Of a stretch of DNA of 64,000 nt, positions 1 through 64,000 are shown piece after piece. A program made the position numbers and the translations under genes. This stretch comes from an uncultured Monoglobus sp. Its GTDB lineage: Bacteria; Bacillota; Clostridia; Monoglobales; Monoglobaceae. A model generated the notes under the pieces. That model searched no databases. It was not told the DNA's origin and saw only the letters and a list, made by a program, of their open reading frames with translations. Location of the stretch: NCBI GenBank assembly GCA_947625055.1, contig CANQMT010000001.1, forward strand, positions 1-64,000. The letters run 5' to 3'. Numbering within the stretch: the stretch's first letter is position 1; each line of letters begins with the position of its first letter.

Positions 1-25
1 TACCTATATTTTATCATAAAATACA

Positions 26-55
26 GAAAAAGCCCAGTCTTTTCTGAGCTTTTTC
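26..55. terminator. Bidirectional hairpin terminator (GAAAAAGC-CAG...CTG-GCTTTTTC)
   Basis: Inverted repeat with A-run on the left and T-run on the right. Confidence 0.6.
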
Positions 56-71
56 TTCCCTTTTTCGACAG

Positions 72-109
72 TCTGAAGCCGCGGTTACATCCGCGGCTTA
101 ATTTTTTTG
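72..109 (+). terminator. Rho-independent terminator AAGCCGCGG-ttacat-CCGCGGCTT followed by a T-run
   Basis: Perfect 9-bp stem followed by aattttttt on the + strand. Confidence 0.65.
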
Positions 110-113
110 AAAT

Positions 114-1403
114 TTAGAACTCATCCGAAACTTGATTTTGCGCCTCTGTTATCCTGTACTCGTCCATGCGTTTTATGCATTCGCGCGCGTCGGTCTTGCC
201 GCTCAGCATATCATAAAGCGCAGCCGCGACGTCGTCGGCGCTGTAGCCGTTAATTCTGGATGCCGCGGTTGAGACGCGTTCGTTTGCCGCAATCGACGCC
301 GCGGCGTCGATAACGGGCTTCGACTGGATATTGGTCGTCTGGCCATTAAAACAGTTGACGGTCGAGATCCCGTCAAAGGCTTTGTTATAGTTTTCGGGAG
401 TTGCGCAAAATTCTAAAAAATCAAGGGCCGAATCAAGATTTTCACTGTTTTTGTTGACCATCATCATGTTGAGGTTGCCGCCCTCGTAGGTGCCGCTGTC
501 GGCGGTGTTCATAAAGACGGGCATAACGGCGAAGTCCTCTTTGGAGTATTTGCCACCGGGTTCAAAATCTGTGTCGAACCATGTGTCCCAGATAAAAGTC
601 ATGACCGCCTCGCCGGAGCCGATCGCGGGACTGATATCCGACCAGCCGGTTTCAAGATAATCCGTGCCGAACCAGCCCTTATCTGCCGCGCCGGCGATCC
701 AGTCGATCATATTGTTGACCTCGGGAATATCGGCATAGGACACTTCGTTTTTATTAAGATTCTCAAGCAGCGCCGGATCGTCGGCGAAGATCGGATCAAG
801 CCCGAACTGTGCCATCCATGAGCAGCCGTCGGCAGGCCAGCAGATCGGGGTGTAGCCCGTGTCGGCAAGGACTTGGCAGAGAACGTCAAACTCCGCCTGA
901 TTTGTCGCGGGTTTGAGGCCTAAACCGTCGAGGATCGTCTTGTTGTAATAGCAGCCCGAAACCGAGTTTTCCCAGAATGGCAGACCAAGAAGATTGCCGT
1001 CTTTGTCGCGGCAGTAAGCCGAGGCGCCGTCTGTGAGATCGCCGACCCATTCGCAGCTATTCAGATAAAGAAAATTATCGGCCACATTAAATCTGTTCAG
1101 ATCCGCGTTGTGGAAATGCAGGAACACATCCGGAACATCGCCTTCGGCAAACATTTTGACGGCTTCCGTCTCATATTCGCTATCCTCGAATGATATTATA
1201 TCCAGTTCGTTTCCGGTCGATTTTTCATACATGTCGAATATTTTTGTCATGTAGCTTTTGTTCAGATCGCTTTCCTTGCCCATGATCGAAAGCGTGACCT
1301 TATCGGAATTTTTGTCGGACACAAAACCCGAGCATGACGTCATAAACACAGCCGCGGCTGCGGCTAGCAAAAATATAAGGCTTTTTTTCTTAAAAATTTT
1401 CAT
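114..1403 (-). CDS. Extracellular solute-binding lipoprotein, family 1 (ABC-type sugar-binding protein)
   Basis: MKIFKKKSLIFLLAAAAAVFMTSCSG lipobox; family-1 SBP-like sequence (DNKTILDGLGLKPATNQAEFD, AVMTFIWDTW). Start placed at the Met just past the upstream stop. Confidence 0.8.
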   Translation of the reverse strand: MKIFKKKSLIFLLAAAAAVFMTSCSGFVSDKNSDKVTLSIMGKESDLNKSYMTKIFDMYEKSTGNELDIISFEDSEYETEAVKMFAEGDVPDVFLHFHNADLNRFNVADNFLYLNSCEWVGDLTDGASAYCRDKDGNLLGLPFWENSVSGCYYNKTILDGLGLKPATNQAEFDVLCQVLADTGYTPICWPADGCSWMAQFGLDPIFADDPALLENLNKNEVSYADIPEVNNMIDWIAGAADKGWFGTDYLETGWSDISPAIGSGEAVMTFIWDTWFDTDFEPGGKYSKEDFAVMPVFMNTADSGTYEGGNLNMMMVNKNSENLDSALDFLEFCATPENYNKAFDGISTVNCFNGQTTNIQSKPVIDAAASIAANERVSTAASRINGYSADDVAAALYDMLSGKTDARECIKRMDEYRITEAQNQVSDEF

Positions 1404-1404
1404 A

Positions 1405-4380
1405 TTAATCACCGCCGTTTTCTTTTTCGGGGGCATCGCCCGAGTTGTTTTTGCCGTTCTTTTTCACAAGCTTCGCAATAAGCTCTTTTACAGCCGCCAT
1501 GTCTATCGGCTTGGAGAGGTGGGCGTCCATGCCCGAATCGAGCGCGTCGCGCACATCTTCTGCGAAGGTGTTCGCGGTCATCGCGGCTATCGGTATCGTT
1601 TTTGCCGACGGATGCTCAAGCGAGCGGATGGCTCTTGCCGCGTCATAGCCGTTCATTACCGGCATCTGAACATCCATAAGTATCATGTCATAGTCGCCCG
1701 GCTTTGATTTTTCAAACATTTCGACAGCCTCGCGGCCGTTTGCAGCGATCTCACATTCCGCGCCTTCCATGCCGAGCAGCTCTTTGAGGATCTCGGCGTT
1801 GAGCGCGTTATCCTCGGCGGCAAGGAAGCGCAGTCCTTCAAGAACATTATCGTCTTGATCTTTTGCTTTGTCCTCATTTTCGCTATAGTCGGCAAATAAA
1901 GGCTCTAAGGTCAGTTTCAGCGTCGATACAAAGAAGGGCTTTGGCATAAACGCGTTAATGCCCGCCTTTCGCGCTTCGGATTCTATGTCGCTCCAGTCAT
2001 ATGACGTCAGCACCAGGATCGGAACGCCGGGGCCGATCTCAGCGCGGATTTTGCGCGCGGCCTCAACCCCGTCCATTCCGGGCATTTTCCAGTCAAGCAG
2101 GATAACGTTAAACCCTTTCCCACTCTTAAATTCCCTCACAGCCGCCTCCACGGCAGATGCGCCGTCGGTTACGAAGGAAACGTCAACCCCCGTACCGCGC
2201 ATAAGCTCTTTGATGCTCAGGCATATGTCTTTCTCATCGTCGGCGACGAGCATGCGCGGTACCTTTTGGCTAAGCCATGTTTCGGGCTCATTCGCGTCGG
2301 GTACCGAAAATGTCAGTTCAACCGTGAAAGTGCTGCCTTTTCCGGATTCGCTCTCGACGTTGATTATGCCGCCCATAAGGTCAACGAGATTTTTGGTTAT
2401 CGCCATGCCGAGGCCGGTGCCTTGTACCTTGTTTGTGACCGAGCTTATCTCCCTGCTGAACGGATTGAATATCTGCTCCAAAAATTCCTTGCTCATTCCG
2501 ATGCCGTTATCACGTACCACAAAGCTCAATTTCGCGTATTGAGGCGCGGAATTTTCAATCTCGCTGACAATAAATTCAACTGTCCCGTCTTCGGGAGTAT
2601 ATTTTATCGCGTTTGAAAGCAGATTGATCAGGATCTGGTTAAGCCGCAGTTTGTCGCCGATAAGCTGCTCGGGAGGCGCTCCTTTGACGATCGTCTTAAA
2701 CGTCTGATTTTTCGCTTTCGCCTGCGGCATAAGTATAATGTTCAGTTCCTCAAGAAGAACCGGCAGACTGAAGCTGTCAACATTGAGAGAAGTTTTTCCG
2801 CTCTCGATCTTGCTCATGTCGAGCACATCGTTGATCAGGCTCAGCAAATGGTGGCTCGAGGCGGTTATCTTGCGCGAGTATTCGCGAACGGCGCCGGGGT
2901 CATCCGCGTCCTTCTCAAGCAGCACCGAGAATCCGACGATCGCATTCATCGGCGTTCGTATGTCGTGAGACATGTTTGAAAGGAAGTTGCTTTTCGCCTC
3001 ATTTGCACTTTTCGCAGCCTCAAGTGCCTCCTGCAGTTTTTGGTTCATCAGTTGATCGCGGGTGCGGTCGGAAAGCACTATTATGTACTTGTTAACGTCG
3101 GTTATGCTCATGTGGTAAACCGTCATCCTGTACCAGCGGCGCTCGCCGCTGCTTTGGTGCATATATTCATAATCACGGTGCTTGCTGCCGTTAAGCGGTA
3201 TCGCTTCAAGCTCGTCGTGAGGGATCACAATATCGCCGCCGAGCGCGCATTTTTCAAGCACTCTGATGTCGGCCTGCGCGTCTTTCAGCGGTATGCCGAG
3301 CAGCCGCTCTATGTTCGGGCTTATATAGTCAACGTTATGATTTTCGGAATCAAGCATTATGAATATATCGTCCACGCTGCTTGAAAGAACGTCAAACATG
3401 CGCTCGCGGTAACGGATCTCGGTCTTGTTGAGCTTTGAAAGTCTGCGTCCGCGCAGGATAAGCAGAGCGATCACAGCAGCGCCGATAAGCAGGAATATTA
3501 TGATCAGAACATTCATCGTGATCTTCTGAACCGAGAGAAATCCAGCGCTGAGGACGCTCTGCGGCACGGCGCTTAGCAGAATATAATCCTGATATCCGAC
3601 CGGCTGGTAAAGAATACAATAGTTTATGTCGCCTATCATACATCTGAGCTGCCCTGACAGTCCGTTCTGCCAGTCACTTTGGATATTTTCTATGCTGTCG
3701 GGGGAAATGTCCGAGGCGGCCTTGATATAAACCAGAAAATTACCGAAAACACTGCCTCCGGTCTGAGTGGAAAGCAGCACGTTTCCGTCATTGTGTATCA
3801 CAAAGCATTTCGCCTTGCCCGAAAACGCGTCAACGTTCAGCGAGCTCGCCATGTCGGCGTTGTTGTAACTGACGGCTAAAGCGTCGTACTCAAATCCGTT
3901 ATAGGCGGCGGGACGCACGGGAGCCGCGAAAACAATTACCTCTCGGCCTGATGAGAGTGTGTCGCCCGCCATGACCGGCTCGCCGCGCTGCGTCAGATCG
4001 GCTTCGGCAGCTCCGAGATCCATTGTTCCGCTCTCGCCGGTTATCGTCATATATGTATTTCCGCCCGAAAGAAAATAAAAGTCGGAAAAACCCCAGCGAT
4101 CCTTTTCTTTTGCGATATATTCCGAGACCGCGGCGGGGTCGGAGCTTTCGCTTTCAAAATAATCTTCCCAGCTCTCAAGCAGGCCCCAGTTCCTGTCAAC
4201 GAAAGCGCCGAAAGAACGGTTTACCTGACCGTAGATCTCGGCAAGATGACCGGTGCTGTCCTCGTATATCTTTTGCGAAATAAAATTAAAATAAACTATC
4301 CCGATCAAAAGGACTGCGGCCGCGACTAAACACAGCAAAAGCGGCAGGATTATTTTGCCGAATCGGTTATTTTTAAACAT
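1405..4380 (-). CDS. Hybrid sensor histidine kinase: extracellular sensor, PAS, HisKA, HATPase_c and two receiver domains
   Basis: N-terminal TM; H-box NMSHDIRTPMNAIVG; ATPase DNGIGMSKE and GTGLGMAI; two REC domains (LLDWKMPGMDG, LMDVQMPVMNG). AAGGAG upstream of ATG at 4380. Confidence 0.9.
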   Translation of the reverse strand: MFKNNRFGKIILPLLLCLVAAAVLLIGIVYFNFISQKIYEDSTGHLAEIYGQVNRSFGAFVDRNWGLLESWEDYFESESSDPAAVSEYIAKEKDRWGFSDFYFLSGGNTYMTITGESGTMDLGAAEADLTQRGEPVMAGDTLSSGREVIVFAAPVRPAAYNGFEYDALAVSYNNADMASSLNVDAFSGKAKCFVIHNDGNVLLSTQTGGSVFGNFLVYIKAASDISPDSIENIQSDWQNGLSGQLRCMIGDINYCILYQPVGYQDYILLSAVPQSVLSAGFLSVQKITMNVLIIIFLLIGAAVIALLILRGRRLSKLNKTEIRYRERMFDVLSSSVDDIFIMLDSENHNVDYISPNIERLLGIPLKDAQADIRVLEKCALGGDIVIPHDELEAIPLNGSKHRDYEYMHQSSGERRWYRMTVYHMSITDVNKYIIVLSDRTRDQLMNQKLQEALEAAKSANEAKSNFLSNMSHDIRTPMNAIVGFSVLLEKDADDPGAVREYSRKITASSHHLLSLINDVLDMSKIESGKTSLNVDSFSLPVLLEELNIILMPQAKAKNQTFKTIVKGAPPEQLIGDKLRLNQILINLLSNAIKYTPEDGTVEFIVSEIENSAPQYAKLSFVVRDNGIGMSKEFLEQIFNPFSREISSVTNKVQGTGLGMAITKNLVDLMGGIINVESESGKGSTFTVELTFSVPDANEPETWLSQKVPRMLVADDEKDICLSIKELMRGTGVDVSFVTDGASAVEAAVREFKSGKGFNVILLDWKMPGMDGVEAARKIRAEIGPGVPILVLTSYDWSDIESEARKAGINAFMPKPFFVSTLKLTLEPLFADYSENEDKAKDQDDNVLEGLRFLAAEDNALNAEILKELLGMEGAECEIAANGREAVEMFEKSKPGDYDMILMDVQMPVMNGYDAARAIRSLEHPSAKTIPIAAMTANTFAEDVRDALDSGMDAHLSKPIDMAAVKELIAKLVKKNGKNNSGDAPEKENGGD

Positions 4381-4559
4381 GTTTATGCTCCTTAACATCA
4401 TTCGCGATTGATTTTACAAATAACTTATCAATTTATTTTATCATACGGGATAATAAAAGTCAATTGTTACGGCAATATTTTAGCTGTTTTCACAGAAAAG
4501 CGGAGGCTGTAACATAATAAAATATTCACGGGAATTACCATTTTTAAGGGTATATAATA

Positions 4560-4588
4560 TTGACAAACCGCTAAACTTGATATACAAT
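4560..4588 (+). promoter_or_regulatory. Sigma-A-type promoter TTGACA-17-TACAAT upstream of purE
   Basis: TTGACA at 4560-4565, TACAAT at 4583-4588, 17-bp spacer. Confidence 0.6.
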
Positions 4589-4618
4589 CAAATTAACATT
4601 ATAAGAGGAGGAAATCTA

Positions 4619-5119
4619 ATGTCACAAGTTGCAATTGTAATGGGAAGCAATTCGGATCTGCCTGTTGTTCGCGGTGCGATCGACGTGCTCAAAACATTCG
4701 GAGTGGATTTTGAGGCGCATGTGATCTCGGCTCACAGAACTCCGGCAAAGGCTGAGGAATTCGCGAAAAAAGCTGCCTCAAGCGGAGTTAAAATAATAAT
4801 CGCGGCTGCGGGCAAAGCGGCTCACTTGGGCGGAGTCATCGCCGCGTACACCACCCTGCCGGTCATCGCGCTGCCGATCAAGTCGTCGTTTATGGACGGA
4901 CTTGACTCGCTGCTCTCTATGGTTCAGATGCCCGCGGGTATACCGGTAGCGGCTGTCGGCGTTAACGCCGCGGATAACGCGGGGATTCTGGCTGTTCAGA
5001 TGCTGGCCATCAGCGATAACGAGCTTGCAAAAAAGCTTCAGGAATTCAAGGCCGAAATGGCCGCATCTGTTGAAGAAAAGGACAAGAAACTGCAAAAAGA
5101 GCTTTATGACAATATATAG
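4619..5119 (+). CDS. purE: 5-(carboxyamino)imidazole ribonucleotide mutase
   Basis: VAIVMGSNSDLPV, VISAHRTPAKAEEFA and AAGKAAHLGGVIAAYTTLPVIALPI motifs; RBS AGAGGAGG. Confidence 0.95.
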   Translation: MSQVAIVMGSNSDLPVVRGAIDVLKTFGVDFEAHVISAHRTPAKAEEFAKKAASSGVKIIIAAAGKAAHLGGVIAAYTTLPVIALPIKSSFMDGLDSLLSMVQMPAGIPVAAVGVNAADNAGILAVQMLAISDNELAKKLQEFKAEMAASVEEKDKKLQKELYDNI

Positions 5120-5131
5120 GGAGGCGATGTA

Positions 5132-6169
5132 ATGAGCGAAGCGTATAAAAACGCCGGCGTTGACGTTGAGGCGGGCTACAGATCGGTCGAGCTGATCAAG
5201 GAGCACGTCAAAAGAACAAACATACCCGGAGTTCTTTCGGGAATAGGCGGCTTCGGGGGCCTGTTCGAGCTTGGCGGGGAATATAAGGAACCCGTCCTTG
5301 TCTCGGGAACCGACGGAGTCGGAACCAAACTTAAACTCGCGTTTATCATGGATAAGCACGACACTGTGGGTCAGGACTGCGTGGCGATGTGCGTGAACGA
5401 CATTGTGTGCGGAGGCGCGAAGCCGCTGTTCTTTCTTGACTACATAGCGGTCGGGAAAAACACCCCCGAGAAGATCGCGGACATAGTAAAAGGAGTAGCC
5501 GACGGTTGCGTCAAGGCGGGCTGCGCCCTGGTAGGCGGCGAAACGGCCGAGATGCCCGGATTTTATGATCCGGAGGAGTATGATCTGGCGGGATTTTCCG
5601 TCGGCATAGTCGATAAGAGCAAGATCATTGACGGCGGGAAAATAGAAGTTGGCGACAAGATAATCGGCATCGCGTCCTCGGGCGTTCACAGCAACGGTTA
5701 CTCTTTGGTCAGAAAGATATTTAACATTGATGACACCGAGGAGTGCGCCGAGACCCTTAAAAAGTACGATGACGAGCTGGGCGCCTCGATCGGCGAGACG
5801 CTGCTTGAGCCGACCAAGATATATGTAAAGCCGATGCTCAAGGCGATCGAAGCGGTTGACGTGAAAGCGATCTCGCACATAACGGGCGGCGGATTTTACG
5901 AGAACATTCCGCGCATGCTCAAGAACGGCACAAGAGCCGAGATCGATAAGAGCAGCTTTGAAACTCCGCCGATATTTAAAAAGCTGCAAAAGCTGGGCGG
6001 CGTTTCCGAGCATGATATGTTCAACACCTATAATATGGGTATCGGCATGATGTTTGTCGTGCCCAAAGATCAGGCGGACAAGGCCGTTGAGGTGATAGAA
6101 GCCGCGGGCGAGAAGGCTTATGTTGTCGGCAGAATAGTTGCCGGCGAGAAAGGCGTGGACATAATATGA
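5132..6169 (+). CDS. purM: Phosphoribosylformylglycinamidine cyclo-ligase (AIR synthase)
   Basis: [23 protein letters not shown] and [13 protein letters not shown] motifs. Confidence 0.95.
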
Positions 6170-6759
6170 AGAACATAGGAGTTTTGATCTCGGGCGGCGG
6201 TACCAATCTTCAGGCACTTATCGACGCCGAAAAAAGCGGGATCATAAAGAGCGGCAGGATCGTATGCGTGTGCTCAAACAGCTCGGGTGCGTATGGACTG
6301 ACAAGAGCCGAAAAGGCCGGGATCCCGACAAAAGTCATCCGCAAGAATGCGGACTGCGGCGGCGACATTGACGAGTTCAGCGAAAAGATATGCGAATATA
6401 TGAAGGAGATGAACGTCGATATTATCGTGCTTGCTGGATTTTTGGCGATATTCGGCGGAAAACTGCTCAAAGAATACGCGGGCAAAATCGTGAACATTCA
6501 CCCGTCGCTGATACCTTCGTTCTGCGGCGAGGGGATGTACGGGCTCAAGGTGCACGAGGCGGCGCTTGATTACGGCGTCAAAGTGACGGGAGCCACCGCG
6601 CACCTTGTTAACGAGGTTGTCGACGGCGGAAAAATCCTGCTTCAAAAAGCGGTGGAAATTCAAGACGGCGACACCCCTGAAATTCTGCAAAAGCGAGTTA
6701 TGGAGCAGGCCGAATGGATAATACTGCCCCGCGCCGTTGAAATGTTATGCAGTCAGTAG
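6166..6759 (+). CDS. purN: Phosphoribosylglycinamide formyltransferase
   Basis: [24 protein letters not shown] and [21 protein letters not shown] overlap with purM. Confidence 0.95.
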
Positions 6760-6797
6760 AAAATAGGGACTGAGAGGGGTTCCCTGATCATTACTTT

Positions 6798-6859
6798 GTA
6801 GGGGCGGATATTATCCGCCCGAGAGCCCCGCGTTAGTAGGGGCGGATATTATCCGCCCG
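6798..6859. repeat. Two 24-bp palindromic repeats GTAGGGGCGGATATTATCCGCCCG, 38 bp apart
   Basis: Copies at 6798-6821 and 6836-6859 are identical; each contains the 19-nt palindrome GGGCGGATATTATCCGCCC. Confidence 0.85.
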
Positions 6860-6883
6860 CGTTAAAAATTTATGGAGGTAATT

Positions 6884-7597
6884 ATGAAAACAATAAACAT
6901 CAGCGATGAGCTGAAAAACAACTCATACCCCGGACGGGGAATTATCGTCGGCAAATCAGCCGACGGGAAAAGCGCGGTATGCGCCTATTTTATCATGGGC
7001 AGAAGCTCAAACAGCCGCAACCGCGTATTTGTAGAGGACGGAGACGGAATAAGGACCAAGGCTTTTGACGAGTCAAAGCTTGAGGACCCGTCGCTCATCA
7101 TCTACGCGCCGGTTCGGGTACTCGGCAACAAGACGATCGTCACCAACGGCGACCAGACCGACACGATATACGACCTGATGAACAAGCAGATGACATTCGA
7201 GCAGTCGCTGCGCGGCCGCGAGTTCGAGCCTGACGCCCCGAACTATACGCCGAGAATTTCGGCGGTTATGAAGGTGTCAGACGGAACCTACAATTACGCA
7301 ATGTCGATATTAAAAAGCGCCGACGGCGATCCCGAGTCGTGTCAGAGATTTACGTTTGCGTATTCAAACCCGAAGAGCGGATACGGACATTTTATACACA
7401 CCTACAAGGGCGACGGCGATCCGCTGCCGAGCTTTGAGGGCGAGCCCAAGAAAGTCGGGATCCCGAATTCGATCGACGAGTTCACCGACATATTGTGGAC
7501 AAGCCTTAACGAGGACAACAAAGTCTCGCTGTTCGTGAGATACATAAACATACAAACCGGCAAAACCGAATCCAGAATTGTTAATAAAAACAAATAA
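6884..7597 (+). CDS. PurO-type IMP cyclohydrolase family protein
   Basis: SYPGRGIIVGKSADGKSAVCAYFIMGRSSNSRNRVF matches the stand-alone IMP cyclohydrolase family; located between purN and the AICAR transformylase gene. Confidence 0.8.
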   Translation: MKTINISDELKNNSYPGRGIIVGKSADGKSAVCAYFIMGRSSNSRNRVFVEDGDGIRTKAFDESKLEDPSLIIYAPVRVLGNKTIVTNGDQTDTIYDLMNKQMTFEQSLRGREFEPDAPNYTPRISAVMKVSDGTYNYAMSILKSADGDPESCQRFTFAYSNPKSGYGHFIHTYKGDGDPLPSFEGEPKKVGIPNSIDEFTDILWTSLNEDNKVSLFVRYINIQTGKTESRIVNKNK

Positions 7598-7661
7598 AAT
7601 ATGGACTTGCCAACTTGGAAAAAGAACAATCCCGATGAACTTTTGTGAAAGGAGTAATAAA

Positions 7662-8840
7662 ATGAATGAAATGGAATTAAAATACGGCTGCAATCCCAAT
7701 CAGAAGCCCTCGCGGGTGTATATGGAAAACGATGGCGATCTGCCGATAATCGTGCTGTGCGGCAAACCCGGCTACATCAACCTTTTGGACGCGCTGAACG
7801 GCTGGCAGCTCGTTAAGGAACTCAAAAAGGCGACCGGCCTTCCCGCCGCGACCTCGTTCAAGCATGTTTCGCCCGCGGGCGCGGCGGTCGGTCTCGAACT
7901 TTCGGACACGCTCAAAAAGATATACTTCATCGACGAGTCGATCGACCTCTCGCCTCTCGCCTCGGCCTACGCCAGAGCCAGAGGCGCGGACAGAATGTCG
8001 TCCTTTGGCGACTTTATATCGCTGTCCGACGTGTGCGACGTTCCCACGGCGCAGCTCATCGCCAAAGAGGTCAGCGACGGCGTAATAGCTCCGGGCTACG
8101 AGGAAAAAGCGCTTGAGATATTAAAGGGCAAGCGCGGCGGAAACTACAACATAATCCAAATTGACGAAAACTACACTCCCGACCCTATCGAGCACAAGCA
8201 GGTGTTCGGCGTGACCTTCGAGCAGGGCAGAAACGAGCTCGACATCAACGCGGAGCTTTTGTCGAACGTCGTTACACAAAACACCGAGATGACCGAGGCA
8301 CAAAAGCGCGATCTGATGATCTCGCTGATCACGCTCAAATACACCCAGTCAAACAGCGTGTGCTACGTTAAGGACGGTCAGGCGATAGGCATCGGCGCGG
8401 GCCAGCAGTCGAGAATACACTGCACCCGCCTCGCGGGAAACAAGGCCGACATCTGGTGGCTCAGACAGTCGCCTCAGGTTCTGGCGCTCGAGTTTGTCGA
8501 CGGCATACGCAGAGCCGACCGCGACAACGCGATAGACGTTTATATATCGGACGAGTATATGGACGTGCTCAAAGAGGGCGAGTGGCAGAAGATATTTAAG
8601 ACCAAGCCGCCCGTGTTCACCAAAGAGGAACAGAAGGAGTGGCTCAAAAAGAACACCGACGTGGCTCTGGGCAGCGACGCGTTCTTCCCGTTCGGCGACA
8701 ATATTGAGCGCGCCCACAAGTCGGGCGTGACCGCGATTGCACAGCCCGGTGGCTCGATCAGAGATGACAACGTTATTGCGGCATGCGACAAGTACGGCAT
8801 AGCGATGTCGTTCACCGGCATCCGCCTGTTCCACCATTAA
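7662..8840 (+). CDS. purH: Stand-alone AICAR formyltransferase (PurH transformylase domain only)
   Basis: KYGCNPNQKP, SFKHVSPAGAA and FFPFGDNIERAHKSGVTAIAQPGGSIRDD; lacks the N-terminal MGS-like IMPCH domain. Confidence 0.85.
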   Translation: MNEMELKYGCNPNQKPSRVYMENDGDLPIIVLCGKPGYINLLDALNGWQLVKELKKATGLPAATSFKHVSPAGAAVGLELSDTLKKIYFIDESIDLSPLASAYARARGADRMSSFGDFISLSDVCDVPTAQLIAKEVSDGVIAPGYEEKALEILKGKRGGNYNIIQIDENYTPDPIEHKQVFGVTFEQGRNELDINAELLSNVVTQNTEMTEAQKRDLMISLITLKYTQSNSVCYVKDGQAIGIGAGQQSRIHCTRLAGNKADIWWLRQSPQVLALEFVDGIRRADRDNAIDVYISDEYMDVLKEGEWQKIFKTKPPVFTKEEQKEWLKKNTDVALGSDAFFPFGDNIERAHKSGVTAIAQPGGSIRDDNVIAACDKYGIAMSFTGIRLFHH

Positions 8841-8907
8841 TAAAAATAAGGCGAGCCGCGACTCAAAGCTGACGGCTTTGAGTCGTTTAGGGCTCCCGAA
8901 AAATTTG

Positions 8908-8933
8908 CCGGGCGGAATTTCCGCCCGGTTTTT
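8908..8933 (+). terminator. Terminator after the purine cluster (CCGGGCGG-aattt-CCGCCCGG-TTTTT)
   Basis: Perfect GC stem plus T-run. Confidence 0.8.
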
Positions 8934-8944
8934 CAAATTAGGAC

Positions 8945-8973
8945 TTGCAAAAGCCGAAAAGCTGTGATATAAT
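8945..8973 (+). promoter_or_regulatory. Promoter TTGCAA-17-TATAAT for tRNA-Arg
   Basis: -10 ends 17 nt upstream of the mature tRNA 5' end. Confidence 0.65.
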
Positions 8974-8989
8974 ACCATATTGTGAATAT

Positions 8990-9066
8990 GTGTCCGTAGC
9001 TCAGTTGGATAGAGTGTCAGACTCCGACTCTGAAGGTCGCGGGTTCGAATCCCGCCGGGCATACCA
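8990..9066 (+). tRNA. tRNA-Arg (anticodon CCG), CCA encoded
   Basis: Cloverleaf: acceptor GTGTCCG/CGGGCAT, anticodon stem TCAGA-CTCCGAC-TCTGA, T-arm GCGGG-TTCGAAT-CCCGC, A-CCA. Confidence 0.93.
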
Positions 9067-9163
9067 GCGGAAAAATGACCGCCTATTTACGAAAGTCATG
9101 CAAAGCATGACTTTCTTTTTGGTGCGGTCATTTTTCCGCTTTTCCCACGAAACGCACTGCGTT

Positions 9164-9248
9164 GGCGTTTCGTGGGAGCCCTGCGCAGTTTTTTACGAAG
9201 ACCTTGCGAAGCAAGGCCTTCTTTTTTGACTGCCTTTTTCGGCGCTTT
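9164..9248 (+). repeat. 85-bp direct repeat, copy 1 (GGCGTTTCGTGGGAGCCCTGCGCAG...GGCGCTTT)
   Basis: Identical to 9346-9430, spacing 182 bp; contains hairpin AAGaCCTTGC-gaa-GCAAGGcCTT. Confidence 0.95.
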
Positions 9249-9345
9249 TCCCTGATCAGCAAGCTTTGCTTGCGGGTTCAAAGCTATCTTTCAAAATTGC
9301 TTGCAATTTTGACCAAGAGCTTCCTTGATAAAAGCGCGCTTCGCC

Positions 9346-9430
9346 GGCGTTTCGTGGGAGCCCTGCGCAGTTTTTTACGAAGACCTTGCGAAGCAAGGCC
9401 TTCTTTTTTGACTGCCTTTTTCGGCGCTTT
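9346..9430 (+). repeat. 85-bp direct repeat, copy 2
   Basis: Identical to 9164-9248. Confidence 0.95.
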
Positions 9431-9530
9431 GAGGGGAGTATTGACAGGCGGATTTTGTGTTGATATGGGATAAAAAACACAAATGTATAAAAATATGCTA
9501 AATTTTCGTTAATTTTTGTTATAAAAACAC

Positions 9531-9559
9531 TTGAAATCATATTTGTTTTATGGCATAAT
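9531..9559 (+). promoter_or_regulatory. Promoter TTGAAA-17-CATAAT upstream of the giant surface protein, conserved upstream of the paralogue
   Basis: Parallel block near 30.1 kb reads TTGTAA-17-CATAAT with the same flanks (cttg.aat..tatttgttttatg.cataata). Confidence 0.5.
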
Positions 9560-9938
9560 AATATTCGTGCAAATAGTAAGTATATTATACCCTCCCGAAA
9601 GGAAATTTTGCATTGTGAAATTTTCTTTCGGGGGGGGTAATTTATTTTAATTTTTAATTAATGAATATGCAAGAACTTTGCCGCGTTATGAATATCGTAA
9701 TAGCGATACCTGAATTTTCAACGACGCGCGCGGGGCAAAAGACCTCTGCTCTCCGTACGCGAAACAGTCGAACGTGAGACGCCGCGGCATTTGCACACCT
9801 GACCTACTGTGAATAATTTTTCAAAAAAACACTTCTAAGCTATTGACTTGTTCATGGGTGAACGTGTTAACATTATAATGCTTATAAATAAAAATGTAAA
9901 TATATAAAAGCTTTAGATATATTGTAAAGGAGTTTGTT

Positions 9939-12900
9939 ATGGGTAAGACACGCAACGGAATTTTAATTACGATCATTATGACGCTTGTATGCGCCGCGAC
10001 GCTTTTGTGCGGCACAGCCGCGGTTCACGCCGAAGGCTCGAGGGACATAGTGCGCACCTCGGCCGAAAATTATAAAGCTGTCACCGGTAGTGACGGAACA
10101 ACAGGCGTAAATCAAGCCCGTTGGTCGCTTATGTCTCAAAGCGGCAACTTTATGGGCGTTAATCGGCAGCAAAAGATAAAGTTTTATGCCTTTGAAGGCG
10201 AGACAGTATTTCTTGCTTCAAACGAGGTTGAGAACTCCGTTGATATTAAGATGACTCAACCGGACGGAAGTGTTGTAAATGTTGATCTTAAAACAGATGA
10301 GGGCTTTATTAAAACGTCAGCAAACGAAAAGGCAGGGCCAAAGACCAAAGATGACAAGTCGATTTGGCTTCCCAAAGCTGAAACAACCGAAACGGGAAAT
10401 ATTCAATATGATACAGATATTAACGACAGATATGTAGCTTATAAATATGATATTCCGATTTCCGGTGTTTATGTCCTTGAATTTTATACGAATACAAGTA
10501 AAGCTACAACTCTACCGGCTAGAGGTGGAACAGAAAAAGGAACCGTAGGAAATATTAAATTTAATACAGAGTTAGACGGCGCTCATTCAAATGCCCATGT
10601 TATCGCATGGGATGTAACCGTGGCGCAGCCTCAAAAATCGGGTGATGATATAACACATTATGTGGCTGTTAACGGACGCGTGTGGATGGACGCGATCGCC
10701 ATGCAGAATATGGGCAGAGTATATGGTGATTTGTATTGCGTGACCCGTGACGGATATATCTGGAGATTCAGCTTAAACGGTATTGAGCCCAATACATTTG
10801 CCATGTATGCCAATTCAAGAGGCGGCATAGGAACCGGAACTAATGCTTCGGCATATCATTCGGTTCACTCGCCTCTTACAAATTATACCGATTTTAAACT
10901 TTATAAAGAACGAGTTGATAAATACGGAAATCCGGACGGTATTCAAATATTGGGACCGGATAACGATGTTACCGATATTGACTCGCCCTATCATATGTTT
11001 GTAAATCCTCCGGATACCACCATATCCGAAAGCATAGTATTGTCTCAGCCCAAGCCGATCGGAACGGTCAAAAACATTCAATTTGACGGCAAATCGAACG
11101 ATTTGAGCGACACCGTCAACACATCCTCGGGTTATGCCGGAGTTGGCGGATCTTTTGAAGTTGAGACCGAGGGCGCATCATCATACAGGATCATTATTGA
11201 TATGAGCAAGATGTACGCCAAGCATTATCATAACGAGGCGGTTGACGGCGGAAAATATGACACTGATGGTTCAAGCACGGGAAATCACGACGATGAGATT
11301 TGTCTCAGCACAGACAGTGACCTTAACTTTATATACTATAATGACGATAGCGCCAAAGGCGATGGCGTTGGTTGGTACAGCATAAAAACACATGAGTCCA
11401 GCCGCCATCCGTCCAATGACAAAGACCTTACACAGCCTGAGGCTATGAAAAATCATGTAACTTATGAAAAATTAACGGGCGGCATTAACCTCGGCGAAGG
11501 TATAACCGTCACAGATGATCCTTCAAATTCGGAGAATGCTCAGATACTTGAAAATGCGGGATATAAATCCCTCGGCAAGATCATGCTGGGCAACGCGGCT
11601 GTTGACGGCACAAACAGAATAAAGTGGGACGGACGCGACCAGTACGGCAGGATCCTGCCTATCGGTACATATTTCGGTTCAACCGGCAGAGGCGAGGTAT
11701 ACGCCGAGCCCAAAGCGGGTGAGATCCACTTCCCTCTCGGTGATGTTGAGCAAATGATAAACGGCGTTGCGATCTGGCTCGAGAGTGAGCCACAGGGCTG
11801 GATGTCTAATGTTTCAACGACACAGCAGCAGATAGACTATCGTTCCAGACTGTATTACAATAACCTTGATATGAGTCTGTTGCGCGATTTTGAATATAAC
11901 GATACCGTTGCGAATAATGGTATGATAAATAATACTTGGATATGGAATCTGCCCAATAACACAAGTAATATACGTGCAGGTGAGGTAAAGGCAAACAGTA
12001 GCAAGATAAACAGAGGTTGGGTTACGGATAAGACTATATTTGAGGACATGAGCATAGACGGAACACCCTCATATAAATATGACACCTCAAAAGCCGGAGA
12101 TCGTGCGCCAACAAATCTTGCCTCGAAATTCACAAATGATACAAGTATTGGCACGTCAACTGATGACAGCAATAATTTTGGCTGTGACCACGGTATTGTG
12201 GACGTGTGGACATATGCCGCCGCTCCCGAGAGCGCGAAAGTGTATCTTGATTCAAATGTGACAATTAACAATGTTGATTATCAGAAGATACTCACCGGCT
12301 TTGTGTTCCTTGACACACCGGTTAAGGGAACGGTACAGGGCGATTATGACAAGCTGACCGATGACCGCGAGCTTCCCGGCGCGAAGGTTGTTGTGAGCTA
12401 CGGCACATACGGAAATATAAAGAAAAAGCTCCCTGATGACGCGACATATAAAGATAAAAGTCCTGATGAACCCGTTACTTTTGAAACCAGCACCAACTCA
12501 AACGGTTATTACAGCGTTCCGATCAATATGTACGCTTTTTCCGATGATGCCGGTGATAAACAGGAGATAACCGTCACGGTCACGTATTCCGATCCTTTGG
12601 CGGGCCCCGCGGCGGTTACCCACAAGGTCACAACCATTGATAAAAAGGTGAGACAGTTCACCGTTTCACAGGAAATGGAAGAGGGTCACGCGAATGTCAG
12701 CGTGCAGAAGATACAGCTGAAAAAGGACGGCACCGGCAATAAATCCGAATCAATGAAAGAGATCTACGCAGATGACGTGGGTTATATTATCTCGCCCTCA
12801 ACCTCGCTGCGTATTCACGCTCAGTGGACGCCCGACTGCCTCAAGGATATGTCAATGGCCGCCAATTTCAGCGTGTACGGTGTATATAAAAGCACGATAG

Positions 12901-15900
12901 AGAAGAGTGAAAACAGTAAATTTAAAGAGCTTCTTGAAAAAGAGCTGCCTACTCATAACGATGGTTATACATATAATGATCAATATGTGCCGTTGGCGCC
13001 CAAGGAGCGCGATGAACTGAAGGCGTTTTTCCAAGATACTAAAAATAATGTATATTCTAAGGAAGATATAGAGCTTGACCTTAAAATGTCTGCCGTTGAA
13101 ACTATTGAGGATCTGCCCGGTATTGTATTTAAGACGGAAAAATCGGGCGAAAAGACCCAGGCTGTGGAGGCTGACAAGATAATATACAGGGTGTTCTATA
13201 ACGGCACCGCTCCCTCGGACAGCATTGATCTTAAAAGAAATCAATACAAGGCCGAAGGCGGCGGAACTTTTGACAACTGGGAATACACAATAAAGACCGA
13301 TCCGTCCACAATAAAAGAGACTGTTTGGTTTGACGCAAACCACAACTCGATTTTTGATGAGGGCGAGCAGCCGATAGTCGGCGCCAGAGTGCAGATCGCC
13401 AAAAGAAATTCCAATATATCCGGCGATCTGAACCAGCCCGAGAACTACGAAAAATCATTCCAGCGCATTAAGAAAAACCTACCAGATGATCCCGATTACG
13501 ATTCAACTCATCCTGATGACGAATGGACGCTGGACAAGACGGTTATCGACAGTTCAACCACGGCCTTTGTAACAAATGAAAAAGGAGAAGTATGCAATAC
13601 TTCCTACACATATAATCCCGACACCAACGAGATAACCGAAGAAGTTAACCCAATGGCCGATAACGTCGGAATACAGGGCCTGATCGCGGGTACATACAGA
13701 TTAACAATAACTCTGCCTCCCGGCAGCACATACAATTCAGCGGCGTATACGGGCGCGGGAATGCCTGACGGGCCTAACAACTCGAGCCTGATAATCGCGG
13801 AGTTTGATCAGGAGCACAATCAGATTATTCAGTACATAGATGTTCCCGCAAACGCGATAGACAGAACAGAGGAAACCGGAAAGGACGGTTCGGTACAGGC
13901 TAAAGCCGCGTATTCATATATGGCTGATCTGTCGATCCGCAAGAGCGTTGAGGCCTACAACACGACGAATAAATCTATTGAAAGATATGTAAAGCCGTCA
14001 TTGTTTGCCTTTAAGCTCAAGATGAGCAATATAACCATTGAAGAGCCTGAAACTTCGGTCACGCTTCCTGTTGAGGACGCTGTCACCGAACTGAGCCTTT
14101 CTTCGCCCAATGTCGGAGTTGAAGGCCCCGGTGACCCGAACAAAACCATTACGTTCAAAAAGCAGAGTGACGGTTCCGCCGCGGCGGTATTCACGCTGTC
14201 GGCGGGCGAGCGCATAACGATCAACAATGTTCCCAACGGAACCGAATATGAGGTCACGGAGCTTGATATCAAAGACGCTCTGCTGGACGGTATTTATGAC
14301 GAGTCAATAAAAGACGACAATCTCAAAAAACTGTTTGACACAAAAAAGAATATGCGCACAGGATTTGGGCTTTCGGCGGCTCTCGGAAACCCGAAGACAC
14401 GCAAGGGAAAAATTTCCGACACGGCAAGGACTTCCATGCTAAACTTTACCAACAGGTATGAGCCGCTCCCTGTCACGGCTTACGGCGGCAAGGAACCCGA
14501 GAAGAAACGGGATGAAGAAATAAATCCGTCAATCAATCATAACTCTATTAATATACAAGCTCGGGTGCTGATAAACACAAATGAAGGAGAACCGGTACGT
14601 AATATTCTGGAGTCGGACAATTTCAGTCTTGTACTGGAGCCGTCAACATGGTTCACGAGAGATGAAGATATAAATAATAGAGACAAACATACTCCGCAGG
14701 ACGGTTTATCGCCGGATGTGGTCGAAATAACCGATGACGGAAAAAAGAACACTCATAATATCATTGACGTTGAAACGCCCGAAACGCCGAGCAATGAGGC
14801 GACCGTTACATTTGACGATAAATACACAATGACTTTCACTCAGCCCGGAGTGTACACTTACGTGCTGCGCGAAAGAAAACCGTTCACAACCGATAACGTT
14901 GATCCGATCCCCGGAATCAAGTACGCGCCCGAGACATATAAGCTCTATATCGAGGTTAACGATGACGCGTCGGATATTGTAAGCGCAAACGCCGGAAAAA
15001 CCGAAGCGGGAACGGGACACCTTGTTGTCGCCAACTATTTCTGGCGCGCCAGAACCGGATTTGATGAAAAGGGAGAAGGCGTTGATGATTGGGATTTGGA
15101 ATGGAACACGCGGATACTGGGTTCGGGCACAGGCGGCGCTGATAACGCGTTCAATAAGACTCCGTTAGAAGACGGCAAGTCGATGCTGGTGTTTAATAAC
15201 ACGTATGATCTGGCGCCGCCCGAGGTGGCGTTTGAGGGCACCAAGATCTTAAACGGCAGAGCGCTGGGAGATAAAGAGTTTGAGTTTAAGATCGAGCCTG
15301 TGGGAAAATATGAAATCGGTCACACAGAAAACAAAACTCCTGATGCGGTAGCTTCCATGCCTACACCCGAATCGGACACAACGTGGAATACCGCCGCGAC
15401 CGGTACCAATAATATTAAGTTTGATCCCATTACCTTTACCGAGGATGATGCCGGTGAAGATGAGGCAAGCGCGATAATTTATCATTATCAGATCAGCGAG
15501 ATCAAGCCCGAGGATGACTCAGTTAAGCCAAGCGTTGAGTATGACACGAAAAAGCAGGACGTATATGTGCGCGTATATAAAGAGGTTGTGGCCGATCCGG
15601 ATAATGAGGGTCAGTTCTATCAAATCGTTCACGCGCTCCAGTGCGACGCGGACGGCAATTCCACAAGCGGATTTGCGTTTACTAACTCGTACACCGCCAA
15701 AAATCTTGAGCTTTCACTGTCGGGAGATAATTCACTCGGTCTCAAGCTCAAAAAGACGCTTATATCAAAGGGCGACTCAAGCCGCAAATTTAAGGACGGC
15801 GACGAGTTCAGATTTGTCATTGAGCCCGAGAACGGCGCGCCCGCCATTTCCGGAGGCGCAGAGGGCAGACCCGCGGGAGTGCTTATATTTGGGCCCGAGG

Positions 15901-18900
15901 GTGATGCTATCGGTCAAACCGAAAAGTCGGATATTGAGTTTGCAAGCGGTGATAAGATCGAATTTATCGAGGCTAACACCACAGATAAGCCGTATTATGA
16001 ATACACGATCAGGGAGCTGAATCCTTACGGCGACGCTTCGGTTACTACGCTGCCCGGAATCAGCTATGACGGCACAAGATACAGGCTCCGCGTGTATGTT
16101 AAGGACGACACGGCGCAAGGTAAGTTAGTGCTTGACACCGAAAAGAGCGAAAGCAAGACCGGAATTGATGTGTACAAGATCACGGATGAATCGGAAGGTG
16201 AGCTGCTGAATGAAAGTACGGACGAAAATCCTGCTGCAATGCCCGAACTTGAATTCACTAATAATTATGACCCCAACAAGATCGATGTACCTCTTTCGGC
16301 GAACAAGTCATTTAACCGTGACTTCACGACATTCTTCGGAACGGAGACAGGCACCGATAAGATGAACCAAGGTTTCGGCTTCACGCTGACGCCGATAGGA
16401 TTTGTAGATGATATATCAAGCGTTGGTGAATTAACACCGTTTAAAGCGGGTGTTTTGAAGACAGACGGTGAAGGATATGAGTCCGAGGCGAATATGCCTA
16501 TGCCCGATGTCGGCAAGCAATACACCGAGGGAAGCAAAGATTTCTATATCGACAGCACCGGTCTGATCGACCTCAAAAACATGTCATTTGAGTCTGAGGA
16601 CGCGGGCATCACTAAAGCAACCGCCAAGGTTTATATCTATAAGATTAAAGAAAATAATGAAAATCGCGGCGGCGTTACTTATGATGAAAAAGATCGTTAT
16701 ATCTTCCTGAGCGTTTATATGCTTACGGATGACACAATGGGTGACAATCAGTATGTGACTGTGGCGCTGAACGATACCGAGGATATTGCTAAAATAGCCG
16801 AAAAACACAGCGAGTATAAAGATGCCAACATTGACTATACATTTGTAAACACATACAATCCGAATGGCAGCGAATTTGATTTAAGCAATTCGGATAGCTT
16901 AAAGATCATCAAAAAGGTGACGACGCAGAATGTTGACGCTCCGGAGTTTACCGAAGGTCAGTTCCAAGTAAAACTCGAGCCCTTCAACAGCAGCAACAGC
17001 CAGCTTCCTCCCGGATTTATCAACGAGGACGGATATGTCACATTCAATATTGATGCAAGCGGCAAATTTGTGTTTGATAAAGACAATTCGTATGAAGTTG
17101 ACAGCACAAAGCTTAACGGCACAAGGTTAATGTTTGACAGCGAGGGAACATACGAGTATCTCATCCGCGAGGTTACGCCCGCCGAGGACGGTATCGACGG
17201 AGAGGACGGTTATACATACGATACCTATCAGTATAAGCTGACACTTGACGTCAAGGATGATTTACAAGGCAATATGAAAATTACTCCGTCGGTTCAGTGG
17301 AGAAGCTCACTCGGCGGATCGTGGAGCGGCGAATTTGACGAAAGCCTTGACGATCCTCATATGCCGGATGGCTATAAAGAACGCGATGATAAAAATATCA
17401 GTGCAACTGATATTGTGTTTGTGAACAGCTACACGCAGCGGCACACGCTGAATTATAATCCCAACGGCGCTCTTGCGGGCGGCGACAGTCTTCCGCCTCA
17501 GACCGAGTACGAAAAGAACATGGAAATTACGGTTCACAAAACCGAGGGAGCCCTTACACGTAATCAGGGTGAGATGTTTGTCGGCTGGAGTACTTACGAG
17601 AAAGATGGTGGTTATACCGACGAGGAAAGAACCGCCGCGCTCACGGCGGAGGATGCCGAGAAGGCGAAAGCGCTGAATATTTTGTCGGCCGATGACGACG
17701 GAACCGATGAAAACCCCGGCAATACCGAAAATAACGTATTCAAAATGCCCGATGCTAACGCGATCCTCTACGCGGTATGGGCGATCGACGCCAACGGCAA
17801 CAACACACCCGACTACGCCGAGGACGGTTACAGCGTTGAGTATTATATAGGAAACGCGGTAGTTGATCCCGACAGCGTGTATGCCGACAAAACTAATAAA
17901 ATACTCTACACATGCGAGCACCACCATGTCGCGGGCACCGATGCGGATTTCCTGAGCCACAATGGAAATACCGTAACGGTGAACGGAACAGAGGTAAAAC
18001 TCAGTCTGCCCGACAGCGGCAATCCCGCGTTTATCGGCTGGAGCCTCGCGAGCTCCTATAAAGAAGCGCCGGTAGTGGATGAGTATCCCGGCGTGTTCTC
18101 AAGAGAAAACTTGTCCGGACTTATTTCATCAATTAATCTTACCGAGGAATTGATGAAAAATACCGACTTAATAAAGTCAAGAGAAGACGGCAGAAAGGTT
18201 CTTACCGTCTACGCGGTATGGGCCGGTGACACGCACGGCGGTCAGGTATTGCCTCCGTCCGAGCCCACGCTCGGCCCGGATGAAACGCCGAGGCCCACGG
18301 CTGATCCCGACGCCACGCCGTCTCCCACGGCGACTCCCGGTCCGGAGACGAGCGACGGAATTCCCGACTACAAGCAGGTAGCGTACCGAGGCAACAAACC
18401 GACGGATGCTGACCAAGAGGTTGTCGGCGTTCCTGTTGACGGAAACGAATATATACCCGGCGAGTCTTATGTGTCCCTCTTGACGGCTCCGAGCCTTGAC
18501 GGATATCGTTTCCTCGGCTGGACTGATGTTGAGACACCGACTGACGATACGATCTACTATCAGCCCGGTATGCATTGGGGCCCAAAAACAAATAAGCTTG
18601 ATCTTTTCTACGCTCAGTGGGCGGAGAATGAGCAGTCGCTTATAATTCAGGTATTTGACGACGCGAATAATGACGGAACATACGGCGGAGAAGAAACGCT
18701 GCTGGGAATAAGCACAGAAAAGATCACGCTCACGCCAAAGAACAGCGGAGACACGATAGAAAGCGTTGAGCATACCGACGGCGGCGGAGTTCAGTTTACG
18801 AGCGCTATGCTCAAGCCCGGCGATTACACTTTGACAATAACGATCGATGAGGATCAGTTTAACGTTTATGACAGATATACCGGCGTGAACTACGCGCTTG

Positions 18901-21900
18901 GAGACGAGCAGGGAACGATAACAACAAAACTTGAGGGAACAAAGCTGACAATAAATCAGGATATCACTATCCCGTATGAGGACTACTCGGGAGCCATACG
19001 CTACGGCGTGACACGTCCTTATGATGTGATCTACAACATGAACGGCGCTCCGGTCGAGGTGGGATTAAAAACAGACGCGGTTCCAGATAAGGATTATGCT
19101 TATCATGACGGCGACACTGTTCCGTATTACACTGACTCCGAAGGACGAGAATATGATGGAAAGATCGCGGTACTCGGCGCTGACTCTCTGAACGAGACTA
19201 TTGACAGCAGTAACGGTAAGTATATATTCACCGACTCAGCCGGACTTACGCATGAGTTCCTCGGCTGGTCGATCAATTCCGACGCGAGTGCTCCGGATAC
19301 GGGCATGTCTGTATCAGAGCTTGCCGAAGGCGGAACTTACAGAAATAAGTCATTTAAGGAAATGCCGGCGGGCGACTTGACGCTCTACGCCGTTTGGGAC
19401 AGAGGATTTAATAAGTACCCGCTGACGTTTGACGCAAACGGCGGTCAATATGAAAGCGGCGGCGAGGATGCTTTAAACGGAACTCTGATCGATTTAAACA
19501 AGCGCTATGTTATCGTATCCGAAAAGGATGCTTCAATTCCGCTTGACGAAAATTCGGAAAACCGTCCAGGTTACAAAAACGCGGAAGAAAAAGTCACGTT
19601 CCCGGAAATCAGTCGCGAGGACGCTGTGTTTATCGGCTGGTCGGCCACGGCGCTCGGAGTTGTCAGCGACTATAACACGGTTAAAGACAGCCTGCTCAGC
19701 TCAATACAGATGCTGACCGCCAACACAGTTTATGCGGTATGGGCCGAGGACACCCGCGGCAAGCTTGTCGATAGCGAGGGCAGAAGCTGCGACACTCCGA
19801 ATGTATACTACGGAGACGGACACAGCGACTGTGCTCACGGCGAGCTGATAAAGCATGAAAGTGACGGAATTGCCGATTACCTGCAGGTATTCTATGAGTT
19901 TAACGCTCCCTCGGACGCTAAATTCAGCGGAAGCCTCAATGTTGATCCGGTGACATACGGCGTTGACGGCAAATACACACTTAATAAGAGTGTTCTTGAA
20001 ACGTTCAAAAACACTGACGCTGACGCTATACGCCAAAAGGATTACGAAAATGCATCGGCAGGCGAAATTTCGGATGATAACGCGGCAGCGTATATCAGAT
20101 CGAGCAGTCTGGCGGTTGAGGGCTATGCCTTTGACGGCTGGAGCGTGAACGATCCTTCCGGCGCGAACGGCAAGGCAGAAAACGGCATGTTCTACGCGGG
20201 CCCCACAAACGGCCTCGGCAGGGCCTACAGCTTTGAAAAGAGCTCGGGCAGACCCGACACGCTTTACGCGATATGGAGAAAGATCGTCCCGGCCGCTGTC
20301 AATGTCAGAGTTTACAACGACGCGAACAGAGACGGCGTGTGCGAGCCGGGTGAGGGCTTGGTAACAGGTTTTACGATCGATAGCGTGTATGAGGTTATTA
20401 CTCAATCATACGGCGGCGATCTTGAAGAGGCGTTTGAAAAAGGTTTCCCGCTGACCGATAAAGGAACCGACGATGCACGAACCGGAAGTGCGTTTATAAA
20501 TTGGTTCGAGCCCGGAAAATATAAAATGACATTGACGCTTGATGGCACTGTCAGCGACAACACAAGCTTTGTTATAAGAACCCTAAAGGACGCTCACAGC
20601 TTTGTAAGCCTTGACGGAACTGTTGAGGCTAAAGACATGGAGCTTCAGATCCTTAATGTTAACAACAGAACGATAACATTCCAATATTCGCCGAAAGAGG
20701 GATTTGCGGGCGATCTCAATATCGCGGCCACGCAGGGCTACACTTTGGAGTACGACACAAACGGAGCGCCCGCCGATAAGGTCGCCGCGCCGGAAAGCGT
20801 AAACAACCTCTATTATGATAACGAGACAAATGTGGCCGAACAGCCCAAAAAGGCGGACGGAACCGAGCTTGAGAATGATGAAGACGGATATTTCTACTCC
20901 GATGATAATGGAGTTAAGCACTATTTCCTCGGCTGGAGCGAGAATAAGTATTCCGACACGCCCGAGTATTCGGCGGACGGAACCTCTCACAAGGTGACGG
21001 ATAGGAAGATCACGATCAAAGGTGAGACCAAGCTGTACGCGATCTGGAGCGCGGATAAATACAGTGTACTGTACTACTTTGACGGCGAGCTTGACACCGA
21101 CGAGTCAAACAAAGTTGACAAAGCTTATCGAGACAGAACATATAATTTTGACGAGACAGCCGCGCTTTGGATGCCCGCCTCAAGAGAGGCTCTTCCGGCT
21201 AAGGATAAGCTCGTGTTCGCAGGCTGGACAGAAAATCCCGAGACGGCCAAGACCGCTCTCGACAAAGTTCCTACGGCGGGAACGCTCATCACAAGCGTTG
21301 TTATGCCGAGCGACAATGTAAGCGTTTACGCGGTATGGGCGGTTGACGAGGACGGAAATCACGTTCCCGACTATGCCGACAATATGTATATTGTAAGCTA
21401 TGCCGCAAACGGAGGATTTCCTGCTCCCGAACCGGATGGAATCTTCTTCGCCGATTACACAAAGTATTACTTAAACAGCCAAAAAGCCGAACTTATCACG
21501 ATCAATGAAGGAAAGAAGCGAGTTTCCAAAGAGAACGCTGTTCTGGTCGGCTGGGGCAAGAGCGACAACGGCGGAGCTCTTGTATCAAACGCGGCGGAGC
21601 TTAAAACCCTTGAGGCCGACGAACAGTATCTGACATTTAGTGATAAGGACATCACGGTTTACGCGCTGTGGGCGGCGGATCTTAACAACAATGACAAACC
21701 CGATTACAGCGAGACGGAATACACGCTGACATATGACGCTAACGGCGGCGAGGGAACTGTTCCCGCTGCGCGTGAACATCTTCTTCCGGGTGACAGCGTT
21801 GAGCTTGAGAAAAATCCCGGGCTCACCATGACCGACGCGATGTTTATCGGCTGGAGTTCGGACAAAGCGGCCGTTCAAAACGATGGCGGCAGCGCTAAGA

Positions 21901-24900
21901 TATTCACCGATGCCGCTCCGCAGGACGGTGTGCTTTCGGATACGGTTAAGATCAATGATCAAAATGTCACCGTTTACGCGGTATGGGCGGCGGATATTAA
22001 CCATAACAAAACACCGGATTATAACGAGACGCCGCATACTCTGTCTTATGACGCTAACGGCGGCGAGGGAACACTGCCTGATCCTGTGAAGGTTCTGCCC
22101 GAGATCAAGATCAAGCTTGACGCCGAAAAGACATTCACTAAGACGGGCGCGGTATTTATCGGTTGGAGCCTTAACAGCTACTCTGAGCTTGTGACGAGCG
22201 CGGAGCAGGAAAACTCCCTCAGAATATACGAATATACTATGGGTAATGAGGACGTTACCGTTTACGCGCTGTATGCCGCTGATAATAACGGAGACGGAAC
22301 GCCGGATTACGGACGTTACACTTTGGAATATGACGCAAACGGAGCGGATGAGGGTTCTGCGCCTGACGACAATAACAAATACTCAACCGGAGCGGAAGTT
22401 ACGCTTAAAGAACCCGACGCTTCAATGAAAAAGACGGACGCGGTATTTATTGGCTGGAGCGAAAAAAAGAGTGAGGTTCAGAACGGTGACGGCAGCGCCA
22501 AGGTGTTTGACGCCGCCCCCGCGGAAGGCGTGATCACAAAAAGCGTTAAGATCGACGCGGATAACGTGACTGTTTACGCGGTATGGGCCGAGGACGGCAA
22601 CGGAAACGGCAAGCCGGATTATGACGAGAGCTACAGCGTGACGTACAACTCAAACGGCGCGCCCGACACCGTTAAGCTGCCCGAAAACAAAACGGGTCTT
22701 GACTATAACTCCGAGGTCACGATCGGCGATATTACCGTGGGCCTCTCGGATGACAACGACGGAAAGGGAAAATACTATACCGACGACAACTACGTTAAGC
22801 ATTATTTCCTCGGCTGGAGCGAGGATAAGCACGCCGAGACCGGAGACGACAAATACGCTCCGAATTCCTCGGTAAAACTCAACAGCGCCGATATTACGCT
22901 CTACGCGATCTGGAGCGCGGACAGATATAAGGTTCTCTACTACATAAACGGCGAGCTTGACACCGCCAAGGTTGATCCGGATTTCAGAGACAGGAGTTAC
23001 ACGTTCGGCGAGACAGCGGCATTGTGGATGCCCGTCAGCGAGGCGGAATATCCGCAGGGCGCTGATGCGACAGTCTTCGCGGGCTGGAGCGCGGATGAGA
23101 GCATGGAAAACACCGTCCTCAGCAAAATACCCGCCGCCGGAACGCTTGTTACAAGCGTCAGCATCCCGAACAGGGATGTTCCGGTTTACGCGGTATGGGC
23201 CGAGGACAAGAACAACGACAATATACCGGATTACGCCAATGATATGTACCTCGTGAAGTATCATTCAAACGGCGGTTTCCCGGATCCCGTTGATCACATA
23301 TTCTTCGCCGACTATACAAGATTTTATTTAAAAGATCAGACAGCAGATCTCATTGGTCTTGACGAGGGCGCGAGACGCGTCTCAAGAGAAAGAGCTGTTC
23401 TGGTCGGCTGGGGCAAGGATGCTCACGAAGAGCTTGTGAAATCGGATGAGGAGCTTAACGCTTTGATCACGGATAAAGACAGCCTTAAGTTCACAGATCA
23501 GAACATCACCGTTTACGCGCTGTGGGCCGCGGATAAGAACGGCAACGACATACCGGATTACAAAGAAAATCCGCGAACGCTGAAATATGACATAAACGGC
23601 GGAAGCGGCGAGACTCCCGCTTCCGTGAGCGACCTTTTGGTCGGCGACAGCGTTGAGCTTGAAAAGACTCCCGCCATAACGCTGACCGATGCGGTATTCA
23701 TAGGCTGGAGCAGACAGCAGAGCGTTGTCAGCGCGGAAGGAAAACCCGTGATCTTTAAATCAGCTCCGGATGAGGGCGTGATCACGGACAGCGTGACCGT
23801 CGCCGATGACGATGAAAACGAAATCACCGTTTACGCGGTATGGGCCGATGATATTAACCATAACGGTGTTCCCGATTATAACGAGACGCCGCGCACTCTG
23901 ACTTATGACGCAAACGAGGGAAGCGGAAAGGTGCCCGCTTCCGTGACGGTTCTGCCGGGAATTAACATTGATCTTGAGGATAACGTTGATCTCACCAAAG
24001 AGAACGCGGTATTTGTAGGTTGGAGCCTGACAAAATACTCAAAGCCTATCACGAGTCTTGAGGAGGAGAGCGCGCTCAGGATCGACGAGTACACAATGGG
24101 CGACCGGAACGTGACCGTTTATGCTCTTTACGCGGCCGATCTTGACGACAACGGCGAGGCCGACTACGGCAGATTTAAGGTTGAGTATAATAAGAACGGA
24201 GCCGAAATCGGAGAAGCGCCGATCGACAATAATTGGTACTCGACGGGAACGACGGTAACGCTTAAAACTCCCGACGCTGACATGACTTTGCAGGGCGCGA
24301 TGTTCATAGGCTGGAGCTCGAACAAAAACGCCGTGAGCACGAGCGGCGGCAAACCGGTGATATTTACCGCGGCTCCCGCGGACGGAATTGTTGAGACAGA
24401 AGTTATGATCGGCAGCGCGAATGTGACGGTTTACGCGGTATGGGCCGCGGACACCAACAACAACGGTACTCCTGATTATGACGAATTCTACACGGTCGAC
24501 TATGACACAAACGGCGCTCCGGACAGCGTTAAAACGCCGACCGCCCACACCGGGCTCGCGCACAACGGAATAATTCAAATAAAAGATATTTCAGAAGGAC
24601 TTTCGACAGACGACGAGGGAAGATACTATACCGACGGAAACGGGGTTAAAGTATACTTCGAGGGCTGGAGCACGGACATTCATGCCGAAAAAGCGAACGC
24701 TGATCTGGCGCCCGGAAAGTATCTCAGCTTAAACAGCGCGAATGTTACGCTGCATGCCGTATGGAGAGCCGACAGATTTAAGGTTCTGTATTACATCGGC
24801 GGCGCGCTTGATACCGAATATGTGAGCGATGACTTCCGCGGCAGAACATACGCTTACGGCGAGACGGCTGCTCTGTGGATGCCCGTCAGCGAGGCGCAGC

Positions 24901-27900
24901 TTCCCGCGGGCGCTGCGGGAACCGTATTCGCCGGCTGGACGGACAGCAAAGAAACCGCCGAAAAGGTGCTTACCGAGGTTCCCGCTGCGGGAACGCTGAT
25001 TACGAGCGTGAATATCCCGAACCGAGATGTTCCGGTCTACGCAGTATGGGCCGAGGATAAGGACGGAGACAAAATTCCGGACTACGCCGACAGCATGTAC
25101 CTTGTGAAATATCATTCAAACGGCGGCTTCCCCGATCCCGAGGATCACATTTTCTTCGCCGACTATACAAGATATTACATCACAGGCGCCGTAGCCGAGC
25201 TTATTGATGTTGAAACCGAAGGCAGACAGCGCGTTTCACTGGAAGGCGCAGTATTGGTCGGCTGGGGCAAGGAGGCACATAGTGCTTTTGTGACCTCTGA
25301 TGAGGAGCTTGTGGGACTGCTTGCGGACAATGAGTATCTCACGTTCGGCAGCGATAACATAACGGTTTACGCGCTGTGGGCCGCGGATGAGAATGGCAAT
25401 GACATACCGGATTATAAGGAAGAGATTTACACTCTGACATATGACGAAAACGGCGGTCAGGGTACGGTTCCCGAGCCCGTGACGGGCCTGCTTGACGGCG
25501 AAAGCGTTGAGCTTGAGCAAAAAGCGGAGCTTTCGATGGATAAGGCGGTGTTCATAGGCTGGAGCGAAAGCGAGGAGGATGTTCGCGGCGCGAACGGCGA
25601 TCCGATTGTGTTCGTTTCCGCTCCGCCCAAGGACGGCGTGATTGTTGACAGCGTTGTGATCAAGGCTTCGGATGCGGCGGTATACGCCGTATGGGCCGCC
25701 GACACGAACGACAACGGAACGCCCGACTATGAAGAGGCGGCTCACACGTTGAGCTATAATGCCAACGACGGCGAGGGAACGGTTCCCTCGGCGGTGCCCG
25801 ATCTGCTTCCCGGCACGGATGTCAAACTTGACATGGCGCCCGGTCTTGCCAATAGCGGCGGAGTATTTGTCGGCTGGAGCCTGACAAAATATTCAAGGCT
25901 TATGACAAGCGCTGAGGAAGAAGCCGCACTGAGAATTAAGAATGACACATACACAATGGGCTTTGATGACGTCACGGTATTCGCGCTTTACGCTGCGGAT
26001 TCAAACGGCGACAACGTGCCCGATTATGGCCGCTATTCGGTGACGTACGACAAAAACGGAGCCGAGGGAAGCGCACCCGTTGACACTAACAAATATTCAA
26101 CCGGAAGCGTTATAAGGCTTGTTCAGCCGGGCTCCGACATGAGGCTTGCAGACGCTGTGTTCATCGGCTGGAGCGAAAATAAGGCAGAGGTTCAAAATGA
26201 GAACGGCGGAGCGAAAATTTTTGACGCCGCGCCCGAAAGCGGTATAATCACCGACAGCGTGACGATAACCACAAATGATGTGACGGTATACGCGGCATGG
26301 GCGGCGGATAAGAACAACAACGGAACCCCCGATTATAATGAGGGTTATACTGTTTCATATAACGCGAACGGCGCGCCCAACAGCGTTAAGATGCCCGAAG
26401 CGCAGACCGGCCTCGCGTACAACGCATCAGTCAAGACGGGCGACATAACCGAAGGCCTTGAGTCCGATACAAACGGACGCTATTACACTGACGAGAGCGA
26501 AGTGAAGCATTACTTCCTCGGCTGGAGCGTGAACGCGGACGGCGGAGATATTATAGCGGTCGGCGGCGATGTTATGATAAACAGCGCGAACGTAACGCTT
26601 TACGCAGTATGGAGCGCCGATAGGTATCATGTTGTATATGACATGAACGGAGGAAGCGGAACGGTTCCCGACGAATACGCGGGCAGGACCTATGCCTTTG
26701 ACGAGAACGCTGCGCTCTATATCCCGCTTGCGGACGAAAGACCGACAAAGGACGATGTTGTGTTTGTCGGCTGGAGCGAGACGCCGATAGACGACGCGCT
26801 GACCGCGCCTCCGGATTACGGAACGATCGTCACAAGCGTTACGCTGCAAAACGGCGACAAGACGGTTTACGCGGTATGGGCCGAGGATAAGAACAGCGAC
26901 AAGGTTCCCGATTACGCTGACAATATGTATCTCGTGAAGTACCATATAAACGGCGGAACCTTCCCGAAGACAACAGACGGCATATTCTTTGAGGATTACA
27001 CCCGCTACAAACTCAGCGGTCAGACCGCGGAGCTAATCTCGATCGATGAGGGCAGACAGCGCGTTATGCGCGACGGAGCCGTTTTGGTCGGCTGGGGCAA
27101 GGAAGCTCACGAAGAGCTTGTGAAATCGGCTGCCGAGCTTACGGAACTCTCCGCCGACAGCGCATATCTAACGTTCGCGGACAGCGACATCACTGTATAC
27201 GCGCTGTGGGCCGCGGATGAGAATGGCAACGATATACCGGATTACGAGGAAAAGACTTACACTCTGACATATGACGGAAACGGCGGCGAGGGATCGGTTC
27301 CCGAGCCCGTGACCGGCCTGCTTGACGGCGACGTTGTCACTCTTGACGGAGCGGTTGCGCCGAGTATGCAGGGATGTGAGTTCCTCGGCTGGTGCGACGA
27401 CAAAAACGCCATCACCGATGAAAACGGTAGCCCGATGATCTTTACTGAAGTTCCCGACGGTGTTGTCAAGGAAAGCGTCACGATCGCGGGAGCGGATGTT
27501 ACAGTCTATGCGGTATGGAATAAAATTCCCATTGCGGAATACGGAGTCGTTTATAATGCCAACGGCGGAAACGACAGTGTTCCGATTGACGAAAAGACCT
27601 ATCCGATAGGCGGAGACGTTCAGCTTATGGACAGAGGCGAAATGACGAGAGAGGGCGCGGTATTCCTCGGCTGGTCGAAGAACGCTCACGAGCAGATAAT
27701 CATGACCCAGGATGAGCTTTCAGAGAGAATTTTGTCCGCGGGCGAGATCATTCCGCTTGATCTTGGAGACAACAGCTCGGTTATGACATTGTTCGCGGTA
27801 TGGGGAATTGACATAACCGACGGCACGCACACCGTGGTTGAGGACGGAACGGCCGATTATTATCAGGTGTTCTATAATTCAAACGCAGGACGCGAGGATG

Positions 27901-29849
27901 TTTCGGGCATGCCCGAGGCTGACACCAACAGCTATATTGACGGAACCGACGTTGACATCAAGCCGGGAGAGCCCGTAAGAGAGGGCTACAATTTCCTCGG
28001 CTGGAGCCTTAACGATCCTGACGGCGATCCGATAGGCGAAAGTGCGTTCAGGAAGTCGGCCGGCCCGGATGTGCTCTACGCGGTTTGGGAGGCGGTCGTT
28101 CCTCCTGACGAGTACGGCGTGATCTATCGCGAGAACCACGCGACTTACGGCGTTGTTCCGTTTGACGATAACAAGTACGTTATTGACGGCACTGACAATG
28201 TTCCCGTTCTCGGCAACGACGGCAAACCCGAGCTCGTCAAGGAAGGCGCGGCCTTCCTCGGCTGGAGCAAAAAGGCGAATAATGTGGTTGTCACGAGATT
28301 TGACGCTGAAAACGCGGAAATTTTGAAGGATCATACAAGGATCGACAGCCCGCCCGCGAGCGGATATATGAATTTGTACGCGGTATGGGCTAAGGATGAG
28401 AACGGCGACGGCGCAGCCGACTATGTTCAGGCGATATTCGATGACGGCGTTGACGACGGCGCGGCCGGAACCGTGACGGATATGCCCGACGCGATCACCG
28501 GAGAGCGCGGCGAGGTATACGAAATACCCGCCCGCGAGCCCGCCCGCGAAGGCTATGTTTTCGACGGCTGGACAGAGAGAGGAACCGACGGCCCCATTTA
28601 CAGATACGGCGGCACAAGCGGCAGCTTCACAATGCCCGATGACGGAATTGTGTTTGTGGCGCAGTGGTCGAAATATCAGCCTCAGCCATCTCCCTCGCCG
28701 ACAAGCGAGCCTACCGCGGAGCCGACGGATGCTCCTGCGACAAGCACACCGGAGCCCACGGCTTCGGAGTCCCCGTCGCCATCCCCGACTAAAAAGCCGG
28801 GTGGCAGCGGAGGCGGAGGCGGAGGCGGAGGTGGCGGCGGCTTCGGCACCGCTTCGGTCCGCGTTGTGAAAGAGTGGGATGATGACAATAACAGCCGTGG
28901 CGAGAGACCCTCGTCTGTAACAGTAAAACTCATGCAAAACGGCAACGCGGTTGACCAATGCTCACTTTCGGCCGAAAACAATTGGCAGCACACATTCTCA
29001 AATCTGAAAACCGGAACAGATTACACGGTTATCGAGGAAGCGGTCAACCATTACGCTCCAAAGTATGAGTCGATCTCCGGCGGTTACAAAGTTGTTAACA
29101 CCTATGATGAGAGTGTTGTGGTCGGTCCGCCGAACGGAGGCGGCGGTTCGGGCGGAAAGACTCCAGAGAATCAGCCAACCCTGAATTACGACGATCACTA
29201 CGCGTATATAGTAGGATATGATGACGGCACCGTTCAACCTGAGGGAACTATCACAAGAGCCGAGGTCGCGACAATATTCTTCAGGATGCTGTCCGAAAGC
29301 TCGCGCGAGAGATATATGACCAAGGGCAACAAGTTCAGCGACGTTTCGGTCGGCAACTGGTTCAACACAGCGGTCTCAACTATGGCGTCAGCCGATATAG
29401 TTCACGGCTATGAGGACGGAACATTCCGCGGCGACGCTCCGATAACCCGCGCCGAATTCGCGGTGATCGCGGCCAACTTTGACTCATCCGCCTATGACGG
29501 CCCCGATAAGTTCAGCGACATCGGCGGCCATTGGGCAAGCGAGTATATTAACAGAGCGGCTGAGCGCGGCTGGATCAACGGCTATGAGGACGGAACATTC
29601 AAGCCCGATCAAAGCATTACGAGAGCCGAGGCTATGGCTCTTGTCAACAGGGTACTTGAAAGAAAGCCCTCTGCGGATCATATGCTTGATGATATGATAG
29701 TATGGCCCGACAACAGCGACAAGACCAAGTGGTATTACTCTGATGTTCAGGAGGCCACCAACTCGCACTACAGTGAGCGCACGGACGATAACTATGAGAT
29801 TTGGACGTCTCTGCGTCCGGTTATGGATTGGGCGGAGCTTGAATCTTAA
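9939..29849 (+). CDS. Giant SLH-anchored modular surface protein/adhesin (6636 aa): signal peptide, SdrB-like domains, pilin isopeptide-type domains, many Listeria/Bacteroides-type repeats, Cna_B, 3 SLH
   Basis: RBS AAAGGAG; signal peptide MGKTRNGILITIIMTLVCAATLLCGTAAVHAEG; repeated FxGWS...VTVYAVWAxDxNxxxxPDY modules; C-terminal VRVVKEWDDDNNSRGERPSSVTVKLMQNG (Cna_B) and YIVGYDDGTVQPEGTITRAEVATIFFRML etc. (SLH x3). Confidence 0.93.
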   Translation: MGKTRNGILITIIMTLVCAATLLCGTAAVHAEGSRDIVRTSAENYKAVTGSDGTTGVNQARWSLMSQSGNFMGVNRQQKIKFYAFEGETVFLASNEVENSVDIKMTQPDGSVVNVDLKTDEGFIKTSANEKAGPKTKDDKSIWLPKAETTETGNIQYDTDINDRYVAYKYDIPISGVYVLEFYTNTSKATTLPARGGTEKGTVGNIKFNTELDGAHSNAHVIAWDVTVAQPQKSGDDITHYVAVNGRVWMDAIAMQNMGRVYGDLYCVTRDGYIWRFSLNGIEPNTFAMYANSRGGIGTGTNASAYHSVHSPLTNYTDFKLYKERVDKYGNPDGIQILGPDNDVTDIDSPYHMFVNPPDTTISESIVLSQPKPIGTVKNIQFDGKSNDLSDTVNTSSGYAGVGGSFEVETEGASSYRIIIDMSKMYAKHYHNEAVDGGKYDTDGSSTGNHDDEICLSTDSDLNFIYYNDDSAKGDGVGWYSIKTHESSRHPSNDKDLTQPEAMKNHVTYEKLTGGINLGEGITVTDDPSNSENAQILENAGYKSLGKIMLGNAAVDGTNRIKWDGRDQYGRILPIGTYFGSTGRGEVYAEPKAGEIHFPLGDVEQMINGVAIWLESEPQGWMSNVSTTQQQIDYRSRLYYNNLDMSLLRDFEYNDTVANNGMINNTWIWNLPNNTSNIRAGEVKANSSKINRGWVTDKTIFEDMSIDGTPSYKYDTSKAGDRAPTNLASKFTNDTSIGTSTDDSNNFGCDHGIVDVWTYAAAPESAKVYLDSNVTINNVDYQKILTGFVFLDTPVKGTVQGDYDKLTDDRELPGAKVVVSYGTYGNIKKKLPDDATYKDKSPDEPVTFETSTNSNGYYSVPINMYAFSDDAGDKQEITVTVTYSDPLAGPAAVTHKVTTIDKKVRQFTVSQEMEEGHANVSVQKIQLKKDGTGNKSESMKEIYADDVGYIISPSTSLRIHAQWTPDCLKDMSMAANFSVYGVYKSTIEKSENSKFKELLEKELPTHNDGYTYNDQYVPLAPKERDELKAFFQDTKNNVYSKEDIELDLKMSAVETIEDLPGIVFKTEKSGEKTQAVEADKIIYRVFYNGTAPSDSIDLKRNQYKAEGGGTFDNWEYTIKTDPSTIKETVWFDANHNSIFDEGEQPIVGARVQIAKRNSNISGDLNQPENYEKSFQRIKKNLPDDPDYDSTHPDDEWTLDKTVIDSSTTAFVTNEKGEVCNTSYTYNPDTNEITEEVNPMADNVGIQGLIAGTYRLTITLPPGSTYNSAAYTGAGMPDGPNNSSLIIAEFDQEHNQIIQYIDVPANAIDRTEETGKDGSVQAKAAYSYMADLSIRKSVEAYNTTNKSIERYVKPSLFAFKLKMSNITIEEPETSVTLPVEDAVTELSLSSPNVGVEGPGDPNKTITFKKQSDGSAAAVFTLSAGERITINNVPNGTEYEVTELDIKDALLDGIYDESIKDDNLKKLFDTKKNMRTGFGLSAALGNPKTRKGKISDTARTSMLNFTNRYEPLPVTAYGGKEPEKKRDEEINPSINHNSINIQARVLINTNEGEPVRNILESDNFSLVLEPSTWFTRDEDINNRDKHTPQDGLSPDVVEITDDGKKNTHNIIDVETPETPSNEATVTFDDKYTMTFTQPGVYTYVLRERKPFTTDNVDPIPGIKYAPETYKLYIEVNDDASDIVSANAGKTEAGTGHLVVANYFWRARTGFDEKGEGVDDWDLEWNTRILGSGTGGADNAFNKTPLEDGKSMLVFNNTYDLAPPEVAFEGTKILNGRALGDKEFEFKIEPVGKYEIGHTENKTPDAVASMPTPESDTTWNTAATGTNNIKFDPITFTEDDAGEDEASAIIYHYQISEIKPEDDSVKPSVEYDTKKQDVYVRVYKEVVADPDNEGQFYQIVHALQCDADGNSTSGFAFTNSYTAKNLELSLSGDNSLGLKLKKTLISKGDSSRKFKDGDEFRFVIEPENGAPAISGGAEGRPAGVLIFGPEGDAIGQTEKSDIEFASGDKIEFIEANTTDKPYYEYTIRELNPYGDASVTTLPGISYDGTRYRLRVYVKDDTAQGKLVLDTEKSESKTGIDVYKITDESEGELLNESTDENPAAMPELEFTNNYDPNKIDVPLSANKSFNRDFTTFFGTETGTDKMNQGFGFTLTPIGFVDDISSVGELTPFKAGVLKTDGEGYESEANMPMPDVGKQYTEGSKDFYIDSTGLIDLKNMSFESEDAGITKATAKVYIYKIKENNENRGGVTYDEKDRYIFLSVYMLTDDTMGDNQYVTVALNDTEDIAKIAEKHSEYKDANIDYTFVNTYNPNGSEFDLSNSDSLKIIKKVTTQNVDAPEFTEGQFQVKLEPFNSSNSQLPPGFINEDGYVTFNIDASGKFVFDKDNSYEVDSTKLNGTRLMFDSEGTYEYLIREVTPAEDGIDGEDGYTYDTYQYKLTLDVKDDLQGNMKITPSVQWRSSLGGSWSGEFDESLDDPHMPDGYKERDDKNISATDIVFVNSYTQRHTLNYNPNGALAGGDSLPPQTEYEKNMEITVHKTEGALTRNQGEMFVGWSTYEKDGGYTDEERTAALTAEDAEKAKALNILSADDDGTDENPGNTENNVFKMPDANAILYAVWAIDANGNNTPDYAEDGYSVEYYIGNAVVDPDSVYADKTNKILYTCEHHHVAGTDADFLSHNGNTVTVNGTEVKLSLPDSGNPAFIGWSLASSYKEAPVVDEYPGVFSRENLSGLISSINLTEELMKNTDLIKSREDGRKVLTVYAVWAGDTHGGQVLPPSEPTLGPDETPRPTADPDATPSPTATPGPETSDGIPDYKQVAYRGNKPTDADQEVVGVPVDGNEYIPGESYVSLLTAPSLDGYRFLGWTDVETPTDDTIYYQPGMHWGPKTNKLDLFYAQWAENEQSLIIQVFDDANNDGTYGGEETLLGISTEKITLTPKNSGDTIESVEHTDGGGVQFTSAMLKPGDYTLTITIDEDQFNVYDRYTGVNYALGDEQGTITTKLEGTKLTINQDITIPYEDYSGAIRYGVTRPYDVIYNMNGAPVEVGLKTDAVPDKDYAYHDGDTVPYYTDSEGREYDGKIAVLGADSLNETIDSSNGKYIFTDSAGLTHEFLGWSINSDASAPDTGMSVSELAEGGTYRNKSFKEMPAGDLTLYAVWDRGFNKYPLTFDANGGQYESGGEDALNGTLIDLNKRYVIVSEKDASIPLDENSENRPGYKNAEEKVTFPEISREDAVFIGWSATALGVVSDYNTVKDSLLSSIQMLTANTVYAVWAEDTRGKLVDSEGRSCDTPNVYYGDGHSDCAHGELIKHESDGIADYLQVFYEFNAPSDAKFSGSLNVDPVTYGVDGKYTLNKSVLETFKNTDADAIRQKDYENASAGEISDDNAAAYIRSSSLAVEGYAFDGWSVNDPSGANGKAENGMFYAGPTNGLGRAYSFEKSSGRPDTLYAIWRKIVPAAVNVRVYNDANRDGVCEPGEGLVTGFTIDSVYEVITQSYGGDLEEAFEKGFPLTDKGTDDARTGSAFINWFEPGKYKMTLTLDGTVSDNTSFVIRTLKDAHSFVSLDGTVEAKDMELQILNVNNRTITFQYSPKEGFAGDLNIAATQGYTLEYDTNGAPADKVAAPESVNNLYYDNETNVAEQPKKADGTELENDEDGYFYSDDNGVKHYFLGWSENKYSDTPEYSADGTSHKVTDRKITIKGETKLYAIWSADKYSVLYYFDGELDTDESNKVDKAYRDRTYNFDETAALWMPASREALPAKDKLVFAGWTENPETAKTALDKVPTAGTLITSVVMPSDNVSVYAVWAVDEDGNHVPDYADNMYIVSYAANGGFPAPEPDGIFFADYTKYYLNSQKAELITINEGKKRVSKENAVLVGWGKSDNGGALVSNAAELKTLEADEQYLTFSDKDITVYALWAADLNNNDKPDYSETEYTLTYDANGGEGTVPAAREHLLPGDSVELEKNPGLTMTDAMFIGWSSDKAAVQNDGGSAKIFTDAAPQDGVLSDTVKINDQNVTVYAVWAADINHNKTPDYNETPHTLSYDANGGEGTLPDPVKVLPEIKIKLDAEKTFTKTGAVFIGWSLNSYSELVTSAEQENSLRIYEYTMGNEDVTVYALYAADNNGDGTPDYGRYTLEYDANGADEGSAPDDNNKYSTGAEVTLKEPDASMKKTDAVFIGWSEKKSEVQNGDGSAKVFDAAPAEGVITKSVKIDADNVTVYAVWAEDGNGNGKPDYDESYSVTYNSNGAPDTVKLPENKTGLDYNSEVTIGDITVGLSDDNDGKGKYYTDDNYVKHYFLGWSEDKHAETGDDKYAPNSSVKLNSADITLYAIWSADRYKVLYYINGELDTAKVDPDFRDRSYTFGETAALWMPVSEAEYPQGADATVFAGWSADESMENTVLSKIPAAGTLVTSVSIPNRDVPVYAVWAEDKNNDNIPDYANDMYLVKYHSNGGFPDPVDHIFFADYTRFYLKDQTADLIGLDEGARRVSRERAVLVGWGKDAHEELVKSDEELNALITDKDSLKFTDQNITVYALWAADKNGNDIPDYKENPRTLKYDINGGSGETPASVSDLLVGDSVELEKTPAITLTDAVFIGWSRQQSVVSAEGKPVIFKSAPDEGVITDSVTVADDDENEITVYAVWADDINHNGVPDYNETPRTLTYDANEGSGKVPASVTVLPGINIDLEDNVDLTKENAVFVGWSLTKYSKPITSLEEESALRIDEYTMGDRNVTVYALYAADLDDNGEADYGRFKVEYNKNGAEIGEAPIDNNWYSTGTTVTLKTPDADMTLQGAMFIGWSSNKNAVSTSGGKPVIFTAAPADGIVETEVMIGSANVTVYAVWAADTNNNGTPDYDEFYTVDYDTNGAPDSVKTPTAHTGLAHNGIIQIKDISEGLSTDDEGRYYTDGNGVKVYFEGWSTDIHAEKANADLAPGKYLSLNSANVTLHAVWRADRFKVLYYIGGALDTEYVSDDFRGRTYAYGETAALWMPVSEAQLPAGAAGTVFAGWTDSKETAEKVLTEVPAAGTLITSVNIPNRDVPVYAVWAEDKDGDKIPDYADSMYLVKYHSNGGFPDPEDHIFFADYTRYYITGAVAELIDVETEGRQRVSLEGAVLVGWGKEAHSAFVTSDEELVGLLADNEYLTFGSDNITVYALWAADENGNDIPDYKEEIYTLTYDENGGQGTVPEPVTGLLDGESVELEQKAELSMDKAVFIGWSESEEDVRGANGDPIVFVSAPPKDGVIVDSVVIKASDAAVYAVWAADTNDNGTPDYEEAAHTLSYNANDGEGTVPSAVPDLLPGTDVKLDMAPGLANSGGVFVGWSLTKYSRLMTSAEEEAALRIKNDTYTMGFDDVTVFALYAADSNGDNVPDYGRYSVTYDKNGAEGSAPVDTNKYSTGSVIRLVQPGSDMRLADAVFIGWSENKAEVQNENGGAKIFDAAPESGIITDSVTITTNDVTVYAAWAADKNNNGTPDYNEGYTVSYNANGAPNSVKMPEAQTGLAYNASVKTGDITEGLESDTNGRYYTDESEVKHYFLGWSVNADGGDIIAVGGDVMINSANVTLYAVWSADRYHVVYDMNGGSGTVPDEYAGRTYAFDENAALYIPLADERPTKDDVVFVGWSETPIDDALTAPPDYGTIVTSVTLQNGDKTVYAVWAEDKNSDKVPDYADNMYLVKYHINGGTFPKTTDGIFFEDYTRYKLSGQTAELISIDEGRQRVMRDGAVLVGWGKEAHEELVKSAAELTELSADSAYLTFADSDITVYALWAADENGNDIPDYEEKTYTLTYDGNGGEGSVPEPVTGLLDGDVVTLDGAVAPSMQGCEFLGWCDDKNAITDENGSPMIFTEVPDGVVKESVTIAGADVTVYAVWNKIPIAEYGVVYNANGGNDSVPIDEKTYPIGGDVQLMDRGEMTREGAVFLGWSKNAHEQIIMTQDELSERILSAGEIIPLDLGDNSSVMTLFAVWGIDITDGTHTVVEDGTADYYQVFYNSNAGREDVSGMPEADTNSYIDGTDVDIKPGEPVREGYNFLGWSLNDPDGDPIGESAFRKSAGPDVLYAVWEAVVPPDEYGVIYRENHATYGVVPFDDNKYVIDGTDNVPVLGNDGKPELVKEGAAFLGWSKKANNVVVTRFDAENAEILKDHTRIDSPPASGYMNLYAVWAKDENGDGAADYVQAIFDDGVDDGAAGTVTDMPDAITGERGEVYEIPAREPAREGYVFDGWTERGTDGPIYRYGGTSGSFTMPDDGIVFVAQWSKYQPQPSPSPTSEPTAEPTDAPATSTPEPTASESPSPSPTKKPGGSGGGGGGGGGGGFGTASVRVVKEWDDDNNSRGERPSSVTVKLMQNGNAVDQCSLSAENNWQHTFSNLKTGTDYTVIEEAVNHYAPKYESISGGYKVVNTYDESVVVGPPNGGGGSGGKTPENQPTLNYDDHYAYIVGYDDGTVQPEGTITRAEVATIFFRMLSESSRERYMTKGNKFSDVSVGNWFNTAVSTMASADIVHGYEDGTFRGDAPITRAEFAVIAANFDSSAYDGPDKFSDIGGHWASEYINRAAERGWINGYEDGTFKPDQSITRAEAMALVNRVLERKPSADHMLDDMIVWPDNSDKTKWYYSDVQEATNSHYSERTDDNYEIWTSLRPVMDWAELES
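14530..17440 (+). other. Block of about five streptococcal-pilin-type isopeptide (FctA-like) domains within the giant ORF
   Basis: Recurring pattern FxFxLxP...F...GxYxYxIxExxP...G(I)xYDxxxYxLxVxVxDD...FxNxY. Confidence 0.65.
20760..27530 (+). repeat. Intragenic higher-order repeat (619-631 aa units of several List_Bact modules), four units, last one truncated
   Basis: NGAP anchor codons at 20760, 22653, 24510 and 26367 (spacings 1893, 1857, 1857 bp); second anchor MY[IL]V.YxxNGG near 21384, 23244, 25095 and 26925. Confidence 0.9.
28680..28845 (+). other. Pro/Thr/Ser-rich linker plus poly-glycine tract of the giant ORF
   Basis: QPQPSPSPTSEPTAEPTDAPATSTPEPTASESPSPSPTKKPGGSGGGGGGGGGGGFG. Confidence 0.9.
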
Positions 29850-29911
29850 AAAAATGAACTGCGGCGGCAAGACGGTTTTAACCCGTTTTGCCGCCGTAAG
29901 TTCTTATCGTC

Positions 29912-29946
29912 ACTCAGACTCTGAAGGCCGCAGATTCTTATCCCGC
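29912..29946 (+). pseudogene. Decayed 3'-half fragment of tRNA-Arg(CCG)
   Basis: 29/35 matches by eye to tRNA-Arg positions 9021-9055 (actcNgactctgaaggNcgcNgNttcNNatcccgc). Confidence 0.6.
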
Positions 29947-30243
29947 GAAACGCCAACGTAATGCGTTTCGCGGGAGCCCTAATATCAGTCTGTTTGCGAA
30001 AAAGTCATGCAATGCATGACTTTTTTTGTGAGTTCATTTTTTTGCTTTCCCCTGATCGAGTAAAATATGTTAATTTTTCGTTAATATTTATTATAAAAAC
30101 ACTTGTAATTTTATTTGTTTTATGTCATAATACTGACGATAAATATTATATCATCCCGAAAGTAAAATTTCACGGGGAAAAATTTTGTTCGGCGGTCAGG
30201 TAAATTATTTAATTAACATATATATTGAGTGAAGGTGATTATT

Positions 30244-32037
30244 ATGAGTAAAATACGCGGCGGAATTCTAATTATGCTAATTTTCGCTTTATGTGCCTCG
30301 ACGCTTTTGTGCGGCACAGCCGCGGTCCGCGCCGAAGGCCCGGGCGGCTCGGACAGATACAACGCTGTCTTTGAACAAAACGGCGGCGGAGACGGCAATG
30401 TTCAGGCAGTATTTGAAGACGGCGCAGATGACGGAGCTCCGGGGACCGTGACGGGAATGCCCGACCCTATCAACGGTCAGCGCGGCGAAGTATATGATAT
30501 ACCCGAGCGCGAGCCCGCTCGTGACGGTTACAAATTTGACGGCTGGATAGTGAAGGGAACCGACGGCCCTGTCTATAGACGCGGAGGCGAAAACGGCAGC
30601 TTTACGATGCCGGAAAGCGGGATCATATTTGTTGCGCAGTGGTCCGAAAATCATGATATGCCCGAACCAACTTCACAGCCGACTATAAATCCCGGCACGG
30701 AACCAACTACAGAGCCTACTTCGCAGCCTACTATAAATCCCGGCACGGTACCGACCGAGCAGCCGCAACACACAATTCCTCCCACGACGAGCGAGCCGCA
30801 GCAACCGACAAATCCGCCCGCGACAAGTGAGCCTCAGCAGCCGACAAATCCGCCCGCGACGAGCGCACCGCAGGAACCGACAAATCCGCCAACGACAAGC
30901 GAGCCGCAGCAGCCGACAAATCCACCCGCGACTGCCACACCGATTCCCGCTGAGACGACAACGCCCGAACCCGAAGTTTCTGCTTCTCCGTCACCCACCA
31001 AAAGACCCGGCGGTTCCGGCGGAGGCGGTTTCGGAGGGGGAACCTTCGGCACCGGCGGCACCACCTCGATCCGCGTTGTAAAAGAATGGGAAGATGATAA
31101 TGACAGCCGCGGCGAAAGACCGGAATCAATAACCGTGAAGCTTCTCCAAAACGGCACAGCGATCGATCAGTGCGTACTTTCCGCGGAAAATAATTGGCAG
31201 CACACGTTCTCAAGCCTGCGGAACGGCGCCGAGTATACGGTAGCGGAAGAAGAGGTGAAGCATTACACTCCGCAGTATGTCTCATCATTCGGCGGCTACA
31301 GAATTATTAACCGTTACGACGAGAGCGCCGCTGCCGATCAGATCAATGATCGGCATCCGGAAGCGCCGACGCTGAATTACGACGACCATTACGCCTACAT
31401 AGTCGGATACGAAGACGGCACGGTCCGACCGGAGGGAACTATCACGAGAGCCGAGGTCGCGACAATATTTTTCAGGATGCTGTCCGATAATTCGCGTGAC
31501 AGATATTATTCAAAGACAAACGACTTTGACGACGTCTCGGCGGGCGACTGGTTCAACACAGCGGTCTCGACTATGGCGTCCGCGGACATAATTCACGGAT
31601 ATGAGGACGGAACTTTCCGCGGCGACGATCCTATAACACGCGCCGAATTCGCGGTGATCGCGGCCAACTTTGACTCATCGGCTTATGACGGCCCCGATAA
31701 ATTCAGCGATGTCAGCGGACATTGGGCGAGCGAGTATATTAACAGAGCCGCGGAGCACGGCTGGATCAACGGATATGAGGACGGAACTTTCAGGCCGGAT
31801 CAAAATATAACAAGGGCCGAGGCAACGGCTCTTGTCAACAGAGTACTTAACAGAAAGCCGTCGGCCGGTCATATGCTCGATGATATGACAGTATGGCCCG
31901 ACAATAACAAAAACGAGTGGTATTACGCTGATATTCAAGAGGCTACCAACTCGCACTACAGCGAGCGGTCGAATGACGGATATGAAATATGGACGTCACT
32001 GCGCCCCGTTATAGATTGGAAGGCGCTTGAGACTTAA
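30244..32037 (+). CDS. Short SLH-anchored surface protein, paralogue of the giant ORF termini (signal peptide, one List_Bact-type module, PT-rich linker, Cna_B, 3 SLH)
   Basis: MSKIRGGILIMLIFALCASTLLCGTAAVRAEG signal peptide; near-identical module (VFEDGADDGAPGTVTGMPDPINGQRGEVYDIPEREPARDGYKFDGW), Cna_B and SLH to the end of 9939-29849. Confidence 0.92.
   Translation: MSKIRGGILIMLIFALCASTLLCGTAAVRAEGPGGSDRYNAVFEQNGGGDGNVQAVFEDGADDGAPGTVTGMPDPINGQRGEVYDIPEREPARDGYKFDGWIVKGTDGPVYRRGGENGSFTMPESGIIFVAQWSENHDMPEPTSQPTINPGTEPTTEPTSQPTINPGTVPTEQPQHTIPPTTSEPQQPTNPPATSEPQQPTNPPATSAPQEPTNPPTTSEPQQPTNPPATATPIPAETTTPEPEVSASPSPTKRPGGSGGGGFGGGTFGTGGTTSIRVVKEWEDDNDSRGERPESITVKLLQNGTAIDQCVLSAENNWQHTFSSLRNGAEYTVAEEEVKHYTPQYVSSFGGYRIINRYDESAAADQINDRHPEAPTLNYDDHYAYIVGYEDGTVRPEGTITRAEVATIFFRMLSDNSRDRYYSKTNDFDDVSAGDWFNTAVSTMASADIIHGYEDGTFRGDDPITRAEFAVIAANFDSSAYDGPDKFSDVSGHWASEYINRAAEHGWINGYEDGTFRPDQNITRAEATALVNRVLNRKPSAGHMLDDMTVWPDNNKNEWYYADIQEATNSHYSERSNDGYEIWTSLRPVIDWKALET
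30787..30930 (+). repeat. 36-bp tandem repeat x4 in coding sequence (TSEPQQPTNPPA units)
   Basis: Units start at 30787, 30823, 30859 and 30895. Confidence 0.9.
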
Positions 32038-32039
32038 AA

Positions 32040-32074
32040 TATCAAAGGCCGTCTCTCAAAGACGGCCTTTGATA
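32040..32074. terminator. Bidirectional terminator TATCAAAGGCCGTC...GACGGCCTTTGATA between convergent genes
   Basis: Perfect 14-bp inverted repeat. Confidence 0.8.
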
Positions 32075-32086
32075 TTATCTTTGATA

Positions 32087-33346
32087 TTATAATGAGTTCT
32101 TAGCCTCGGAGATCGAAATATCGTTTTTCTCCGCGATCTCGGCAAGGTCGTCATACTCGGTCTTGGTTTTTGTCACGCCGTAGCCGGTTGATGTCTTTTG
32201 GCGCACGGCGCCGTATTTTGTTTCGATCTGCTGTTCCTTGCGTGCCAGAACGTAGCGTTTGCAGGAGTATTCGCGTATTCCGATCGTTGATGTGTGCTTG
32301 AAGATCACTTTGAGCATTTTGTCACGGTCCTGTGCCCTGCACAGGCAGGAAAGCAGCGTTCCCGGGCGGCCTTTTTTCATTCCGATCGCCATAGTGAACG
32401 CGTCAAGCGCGCCCTCGGCAAGCAGCTTTTGCGACGCGAAGGCGATCTCCTCGGGTGTCATGTCGTCAAGGTTGCAGCACAGTTCAATTATACCGAGTTC
32501 GGCCCCGTCGGTCTCGCCCATTATCGCGCGGACACAGTTGGGCGCGCCGCTGAATTGTCTGCTGCCTATCCCGTATCCGATTTTTTCGATCTTTATCGGC
32601 GGCATCTGGATATATTCTTTAGCGAAGTGCTTTATAAGCGCTGCGCCCGTGGGAGTACACAGCTCGCCCTCGATCGAGCCGCTGTAGATCGGCACATTGT
32701 TTAAGATCAGAGCCGTGGCGGGCGCCGGAACCGGCAGAACGCCGTGGGCTGCCGTCACCGTACCGAAGCCCACGCATATCGGCGATGCTGTTATTAGATC
32801 GGGCTTTAAGTCGTTGATCAGCATACACACGCCCACGATGTCGGCTATCGCGTCACGCCTTCCGACCTCGTGAAAATGTATGTCAACAACGCTCTCGCCG
32901 TGGACCTCGCTCTCGGCTGCGGCTATGACCCGATAAACCGTTATCGCGTCGTTTTTGACGCTCTCGGGAATATTAAGACCTCTGATGATCTTGTCGATCT
33001 CCGCGAGGCTCCTGTGATGATGGTGGTGGCCGTAGTATGAGGAATGGTGCTCATGCGAGTGTTCGGACGAGCGCTCGCGGTGATGTTCATGGTGATGCTC
33101 GGACGAATGCTCATGATGATGGTGATGATGCGGGCCGCCCTCGGTCATTCCGTCGATATAAACCTTGGTATGTGTTCCGGATATGCCGGAGCTTTTTCTT
33201 TTTTCACATTTTAAGGTAACGCCGTCAAGACCCATGCTGTTCATTCGGCTCAAAAAGTCTTCGGGATTTGGATGAAGCTCGATCAGAGACGACATCAGCA
33301 TGTCTCCCGCGGCACCCATCGCGCAGTCAAAATGCAGTGTTTTCAT
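32087..33346 (-). CDS. larC: Nickel-pincer cofactor biosynthesis protein LarC, with an extended His-rich segment
   Basis: MKTLHFDCAMGAAGDMLMSSLIEL; HEVGRRDAIADIVGVCMLI; CNLDDMTPEEIAFASQKL; His-rich HHHHHHEHSSEHHHEHHRERSSEHSHEHH. Confidence 0.9.
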   Translation of the reverse strand: MKTLHFDCAMGAAGDMLMSSLIELHPNPEDFLSRMNSMGLDGVTLKCEKRKSSGISGTHTKVYIDGMTEGGPHHHHHHEHSSEHHHEHHRERSSEHSHEHHSSYYGHHHHHRSLAEIDKIIRGLNIPESVKNDAITVYRVIAAAESEVHGESVVDIHFHEVGRRDAIADIVGVCMLINDLKPDLITASPICVGFGTVTAAHGVLPVPAPATALILNNVPIYSGSIEGELCTPTGAALIKHFAKEYIQMPPIKIEKIGYGIGSRQFSGAPNCVRAIMGETDGAELGIIELCCNLDDMTPEEIAFASQKLLAEGALDAFTMAIGMKKGRPGTLLSCLCRAQDRDKMLKVIFKHTSTIGIREYSCKRYVLARKEQQIETKYGAVRQKTSTGYGVTKTKTEYDDLAEIAEKNDISISEAKNSL

Positions 33347-33374
33347 GTAGTTTCTCCTTTGAAGTATAATAAAT

Positions 33375-34337
33375 TTAGTTTTTATTTTTTGTATTAAGCG
33401 GATTTTTCGCAACGGCGCTCCGCAGCTCGTTGTTGTCAATGTGGGTGTAGATCTCGGTCGTGCTGAGCTGCTTGTGGCCGAGGATCTCCTGAAGCACGCG
33501 GATGTCAACGCCAGACTGGTGCATAAGCGTCGCGGCGGTGTGCCGAAGCTTGTGAGTGGTGTATTTGTGCGAGTCAAGGCCTAATTTTTTGACGTATTTT
33601 TCGACCGTGTATTGAACGGTCCTGCGGCTTATCCTTGCGCAGCGCTCGGACAGAAACAAGGCGTTTCTGTCTTTAAATTCGGGGCTCATTTTGCGTCTTA
33701 CGGGCAGATAAGCATCAAGCGCGTCAATGCAGGCTTGGTTTAAGTATATCGTACGTTCCTTGCCGCCCTTTCCCATGACCACAAGGCTGTCGCCGTGTAT
33801 GTCCGTCAGGTTTATGCTCACAAGCTCCGCGAGCCTCATGCCGCAGTTGAGGAATAACGTTAATATACAGTAGTCACGTTCGTAATTTCGCTTATCAACC
33901 GAGTCAAGTAAATGTAAGCTGTCTTCAAGCGTGAAATGCTTCGGGAGCTGTTTTTCGATTTTGATCGTGTCAAGATCGGCGGCGGGATTTTCATCGAGCA
34001 GCTTGACCTTGGTGTGCAGATATTTGAAGTACGACTTGAGGGCCGACAGCTTGCGCGCGCGGGTGCGCGGACTGTTGGCCAGATCGTGATTCAGGAAATT
34101 AGCGTATTCATATATTAAGTTTAAATCAACCGCGCGCAAATTGTCAATAGTAATATTGTCGATCTCGATCAAATTAAAATCGCGATCCGAAACTCCGGAC
34201 TGCAAATTCAGAAATCTGTAAAAGCAGCGCAGATCATAAAAATATTCAAGCGCGGTTTTGCGCGACTTTCCCTGAATACTTTCAAGATATATCAAAAACG
34301 ATCGCATCGGCTCGGGCGCGTATTTAATGCTTTCCAT
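33375..34337 (-). CDS. Tyrosine recombinase XerC/XerD-like
   Basis: Catalytic pattern: NCGMRLAELVSI, GKGGKERTIYL, HKLRHTAATLM, LGHKQLSTTEIYTH; RBS GAAGGAG. Confidence 0.9.
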   Translation of the reverse strand: MESIKYAPEPMRSFLIYLESIQGKSRKTALEYFYDLRCFYRFLNLQSGVSDRDFNLIEIDNITIDNLRAVDLNLIYEYANFLNHDLANSPRTRARKLSALKSYFKYLHTKVKLLDENPAADLDTIKIEKQLPKHFTLEDSLHLLDSVDKRNYERDYCILTLFLNCGMRLAELVSINLTDIHGDSLVVMGKGGKERTIYLNQACIDALDAYLPVRRKMSPEFKDRNALFLSERCARISRRTVQYTVEKYVKKLGLDSHKYTTHKLRHTAATLMHQSGVDIRVLQEILGHKQLSTTEIYTHIDNNELRSAVAKNPLNTKNKN

Positions 34338-34357
34338 ACCCGCATCTCCTTCTTCAA

Positions 34358-34387
34358 CATTGCACAAAATTTTTATTTTGTGCAATG
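34358..34387. promoter_or_regulatory. Perfect 13-bp inverted repeat CATTGCACAAAAT-tttt-ATTTTGTGCAATG just upstream of the recombinase RBS
   Basis: Read directly; arms 34358-34370 and 34375-34387. Confidence 0.85.
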
Positions 34388-34547
34388 ATATATATCTTAT
34401 TATATCTTCTTTCATGTTAAATTTCCAGAGCATTTATGTTAAAAATTTATTACAAATCAATTTTAGTGCCTTGATAATGTTGATATTCAAATTCTGTTAT
34501 TATATAATTATTTAAGCGTAAATTTTTTGATGAAAGGAGCTTCGGCG

Positions 34548-36734
34548 ATGATTAAGCTCAATGGGACCGTTGAGACGGTTATTTATTATAATTCCGAAAA
34601 CGGCTATGCCGTCTGCGACGTGTCGTCCTCCGGCGAGCTTATTACCGTGACCGGAACAATGCCGAATATTGCCGAGGGCGAGAACATCGTTGCCTCGGGC
34701 TCGTGGACTACCCACGCCGAGTACGGCGATCAGTTCAAGGCTGAATTTGTGGAGCGCGTTTTGCCATCCACCGAGGATGAGATCGAAAAATATCTCGCCT
34801 CGGGTATTATTCCGTATGTCGGCAAAACGACTGCGCGGCGGATCGTAAAGGCTTTCGGAGCCGAAGCTCTTGATGTGATCGAAAACGAACAAGAGCGTCT
34901 GTTTGAGATAAAAGGTTTGACGGGAGCCAAGGTCAGCGCGATCCACAAAGCTTTTTTGGAACAGATCGGCGTCAGAGAGATCGTGATTTTCTTTCAGCGA
35001 TTTAACATATCCCCCTCTTACGCTGTTAAGTCGTACAAAACTTTGGGCAGCGGCACTTTGGCGCTCGTTCAGACCAACCCTTATATTTTGGCTGAGCAAA
35101 TAGACGGCATAAGCTTTGAAAAATCGGACGAGATAGCCATGTCTTTGGGATTTTCCCATACATCTCGGATGAGGATCGCTTCCGGCGTCAAGGCTGCCAT
35201 GAAGCAGATATCTTTCTTTAACGGACACACATTCGCGCCGCGTCCGATGATAACCGCCCGCGCCTGCGCCATGCTTGACGTTGAACAAGGCCCGGTCGAG
35301 GACGCGGTCTCGGAGCTGCTGCTGAATGGCGAACTTATAAGCGAGGATCATGGCGACTATGAGGCGATATATCTTAAAATGTACTATGACGCCGAAAAGG
35401 CCGTGGCACAAAAGCTTATTGAAATGTCGGGCGTGATCTTTGATGTGGACTCTGCCTATATTGACAGACTGACGGACGCAGGCAGCGAGGGGCTCGAGCT
35501 TTCCGAGAGCCAGCGCGACGCGGTGAGCTGCGCGTTCCGCAACTCCGCTATGGTGATAACCGGCGGCCCGGGAACCGGAAAGACAACAATTATAAACACA
35601 ATAATCCGCGCAATGCAAAGCGACGACCAAAAGGTTATGCTTGCCGCCCCAACGGGCAGGGCGGCAAAGCGCATGACTGAGGTCTGCGGCTTTGAGTCAA
35701 AAACTATCCACCGCCTGCTTGAGATCGTGCCCGGCGCAGACGAGGTCGGAAACAGCTTTGCGCGTAATGCCGACAACCCGCTTGAATGTGACGTGCTTAT
35801 TATCGATGAGATGTCGATGGTCGATATAATGCTTATGAGCAGCCTGCTCGACGCTGTTCCGCGCGGTTCAAGGCTGATCATGGTAGGCGACAGCGACCAG
35901 CTTCCTTCAGTCGGTCCCGGCAATGTTCTTAAAGATATAATAGACAGCGGCACGATCGAGTGCATAAAGCTGACCGAAATATTCAGGCAGGCCGAAGAAA
36001 GCATGATCGTGGTCAACGCTCACAGGGTCAACCACGGTATGGAGCCGCACCTTAATGACAACGACGGCGACTTCTTCTTCATACACCGCAACGATCCGGA
36101 ACAGCTTCCAAACACGATCGCCGATCTTTGCCTTAGGCGGCTGCCCGAGTATTACGGCTTTGACAGTATGTCTCAGATCCAGGTCCTGACCCCGACAAGA
36201 AAGTCGTCTATCGGCGTAACGAGTCTTAACACAATACTTCAAAGATGTCTCAATCCGCCAAAACCCGACAAGGCCGAACACTTTACACGCCGCTGCGTGT
36301 TCCGCGAGGGCGACAAGGTGATGCAGACAAAAAACAACTATCAGCTCGAATGGCGCAGAGACGGTGAAAAAGGCCGCGGGATATTTAACGGCGATTGCGG
36401 ATTTGTCACAAAAATTGATGAAAAACGCGGTAAACTCGAGGTTTTGTACGATGACAGATATGTGGATTACGACTTTTTGCAGCTCGACGAGATCGAGCTT
36501 GCCTATGCCGTCACCGTGCACAAAAGCCAGGGCAGCGAGTTCGACGCGGTTGTCATTCCAATGTTCCCGGCGCACCGTCTGCTTATGACAAGGAACTTGC
36601 TTTACACAGCTATCACGAGGGCAAAGTCTCTGGTGGTGCTTGTGGGGCTTGAGGAAGTGATGAATTTTTATGTTAAAAACGATAATGTTCAAAGCAGATT
36701 TTCAGGACTTAAAGATAAGCTAAGGATATATTGA
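34548..36734 (+). CDS. recD2: ATP-dependent RecD2-like DNA helicase
   Basis: ITGGPGTGKTTIINTIIRA (Walker A), DVLIIDEMSMVD (Walker B), YAVTVHKSQGSEFDAVV; N-terminal helix-hairpin-helix region. Confidence 0.92.
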   Translation: MIKLNGTVETVIYYNSENGYAVCDVSSSGELITVTGTMPNIAEGENIVASGSWTTHAEYGDQFKAEFVERVLPSTEDEIEKYLASGIIPYVGKTTARRIVKAFGAEALDVIENEQERLFEIKGLTGAKVSAIHKAFLEQIGVREIVIFFQRFNISPSYAVKSYKTLGSGTLALVQTNPYILAEQIDGISFEKSDEIAMSLGFSHTSRMRIASGVKAAMKQISFFNGHTFAPRPMITARACAMLDVEQGPVEDAVSELLLNGELISEDHGDYEAIYLKMYYDAEKAVAQKLIEMSGVIFDVDSAYIDRLTDAGSEGLELSESQRDAVSCAFRNSAMVITGGPGTGKTTIINTIIRAMQSDDQKVMLAAPTGRAAKRMTEVCGFESKTIHRLLEIVPGADEVGNSFARNADNPLECDVLIIDEMSMVDIMLMSSLLDAVPRGSRLIMVGDSDQLPSVGPGNVLKDIIDSGTIECIKLTEIFRQAEESMIVVNAHRVNHGMEPHLNDNDGDFFFIHRNDPEQLPNTIADLCLRRLPEYYGFDSMSQIQVLTPTRKSSIGVTSLNTILQRCLNPPKPDKAEHFTRRCVFREGDKVMQTKNNYQLEWRRDGEKGRGIFNGDCGFVTKIDEKRGKLEVLYDDRYVDYDFLQLDEIELAYAVTVHKSQGSEFDAVVIPMFPAHRLLMTRNLLYTAITRAKSLVVLVGLEEVMNFYVKNDNVQSRFSGLKDKLRIY

Positions 36735-36758
36735 TTATTTTGAAAGGAGAAATGAAAT

Positions 36759-37358
36759 ATGGAACAATATGCCGCCCCGCTCAGAGATTTGATCGAGGAA
36801 TTTAACAAGCTGCCGGGAATCGGCATAAAGACCGCGCAGCGGCTGGCGTTTCACGTTATAAATCTGCCGGCGGAAAAATCCGAGAAGCTCGCAAACGCAA
36901 TATTAAGCGCCAAGCGTGAGATAAGATACTGCAAGGTATGCCAGAACCTCTCGGCGTCCGAATTGTGCAATATCTGCGCCGCTCCCAACCGAGACCACAG
37001 CGTCATCTGCGTTATGGAAAGCCCGAGGGACGTTATGCAGATGGAAAGAACCAATGAATTTAAAGGCGTTTACCACGTGCTGCACGGCGCGATCTCGCCT
37101 ATGGACAACATTTCACCCGACGATATTAAGATCAAAGAGCTTCTGGCCCGCGTCTCGGAAGGCGGCATCACAGAAGTAATAATGGCGACCAATCCCAACC
37201 TTGAGGGCGAGGCGACGGCAATGTATATTTCAAAGCTTTTAAAGCCGTTCGGCGTTAAAATAACAAAGATCGCCCACGGTGTGCCTGTGGGCGGAGAGCT
37301 TGAGTTCGCCGATGAGATAACCCTCGGCAGAGCTTTAAATTCAAGAACGGAGATGTGA
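36759..37358 (+). CDS. recR: Recombination mediator protein RecR
   Basis: [17 protein letters not shown]; Cys motif [56 protein letters not shown]. Confidence 0.95.
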
Positions 37359-37361
37359 TTT

Positions 37362-37862
37362 ATGAGCAAATTAATTAAGACTGCGGAAACCGACGAAGAT
37401 ATAAGAACTATCGAAAAATGCGCGGAAATAACCTGGCACGATGCGTATGATCCTCTGCTTCCGGACGGGCAGGTGGAATATATGCTCGGAAAGTACCAGA
37501 GCTTTGACGTTATCAAAAACGACATTAAAAATAACGGCTACACCTATTATTTGTATTTTCTGGACGGTGAGGCCGCGGGCTTTTGCGGCGTCAAGCGCGA
37601 GGCGGACAGGCTCTTTGTAAGCAAGATCTACGTCCTGCCAAAGTTTCAGCGGCGCGGGATAGCTTCCGAGCTGTTTGGGCGCGTAAAACAGGATTTCGGC
37701 GGCGAATACGGTGAATTTTATCTGACGGTCAACAAGCATAACGAAAAGGCGATTGCGGCTTACACAAAGTTCGGATTTGAAACATCCTCCACCGCTGTCA
37801 CCGACATCGGGCACGGATATGTTATGGATGATTACATAATGACCTATAAAATAAAGCGATGA
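37362..37862 (+). CDS. GNAT family N-acetyltransferase
   Basis: LFVSKIYVLPKFQRRGIASELF acetyl-CoA motif; YTKFGFETSSTAV. Confidence 0.85.
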   Translation: MSKLIKTAETDEDIRTIEKCAEITWHDAYDPLLPDGQVEYMLGKYQSFDVIKNDIKNNGYTYYLYFLDGEAAGFCGVKREADRLFVSKIYVLPKFQRRGIASELFGRVKQDFGGEYGEFYLTVNKHNEKAIAAYTKFGFETSSTAVTDIGHGYVMDDYIMTYKIKR

Positions 37863-38521
37863 GTGGGAATGTGACAAAGATTGTTTTTATGCCTTTGACC
37901 TCCGAGATAAACGAGACCGCATTTAAACGTCTGCTTGAGCTTGTACCGTGCGAAAGCAGGGCGAAGATCTGCGGCTTTAAGCATGATTTTGACAAAAAAG
38001 CAAAGCTGTTTTCCGAGGTTTTGGCTCGGAGCGAGATCGCGAAAGCGCTGAATGTTCCGAATACGGCGATCGAGTTTAACATTGACGAATACGGCAAACC
38101 CCATATTCGCGGCTGTGAAACGCTTCATTTTAACATATCCCACACCAAGCATGCTGTTGTATTGGCGCTGTCATCAGCGCCCGTGGGAATTGATATCGAA
38201 AGGATAGTCGAAGCCGATCGCCGAACAGCAAAGAAAAATTACAGCGATGATGAGCTGGATTACGTCAATTTTGGCTGTCAGGACGCTGACAGACGTTTTT
38301 TTGAGATATGGACCCGCAAGGAGGCGTATCTGAAATATATCGGCACAGGAATACGCGGTCCTTTATATTCGTTTTCAACAATGGGCGACGAGCGGATACG
38401 CACGATCGAAAAAGACGGATACATTATTTCGGTCTGCGCCGCAAAAAACATCGCTTCAGCGGAGATTTCAACGATACGCGAAAGCGATCTTGAGAATATT
38501 GAATTATCGGTTTTTAAATAA
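37859..38521 (+). CDS. 4'-phosphopantetheinyl transferase (Sfp-type)
   Basis: FNISHTKHAVVLALSSAPVGIDIERI and FFEIWTRKEAYLKYIGTGI. Confidence 0.9.
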   Translation: MSGNVTKIVFMPLTSEINETAFKRLLELVPCESRAKICGFKHDFDKKAKLFSEVLARSEIAKALNVPNTAIEFNIDEYGKPHIRGCETLHFNISHTKHAVVLALSSAPVGIDIERIVEADRRTAKKNYSDDELDYVNFGCQDADRRFFEIWTRKEAYLKYIGTGIRGPLYSFSTMGDERIRTIEKDGYIISVCAAKNIASAEISTIRESDLENIELSVFK

Positions 38522-39271
38522 TTAAAGAGTGCGGACATTTCGCAGATAGTCCAAGGTTTTAAGGTCCTTCTCAAGGTGGCAGCGCATATATTCCTCGGCA
38601 ATATATGCCAAATATTCCGCGCCGTTCTTACCGAGCTTAAAAGCGAAAGCCGAAGCAAGGTTCGACTCGATAATATAGGCGATCACCTTAAACAGAGTGG
38701 CATTCACGTCAATTCCCATATGTCCTTCCTTGCATTTTTTGCATCGGAAAACGCCCTCGGCGGGACAGAGCATACTTATATCCTCTTCCTCTCCGCACAC
38801 GCAGCCGCCGCAGTCGGGCGCGACTCCCGCCTCTTTTAATGCGCGGAACAGAAACACGGACTCAAGCCGCTCCGCGTCATCATCCTTCCCCTTGTCAAGA
38901 CCGCTGAGAGAATTTAAAAGCAGACGCAGTATCTCGTTCTGCTCGGTTCCTTCAAAGCATAAATGATTGGCGACGTCGCAGAAATACGAGGCGTAAGCCA
39001 TTTTTTCGAGTGAGATCCTCAGCCCGCCGAACGGCTCGATGACCTCTGCCTCGTTAAGGCGCAGCAGGCTGCCTTCCCTGCCCATGAACACCTCAAAATC
39101 GGAATAGCAGAAAAGCTGTGTTGCTGTCAGCACGCCCGATCGGTTCGAGCGCGCTCTGCTCGCGAGGACCGAGACCTTGCCGTGATCCTTGGCAAGCACA
39201 GTTAAGATGCGGCTGTTTTCGCCGTATTTAATTTCGCGGGTCACAATGCCGCGCAGCTCAACGTTCGCCAT
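38522..39271 (-). CDS. recO: DNA repair protein RecO
   Basis: RGIVTREIKYGENSRILTVLAKDHGKVSVLARGAR-like N-terminus; Zn-Cys motif CGGCVCG...CKKC. Confidence 0.88.
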   Translation of the reverse strand: MANVELRGIVTREIKYGENSRILTVLAKDHGKVSVLASRARSNRSGVLTATQLFCYSDFEVFMGREGSLLRLNEAEVIEPFGGLRISLEKMAYASYFCDVANHLCFEGTEQNEILRLLLNSLSGLDKGKDDDAERLESVFLFRALKEAGVAPDCGGCVCGEEEDISMLCPAEGVFRCKKCKEGHMGIDVNATLFKVIAYIIESNLASAFAFKLGKNGAEYLAYIAEEYMRCHLEKDLKTLDYLRNVRTL

Positions 39272-39290
39272 ATACTGCTCCTTTCCGTTT

Positions 39291-40190
39291 TTAAATCTCT
39301 ATTGTTTTTCCGTTCAAATAATCGAGTATGCCCGCGTTGGTCTTAAAGTCGAATACTATTTTGTTTGCGGTAAGCTCCTGATAGCCGTCTCTGCGTGTTT
39401 GAGCGCCGTACTTGACATCTCCCGCGATTGGGTGTCCGAGTGCGCCGAGCATCGCTCTTATCTGATGCGTCCTGCCAGTAAGCAGCTCGATCTCGACCTC
39501 GCTCGATCCGTTTGCGTATTTTGTAACGTTATATTTGAGCGCGGCGAGCTTCCCCCTCTTCTCTTTATTGAAGCGCACTCTGTCATGCCCGGTCTTTTCT
39601 ATATATCCGCTGATCTCGCCTCGCCTCGGCTCAATCCTGCCCTCGGCGAGGCAGATGTAAAATTTTCTTATTTCTTTTTTCGCGATTTTTTCGGTTATGA
39701 TCCGGTGCGTCTCAAGGTTTTTCGCGCCGATCACGAGACCCGATGTGTTGCGGTCGATCCTGTGGCACAGCGACGGGATATACGCCGCACCCGGGTCAAT
39801 AACGCCGCGTCCGCAGAGCAGTTTCCGAAATCCGCTCTCAAGCGAGCACGCGGGTAAATCCGGCTGATCCTGCGAGGGCAGCCCCGATGGCTTTAGCATG
39901 ACCGCTAAATTCTCATCCTCATAGATGATTTCGGGTATTATCTCAGAGCGCATCCAGTCTGGCTCTCTCGCGTTTTCGCTCTCAAAAAACTCGTCGTTAA
40001 TATAAAGCTCGAGCTCGTCACCGGCTTTAAGGCGAGCCGCGCCGTCAGTCACGCGTCTTCCGCCGACTTTGACGCGCTTTTTGCGCAGAGCTTTAAAGAC
40101 CACGCCCGCGGGGGCTGCGGGCATTGTCTTAAACAAAAATCTGTCAAGCCTTATTCCGTTGTCGCTTTGTGATATGATAAACTTTCTCAT
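39291..40190 (-). CDS. RluA family pseudouridine synthase
   Basis: S4-like N-terminus; LCHRIDRNTSGLVIGAK; LTGRTHQIRAMLGALGHPIAGDVKYG. Confidence 0.93.
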   Translation of the reverse strand: MRKFIISQSDNGIRLDRFLFKTMPAAPAGVVFKALRKKRVKVGGRRVTDGAARLKAGDELELYINDEFFESENAREPDWMRSEIIPEIIYEDENLAVMLKPSGLPSQDQPDLPACSLESGFRKLLCGRGVIDPGAAYIPSLCHRIDRNTSGLVIGAKNLETHRIITEKIAKKEIRKFYICLAEGRIEPRRGEISGYIEKTGHDRVRFNKEKRGKLAALKYNVTKYANGSSEVEIELLTGRTHQIRAMLGALGHPIAGDVKYGAQTRRDGYQELTANKIVFDFKTNAGILDYLNGKTIEI

Positions 40191-40385
40191 ATAAATATTA
40201 TCACATAATTTTGGCGAATAATCAAGTATTATTTACGCCTGCGCCATAAATGCGCAGATATTTTTCACTAATCGAAAGGTGTCGAATATACTGTACTGCG
40301 GGAGTTTTTAAATTGACGGTTGAAAACTTTCGATTTATATGATAGAATATATAAAAGCCGCGCATGCGGTTATGGAGGAGTTAGT

Positions 40386-41528
40386 ATGGAAGTATATTTA
40401 GACAACAGCGCCACGACCAAGCCTTACGGCGAGGTATGCGCCGCTGTGTTTGACACTATGAGCGGAAACTACGGGAACCCGTCCTCGCTCCACTCGCTGG
40501 GGATCGAGGCGGAACGCGCGGTCACAACCGCCAAGGAACAGGTCGCGTCCGCGATTAAAGCAGCCCCGGGCGAGATCATATTCACCTCCGGCGGAACCGA
40601 ATCTGACAATCTGGCGCTGCTCGGAGCGGCCGCCGCGAGCCGCGGCAGGCACATGATCACGACGCCTCTTGAGCACCCCGCGATCATGAGCGTACTGCCG
40701 GAACTCCGCACGAAAGGATACAAGATAGACTTCGCGCCCGTGGATGAGAACGGCAGCGTGAAGCTTGGCGCTTATGAAAAGATGATACGGCCCGACACGT
40801 TTTTGGTGTCCGCTATGCTGGTCAACAATGAGATAGGAACCGTTGAGCCCGTCGTGGAGATGGCAACAATACTCAAGCGGAAAAATCCGAGAGCGCTTTT
40901 CCACACAGACGCGGTCCAGGGCTTCGGCAAGGTACCGATCGACGTTCGCAAAACGCCGCTCGATATGATCTCGATAAGCTCGCACAAGATACACGGCCCC
41001 ATGGGAATGGGCGCGCTGTATATCAGAAAGGGCACGGGAATAAAGCCGATCATACACGGCGGCGGCCAGCAGGGCAATATCCGATCCGGCACCGAAAACG
41101 TCCCGGGGATCGTCGGTTTCGGCGCGGCGGCAAAGCTTGTCTCGCAGGATCTTGAAAAGAAGGCGGAGCGCATGGCGGCGCTCAGAAAGCGGCTTGAGAA
41201 CGGAGTGCGCCGGCTTGACAATATAAGAGTGAACACACCCGAAAACTGCGCGCCGCATATTCTCAACGTTTCGTTCGGCGGCGTCAGGTCCGAGGTTCTG
41301 CTCCACTCGCTTGAAATGCAGAATATTTTCGTGTCAAGCGGAAGCGCGTGCAGCAGCCACAAAAAGGAGCCGAGCTATGTGCTGACCGAGATAGGCGTGC
41401 CGAGAAAAATGATCGACGGCAGCATACGTTTCAGTTTGTCCGAGTTCACCACAGCCGAGCAGATAGACGAGACTATCCGTGCGGTCAGCAACATCGTGCC
41501 GCGTCTGAGACGGCTCAACATGAGATAA
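40386..41528 (+). CDS. Cysteine desulfurase (NifS/IscS-like)
   Basis: MEVYLDNSATTKPYGEV; SISSHKIHGPMGMGALYI; SSGSACSSHKKEPSYVL. Confidence 0.93.
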   Translation: MEVYLDNSATTKPYGEVCAAVFDTMSGNYGNPSSLHSLGIEAERAVTTAKEQVASAIKAAPGEIIFTSGGTESDNLALLGAAAASRGRHMITTPLEHPAIMSVLPELRTKGYKIDFAPVDENGSVKLGAYEKMIRPDTFLVSAMLVNNEIGTVEPVVEMATILKRKNPRALFHTDAVQGFGKVPIDVRKTPLDMISISSHKIHGPMGMGALYIRKGTGIKPIIHGGGQQGNIRSGTENVPGIVGFGAAAKLVSQDLEKKAERMAALRKRLENGVRRLDNIRVNTPENCAPHILNVSFGGVRSEVLLHSLEMQNIFVSSGSACSSHKKEPSYVLTEIGVPRKMIDGSIRFSLSEFTTAEQIDETIRAVSNIVPRLRRLNMR

Positions 41529-41560
41529 TTAAAAATACAAAAGATAAACAGGAGAGAGAA

Positions 41561-42748
41561 ATGCGAAAGACAGATTTATATTTATTAAAATACGGAGAAA
41601 TCGCTTTAAAGGGCCTGAACCGTCCGAAATTTGAGCAGAAATTGATCGACAATGTCAATTCGGCCTTGGCGCCTTTGGGCAAATTCAGCGTGAAAAAAGC
41701 GCAGTCAACGATATATGTTGAGGCGCTCGACGATGATATTGACAGTATTGAGACCGTTGAGCGCCTCAAAAAGGTGTTCGGCATTGTGAATATCTGCCCC
41801 GCCACGCGCTGCGAAAAGGGAATGGACAGCATAAAAGAGACTGCGGCGCAGTGTGTGCTTGATATGGATTATGAGGGCAAGAGCTTTAAGGTCGAAACAA
41901 AGCGCGAGGACAAACGGTTCCCGCTCAAGTCTCCGGAGATTTCCCGAGAGGTCGGCGGAGCCGTCCTCCGCGCGGTCAACAAAGCGGGCGGAAACATCAA
42001 AGTCGACGTGCATGATCCGGATATTTTGGTTCAGGTCGAGATACGCGACAGCGCCTACATCGTAGCCGACATAATCAGCGGCGCGGGCGGAATGCCTGTC
42101 GGCAGCGGCGGATGCGCGGCTCTGCTGCTCAGCGGTGGAATTGACAGCCCGGTGGCGGGCTGGATGATCGCCAAGCGCGGCGTGACGCTTGACGCGGTCT
42201 ACTTCCACAGTCCGCCCTACACAAGCGAGCGCGCAAAGGACAAGGTGGTCGATCTTGCTAAGACACTCTCGGCCTACACACGCGGAATTCGCCTATACTC
42301 GGTTCCGTTCACCGACATTCAGCTTGATATAATCGAAAACTGCCCCAAAAATATGCTCACGATCATTATGCGCAGGATCATGATGCGGATCGCGGAAAAG
42401 ATTGCCGAGAAAAACGGCGATATGGCGCTTGTCACCGGCGAGAGCGTAGGCCAGGTCGCCAGCCAGACCATGGAGGCGCTTTACTGCACGAACGCTGCGG
42501 TCAGCATGCCGGTGTTCCGGCCCTGCATCGGCATGGATAAAGAGGAGATCACTGCGGTTTCTAAAAAAATCGGCGCATACGAGATCTCGATCCGGCCGTA
42601 TGAGGACTGCTGCACGATATTCGTGCCCAAGCACCCCAAAACCAAGCCGCGCCTTGATGAGATAATCGAGGCGGAAAAGTCGCTTACCGACATTGAAGCC
42701 ATGATCGAAAAGGCGATCGGGGATGCCGATATTATTAACATAAAATAA
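41561..42748 (+). CDS. thiI: tRNA 4-thiouridine synthase ThiI
   Basis: LLKYGEIALKGLNRPKFE; LLSGGIDSPVAGWMIAKRGV; downstream of the cysteine desulfurase gene. Confidence 0.93.
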   Translation: MRKTDLYLLKYGEIALKGLNRPKFEQKLIDNVNSALAPLGKFSVKKAQSTIYVEALDDDIDSIETVERLKKVFGIVNICPATRCEKGMDSIKETAAQCVLDMDYEGKSFKVETKREDKRFPLKSPEISREVGGAVLRAVNKAGGNIKVDVHDPDILVQVEIRDSAYIVADIISGAGGMPVGSGGCAALLLSGGIDSPVAGWMIAKRGVTLDAVYFHSPPYTSERAKDKVVDLAKTLSAYTRGIRLYSVPFTDIQLDIIENCPKNMLTIIMRRIMMRIAEKIAEKNGDMALVTGESVGQVASQTMEALYCTNAAVSMPVFRPCIGMDKEEITAVSKKIGAYEISIRPYEDCCTIFVPKHPKTKPRLDEIIEAEKSLTDIEAMIEKAIGDADIINIK

Positions 42749-42833
42749 AACACAAAGCGCGGACTCGTATATGTTCGCGTTTTGCTTGTGCGATATAGAC
42801 TCTTCGGGCGAAAACAAGATGTCGGAGAAAGGG

Positions 42834-43991
42834 ATGATCGTAAAAATGATTTCAAAAGAAAAATCAGTTGCCGCAGGCACAGCCGAGGCGGGCGCTCTCG
42901 GCGCCGCAAAAGACGCGGTCATTCCCGCGAACTATTCGATCAACAACACAAAGAGCGGACACGGCATAATGGCTGAGGAAGCGCAAACGATCATTGACCG
43001 TCTGCACGGAAAAACCGCAGAGGTCGTGGGCCGTGACAACGCCAAAAACGGCGCTGACCGATTTGTTGACGGTGAATATATTCAAACGAAATTCTATAAC
43101 TCCGGCAAAGGCTGCGCCGCAGCGTGCTTTGACGGCGAAAACGGCGGGATGTATAAATATATCGGCCCGGACGGACAGCCTATGCCGGTTGAAGTTCCAA
43201 AAGATCTCAGAGACGCCGCGGTCGGTGAGATGCGCCGCAGGATCGCTGACGGAAAGGTTCCCGGAGTAACGGACGAGAACCGAGCCGAAGATCTTGTTCG
43301 CGCGAGCGACCTTACATATGAGCAGTCGGTAAAACTTTGCACGCCATTCACGCGCGAATCCCTGCTTTACGATTGCGCCTCGGGTTTTGTGCGCTGCGCG
43401 GTACTGTTTGTCATCAGCGCCGCCGCGTCACTGATATTAAGCCTCCGAGGCGGCAAGGGAACGAAGCGAGCTTTTAAAAACGCCGCAAAGTCCGGTGGTT
43501 TTGTCTTTATTTTATCATATGCGACCCACATAATATGCTCGCAGTTCGCCAGAACCGCGCTGTTTAAATCCATTCAATTTCCCCCTATCAGCGGCGAGGG
43601 CGTTTTTGGGATTATTCTGTCAAATATTGACGTGTGTATGCAAACCGGAGCAGGCGGCGGATATTCGTCGATCGCGGGCGCTGTGGGAAGGTTCCCGAAA
43701 ATGCTAAAAACGTATCTGCTCGCCACGGTGATAAGCTTTGTCGTTTTTGGTATTTCTGAACTTGCGAGGCTTATACTGCGAAAAATAAACGCCCGGGAAT
43801 TCGGGCTGAGAATTTCATCTATAGTCTTGTCAAAACTCGGCGCTGTGCTGTTCTGGTTCGCTGCGGCGGCGATCCTGGGATATTATGCGCTTCTGCCGTA
43901 CGCGCTGAATATTGCTGTGTGCGCCGCTTCCGCCGCTGTAGGCGCGGTATTGGCAAGGCGGTTAATACAAAAAAATCCTCAAAAAACATAA
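42834..43991 (+). CDS. Uncharacterised membrane protein with soluble N-terminal domain (DNAKNGADRFVDGEYIQTKF motif)
   Basis: Long ORF with candidate GGAG RBS; N-terminal hydrophilic domain and at least four hydrophobic segments in the C-terminal half. Confidence 0.7.
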   Translation: MIVKMISKEKSVAAGTAEAGALGAAKDAVIPANYSINNTKSGHGIMAEEAQTIIDRLHGKTAEVVGRDNAKNGADRFVDGEYIQTKFYNSGKGCAAACFDGENGGMYKYIGPDGQPMPVEVPKDLRDAAVGEMRRRIADGKVPGVTDENRAEDLVRASDLTYEQSVKLCTPFTRESLLYDCASGFVRCAVLFVISAAASLILSLRGGKGTKRAFKNAAKSGGFVFILSYATHIICSQFARTALFKSIQFPPISGEGVFGIILSNIDVCMQTGAGGGYSSIAGAVGRFPKMLKTYLLATVISFVVFGISELARLILRKINAREFGLRISSIVLSKLGAVLFWFAAAAILGYYALLPYALNIAVCAASAAVGAVLARRLIQKNPQKT

Positions 43992-43998
43992 GATATGC

Positions 43999-44877
43999 TC
44001 ACGCCTTTTCGCAATTGCCGCAGTCGCTGCAGCCGTTGCAGCTTATTTTCATGCCGCACGTTTCGCAGCGCTCGCGAAAATGCGGAACGTACAGCTTATC
44101 CTCGGGTATCGGCATTCCCCACTCATCATACAGCTTGAACTCAATCGGCCTGCCGCGGTAGCTGAGGCCGGATTTATACGCCTGACTGCTCTGCAGCGAG
44201 TTTCCCTCGATTTTATAAAGCCTGCCGTCTTTTATAAATCTCCGCCCCGTTCCGCAGAAAACAAACGTCACATCATAATCGACGCACTCCTCGCGCAGCG
44301 ATCTTACCCAATCGTAGCTGCATGGGCGCGCACCGTCGTAATTCTCGCCGTCGCACAGCACCTGCTCTATTTGTCCGCTCTCAAGATATTTCCTGATGCT
44401 GACCGGACCGATAAACGGCGCGCACATTATGCCCTTGTGCTTAAAAGGCAGCCCAAGCATTATCGGTATCCGCTCGTCGGCGCGATTCTGGTTCTCGCAG
44501 GTGACATTGAAAAACACGTTTTCCCAGCCGTCTCCCCAGTCGCGCGGAAGATGCTCGGCGACGCGCTCCGGGCGCTTTGTCAGCAAAAAGAATTTAACGT
44601 CGGGCCTGCACGCTATTATATCCCAAGCCTCACCGCGCCACGCGTCCGCTTCTTCGAGAAAAAAGTCCGAAGTCATGCACACGCGCAGCATTTCACCGCT
44701 TTTTACCTTGTAATTCCCTTGTCTGTCCTTCTGCAGCGGGTATTTAAAGCCGGACTTTGTTTTATAAATATCCGAGCCGTCCCTGTCACGCATACGGTCG
44801 AGGAAAAACATATAGCAGTTGTCGCAGCCCTCGCTTTTTTTGCGGCACCCGTGCCACGGATTCCAAATATCATGCAT
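43999..44877 (-). CDS. Phage Gp37/Gp68-like (DUF5131) family protein with Cys-rich C-terminus
   Basis: WNPWHGCRKKSEGCDNCYMF; FFLLTKRPERVAEHLP; C-terminal CETCGMKISCNGCSDCGNC. Confidence 0.85.
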   Translation of the reverse strand: MHDIWNPWHGCRKKSEGCDNCYMFFLDRMRDRDGSDIYKTKSGFKYPLQKDRQGNYKVKSGEMLRVCMTSDFFLEEADAWRGEAWDIIACRPDVKFFLLTKRPERVAEHLPRDWGDGWENVFFNVTCENQNRADERIPIMLGLPFKHKGIMCAPFIGPVSIRKYLESGQIEQVLCDGENYDGARPCSYDWVRSLREECVDYDVTFVFCGTGRRFIKDGRLYKIEGNSLQSSQAYKSGLSYRGRPIEFKLYDEWGMPIPEDKLYVPHFRERCETCGMKISCNGCSDCGNCEKA

Positions 44878-44913
44878 AATATACCCTCTTAAAATCGCTT
44901 TTCCGCTTTTAAG

Positions 44914-45504
44914 CTACAGTTCTATTACTTCTCCCGCTTCGACTATCAGTGCGGACGGCGCCTTGAACCACTCGGCTTTTTCGCGGTCGAAAAGCTTGCC
45001 CGGCGACATGTGGATCGGAACGGTATGCTTCGCCCCGATAAGCTCGGCGCACTCGAGCGCCTCGGGTATGCCCATGTTGAAATACCCGTCGATCGGCAAA
45101 AACGCGTAGTCAATATTTCTGTTTTTAAGCTCCGACATTTGATCGGTTTTTGAAGTGTCGCCCGCGAAGTACAGCGTTTTTCCGCCGAGCGTGACAAGAT
45201 ATCCCACGCACTCCCCGGCGTCATGGTTTTTGTTATACGCCTGCGTGGGCTCAATGCGGACCCCCGCGAAATCGAGCGTCTTATAGCCGTCCTTTGTTAT
45301 CGCGTCACTGTTTTGGAATATCACGCAGCCTTCGGAGCGCGGAACCATGTCGATCCTGTTGTGGTCGGGATGCTGATGCGTCACGATTATCAGATCCGCC
45401 TTTTTGTCATATCCATCGCCCGCGAACGGGTCGATATAGATAACCTCGCCCGTTCCGAGGGTCAGTCGAAAACTCGCGTGCCCCTGATATAAAAGTTCTG
45501 CCAT
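44914..45504 (-). CDS. MBL-fold metal-dependent hydrolase (UPF0173-like)
   Basis: YQGHASFRL, IIVTHQHPDHNRID, LYFAGDT; RBS AAGGAGG. Confidence 0.88.
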   Translation of the reverse strand: MAELLYQGHASFRLTLGTGEVIYIDPFAGDGYDKKADLIIVTHQHPDHNRIDMVPRSEGCVIFQNSDAITKDGYKTLDFAGVRIEPTQAYNKNHDAGECVGYLVTLGGKTLYFAGDTSKTDQMSELKNRNIDYAFLPIDGYFNMGIPEALECAELIGAKHTVPIHMSPGKLFDREKAEWFKAPSALIVEAGEVIEL

Positions 45505-45546
45505 ACGCTTTGCCTCCTTATGTTTTCGTAATTCGTTATTTATCAA

Positions 45547-45991
45547 TTAAATTTTTTCCTCATCTTTTTTGTTTTTTACATTCTTTCTGTATCCATCCTT
45601 TGCCGACGCCTTATACACTTTTAAGTAGTCGTGTAAACTCAGCAAATAATAGCGGACACTATCTTCTTTAATAACTGGAATTTGCTTTAAATCTACACCC
45701 GCAAACGACGCCAGACTCTCGATAGCGGCAAAAGCAACGCGCAAGTCAGATTTTTCAAATTCATGCTCGCGCAAATCGCGGAGAGTGTAACCGGCATTGC
45801 TCATTAATTCAATAATATTGTCCCATTTTTCATTCAAAAAAATCTCCGGGATCAACACGTCAATATCATCCGCATTCAGGTCCCTGTTAACTTTGTTCCA
45901 GTCCCAGTGAACCAAACAACAGCGGCACAATATCAAGTTTCCTGTTCAATAACCCGGCAAGATGTATAAATTCCTGATTCTTCATTTTCAT
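45547..45991 (-). pseudogene. Frameshifted small nucleotidyltransferase-like gene
   Basis: ATG at 45991 gives MKMKNQEFIHLAGLLNRKLDIVPLLFGSLGLEQS*, continuing in another frame as VNRDLNADDIDVLIPEIFLNEKWDNII...; 1-nt shift near 45892-45895. Confidence 0.65.
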
Positions 45992-46089
45992 ATCCACGCC
46001 TCAAAATATAATCCCACTTTTTATGCGCTTACTATACCATACTTTTACCGTTTTTGTCAATCGCTTAAAAAAACATATTGATACCGCTA

Positions 46090-46118
46090 TTGACATTTTA
46101 GCTAAAACAGTGTATAAT
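46090..46118 (+). promoter_or_regulatory. Consensus promoter TTGACA-17-TATAAT of the toxin-antitoxin operon with TTAGCTAA palindromes at 46098-46105 and 46123-46130
   Basis: Read directly. Confidence 0.8.
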
Positions 46119-46148
46119 AATATTAGCTAATTTGAAAGGAGAATTTCT

Positions 46149-46382
46149 ATGACAACAGCGACGGCAACAGAGGTTCAGAATAATTTCGGAAAATATCTAC
46201 AAAGCGTGCAGTCGGGCGACGAGATAATTATTCTCAAAAACGGCAAAGAAGTCGCGCGTCTTATTTCGCATGATAAAAGCGTATCTTACATGACCGATTC
46301 CCTCCGCGGAATTTTAAAAGGTGATTACGACGACAAGGTCGCGCGCACTGAAAGGATGACAAAATATGAGAGCGTTGATTGA
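46149..46382 (+). CDS. Type II toxin-antitoxin antitoxin, Phd/YefM family
   Basis: TATEVQNNFGKYLQSVQSGDEIIILKNGKEVARLI. Confidence 0.9.
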   Translation: MTTATATEVQNNFGKYLQSVQSGDEIIILKNGKEVARLISHDKSVSYMTDSLRGILKGDYDDKVARTERMTKYESVD

Positions 46383-46776
46383 CACAAATATTATACTCGA
46401 TGTCCTGTGCGACAGAGCGGGACTTTCGGAAAGCTCAAGCAAAGTTTTCAAACTGTCCGAGGTGGGACTGATCGAAGGATATATCTCGGCTCTGTCGATC
46501 CCGAATATTGTTTATATTTTGAGAAAAGAGCTGAATAACGAAAAAACAAAAAATATTATTAAACGGCTGTCAATGATTTTTAAGATCTCGGATCTGAAAG
46601 CGGGCGATATTCAAAAAGCCGTCGATCTGGATTTCAGTGATTATGAGGACGCTCTTCAAAGCATTTGCGCGGGCAGAATAAAGGCCGATTATATAATAAC
46701 CCGAAATATTAAAGATTTTTCTAACAGCGTAATACCCGCAATAACTCCGCAAACCGCTATTGAAAAAATAACATAG
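46366..46776 (+). CDS. PIN-domain toxin (VapC-like)
   Basis: MRALIDTNIILDVLCDR; DFSDYEDALQ; ADYIITRNIKDF; overlaps the antitoxin by 17 nt. Confidence 0.9.
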   Translation: MRALIDTNIILDVLCDRAGLSESSSKVFKLSEVGLIEGYISALSIPNIVYILRKELNNEKTKNIIKRLSMIFKISDLKAGDIQKAVDLDFSDYEDALQSICAGRIKADYIITRNIKDFSNSVIPAITPQTAIEKIT

Positions 46777-46789
46777 TGAGATTAGAGTT

Positions 46790-46808
46790 GGCGGATAATA
46801 TCCGCCCC
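46790..46808. repeat. Third copy of the GGCGGATAATATCCGCC palindrome
   Basis: Reverse-complement match to the repeats at 6798-6859. Confidence 0.75.
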
Positions 46809-46914
46809 GCGGGCACCTAATATATCGGATCGCCGCAATCCGTACGAATTGTATCAAACCTGTATGGGGACGACCACGGCTGCCCTCAAAACTATATTTT
46901 TGCCGATTTTTACA

Positions 46915-46946
46915 AATCAAAAAGCCCCGGATATCCGAGGCTTTTC
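46915..46946 (-). terminator. Terminator downstream of tRNA-Asn (GCCTCGGATATCCGGGGC-TTTTT on - strand)
   Basis: Imperfect stem plus T-run on the minus strand. Confidence 0.6.
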
Positions 46947-46947
46947 T

Positions 46948-47023
46948 TGGCTCCTCCAGTTGGACTCGAACCAACGACCCTGCGGTTAACAGCCGCATGC
47001 TCTACCAACTGAGCTATAGAGGA
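46948..47023 (-). tRNA. tRNA-Asn (anticodon GTT), CCA encoded
   Basis: TCCTCTA/TGGAGGA acceptor, TGCGG-CTGTTAA-CCGCA anticodon arm, GTTGG-TTCGAGT-CCAAC T-arm, GCCA. Confidence 0.95.
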
Positions 47024-47156
47024 ATATTGTTTAAATCTTTGCTCAACAATGGTTATTATACTACCTTTTGGGGCGTTTGTCAATGATTTTTTTAGTAAAA
47101 TTTTAAATTAACGGAAAATCTGCGAAAATTTATATAAAATTTTATGGTATTTTTGT

Positions 47157-47294
47157 AAAGTAATTTCACTTTTCATCACAGGATATTATATGCAAAATTC
47201 TTTGAATTTATGTGTGTTTATTTGCATTATTGAGAGCGCTTATGTGTAAAGTAATTCACTTTATTACATTTATTAAACGAAAGTTATTCACTTT
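47157..47294. repeat. Three operator-like AAAGTWATTYCACTTT motifs (47157-47172, 47248-47262, 47280-47294)
   Basis: aaagtaatttcacttt, aaagtaattcacttt, aaagttattcacttt. Confidence 0.8.
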
Positions 47295-47327
47295 ACAGCA
47301 TATAACCTTAAATTTTTGTGACAAGTA

Positions 47328-47356
47328 TTGACTTAATTCAAAAAATAGTTTAAAAT
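47328..47356 (+). promoter_or_regulatory. Promoter TTGACT-17-TAAAAT upstream of the acyltransferase
   Basis: Read directly. Confidence 0.55.
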
Positions 47357-47386
47357 ATAGCCAAACTTATTATTGAGGTTCGGCTT

Positions 47387-48472
47387 ATGAAGAGAAAAAT
47401 AACAGAGGTCTCGGTTTTTGAGTTCTTCCTCTGTATGTTCGTTATCTTAATACATCTGCTCTCCGAGGGCGTTAATGTATTCCCGAAATGGAGTGTGCTG
47501 TCGATCGTGTTCTATACGGTCACAAGGCTCACCACTTTTGCCGTGCCCGCATTTATTTTTACCAGCGCGCTCAAACTGTTTTATAAGTTCAGCGAGCGTA
47601 AATTTTCGTATATACCCTTCCTTCTTGACCGCATAAAAAAAATATATCTGCCATACGTGATCATGGTAGTTATCTATTATATCGTCTATATTTATGCCTT
47701 TCATATTTATGAGTTCAATCCCGTCTCGCTTATAAAATACATATTAAACGGCGACTTGTCGGCTCAGTTTTATTTCATAGTCCTTATCATGCAGTTCTAT
47801 CTGCTGATGCCGGTCTGGATATTGCTCAGCAAAAACAAAAACAAAACGTTCAGCCTGATCGTGGTAATAATCTCGGTCGTCTGCTCGATCGCGGCGCGAA
47901 TGATACTCTCGGGCGCGGATTACACACACAAAATTTTCCCGTCTTACCTCGTGTTCTGGGTGCTCGGAATGTACGCGGGCATGTACTATAACGAGTTTAT
48001 ACGGTTCCTGAGCCGCTCGCGGCTGACGGTGTACGCGGGCTGGCTGGTGTTTGCCGTTCTCCACTGCGTCACGTCATACATGGAATACGGCGGCGTTATC
48101 AACAACTCGCTATCTGCGATTTTTGTTATATTCTTCTGTCTGTTCTCTACCTTCGGCTTTTATCAATACGCCTACGGGCTCACCGAGTCTCTTGAGAGCC
48201 GCGGCAAAGGCTTTTTTATCAGCATTTCGGGCGCGTCGTACAATATATATCTCGTTCACTGTCTGATAATCACTTCCGCGCAGGAAATTCTGACCAACGT
48301 CGGTGTTGAGGACGTGATGATAAGGTTCATTATCACTGCCGTCTCGACCTACGCTCTGTCAATAATAATTTGTGTGCTCTGGGCGACAATGCACAACAAT
48401 ATCAAGCAGAGCCTCGCCCGTTCGTCAGCAAGACGAACCCGCAAGAAAGCCGCTCGAAAACGCTATCTGTAA
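47387..48472 (+). CDS. Acyltransferase 3 family membrane protein (surface polysaccharide O-acyltransferase-like)
   Basis: Multi-TM; LCMFVILIHLLSEG N-terminus; YNIYLVHCLII. Confidence 0.85.
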   Translation: MKRKITEVSVFEFFLCMFVILIHLLSEGVNVFPKWSVLSIVFYTVTRLTTFAVPAFIFTSALKLFYKFSERKFSYIPFLLDRIKKIYLPYVIMVVIYYIVYIYAFHIYEFNPVSLIKYILNGDLSAQFYFIVLIMQFYLLMPVWILLSKNKNKTFSLIVVIISVVCSIAARMILSGADYTHKIFPSYLVFWVLGMYAGMYYNEFIRFLSRSRLTVYAGWLVFAVLHCVTSYMEYGGVINNSLSAIFVIFFCLFSTFGFYQYAYGLTESLESRGKGFFISISGASYNIYLVHCLIITSAQEILTNVGVEDVMIRFIITAVSTYALSIIICVLWATMHNNIKQSLARSSARRTRKKAARKRYL

Positions 48473-49666
48473 ATTGAAGCCGCCGGTATAAGCGTCAACG
48501 TCGATCACCTCTCCCGCGAAGCTGAGTCCGTCAACAAGCTTTGAGCGCATGGTTGACGGATCGATCTCATCGACCGATACTCCGCCCGATGTTATTATAG
48601 CGCGGTCAATAGCGCAAAAGTTCGTCACGTGAAACAATATGTTTTTAAGAAGGGCCGCCAGCGCAGCTCTTTCTTGTTTAGTAACAGAGTTTACCTTTTT
48701 CAGCGGGTCGATGCCCGAAAGCTCAATGATAGGGCCGATCAACCGTTTTGGAAGCAGCTTTCCGAGACTGTTGCGGAAAGCTTTGTTTAGGCTCTCGCTA
48801 AAGTCGCGCAGGATGCGTCTGTCAAGCTCGCTTTCGCTGAGCGCGGGCTTGAGGTCAAGACTTATTGTGTATTTATCGGTTTTCATATCGCGCATATGTG
48901 CGCTGGCGCTCAGTATTATCGGACCGGTGAGTCCGAAATGCGCGAACATCATCTCGCCGAAATCCTCGTAGATCTTTTTATTTTTGGAATTATAAACCTT
49001 TATGCTCACGTTTTTCAGCGTCAGGCCCGCCAAATCCTTGATCCATTCCTCGCTCACCTCAAGCGGGACCAGCGACGGAGCGATTTCGGTTATGGTGTGC
49101 CCGAGCTCCTCGGCAAAGTAATATCCGTCTCCGGTCGAGCCCGTGTCGGGATAAGACATTCCTCCGGTCGCTATTATCACGCTGTCGGCATAAATATTGC
49201 CGCGTTTTTTGCACTTTACGCCGATAACTTTCGGTTTTGCGCCTGAATTATCGGATAGAATTCCATCCGCGCGGTCGTGTATTATCTCAACGTTGTTTTC
49301 CGTCAAAAAGCGGCGCATCGCGTTTGCGATATCAGAGCTTTTATCGCTCTCGGGAAACACGCGGTTCCCGCGTTCGACCTTGGTTTTAACGCCCAGTTCG
49401 TTAAAAAACTCAATCACCGCAGTGTTGGGAAAACCGTAAAACGCGCTGTATAAAAACAACGGGTTGCGCGGCACATTGCTGATCAGATCCTCAACGTCCT
49501 CGCAGGCGTTGGTCACGTTGCAGCGTCCTTTCCCGGTGATTAGGAGTTTTTTTCCGAGGATCTTGTTCTGCTCGATCAGCTTCACGGCGCAGCCCCGCCC
49601 GGCTGCGGTTCCGGCGGCCATCATCCCGGCCGGGCCGCCGCCGATCACAATAACTTTTTTTGGCAT
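48425..49666 (-). CDS. NAD(P)/FAD-dependent oxidoreductase, HI0933/BaiN-like flavoprotein
   Basis: VIVIGGGPAGMMAAGTAAGRG; LLITGKGRCNVTNAC; TGGMSYPDTGSTGDGY. Confidence 0.92.
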   Translation of the reverse strand: MPKKVIVIGGGPAGMMAAGTAAGRGCAVKLIEQNKILGKKLLITGKGRCNVTNACEDVEDLISNVPRNPLFLYSAFYGFPNTAVIEFFNELGVKTKVERGNRVFPESDKSSDIANAMRRFLTENNVEIIHDRADGILSDNSGAKPKVIGVKCKKRGNIYADSVIIATGGMSYPDTGSTGDGYYFAEELGHTITEIAPSLVPLEVSEEWIKDLAGLTLKNVSIKVYNSKNKKIYEDFGEMMFAHFGLTGPIILSASAHMRDMKTDKYTISLDLKPALSESELDRRILRDFSESLNKAFRNSLGKLLPKRLIGPIIELSGIDPLKKVNSVTKQERAALAALLKNILFHVTNFCAIDRAIITSGGVSVDEIDPSTMRSKLVDGLSFAGEVIDVDAYTGGFNLQIAFSSGFLAGSSC

Positions 49667-49675
49667 GATTTTCTC

Positions 49676-50623
49676 CTAATTCAGAGCCGCGCGCAGCGCG
49701 GCGAGATTTTCGGTCATAAGCGAAAGATAAGTCGCGCCTTGTTTGAACTCATCGTCTGTAACGTTGTGGCAGGAATTGAACCGCATCGGCTCGGCTCCCG
49801 TGGACTCGCATATAGTCACCGCCACCTTCATGTTTGACATTTCCGGATAAAACACGACCGGGATTTGTTCGGCTCTGACTTTGTCGATCAAAAACGCCAC
49901 GGTTCCCGCGTCGGCTTCTGTCTCGGCGGAACAGCCCGGAAACGCCGCGTAATAAGTCAGCCCGTACTCTTCGGTGAAATACCTTATCGGAAATCTGTCG
50001 CCGAAAACGAGAGTGCCGCGTTTCCCGTTTTCGACGGTCTCGCGGAACTTTCCGTCAAGATCGCTCAAAAGAGAAACGTAATTTTCGGTGTTTGCCCGAT
50101 AGATATCTCGGCTGCTTTCGTCTTTTTTTGCGATAGCCCCGTATATTTCCCGGGTTATTTTTTGCGCGTTAACGGGCGAGGTCCAGACATGCTCGTCATA
50201 CTGCGGGGCATCATCGTTTTCCTCCGCTTCTTCCTCCATGCCCTCAACAAGCTCTTCGCGAACCGCGTCAACACAGTCTATCATTGAGATGATCTCGATG
50301 CCGCTTGTGTCGATCGAGTTGAGGATGTTCCGCACCCATTCATCCGACTCTCCGCCGGTGTATATAAATATTTCACAGTTTTTGATGTTTATGATGTCCG
50401 CGGGTGACGGCTCGAATGAATGGACCTCGGAGCCGGGTTTAAGCAGCATCATCAGCTCAAAATTATCCGTATCGCCAAGTATCTGTCTTGCGAAGTCATA
50501 AGCCGGGAATACGGTACAGACGATCAAAGGCTTCCCGCCCCTCTCCGGAATGTCTCCGCATGAGCACAGAGCCGTGACGCAGATCAGCGCGGCGAGTATC
50601 ACGCAGCACAGTTTTTTTGTCAT
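49676..50623 (-). CDS. Metal (Zn/Mn-type) ABC transporter substrate-binding lipoprotein
   Basis: Lipobox ALCSC; VCTVFPAYDFARQILGD; LLKPGSEVHSFEPSPADI; DEHVWTSPVNAQKI. Confidence 0.88.
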   Translation of the reverse strand: MTKKLCCVILAALICVTALCSCGDIPERGGKPLIVCTVFPAYDFARQILGDTDNFELMMLLKPGSEVHSFEPSPADIINIKNCEIFIYTGGESDEWVRNILNSIDTSGIEIISMIDCVDAVREELVEGMEEEAEENDDAPQYDEHVWTSPVNAQKITREIYGAIAKKDESSRDIYRANTENYVSLLSDLDGKFRETVENGKRGTLVFGDRFPIRYFTEEYGLTYYAAFPGCSAETEADAGTVAFLIDKVRAEQIPVVFYPEMSNMKVAVTICESTGAEPMRFNSCHNVTDDEFKQGATYLSLMTENLAALRAALN

Positions 50624-51423
50624 TATTTTTTCTCCTTCTTATCTCTGCGGCGCTCAAAAAGTTCAAGGTCGGGGAACGCCGCCTGAATACGCCGTCCGGT
50701 CAGCGGAATGTTGTCGCGCAGCTCGTCGTAGCGCTTACGCAGCTCATCAAGTTTCTCGCGTCTTGCTTCGCGCTTCTGTCCGCGCTCCGCCTTTGCTTCT
50801 TCGTGCCGTTCGGCGGCGTGCAGCGTCTTGCTTGATAGGCCGCTGCCGATCGAGTCGGAAATTTCACGCAGTTCCTTGGCGGTTGCCTGCATGAGCCGCA
50901 GATGCCTGCCCGTTTTGCTTATTCCAACAACGGTCATGACCATATCGGAGACGATAGCGAAAGTCAGAACGATCAGAACAACAATGCCGATCTTGTCCGG
51001 CATAAGCTTCACAAATTCATTGATGACCGGGTGAACTATATCGACCACGATCAGGCAGGCGAAACCCCAGATGAGGGAAAATTTGAGGGATATATAGCCC
51101 TTGAAATTGAACCGCTCTTTTGAATAATCCCACCAATGCTTGGAAAACAGTTTGTCAAGCACAAAGCCGGTCACGAGCTCAAGCGCCGTGGTCAGCAGCA
51201 CGGAGCCGAGATACAGCAGAGCGAAGTTTTGATTTATCGGCTCAAGGATAAGCAGCACAATAACCACGCCGAAGCCGTAGATCGGGCAGACGGGCCCGTT
51301 GAGAAATCCGCGGTTGACGAACTTTCCGTGGACCAAAGCGGCGTAAACGACCTCGGTGCACCACCCCAAAAAAGCATAAATAAAGAAAAACGCCGCCGCA
51401 TTATAAATCAGATTATTGTCCAT
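50623..51423 (-). CDS. CmpB-type putative ABC transporter permease family membrane protein
   Basis: FFFIYAFLGWCTEVVYAALVHGKFVNRGFLNGPVCPIYGFGVVIVL. Confidence 0.82.
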   Translation of the reverse strand: MDNNLIYNAAAFFFIYAFLGWCTEVVYAALVHGKFVNRGFLNGPVCPIYGFGVVIVLLILEPINQNFALLYLGSVLLTTALELVTGFVLDKLFSKHWWDYSKERFNFKGYISLKFSLIWGFACLIVVDIVHPVINEFVKLMPDKIGIVVLIVLTFAIVSDMVMTVVGISKTGRHLRLMQATAKELREISDSIGSGLSSKTLHAAERHEEAKAERGQKREARREKLDELRKRYDELRDNIPLTGRRIQAAFPDLELFERRRDKKEKK

Positions 51424-51648
51424 ATTCCCACCTCATATATCAATTTTGCGCAGAAATATTATAACACATATTTCTGCGCATTTCAATACGGGCAACAAAA
51501 TTTGTCAAATAGAGTCGTTGCACAAAAAATCCGCGGGGTTATATTGTTTTTTTATGCAATCAAACGCCGATAAATACTTGAAATTTTTCTGATTTAATAG
51601 TATAATTAATTCCGTGTGAAAATTTTGTAAGTAAGGATAGGTAATAAT

Positions 51649-54063
51649 ATGAGCGATAATATATACACGCTGCCTCTGGTGCCCCTGCGCGGAATAATTG
51701 TTTTTCCCGGAATGATACTGCATTTTGACGTTGGAAGGCCCAAATCCATTGATGCGATCGAAAGCGCGCTGAAGCATAACAAGCTTGTCTTTTTGTGCTA
51801 TCAGAACGACTATATGACCGAGGCTCCCGAAATGTCTGATCTTGCGGATGTCGGAACCATTTGCGAGGTCCGTCAGATACTGCGCATGCCTGACGGCACG
51901 GTCAGGATACTTGTTGAGGGAAAATACCGCGGCAGGATAGAAAGGTTTTACGATACCGGCTCGTTCCTCAAGGTGGACGTTGAGAGGCTCTATGACGAGA
52001 TCGGAGACGATGACACCTACACGCAGCTTCTGATGCGCAAGATCCAGCACCTTATGGAGGATTATCTTGACATATACGACCGCGTCTCGCCCGAGGCGAT
52101 GACCGCACTGCTCTCTATCGAGGATCCCGGCGAGATGACCGACGTTATAATCTCAAATCTTCCGGTCAAGCCCGCGCTTAAACAGGAAATTCTCGACTGC
52201 ACCGACATTCACGACCGCATGGAGCGGCTTGTTATAATCCTCTCGGAAGAAATTGATCTTCTGGACATTGAAAAAAGCGTTATGGAACAAGTTCAACAGA
52301 ACCTTGACGAGAACCAGCGTGATTACGTGCTGCGCGAGAAGCTCAAAGTATTGCAGGAAGAGCTCGGCGAGTTTGATGACGCATCGGCGGACATTGAAAA
52401 ATTCCGCAAGGAGATGTCAAGGCGGCGCCTTTCCGACGCCGTGACCGAAAAACTCAACGAGGAGCTTGACAAGATGTCAAAGATCCCGTCCCACACCCAG
52501 GAATACGCGCTCATTCAGACCTATATCGAAACGGTACTCGCGCTGCCGTGGGACAAGGCGGGCAAGGAAAAGCTTGACATAAACGCCGCCAAGGCGCGCA
52601 TGGAAAAGGAACATTACGGCTTAAACGACGTCAAAGACAGAATACTCGAATACATCGCCGTTCGGAAGCTGACCGGCAAGGCAGCCGGCAATATCCTCTG
52701 CCTGGCGGGCCCTCCGGGAACGGGAAAGACCTCGATCGTCAGCTCAATGGCAAAGGCGATCGGCAGAAAGTACACACGCCTCAGCCTCGGCGGGGTACAC
52801 AACGAGTCCGAGATCCGCGGCCACCGCAAGACCTACATCGGCGCAATGCCCGGCAGGATCATTGACGCGATAAAGCGCACAGGCGTCAACAACCCGGTCA
52901 TTCTGCTTGATGAGATCGACAAAATGAGCTGCGACGTCAGCGGTGATCCGTCGTCGGCGATGCTTGAGGTCCTCGATCCCGAGCAGAACAAGGAGTTCAG
53001 AGACAACTATATCGAACTGCCGTTTGACTTGTCGAACGTGATGTTTATCGCATCCGCAAACAATTTGGCTTCCGTTCCCAAGCCTCTGCTTGACAGAATG
53101 GATGTTATCGAGGTTTCGGGCTATACCGAAAACGAAAAACTGCTTATCGCGAAAAAGTATCTGACCGGCAAGCAGCGCAAAAAGAACGGCTTGAATTCAA
53201 AAAACATAACGTTTACCGAGAGCGGACTCAAGGAAATCATTGACGGCTACACCCGCGAGTCGGGTGTGCGCGGACTTGAGCGCGCGATCGCAAAGATATG
53301 CCGCAAAGCGGCGGTCAGCGTGGTTGATGACCCGTCGTATCATGTGAGAATTACCAAAAAGAATGTTTCCGACTTCTTGGGCAAGCGCAAATTCACCGCG
53401 AGCTCGGGTGAAAAGCTCGACAGCGTCGGCGCGGCAATGGGACTGGCATGGACGGAGGTCGGCGGCGAGACGCTCTTGATCGAGGTCAACGTCATGGACG
53501 GCAGCGGAAAGCTCGAGCTCACCGGAAATCTTGGCGACGTTATGAAGGAGTCGGCCAAGGCCGCCTATTCATACATCAGGGCCAACGCTGCGAAGCTCGG
53601 GATCAAGTCCGACTTCTACAAGACCCGCGACATACACATTCACATCCCCGAGGGCGCGGTCCCGAAGGACGGACCTTCGGCGGGAATAACCATGACGACC
53701 GCGATGATCTCGGCGCTGAGCGGAATTCCCGTCCGCCACGACGCGGCAATGACCGGCGAGGTCACGATCCGCGGAAACGTGCTGCCGATCGGCGGACTTA
53801 AAGAAAAGACGCTGGCAGCCCTGAGAATAGGTTCAAAACGGGTAATAATCCCCGCGGAGAACAGACCCGACTATGAGGAACTTCCCGATGTGGTCAAGGA
53901 CAATATGGAATTTAAGTTTGTAAGCACAATGGACGATGTTATCAAGTACGCCATGAGCCGACCGTTAAGACCGATCGTTCAGATGCCGAAGATCGACGCC
54001 GGAATGGTGCCTATCGACAATATGACCGACATCGGAACTCAAAGAGAAATACCGAAAATTTAG
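51649..54063 (+). CDS. lon: ATP-dependent protease Lon
   Basis: [54 protein letters not shown]; catalytic [11 protein letters not shown]. Confidence 0.97.
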
Positions 54064-54073
54064 GAGAATTTTT

Positions 54074-54676
54074 ATGGATTTTATTGACGCGTCGCTGCTT
54101 AAGACCGCGGTGAAGCCTAAGCAGTACCCCGACACGACCGTGCCGGAGATCGCTTTTGTTGGACGCTCGAATGTTGGCAAGTCATCGCTTATCAACTGCC
54201 TGACAAACCGCTCAAAGCTTGCCAGGACCAGCAGCACACCCGGAAAGACCGCCACGATCAACTTCTATTCGATCGCGGGCGACAGCTACCGTCTGGTTGA
54301 TCTGCCGGGCTACGGCTACGCCAAGGTTTCAAAGACGGAACAGGAAAAATGGGCGGAAATGATCAACTCGTACCTCTCGGACAGATACAATCTCGTCGGA
54401 GTGATCCAGCTTGTTGACGCGCGCCACGCTCCGTCAAAGCAGGACGTTATGATGAGCGACTGGATAAGCCATTATAACTTTCCGCAGATTGTGGTCGCCA
54501 CAAAGCTTGACAAGCTGAAAAAGTCACAGATCGACAAAAATATGCAGATAATCTACGACACGCTCGAAATGAATGACAGCAGCGTTCTCATTCCGTTTTC
54601 TGCCGAAAAACGCACCGGCCGCGAAGACGTCGCGGAGTTGATACAGGAATTAATCAGTAATTCGTTAGGAGAATAA
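54074..54676 (+). CDS. engB: Ribosome biogenesis GTP-binding protein YsxC/EngB
   Basis: FVGRSNVGKSSLINCLTNRSKLARTSSTPGKTATINFY; DLPGYGYAKVSK. Confidence 0.96.
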   Translation: MDFIDASLLKTAVKPKQYPDTTVPEIAFVGRSNVGKSSLINCLTNRSKLARTSSTPGKTATINFYSIAGDSYRLVDLPGYGYAKVSKTEQEKWAEMINSYLSDRYNLVGVIQLVDARHAPSKQDVMMSDWISHYNFPQIVVATKLDKLKKSQIDKNMQIIYDTLEMNDSSVLIPFSAEKRTGREDVAELIQELISNSLGE

Positions 54677-54678
54677 AC

Positions 54679-55446
54679 ATGAAATTCGCAAGAGTAAACA
54701 TTGACGGTAAAGCTGCTTATATCAAAGTAAGCGGCAATAAGGGGACCGTTCTCGACGGTGATATTTTTGATTTTTTCACAGAGACAGGCACCGAGATCGA
54801 CATGAAAAAGGCCGAATATCTCACGCCGTGCGACCCGAGCAAGATCGTGGCCGTAGGTCTTAACTACGGCGACCACGCCCGCGAAATGGGTCTTGAGATC
54901 CCTAAGTTCCCCGCCTTGTTTTTAAAGCCTCCCTCCTCTGCCGTTCCGCATTTGGGAAATATAATATATCCGCCGATGTCAAAGCAGGTCGATTATGAGG
55001 CGGAGCTCGCGATAGTTATCGGCAAAACCGCGTCTTACATAAGCGAAACCAAGGCTCCGGATCATATTTTGGGCTGCACCTGCTTAAACGACGTGACGGC
55101 CCGCGATCTTCAGGCTGTTGACTCACAGTGGACGCGCGCCAAGAGCTTTGACACCTTCGCTCCGATCGGCCCTGTGATCGAGACCGAGCTTGACCCCGAC
55201 AGCGCAGAGATACGCCTGCTGCTCAACGGAGAAGTCAGGCAACATTCAAATACGTCGAATTTTATTTTTAAGACGAACCGTCTTGTTTCCCTCGTCTCGC
55301 AAGTGATGACGCTCTATCCCGGCGACATAATAACCACCGGCACACCTTCGGGCATCGGCCCGATGTTTCCCGGCGACTCTGTCGCGGTTGAGATCGAGGG
55401 GATCGGAACTCTTATAAACACAGTAAAGGAGAAAGACAATGATTAA
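54679..55446 (+). CDS. Fumarylacetoacetate hydrolase family protein
   Basis: VGLNYGDHAREMG; FLKPPSSAV; VDYEAELAIVIGK; TGTPSGIGPM. Confidence 0.92.
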   Translation: MKFARVNIDGKAAYIKVSGNKGTVLDGDIFDFFTETGTEIDMKKAEYLTPCDPSKIVAVGLNYGDHAREMGLEIPKFPALFLKPPSSAVPHLGNIIYPPMSKQVDYEAELAIVIGKTASYISETKAPDHILGCTCLNDVTARDLQAVDSQWTRAKSFDTFAPIGPVIETELDPDSAEIRLLLNGEVRQHSNTSNFIFKTNRLVSLVSQVMTLYPGDIITTGTPSGIGPMFPGDSVAVEIEGIGTLINTVKEKDND

Positions 55447-56704
55447 AAAACCCAGAGGCACCGAGGACATTCTTCCGGGCGAATCGGAAGTCTGGCGCAG
55501 GATCGAGCAGACCGCCCACGAGATATGCCGCAGATACGGCTACAAAGAGATACGCACGCCGGTTTTTGAGGAAACTGTGCTGTTCAGCCGCGGCGTGGGC
55601 GACACGACCGACGTCGTACAAAAAGAGATGTACACCTTTGAGGATAAGGGCGGCAGGAGCATCACGCTGCGTCCCGAGGGCACAGCTTCGCTCGCGAGAA
55701 GCTACATCGAGAACTCTCTCTACGCTGACCCGCAGCCGACCAAGCTGTATTATCTTATTTCATGCTACAGATACGAAAAGCCCCAGTCGGGCCGCCTGAG
55801 GGAATTTCACCAGTTCGGAACCGAGTGCTACGGCGCGGAAGGCCCCGCGGCGGACAGCGAGGTTATAACGCTGGCTCTTGACTTTTTAAGCTCGCTTGGG
55901 ATAAAGGGGCTGACGCTTAACATAAACAGCATAGGCTGCCCGGAGTGCAAGCCTGCCTATAACGAAAAGCTGCGCGCCTATTTCGCGGAGCGCGCGGACG
56001 AGCTGTGCGATACCTGCCGGGGCAGACTTGAGAAAAATCCCATGCGCATACTCGACTGCAAATCTCCCGTTTGTAGGGAAATCGCGCAGGGCGCGCCCAA
56101 AATGCTTGACCATCTGTGCGGCGACTGCAAGGAGCATTTTGAAAGCCTCAAGGGTTATCTTGACGCGCTCGGAATCGAGTACACGGTTGACCCCGACATC
56201 GTTCGCGGACTTGACTATTACACCAAGACGGTGTTTGAGATCACCTCGGGCGATCTGGGCGCTCAGTCGGCGGTTTGCGGCGGGGGCCGCTATAACGGTC
56301 TGATCGAGGAGCTTGGAGGAAAACCCGCCCCGGGTATCGGATTTGCTCTCGGGATTGAGCGCATTATGATGATACTCAAAAGTCAAGGCATGAATCTCGG
56401 CGAACCCGAAACGCCCGACATATTTATCGCGGCGATAGGAAAAAAAGCCGACACGGCGGCGCAAAAGCTTGTTTACGCTCTGCGCGCTCTGGGCGTTCAC
56501 GCCGAGCGGGACTTGTGCTTGCGAAGCGTCAAGGCGCAGATGAAATACGCGAATAAATTAGGCGCTAAGTTCAGTATGGTTCTCGGCGATGATGAGATCG
56601 GCTCGGGCAAAGCCGCGGTTAAGAACATGAACACAGGCGAGACGCTCGAATGCGGGCTTGAGCCGAATAAAATATTTGACACTATTAAGCAAAGCGAGGG
56701 ATAA
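55439..56704 (+). CDS. hisS: Histidyl-tRNA synthetase
   Basis: KKPRGTEDILPGES; RPEGTASLARSYIE; REFHQFGTECYG; VRGLDYYTKTVFE. Confidence 0.96.
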   Translation: MIKKPRGTEDILPGESEVWRRIEQTAHEICRRYGYKEIRTPVFEETVLFSRGVGDTTDVVQKEMYTFEDKGGRSITLRPEGTASLARSYIENSLYADPQPTKLYYLISCYRYEKPQSGRLREFHQFGTECYGAEGPAADSEVITLALDFLSSLGIKGLTLNINSIGCPECKPAYNEKLRAYFAERADELCDTCRGRLEKNPMRILDCKSPVCREIAQGAPKMLDHLCGDCKEHFESLKGYLDALGIEYTVDPDIVRGLDYYTKTVFEITSGDLGAQSAVCGGGRYNGLIEELGGKPAPGIGFALGIERIMMILKSQGMNLGEPETPDIFIAAIGKKADTAAQKLVYALRALGVHAERDLCLRSVKAQMKYANKLGAKFSMVLGDDEIGSGKAAVKNMNTGETLECGLEPNKIFDTIKQSEG

Positions 56705-56706
56705 TT

Positions 56707-58503
56707 ATGGAATTTGAAACTTTGGAAGGCATGAAGCGAACCGACATGTGCGGGACGCTGACCGCCGCCGACGAGGGCCGCGAGGTAGTGCTCACGGGCT
56801 GGGTCGCCAAAAACCGCCGCCTGGGCGGTGTTAACTTTGTCACACTGCGCGACAGAACGGGTATTGTTCAGCTCGCGTTTAACGACGAGAGCGAGAGAGA
56901 CGTTTTTGAAAAGTCCGAGCATTTAAAGAGCGAATATGTCATCGCCGTCCGCGGCAGAGTCATAAAGAGAACTGCCGAGAATGTCAACAAAGACATGGCG
57001 ACCGGCGAAATTGAGATATTCGTAACCGAGCTTCGAGTGCTTAACGCCTCGGAGACTCCGCCGTTTTATATTGAAGAGGACATCGACACAAACGACGCGC
57101 TGCGCCTTAAATACCGTTATCTCGATCTGCGCAGGCCAGACATGCAGCGCAATCTGATGCTGCGCCACCGTGTGGCCAAGATCGCCAGAGACTATTTTAA
57201 CGATAACGGCTTTCTTGAGATCGAAACCCCTATGCTCACAAAGAGCACTCCCGAGGGTGCGAGAGATTATCTGGTTCCCAGCCGCGTTCAGCAGGGCAAA
57301 TTCTACGCCCTGCCCCAGTCGCCGCAGCAGTACAAGCAGCTTCTCATGCTCGCGGGCTACGACAGATATTTTCAGGTCGTGCGCTGCTTCCGCGACGAGG
57401 ACCTGCGCGCCGACAGACAGCCCGAGTTCACGCAGCTTGACATGGAGCTTTCGTTCGTCGACATCGACGATATAATCAAAGTAAACGAGGGATTCTTGAA
57501 AAAGGCTTTCAAAGAGGGCATAGGCGTTGACGTTGAGACTCCGTTTTTGAGAATGCCCTACAAAGAGGCAATGGACAGATTTGGCTCAGACAAGCCCGAC
57601 ACGCGCTTCGGCATGGAGCTTTGCGACATATCGGACATCGTGAAGGACTGCGGATTTAAGGTATTTTCGGGCGCAGTCCAAAACGGCGGCAGCGTCCGCT
57701 GCATCAACGCGAAGGGCCTCGGTTCAAAGCTCACGCGCAAGACGCTTGACAGCCTCACCGAGTATGTCAAGACGTACCGCGCAAAGGGCATGGCGTGGAT
57801 AGTTGTCGAGGACGGTAATCTGCGCTCGCAGATAACCAAGTTCCTCACGGACGGCGAGGTCAGCGCCATTATCGACCGCGCGGGCGCGGAGCCCGGCGAC
57901 GGTATACTGATCGTCGCGGATAAAAACGAGATCGTATACGACGCGCTCGGCAACCTCCGCCTTGAGGTCGCCCGCCGCTTTGATCTGATAGACAAGAGCA
58001 AACTGAACTTCCTGTGGGTGACGGATTTCCCGCTGTTTGAGTATTCCGAGGAAGAGGACAGATATGTTGCCAAGCACCACCCGTTCACGCATCCTGTCGA
58101 CGAGGACATTGACAAGCTTGAGACCGAGCCTCAGAACGTCCGCGCCAAGGCGTATGACATAATATTAAACGGAAACGAGATCGGCGGCGGCAGTCTGAGG
58201 ATATACAACTCGGAGCTCCAGGAGAAAATGTTCAAGGCGCTGGGCTTCTCGCACGACGAGGCATGGGAGCGGTTCGGTTATCTGCTTGAGGCGTTTAAAT
58301 ACGGAATACCGCCCCACGGCGGACTGGCCTACGGCTTTGACCGCCTTGTGATGATCATGGCGGGCCGCGACTCGATCCGCGACGTTATCCCGTTCCCCAA
58401 GGCGCAGACCGCTTCGGAGATCATGATGCAGTCGCCGAGCGAAGTCGACAAGGCGCAGCTTGACGAATTAGGAATTGAAGTAAAGGAGCAAAGCAATGAG
58501 TGA
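56707..58503 (+). CDS. aspS: Aspartyl-tRNA synthetase
   Basis: [53 protein letters not shown]. Confidence 0.96.
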
Positions 58504-59728
58504 GAGAAACGTTTTTGATATTCTGAAGGAGCGCGGCCTTATCGCGCAGACCACACACGAGGAAGAGATAAGAGAGCTGCTGGGAAAGGAAAAGATCACG
58601 TTCTATATCGGCTTTGATCCCACGGCTGACAGCCTGCATATCGGCCACTTCATGCAGCTAATTGTTATGAAACACATGCAGAACGCGGGACACAGACCGA
58701 TCGTGCTTCTGGGCGGCGGAACAACTATGGTCGGCGATCCCACCGGCAAGGCTGACATGCGGCCGATGATTTCGAAGGAGGAGATCAGCCGCAACGCCGA
58801 AAACTTCAAAAAGCAGATGTCAAAGTTCATCGACTTTGACGGCGAAAAGGCGATCATGGTCAACAACGCCGACTGGCTGCTTAATCTTAACTATATCGAC
58901 TTCCTGCGCGAGGTGGGCGTCCATTTCTCGGTAAACAGAATGTTGACCGCGGAGTGCTTCAAGACCCGCCTTGAAAAGGGACTCTCGTTCCTTGAGTTTA
59001 ATTACATGCTGATGCAGGGCTACGATTTCTATAAGCTGCACAAGGACTACGGCGCGATCATGGAGTTCGGCGGCGACGATCAATGGTCAAACATTATCGG
59101 CGGCATCGAGCTCATCCGCCGCAAAGACGGCAAACAGGCCTACGGTATGACATTCACGCTGCTGACCACGAGCGAGGGCAAAAAGATGGGTAAGACCGAA
59201 AAAGGCGCGCTCTGGCTCGACCCCGAAAAGGTTTCGCCCTATGAGTTCTATCAATACTGGAGAAACGTGGACGACGCCGACGTTATCAGGCTCCTGAAGC
59301 TCGTGACCTTCCTGCCTATGGAACAGATTGCCGAGTACGAGAAGTGCGAGGGCGCAGAGCTTAACAAGGTAAAGTGCATTCTGGCTTATGAGGTGACAAA
59401 AATGGTCCACGGCGAGGAAGAGGCCAAAAAGGCCAACGACGCGGCTATGGCGATATTCGGCGGCGGTGGAAACACAGCCAATATGCCCTCCGCCGAGGTT
59501 GACGCGTCACAGATCGAGGCGGGAGTAAACATTCTCGACTTGCTGCTCCGGGTGAAGCTCATTCCATCAAAGGGCGAGGGCAGACGTCTTATTCAGCAGA
59601 ACGGCCTTTCAGTCAACGGCGAAAAGGTCAAAGATATAGGAACGGTGATCGATAACTCCTACTTTGGCGACGGAGAAATGGTAGTAAAAAAGGGTAAGAA
59701 AACCTTCCTCAAAATAACAAAAAAATAG
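58496..59728 (+). CDS. tyrS: Tyrosyl-tRNA synthetase
   Basis: [40 protein letters not shown]-terminal S4 domain. Confidence 0.96.
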
Positions 59729-59770
59729 AAACAAAAGGCCCGCCGACGCGTATCGGCGGGCCTTTTGTTT
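59729..59770. terminator. Bidirectional terminator AAACAAAAGGCCCGCCGA...TCGGCGGGCCTTTTGTTT
   Basis: Perfect 18-bp inverted repeat between convergent tyrS and copA. Confidence 0.9.
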
Positions 59771-59774
59771 TTTC

Positions 59775-59975
59775 TTACACTACCTTGTAGCCTTTGGCCT
59801 CGATCGCCTGCTTCAGCACATCGTCCGAAACATCGGCGCTCAATGTAACTACCGCGTTTCCGGCGGTGTGGCTCGCGACAGCCGACTCAACGCCGGGCAG
59901 CTCCTCGAGCGCGCCCTTTACGGCGGATTCGCAGTGGGGGCACATCATGCCCTCGATCTTAATTGTCTTTTCCAT
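59775..59975 (-). other. Candidate internal translation start giving a separate CopZ-like chaperone (66 aa)
   Basis: In-frame AAGGAG (59985-59990) nine nt upstream of ATG (59975); product MEKTIKIEGMMCPHCESAVKGALEELPGVESAVASHTAGNAVVTLSADVSDDVLKQAIEAKGYKVV. Confidence 0.5.
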
Positions 59976-62294
59976 TGTTTTTAACTCCTTTTTATTATTA
60001 ATATTTATTTTATTTTTCGGTTCCAATGTTCGCGAAACTCCGTCGGGAGCCTTCTTTTTTATTTTCACAAAGTTCAGCCTGAGTGCGTTGGTGACAACGC
60101 AAAAGCTTGAAAGGCTCATCGCGGCCGCGGCGAACATCGGGTTGAGCTTAAGCCCGAACACGGGTATCAGAACTCCCGCCGCGAGCGGTATGCCGATTAT
60201 GTTATAAATAAACGCCCAGAAAAGGTTCTCGTGGATATTCCTGAGTGTGGCGCGGCTCAGTCTTATCGCCGCGGGAACATCCGAAAGGCTGCTGTTCATC
60301 AGCACCACGTCGGCCGCGTCGATCGCTATGTCGGTCCCTGCGCCCACCGCCATTCCGGTATCGGCTCTCGTAAGCGCGGGGGCGTCGTTAATTCCGTCGC
60401 CCGCCATGAGAACCTTCCCCTTTTCGCTGAGGCTGCGCACGACGCTTTCCTTGCCGTCGGGCATAACGCCGGCTATAACGCGGTCAACCCCGCTCTGAGC
60501 GCCGATTGCTTTTGCAGTTTGCTCGTTGTCGCCGGTCAGCATAACGACCTCGATCCCCATATCCCGAAGCTCGGCTATCGCCGACGGGCTGTCCTCTTTT
60601 ATCACGTCCGCGACCGCGATAACGCCAAGCAGTCGGTTATCCTCCGCGAAAAACAGCGGCGTTTTTCCCTGCTCGGCGAAATTTTTTGCGGCGGCGTTTA
60701 TATCCGAAGGTACTTTGGAAAATCCGCTTATATACTTAAGATTGCCGCCGCGCAGCGTTTTTCCGTCGTGCTCCGCCTCGAGCCCACTGCCCGGCAGGGC
60801 TTTGAATCCGCTGACAGCTTCGAGCTTAATTCCGAGCTCCGCGCCGCGGCTTATGACCGCCTTGGAGAGGGGGTGCTCGCTTGCGCTCTCCAAAGCGCAA
60901 GCGAGGCTCAAAAGCTCATTTTCGCTCACATTTTCGGCCCCAAGAATGTCTGTGACGCGCGGCTCGCCCTTGGTAATCGTACCGGTCTTGTCAAGCACGG
61001 CGATCTTTGATTTTCCGGTTTCCTCAAGCGAAACGGCGGTTTTAAACAATATTCCGTTTCTCGCTCCCACTCCGCTGCCTACCATTATCGCGACCGGAGT
61101 GGCAAGGCCGAGCGCGCACGGGCAGCTTATAACAAGCACCGAAATACCGCGCGCCAGCGCGAAGCCTACTCCCTGACCCGCGATCAGCCATATCGCGGTG
61201 ACGATGACAGCGATCGTGATAACTGTCGGCACAAACACGCCCGAGACCTTGTCGGCCACCTTTGCGATAGGCGCTTTGGTCGCAGCCGCGTCGCTCACCA
61301 TTTTTATTATCTGCGAGAGCGTGGTGTCCTCGCCTACTCTTGCAGCGCGGCACTTCAAAAATCCGGAAGTGTTGACCGTGGCGGCGCTGACCGTGCTTCC
61401 CTCGCTTTTATCGACCGGTATGCTCTCGCCGGTCAGAGCCGACTCGTTGACCGCGCTTTCGCCCTCGACAACAATTCCGTCAACCGGTATGCTGGCGCCC
61501 GGACGAACGACAAATATGTCACCGACGCTTACCTGCTCGATCGGAACTTCGGCCTCAGCTCCGCCGCGAAGCACAACAGCGGTTTTCGGCGCGAGATCCA
61601 TAAGCCCGCGAAGCGCGTCGGTCGTCTTTCCCTTGCTCCGCGCCTCAAGCATTTTTCCGACGGTAATAAGAGTCAGGATCATCGCCGCAGACTCAAAATA
61701 AAACTCATGCATGTATCCCATGACCGCCCCGTGATCCATCGCGGCCTGCGCCGCGGTCATCGCGTACAGCGCGTAAGTGCTGTATATAAACGAAGCTCCC
61801 GCGCCCAAGGCCACCAGCGTATCCATATTGGGCGCGCCGTGGATAAGCCCCTTAAATCCGCTTATGAAAAATCTGCCGTTGATCACCATGATTATCTCTG
61901 TCAGCAGTAACTGAGTAAGTCCCATCGCCACATGGTTCTCGGCTAAAAACGACGGCAGGGGCCAGTTCCACATCATATGCCCCATTGAAATATACATCAG
62001 AACGATCAGAAATCCGAGCGACCACAAAAGCCGCAATTTGAGCGCGCGGAAGCCCGCGTCGGTTATATCCTCCGCCGCCTCTTTTTTTGTCTCCGCGCCC
62101 TTGAGCGACGCGCCGTAACCCGCGGCCTTGACAGCCGCGATGACCGACTCCGGACTCGCGGTTCCATCAACGCCCATTGAGTTTGTCAGCAGGCTGACCG
62201 AGCACGCCGTCACGCCCTCGACCTTTGAGACCGCCTTTTCAACTCTCGCGCTGCAGGCGGCGCAGCTCATACCCGTCACATTATATTGACGCAA
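59775..62294 (-). CDS. copA: Copper-translocating P1B-type ATPase with N- and C-terminal HMA domains
   Basis: N-terminal MSCAACSARVEKAV; CPCALGLATP; DKTGTITKGEPR; GDGINDAPAL; C-terminal HMA MMCPHCESAVKGALEELPGV. Confidence 0.94.
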   Translation of the reverse strand: MRQYNVTGMSCAACSARVEKAVSKVEGVTACSVSLLTNSMGVDGTASPESVIAAVKAAGYGASLKGAETKKEAAEDITDAGFRALKLRLLWSLGFLIVLMYISMGHMMWNWPLPSFLAENHVAMGLTQLLLTEIIMVINGRFFISGFKGLIHGAPNMDTLVALGAGASFIYSTYALYAMTAAQAAMDHGAVMGYMHEFYFESAAMILTLITVGKMLEARSKGKTTDALRGLMDLAPKTAVVLRGGAEAEVPIEQVSVGDIFVVRPGASIPVDGIVVEGESAVNESALTGESIPVDKSEGSTVSAATVNTSGFLKCRAARVGEDTTLSQIIKMVSDAAATKAPIAKVADKVSGVFVPTVITIAVIVTAIWLIAGQGVGFALARGISVLVISCPCALGLATPVAIMVGSGVGARNGILFKTAVSLEETGKSKIAVLDKTGTITKGEPRVTDILGAENVSENELLSLACALESASEHPLSKAVISRGAELGIKLEAVSGFKALPGSGLEAEHDGKTLRGGNLKYISGFSKVPSDINAAAKNFAEQGKTPLFFAEDNRLLGVIAVADVIKEDSPSAIAELRDMGIEVVMLTGDNEQTAKAIGAQSGVDRVIAGVMPDGKESVVRSLSEKGKVLMAGDGINDAPALTRADTGMAVGAGTDIAIDAADVVLMNSSLSDVPAAIRLSRATLRNIHENLFWAFIYNIIGIPLAAGVLIPVFGLKLNPMFAAAAMSLSSFCVVTNALRLNFVKIKKKAPDGVSRTLEPKNKININNKKELKTMEKTIKIEGMMCPHCESAVKGALEELPGVESAVASHTAGNAVVTLSADVSDDVLKQAIEAKGYKVV

Positions 62295-62305
62295 TTATAT
62301 CACCT

Positions 62306-62599
62306 CTATTTCATCAGTTTCTGCAATGTCGCAAGCAGCTCGTCGATAGTCTCGTTTTTGCCTTCTCTGACGTCGTTTACGACACAGCTTTTTATGTGGC
62401 TCGAAAGCAGCTCACGGTTAAACGCGCTCAGCGCGGCGCTGACCGCAGATGCCTGAACCAGAATATCCGGACAGTACGCGTCGCGCTCAACCATGCCTTT
62501 TAAACCGCGTACCTGTCCCTCAATGCGGCTCAGGCGGTTGATGAGGCTCTTGTACTCCTCTTCGCTCCGCTTTTTTGTCTTATGACAACACTTGCACAT
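62306..62599 (-). CDS. csoR: CsoR/FrmR-family copper-sensing transcriptional repressor
   Basis: LINRLSRIEGQVRGLKGMVERDAYCPDILVQASAVSAAL...SHIKSCV. Confidence 0.9.
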   Translation of the reverse strand: MCKCCHKTKKRSEEEYKSLINRLSRIEGQVRGLKGMVERDAYCPDILVQASAVSAALSAFNRELLSSHIKSCVVNDVREGKNETIDELLATLQKLMK

Positions 62600-62613
62600 A
62601 ATATCACCCCTTT

Positions 62614-62665
62614 ATACCCCTTGGGGGTATATTGATATTATATACCCCCAAGGGGTATTTGTCAA
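62614..62665 (-). promoter_or_regulatory. csoR-copA promoter (TTGACA-17-TATAAT on - strand) with two CsoR-type operators ATACCCC(T/C)...GGGGTAT
   Basis: Operators at 62614-62630 and 62642-62658; -35 at 62665-62660, -10 at 62642-62637. Confidence 0.88.
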
Positions 62666-62823
62666 TAGCCGCATATATATTATTTGAAAATTTTTGAAAA
62701 ATATTTCTATAGCAATATTTCAGTAAAATCTGGTATCATTAAGACGTTACTTTTGTGTACGAACTGACGTATCGGTTTGTTTCCGAATTAACATACTCGT
62801 AAAAGTGCCGTAAAAACGTTAAT

Positions 62824-62906
62824 TGTGGATAACTCTTAAAAAAGTGGATTTTTGACATATTTCGCACATAAAAATCGGTGGATAACGTGGATAACTCTGT
62901 TGATAA
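62824..62906 (+). promoter_or_regulatory. Cluster of four DnaA-box-like 9-mers (TGTGGATAA, GGTGGATAA, CGTGGATAA, TGTTGATAA)
   Basis: 62824-62832, 62877-62885, 62886-62894 and 62898-62906, all same strand; first is the exact complement of TTATCCACA. Confidence 0.6.
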
Positions 62907-63092
62907 CTTATTTTACGGCGGTTTTGAGCGGTGGAAAATAATATAAGTTTAACGTAACTGTATTTGAATTTTAATATTTTTGAAATTAATACTTGACAAT
63001 TCTTAATTTTTGTGATTTGAAAAAATTTGAGTTTTAATACATTTTTAAGCACAAAATTACAGATATTTTGCAAATAATAAGCTGAACGATTA

Positions 63093-63686
63093 CTAACTCT
63101 CGTCCAGCTTTCTTTTTATGCGTTGAAGCGCATTGTCTATTGATTTGGTGGGCTTGTTTATTATTTCTGAGATCTCGTTGTACGACATGCCCTGAAGGTG
63201 AAGAATAAGCACACGCCGCTCAAGATCGGTCAGCTTTTCCTCAATCTCGGCCTCAACGGCGCGCAGATTTTCGTTTCTGATATAAAGCTTCTCAGGATCA
63301 GACAGAACCGGACCGGCAATAACGTCGGAGAGAGTTGTGTCGGGCTGCTCCTCGTCTATCGGCTTGCTGAGCGAGACATAATTGTTAAGAGGTATGTGCT
63401 TCTGTCTGCCCGCTGTTCTTATGGCGGTATATATATGCCTTCTCACGCACAGCTCCGCGAAGCTTGAAAATGACGCCTCTTTGTCGGGGTTATAGTCCCG
63501 AACCGCATTAAAGAGGCCGATCATTCCCTCCTGCACCAAATCATCACTGTCGCCTCCGGCGAGAAAATATGCTTTGGCGCGGGAGCGGACCAGGTTCTTA
63601 TATTTATTTAATAAATAATCGGCTGCCGCGCGGTCTGTTTTCGCAAGGGCAGCCAGCTCCTCGTCGGTGTAGTTTTGATAATTCAT
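63093..63686 (-). CDS. sigH: RNA polymerase sporulation sigma factor SigH (sigma-30)
   Basis: KYKNLVRSRAKAYFLAGGDSDDLVQEGMIGLFNAVRDYNPDKEASFSSFAELCVRRHIYTAIRTAGRQKHIPLNNYVSL. Confidence 0.94.
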   Translation of the reverse strand: MNYQNYTDEELAALAKTDRAAADYLLNKYKNLVRSRAKAYFLAGGDSDDLVQEGMIGLFNAVRDYNPDKEASFSSFAELCVRRHIYTAIRTAGRQKHIPLNNYVSLSKPIDEEQPDTTLSDVIAGPVLSDPEKLYIRNENLRAVEAEIEEKLTDLERRVLILHLQGMSYNEISEIINKPTKSIDNALQRIKRKLDES

Positions 63687-63720
63687 ACGAATAGAGTTCG
63701 CCTCCCTCTCCGTCGCCTTC

Positions 63721-63896
63721 GGCCATGTCCGCTCACGTTAATGATTTGTGGCCTCATTTATATGTGCAATCGAAATACGATAGTGCCTCGAACCCGCTGC
63801 GCGGCTCCGGCCATGTCCGCTCACGTTAATGATTTGTGGCCTCATTTGCATGTGCAATCGAAATACGATAGTGCCTCGAAGCCGCTGCGCGGCTCC
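63721..63896. repeat. 88-bp tandem direct repeat x2
   Basis: GGCCATGTCCGCTCACGTTAATGATTTGTGGCCTCATTT... starts at 63721 and 63809; few mismatches. Confidence 0.92.
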
Positions 63897-64000
63897 GGCC
63901 AAAGCCACCTCGCCATCCAGGGAAGGCGAGGCAAAAGGGCGGCCGTTTTGGCCGCCCGATGAAAAACGTCTTATTTAACCAGCGCCAATGTCTCTCTCGC

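Follow-up and report, generated by a model that had tools for sequence, protein, structure and literature searches.

Integration of an element into a tRNA gene duplicates the 3' half of the gene, leaving the intact tRNA at one end of the element and a 3'-half fragment with element-end DNA at the other. It is well documented that elements target the anticodon-loop region and that 3' tRNA fragments occur as attR (PMC8371274, PMC9897764), tRNA gene fragments being treated in PMC9897764. For genomic islands that integrate at tRNA genes and displace tRNA fragments, PMC8371274 cites Williams 2002, and the Islander database of such islands is described in PMC6917214. In the literature on Monoglobus S-layers, nothing specific was found. 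Here we describe a locus at which a putative decayed attR is located between two paralogous surface-protein genes.

The window analysed, 64,000 nucleotides in length, is part of a 172-kb contig from a 2.2 Mb draft genome. The closest named relatives of this source genome are MAGs labelled Monoglobus sp., and the isolate prefix 'Lapin' points to a rabbit-gut origin. Comparisons covered 12 genomes of the genus and, for a wider pattern search, 38 genomes of the family; all genomes compared except one were multi-contig drafts. The locus follows purine-synthesis genes, an AICARFT-type gene among them, and begins with an intact tRNA-Arg(CCG) (8990-9066; ARAGORN, Rfam), the attB, or integration target, in the genus. 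A promoter block, P1, with a CCCTCCCGA/TCGGGGGG leader hairpin (9490-9652) precedes a giant surface-protein gene (9939-29849; 6636 aa) that contains FctA-type domains, InlB-type repeats, CnaB and SLH. The second surface-protein gene, gene 2 (30244-32037), encodes an SLH protein of 597 aa from its ATG, with InlB-type and CnaB parts, a GTG start at 30229 also being possible; its promoter block and leader hairpin occupy 30062-30215. Downstream of gene 2 are a nickel-insertion (LarC-type) gene, an XerC/D-like recombinase gene and RecD2. The tRNA, both surface-protein genes and the features described between them are all on the forward strand. Very large SLH reading frames, the longest exceeding 10,000 aa, recur in the genus (for example G000 C3, G004 C7 and G009 C2).

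Positions 29912-29946, which cover the tRNA-Arg 3' half from immediately 5' of the anticodon as far as the T-arm, are identical to 9021-9055 of the intact gene at 29 of 35 nt in direct orientation, exactly as the initial annotation had stated; 200 shuffled queries reached at most 25/35, and the next best site on the 172-kb contig was 21/35. In a free search, the match to the attR sites of two relatives, G004 and G007, extended over 49 nt (84% identity, E ~1e-7), compared with 35 nt for the tRNA. Homology with these true att sites begins at 29898, 14 nt upstream of the tRNA match, in a stretch that had previously been missed. Directly outside the tRNA part, 29898-29911 agrees with the attR flanks of G004 and G007 at 12 of 14 nt, the 14 nt being the entire length of the element-end match. 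Over a flank of 14-15 nt, 12 nt were shared with these element ends versus 2/15 with the tRNA, and a flank match as good as 12/15 is expected at 3.8e-5 of positions by chance. The exact motif CACTCNGACTCTGAAGGNC was found at four places in the 12 genus genomes, namely the attR of G004, G007 and G011 and position 29911 of the window, and all intact tRNA-Arg genes read GACTC where the attR form has CACTCNGACTCTGAAGGNC. Since the fragment matches the attR sites of relatives better than it matches the tRNA, including element-end DNA outside the tRNA, we identify 29898-29946, at the level of sequence, as a decayed attR and not a decayed whole tRNA, with its core at 29912-29946 and a remnant of the right end of an integrative element at 29898-29911. 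The fragment is most likely functionally inert, and the predicted promoter downstream of it is probably the part working today.

A family of tRNA-like repeats scattered over the genome, raised earlier as a finding that would speak against this type of origin, was not observed. The source genome contains a single att-form copy and no further copy of the fragment, and a slightly longer CACTCNGACTCTGAAGGNC pattern gave no additional sites in the 38 family genomes, leaving four in all. One intact tRNA-Arg of this type was present in each of 11 of the 12 genus genomes by an anticodon-arm pattern search, with no match to the pattern in G003, a 90%-complete draft; an intact second tRNA-Arg was sought in relatives and found in none. 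Derivation of the fragment from tRNA-Ser(CGA), which precedes gene 2 in other species, was rejected on reading the sequences.

Integrative elements occupy tRNA-Arg in several relatives. The element of G011 is 6.6 kb in length and is flanked by tRNA-Arg, next to which it encodes a tyrosine integrase, and by a 46-nt copy of the tRNA 3' half. In G004, a remnant of 2.3 kb, its integrase truncated, separates tRNA-Arg from a 46-nt copy, and hairpins, promoter and the giant gene follow this attR; an intact integrase adjoins tRNA-Arg in G007, the attR end being on another contig. Integrase homologs were found only in these three genomes, each beside tRNA-Arg. The source genome contained no homolog of that integrase at E<=1e-30, and no integrase-bearing element lies between its tRNA-Arg and the fragment, so that the locus is regarded as a scar and not as a complete island. 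The tyrosine recombinase at 33375-34433 was considered as the integrase of the element and rejected, as it is XerC/D-like and conserved next to larC or recD2 across most of the genus, with or without the fragment.

Both units carry hairpin repeats. The array after the intact tRNA (9066-9250) starts from the tRNA 3' end and contains I1 (9066-9101/9105-9140), I3 (9143-9155/9165-9177) and a third hairpin at ~9196-9224. The same hairpin types after the fragment, as noted initially, were recovered at 29941-29953/29963-29975 and 29999-30011/30013-30025, within second-unit repeats spanning 29941-30060, and a terminator-like hairpin of the giant gene (29862-29896; inverted repeat I1) abuts the element-end remnant. 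Related arrays follow tRNA-Arg or attR in G004, G006, G007, G008 and G009, with a shorter hairpin in G010; compared with known RNA families, none of the hairpins scored near a curated threshold. In the fragment, the T-arm TCCCGC also forms the initial half of hairpin TCCCGCGAAACGC; it is followed without a gap by GAAACGC, the left arm of the hairpin that reads TCCCACGAAACGC after the intact tRNA. The tRNA 3' end would be missing because of a fusion at this short TCCCRC repeat, shared by T-arm and hairpin: a deletion between two TCCCRC copies would have removed the tRNA end together with the first hairpin. A dispersed element of ~75 nt (9255-9329) was also observed inside the hairpin array, with many copies across the genus (90-99% identical) and at several loci of the source genome, often nested in other hairpin repeats at a CCCC..GGGG-like site; it looks like a small non-autonomous mobile repeat. 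The CCCTGATC junction at 30050-30057, read by eye against 9143-9270, is possibly a stub of this element.

The promoter block shared with the giant gene, the third similarity pointed out in the initial annotation, was also borne out: 9490-9652 and 30062-30210 are 75-78% identical, with homology running into both gene starts (78-81%). The block of gene 2 is 78% identical to each of the giant promoters of the source genome, G004 and G009, which are 91-94% identical to each other and 64-67% to that of the G008 giant gene. The first 105 coding nt of gene 2 are 79-81% identical to the starts of the giant genes, following the same pattern as the promoters. Both proteins end in CnaB and SLH, and a tree built from the 380 C-terminal residues placed the giant and gene 2 proteins of the clade in one group (86/86), separate from the single surface gene of other species (99/97), the two gene 2 proteins being grouped weakly (71/59). 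The two units are thus homologous in order and orientation, with paralogy in the gene tree. Judged from these alignments and the tree, the 5' cassette (hairpins, promoter, leader hairpin and signal peptide) and the CnaB/SLH end of gene 2 are paralogs of those of the giant gene. Both ends of gene 2, the promoter with the first 105 nt and the C-terminal part, separated from their giant-gene counterparts before the divergence of the three closest species. Between leader and start codon, the giant gene carries an insert of ~230 bp (9660-9890). G004 and G009 share it, whereas gene 2 and G008 lack it, a distribution consistent with its later acquisition by the giant copy; the insert contains a second TTGACT/TATAAT promoter-like site and a palindrome, GTTCATGGGTGAAC.

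We consider it probable that 29898-29946 is the decayed attR of a tyrosine-recombinase element and that a tandem duplication occurred while tRNA-Arg was occupied, followed by element loss and decay. Beyond the attR identity, the element in relatives and the paralogy of promoters and genes with its relative age, we reconstruct the order of events, the breakpoints and the excision as follows. A small tyrosine-recombinase integrative element would target tRNA-Arg(CCG) in the genus, and the ancestor of the source species and its two closest relatives would have had the order tRNA-Arg, element, attR, hairpins, promoter and giant SLH gene, as G004 has now. The part of this locus from a left breakpoint within the final ~15 bp of the element to a right breakpoint immediately after the giant gene would have been duplicated in tandem, giving a second unit of attR', hairpins', promoter' and SLH gene'. 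The element may then have left the first unit, restoring the tRNA-hairpin junction, and the second copy would have decayed, losing the tRNA 3' end by the TCCCRC-repeat fusion, its gene turning into, or getting joined to, the short gene 2. An alternative route to the identical product would be an exchange between two sister chromosomes, one occupied and the other empty. The intermediate, an occupied tRNA-Arg with two attR units, was found in none of the genomes compared.

The neighborhood of gene 2 has been rearranged. The region 30447-42783 (gene 2, larC, xer and recD2) matches 57028-68791 of G004 contig 1, where the gene 2 block and the giant gene are tens of kb apart and have the opposite relative orientation; rearrangement is also seen beyond 42783, and larC in G009 has a different neighbor, without gene 2. 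The promoter and signal peptide of gene 2 in G004 differ from those in the source genome, so either G004 was altered at an inversion breakpoint or gene 2 of the source genome is a chimera. Under the latter alternative, which we regard as unlikely, ectopic recombination or inversion joined the attR-hairpin-promoter-signal-peptide cassette of a giant copy to an older gene 2 body, the fragment still being an attR scar and gene 2 never having been a full-length tandem duplicate. Such an origin would agree with the differing gene order around gene 2 in the source genome, G004 and G009, and with the 82% identity of the gene 2 body to that of G004, the first 105 nt being 79-81% identical to the giants and 63% to G004 gene 2. 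However, the cassette is equidistant from all three giants, which makes it older than the lineage, and the C-terminal part is also a clade-specific giant paralog, so that one duplication explains both. An ancestor with adjacent giant gene and gene 2 and a later inversion in G004 is one order that needs few steps, as reasoned by hand.

Plain tandem duplication of a unit that included an intact tRNA-Arg, the second tRNA then decaying, was the simplest reading in the initial annotation and appears improbable. Its duplication part stands, as the two units have paralogous hairpins, promoter, signal peptide and C-terminus. The whole tRNA does not: the tRNA homology breaks off precisely at the att boundary, which adjoins the anticodon, the DNA in place of the 5' half fits an element end, and the identical truncated form is the attR in three other genomes. 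Equally doubtful is an origin in which the giant gene was brought by an element, with tRNA-Arg and the fragment as attL and attR of a 20.9-kb island, although the direct orientation, the 20.9 kb spacing and the element-end bases at the right end are consistent with it. Orthologs of the giant gene adjoin tRNA-Arg in both G004 and G009; in G004 the attR precedes the giant gene, which in G009 follows an unoccupied tRNA-Arg with no attR. On the left side, the window has the native tRNA-hairpin junction instead of an element arm, and the match between the giant promoter and the post-attR promoter would be left unexplained. The integration scar proposed earlier as an alternative is thus retained for the fragment, but not as a simple island boundary.

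A parallel was observed at tRNA-Ser(CGA), which the larC-linked surface gene follows in G003, G008 and G010 and which directly adjoins larC in G007. In G006, only a tRNA-Ser 3' fragment (L128:2841-2899) is present ahead of the gene 2 ortholog, a position occupied by the complete tRNA-Ser in other species, and an intact tRNA-Ser is located near the end of another contig. This fragment, behind an apparent type I restriction-modification cluster (judged from translations), is an independent att-type scar at another tRNA. The tRNA-Arg and tRNA-Ser cases indicate that surface genes downstream of tRNA landing sites repeatedly gain att fragments. Surface-protein genes of the genus tend to sit just downstream of landing-site tRNA genes, so that elements repeatedly insert between tRNA and surface gene. 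Elsewhere, G004 L126 contains a partial tRNA-Asn copy with a changed T-arm (~5290-5370) shortly after an intact tRNA-Asn (5094-5168), possibly another integration scar, and a small gene pair before tRNA-Asn in the window (46150-46776) resembles, by eye, a Phd-type antitoxin and a PIN-type toxin. If the tRNA-Arg/att pair were a present or former mobilisable cassette, allowing elements to excise or swap the 20-kb giant gene as a whole, tRNA att sites would act in the genus as places at which surface genes are shuffled, tRNA-Arg in the window and tRNA-Ser in G006, a reading that we hold to be highly improbable.

Returning to duplication during occupancy of tRNA-Arg, the fragment probably dates the presence of an element in tRNA-Arg to a time before the divergence of the three closest species, and the giant surface gene would have been duplicated in the period of that occupancy. 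The finding is explained by known processes, the mechanism being textbook and the event of an ordinary type. As in the attR of tRNA islands, the window has a tRNA 3' half that begins beside the anticodon and is oriented like the intact gene, with element-end DNA outside the tRNA and integrase-bearing elements in relatives. In contrast to such sites, the source genome has lost the element and its integrase, the core is decayed (6/35) with the tRNA 3' end lost, and the fragment lies downstream of a 20-kb host gene, not at the far end of an element. The genes themselves resemble tandem S-layer/SLH gene duplications, being adjacent and on the same strand with paralogous promoter, signal peptide and CnaB-SLH C-terminus, but differ from the usual ones in the lengths of the copies (6636 and 597 aa) and in the att fragment with which the duplicated unit starts.
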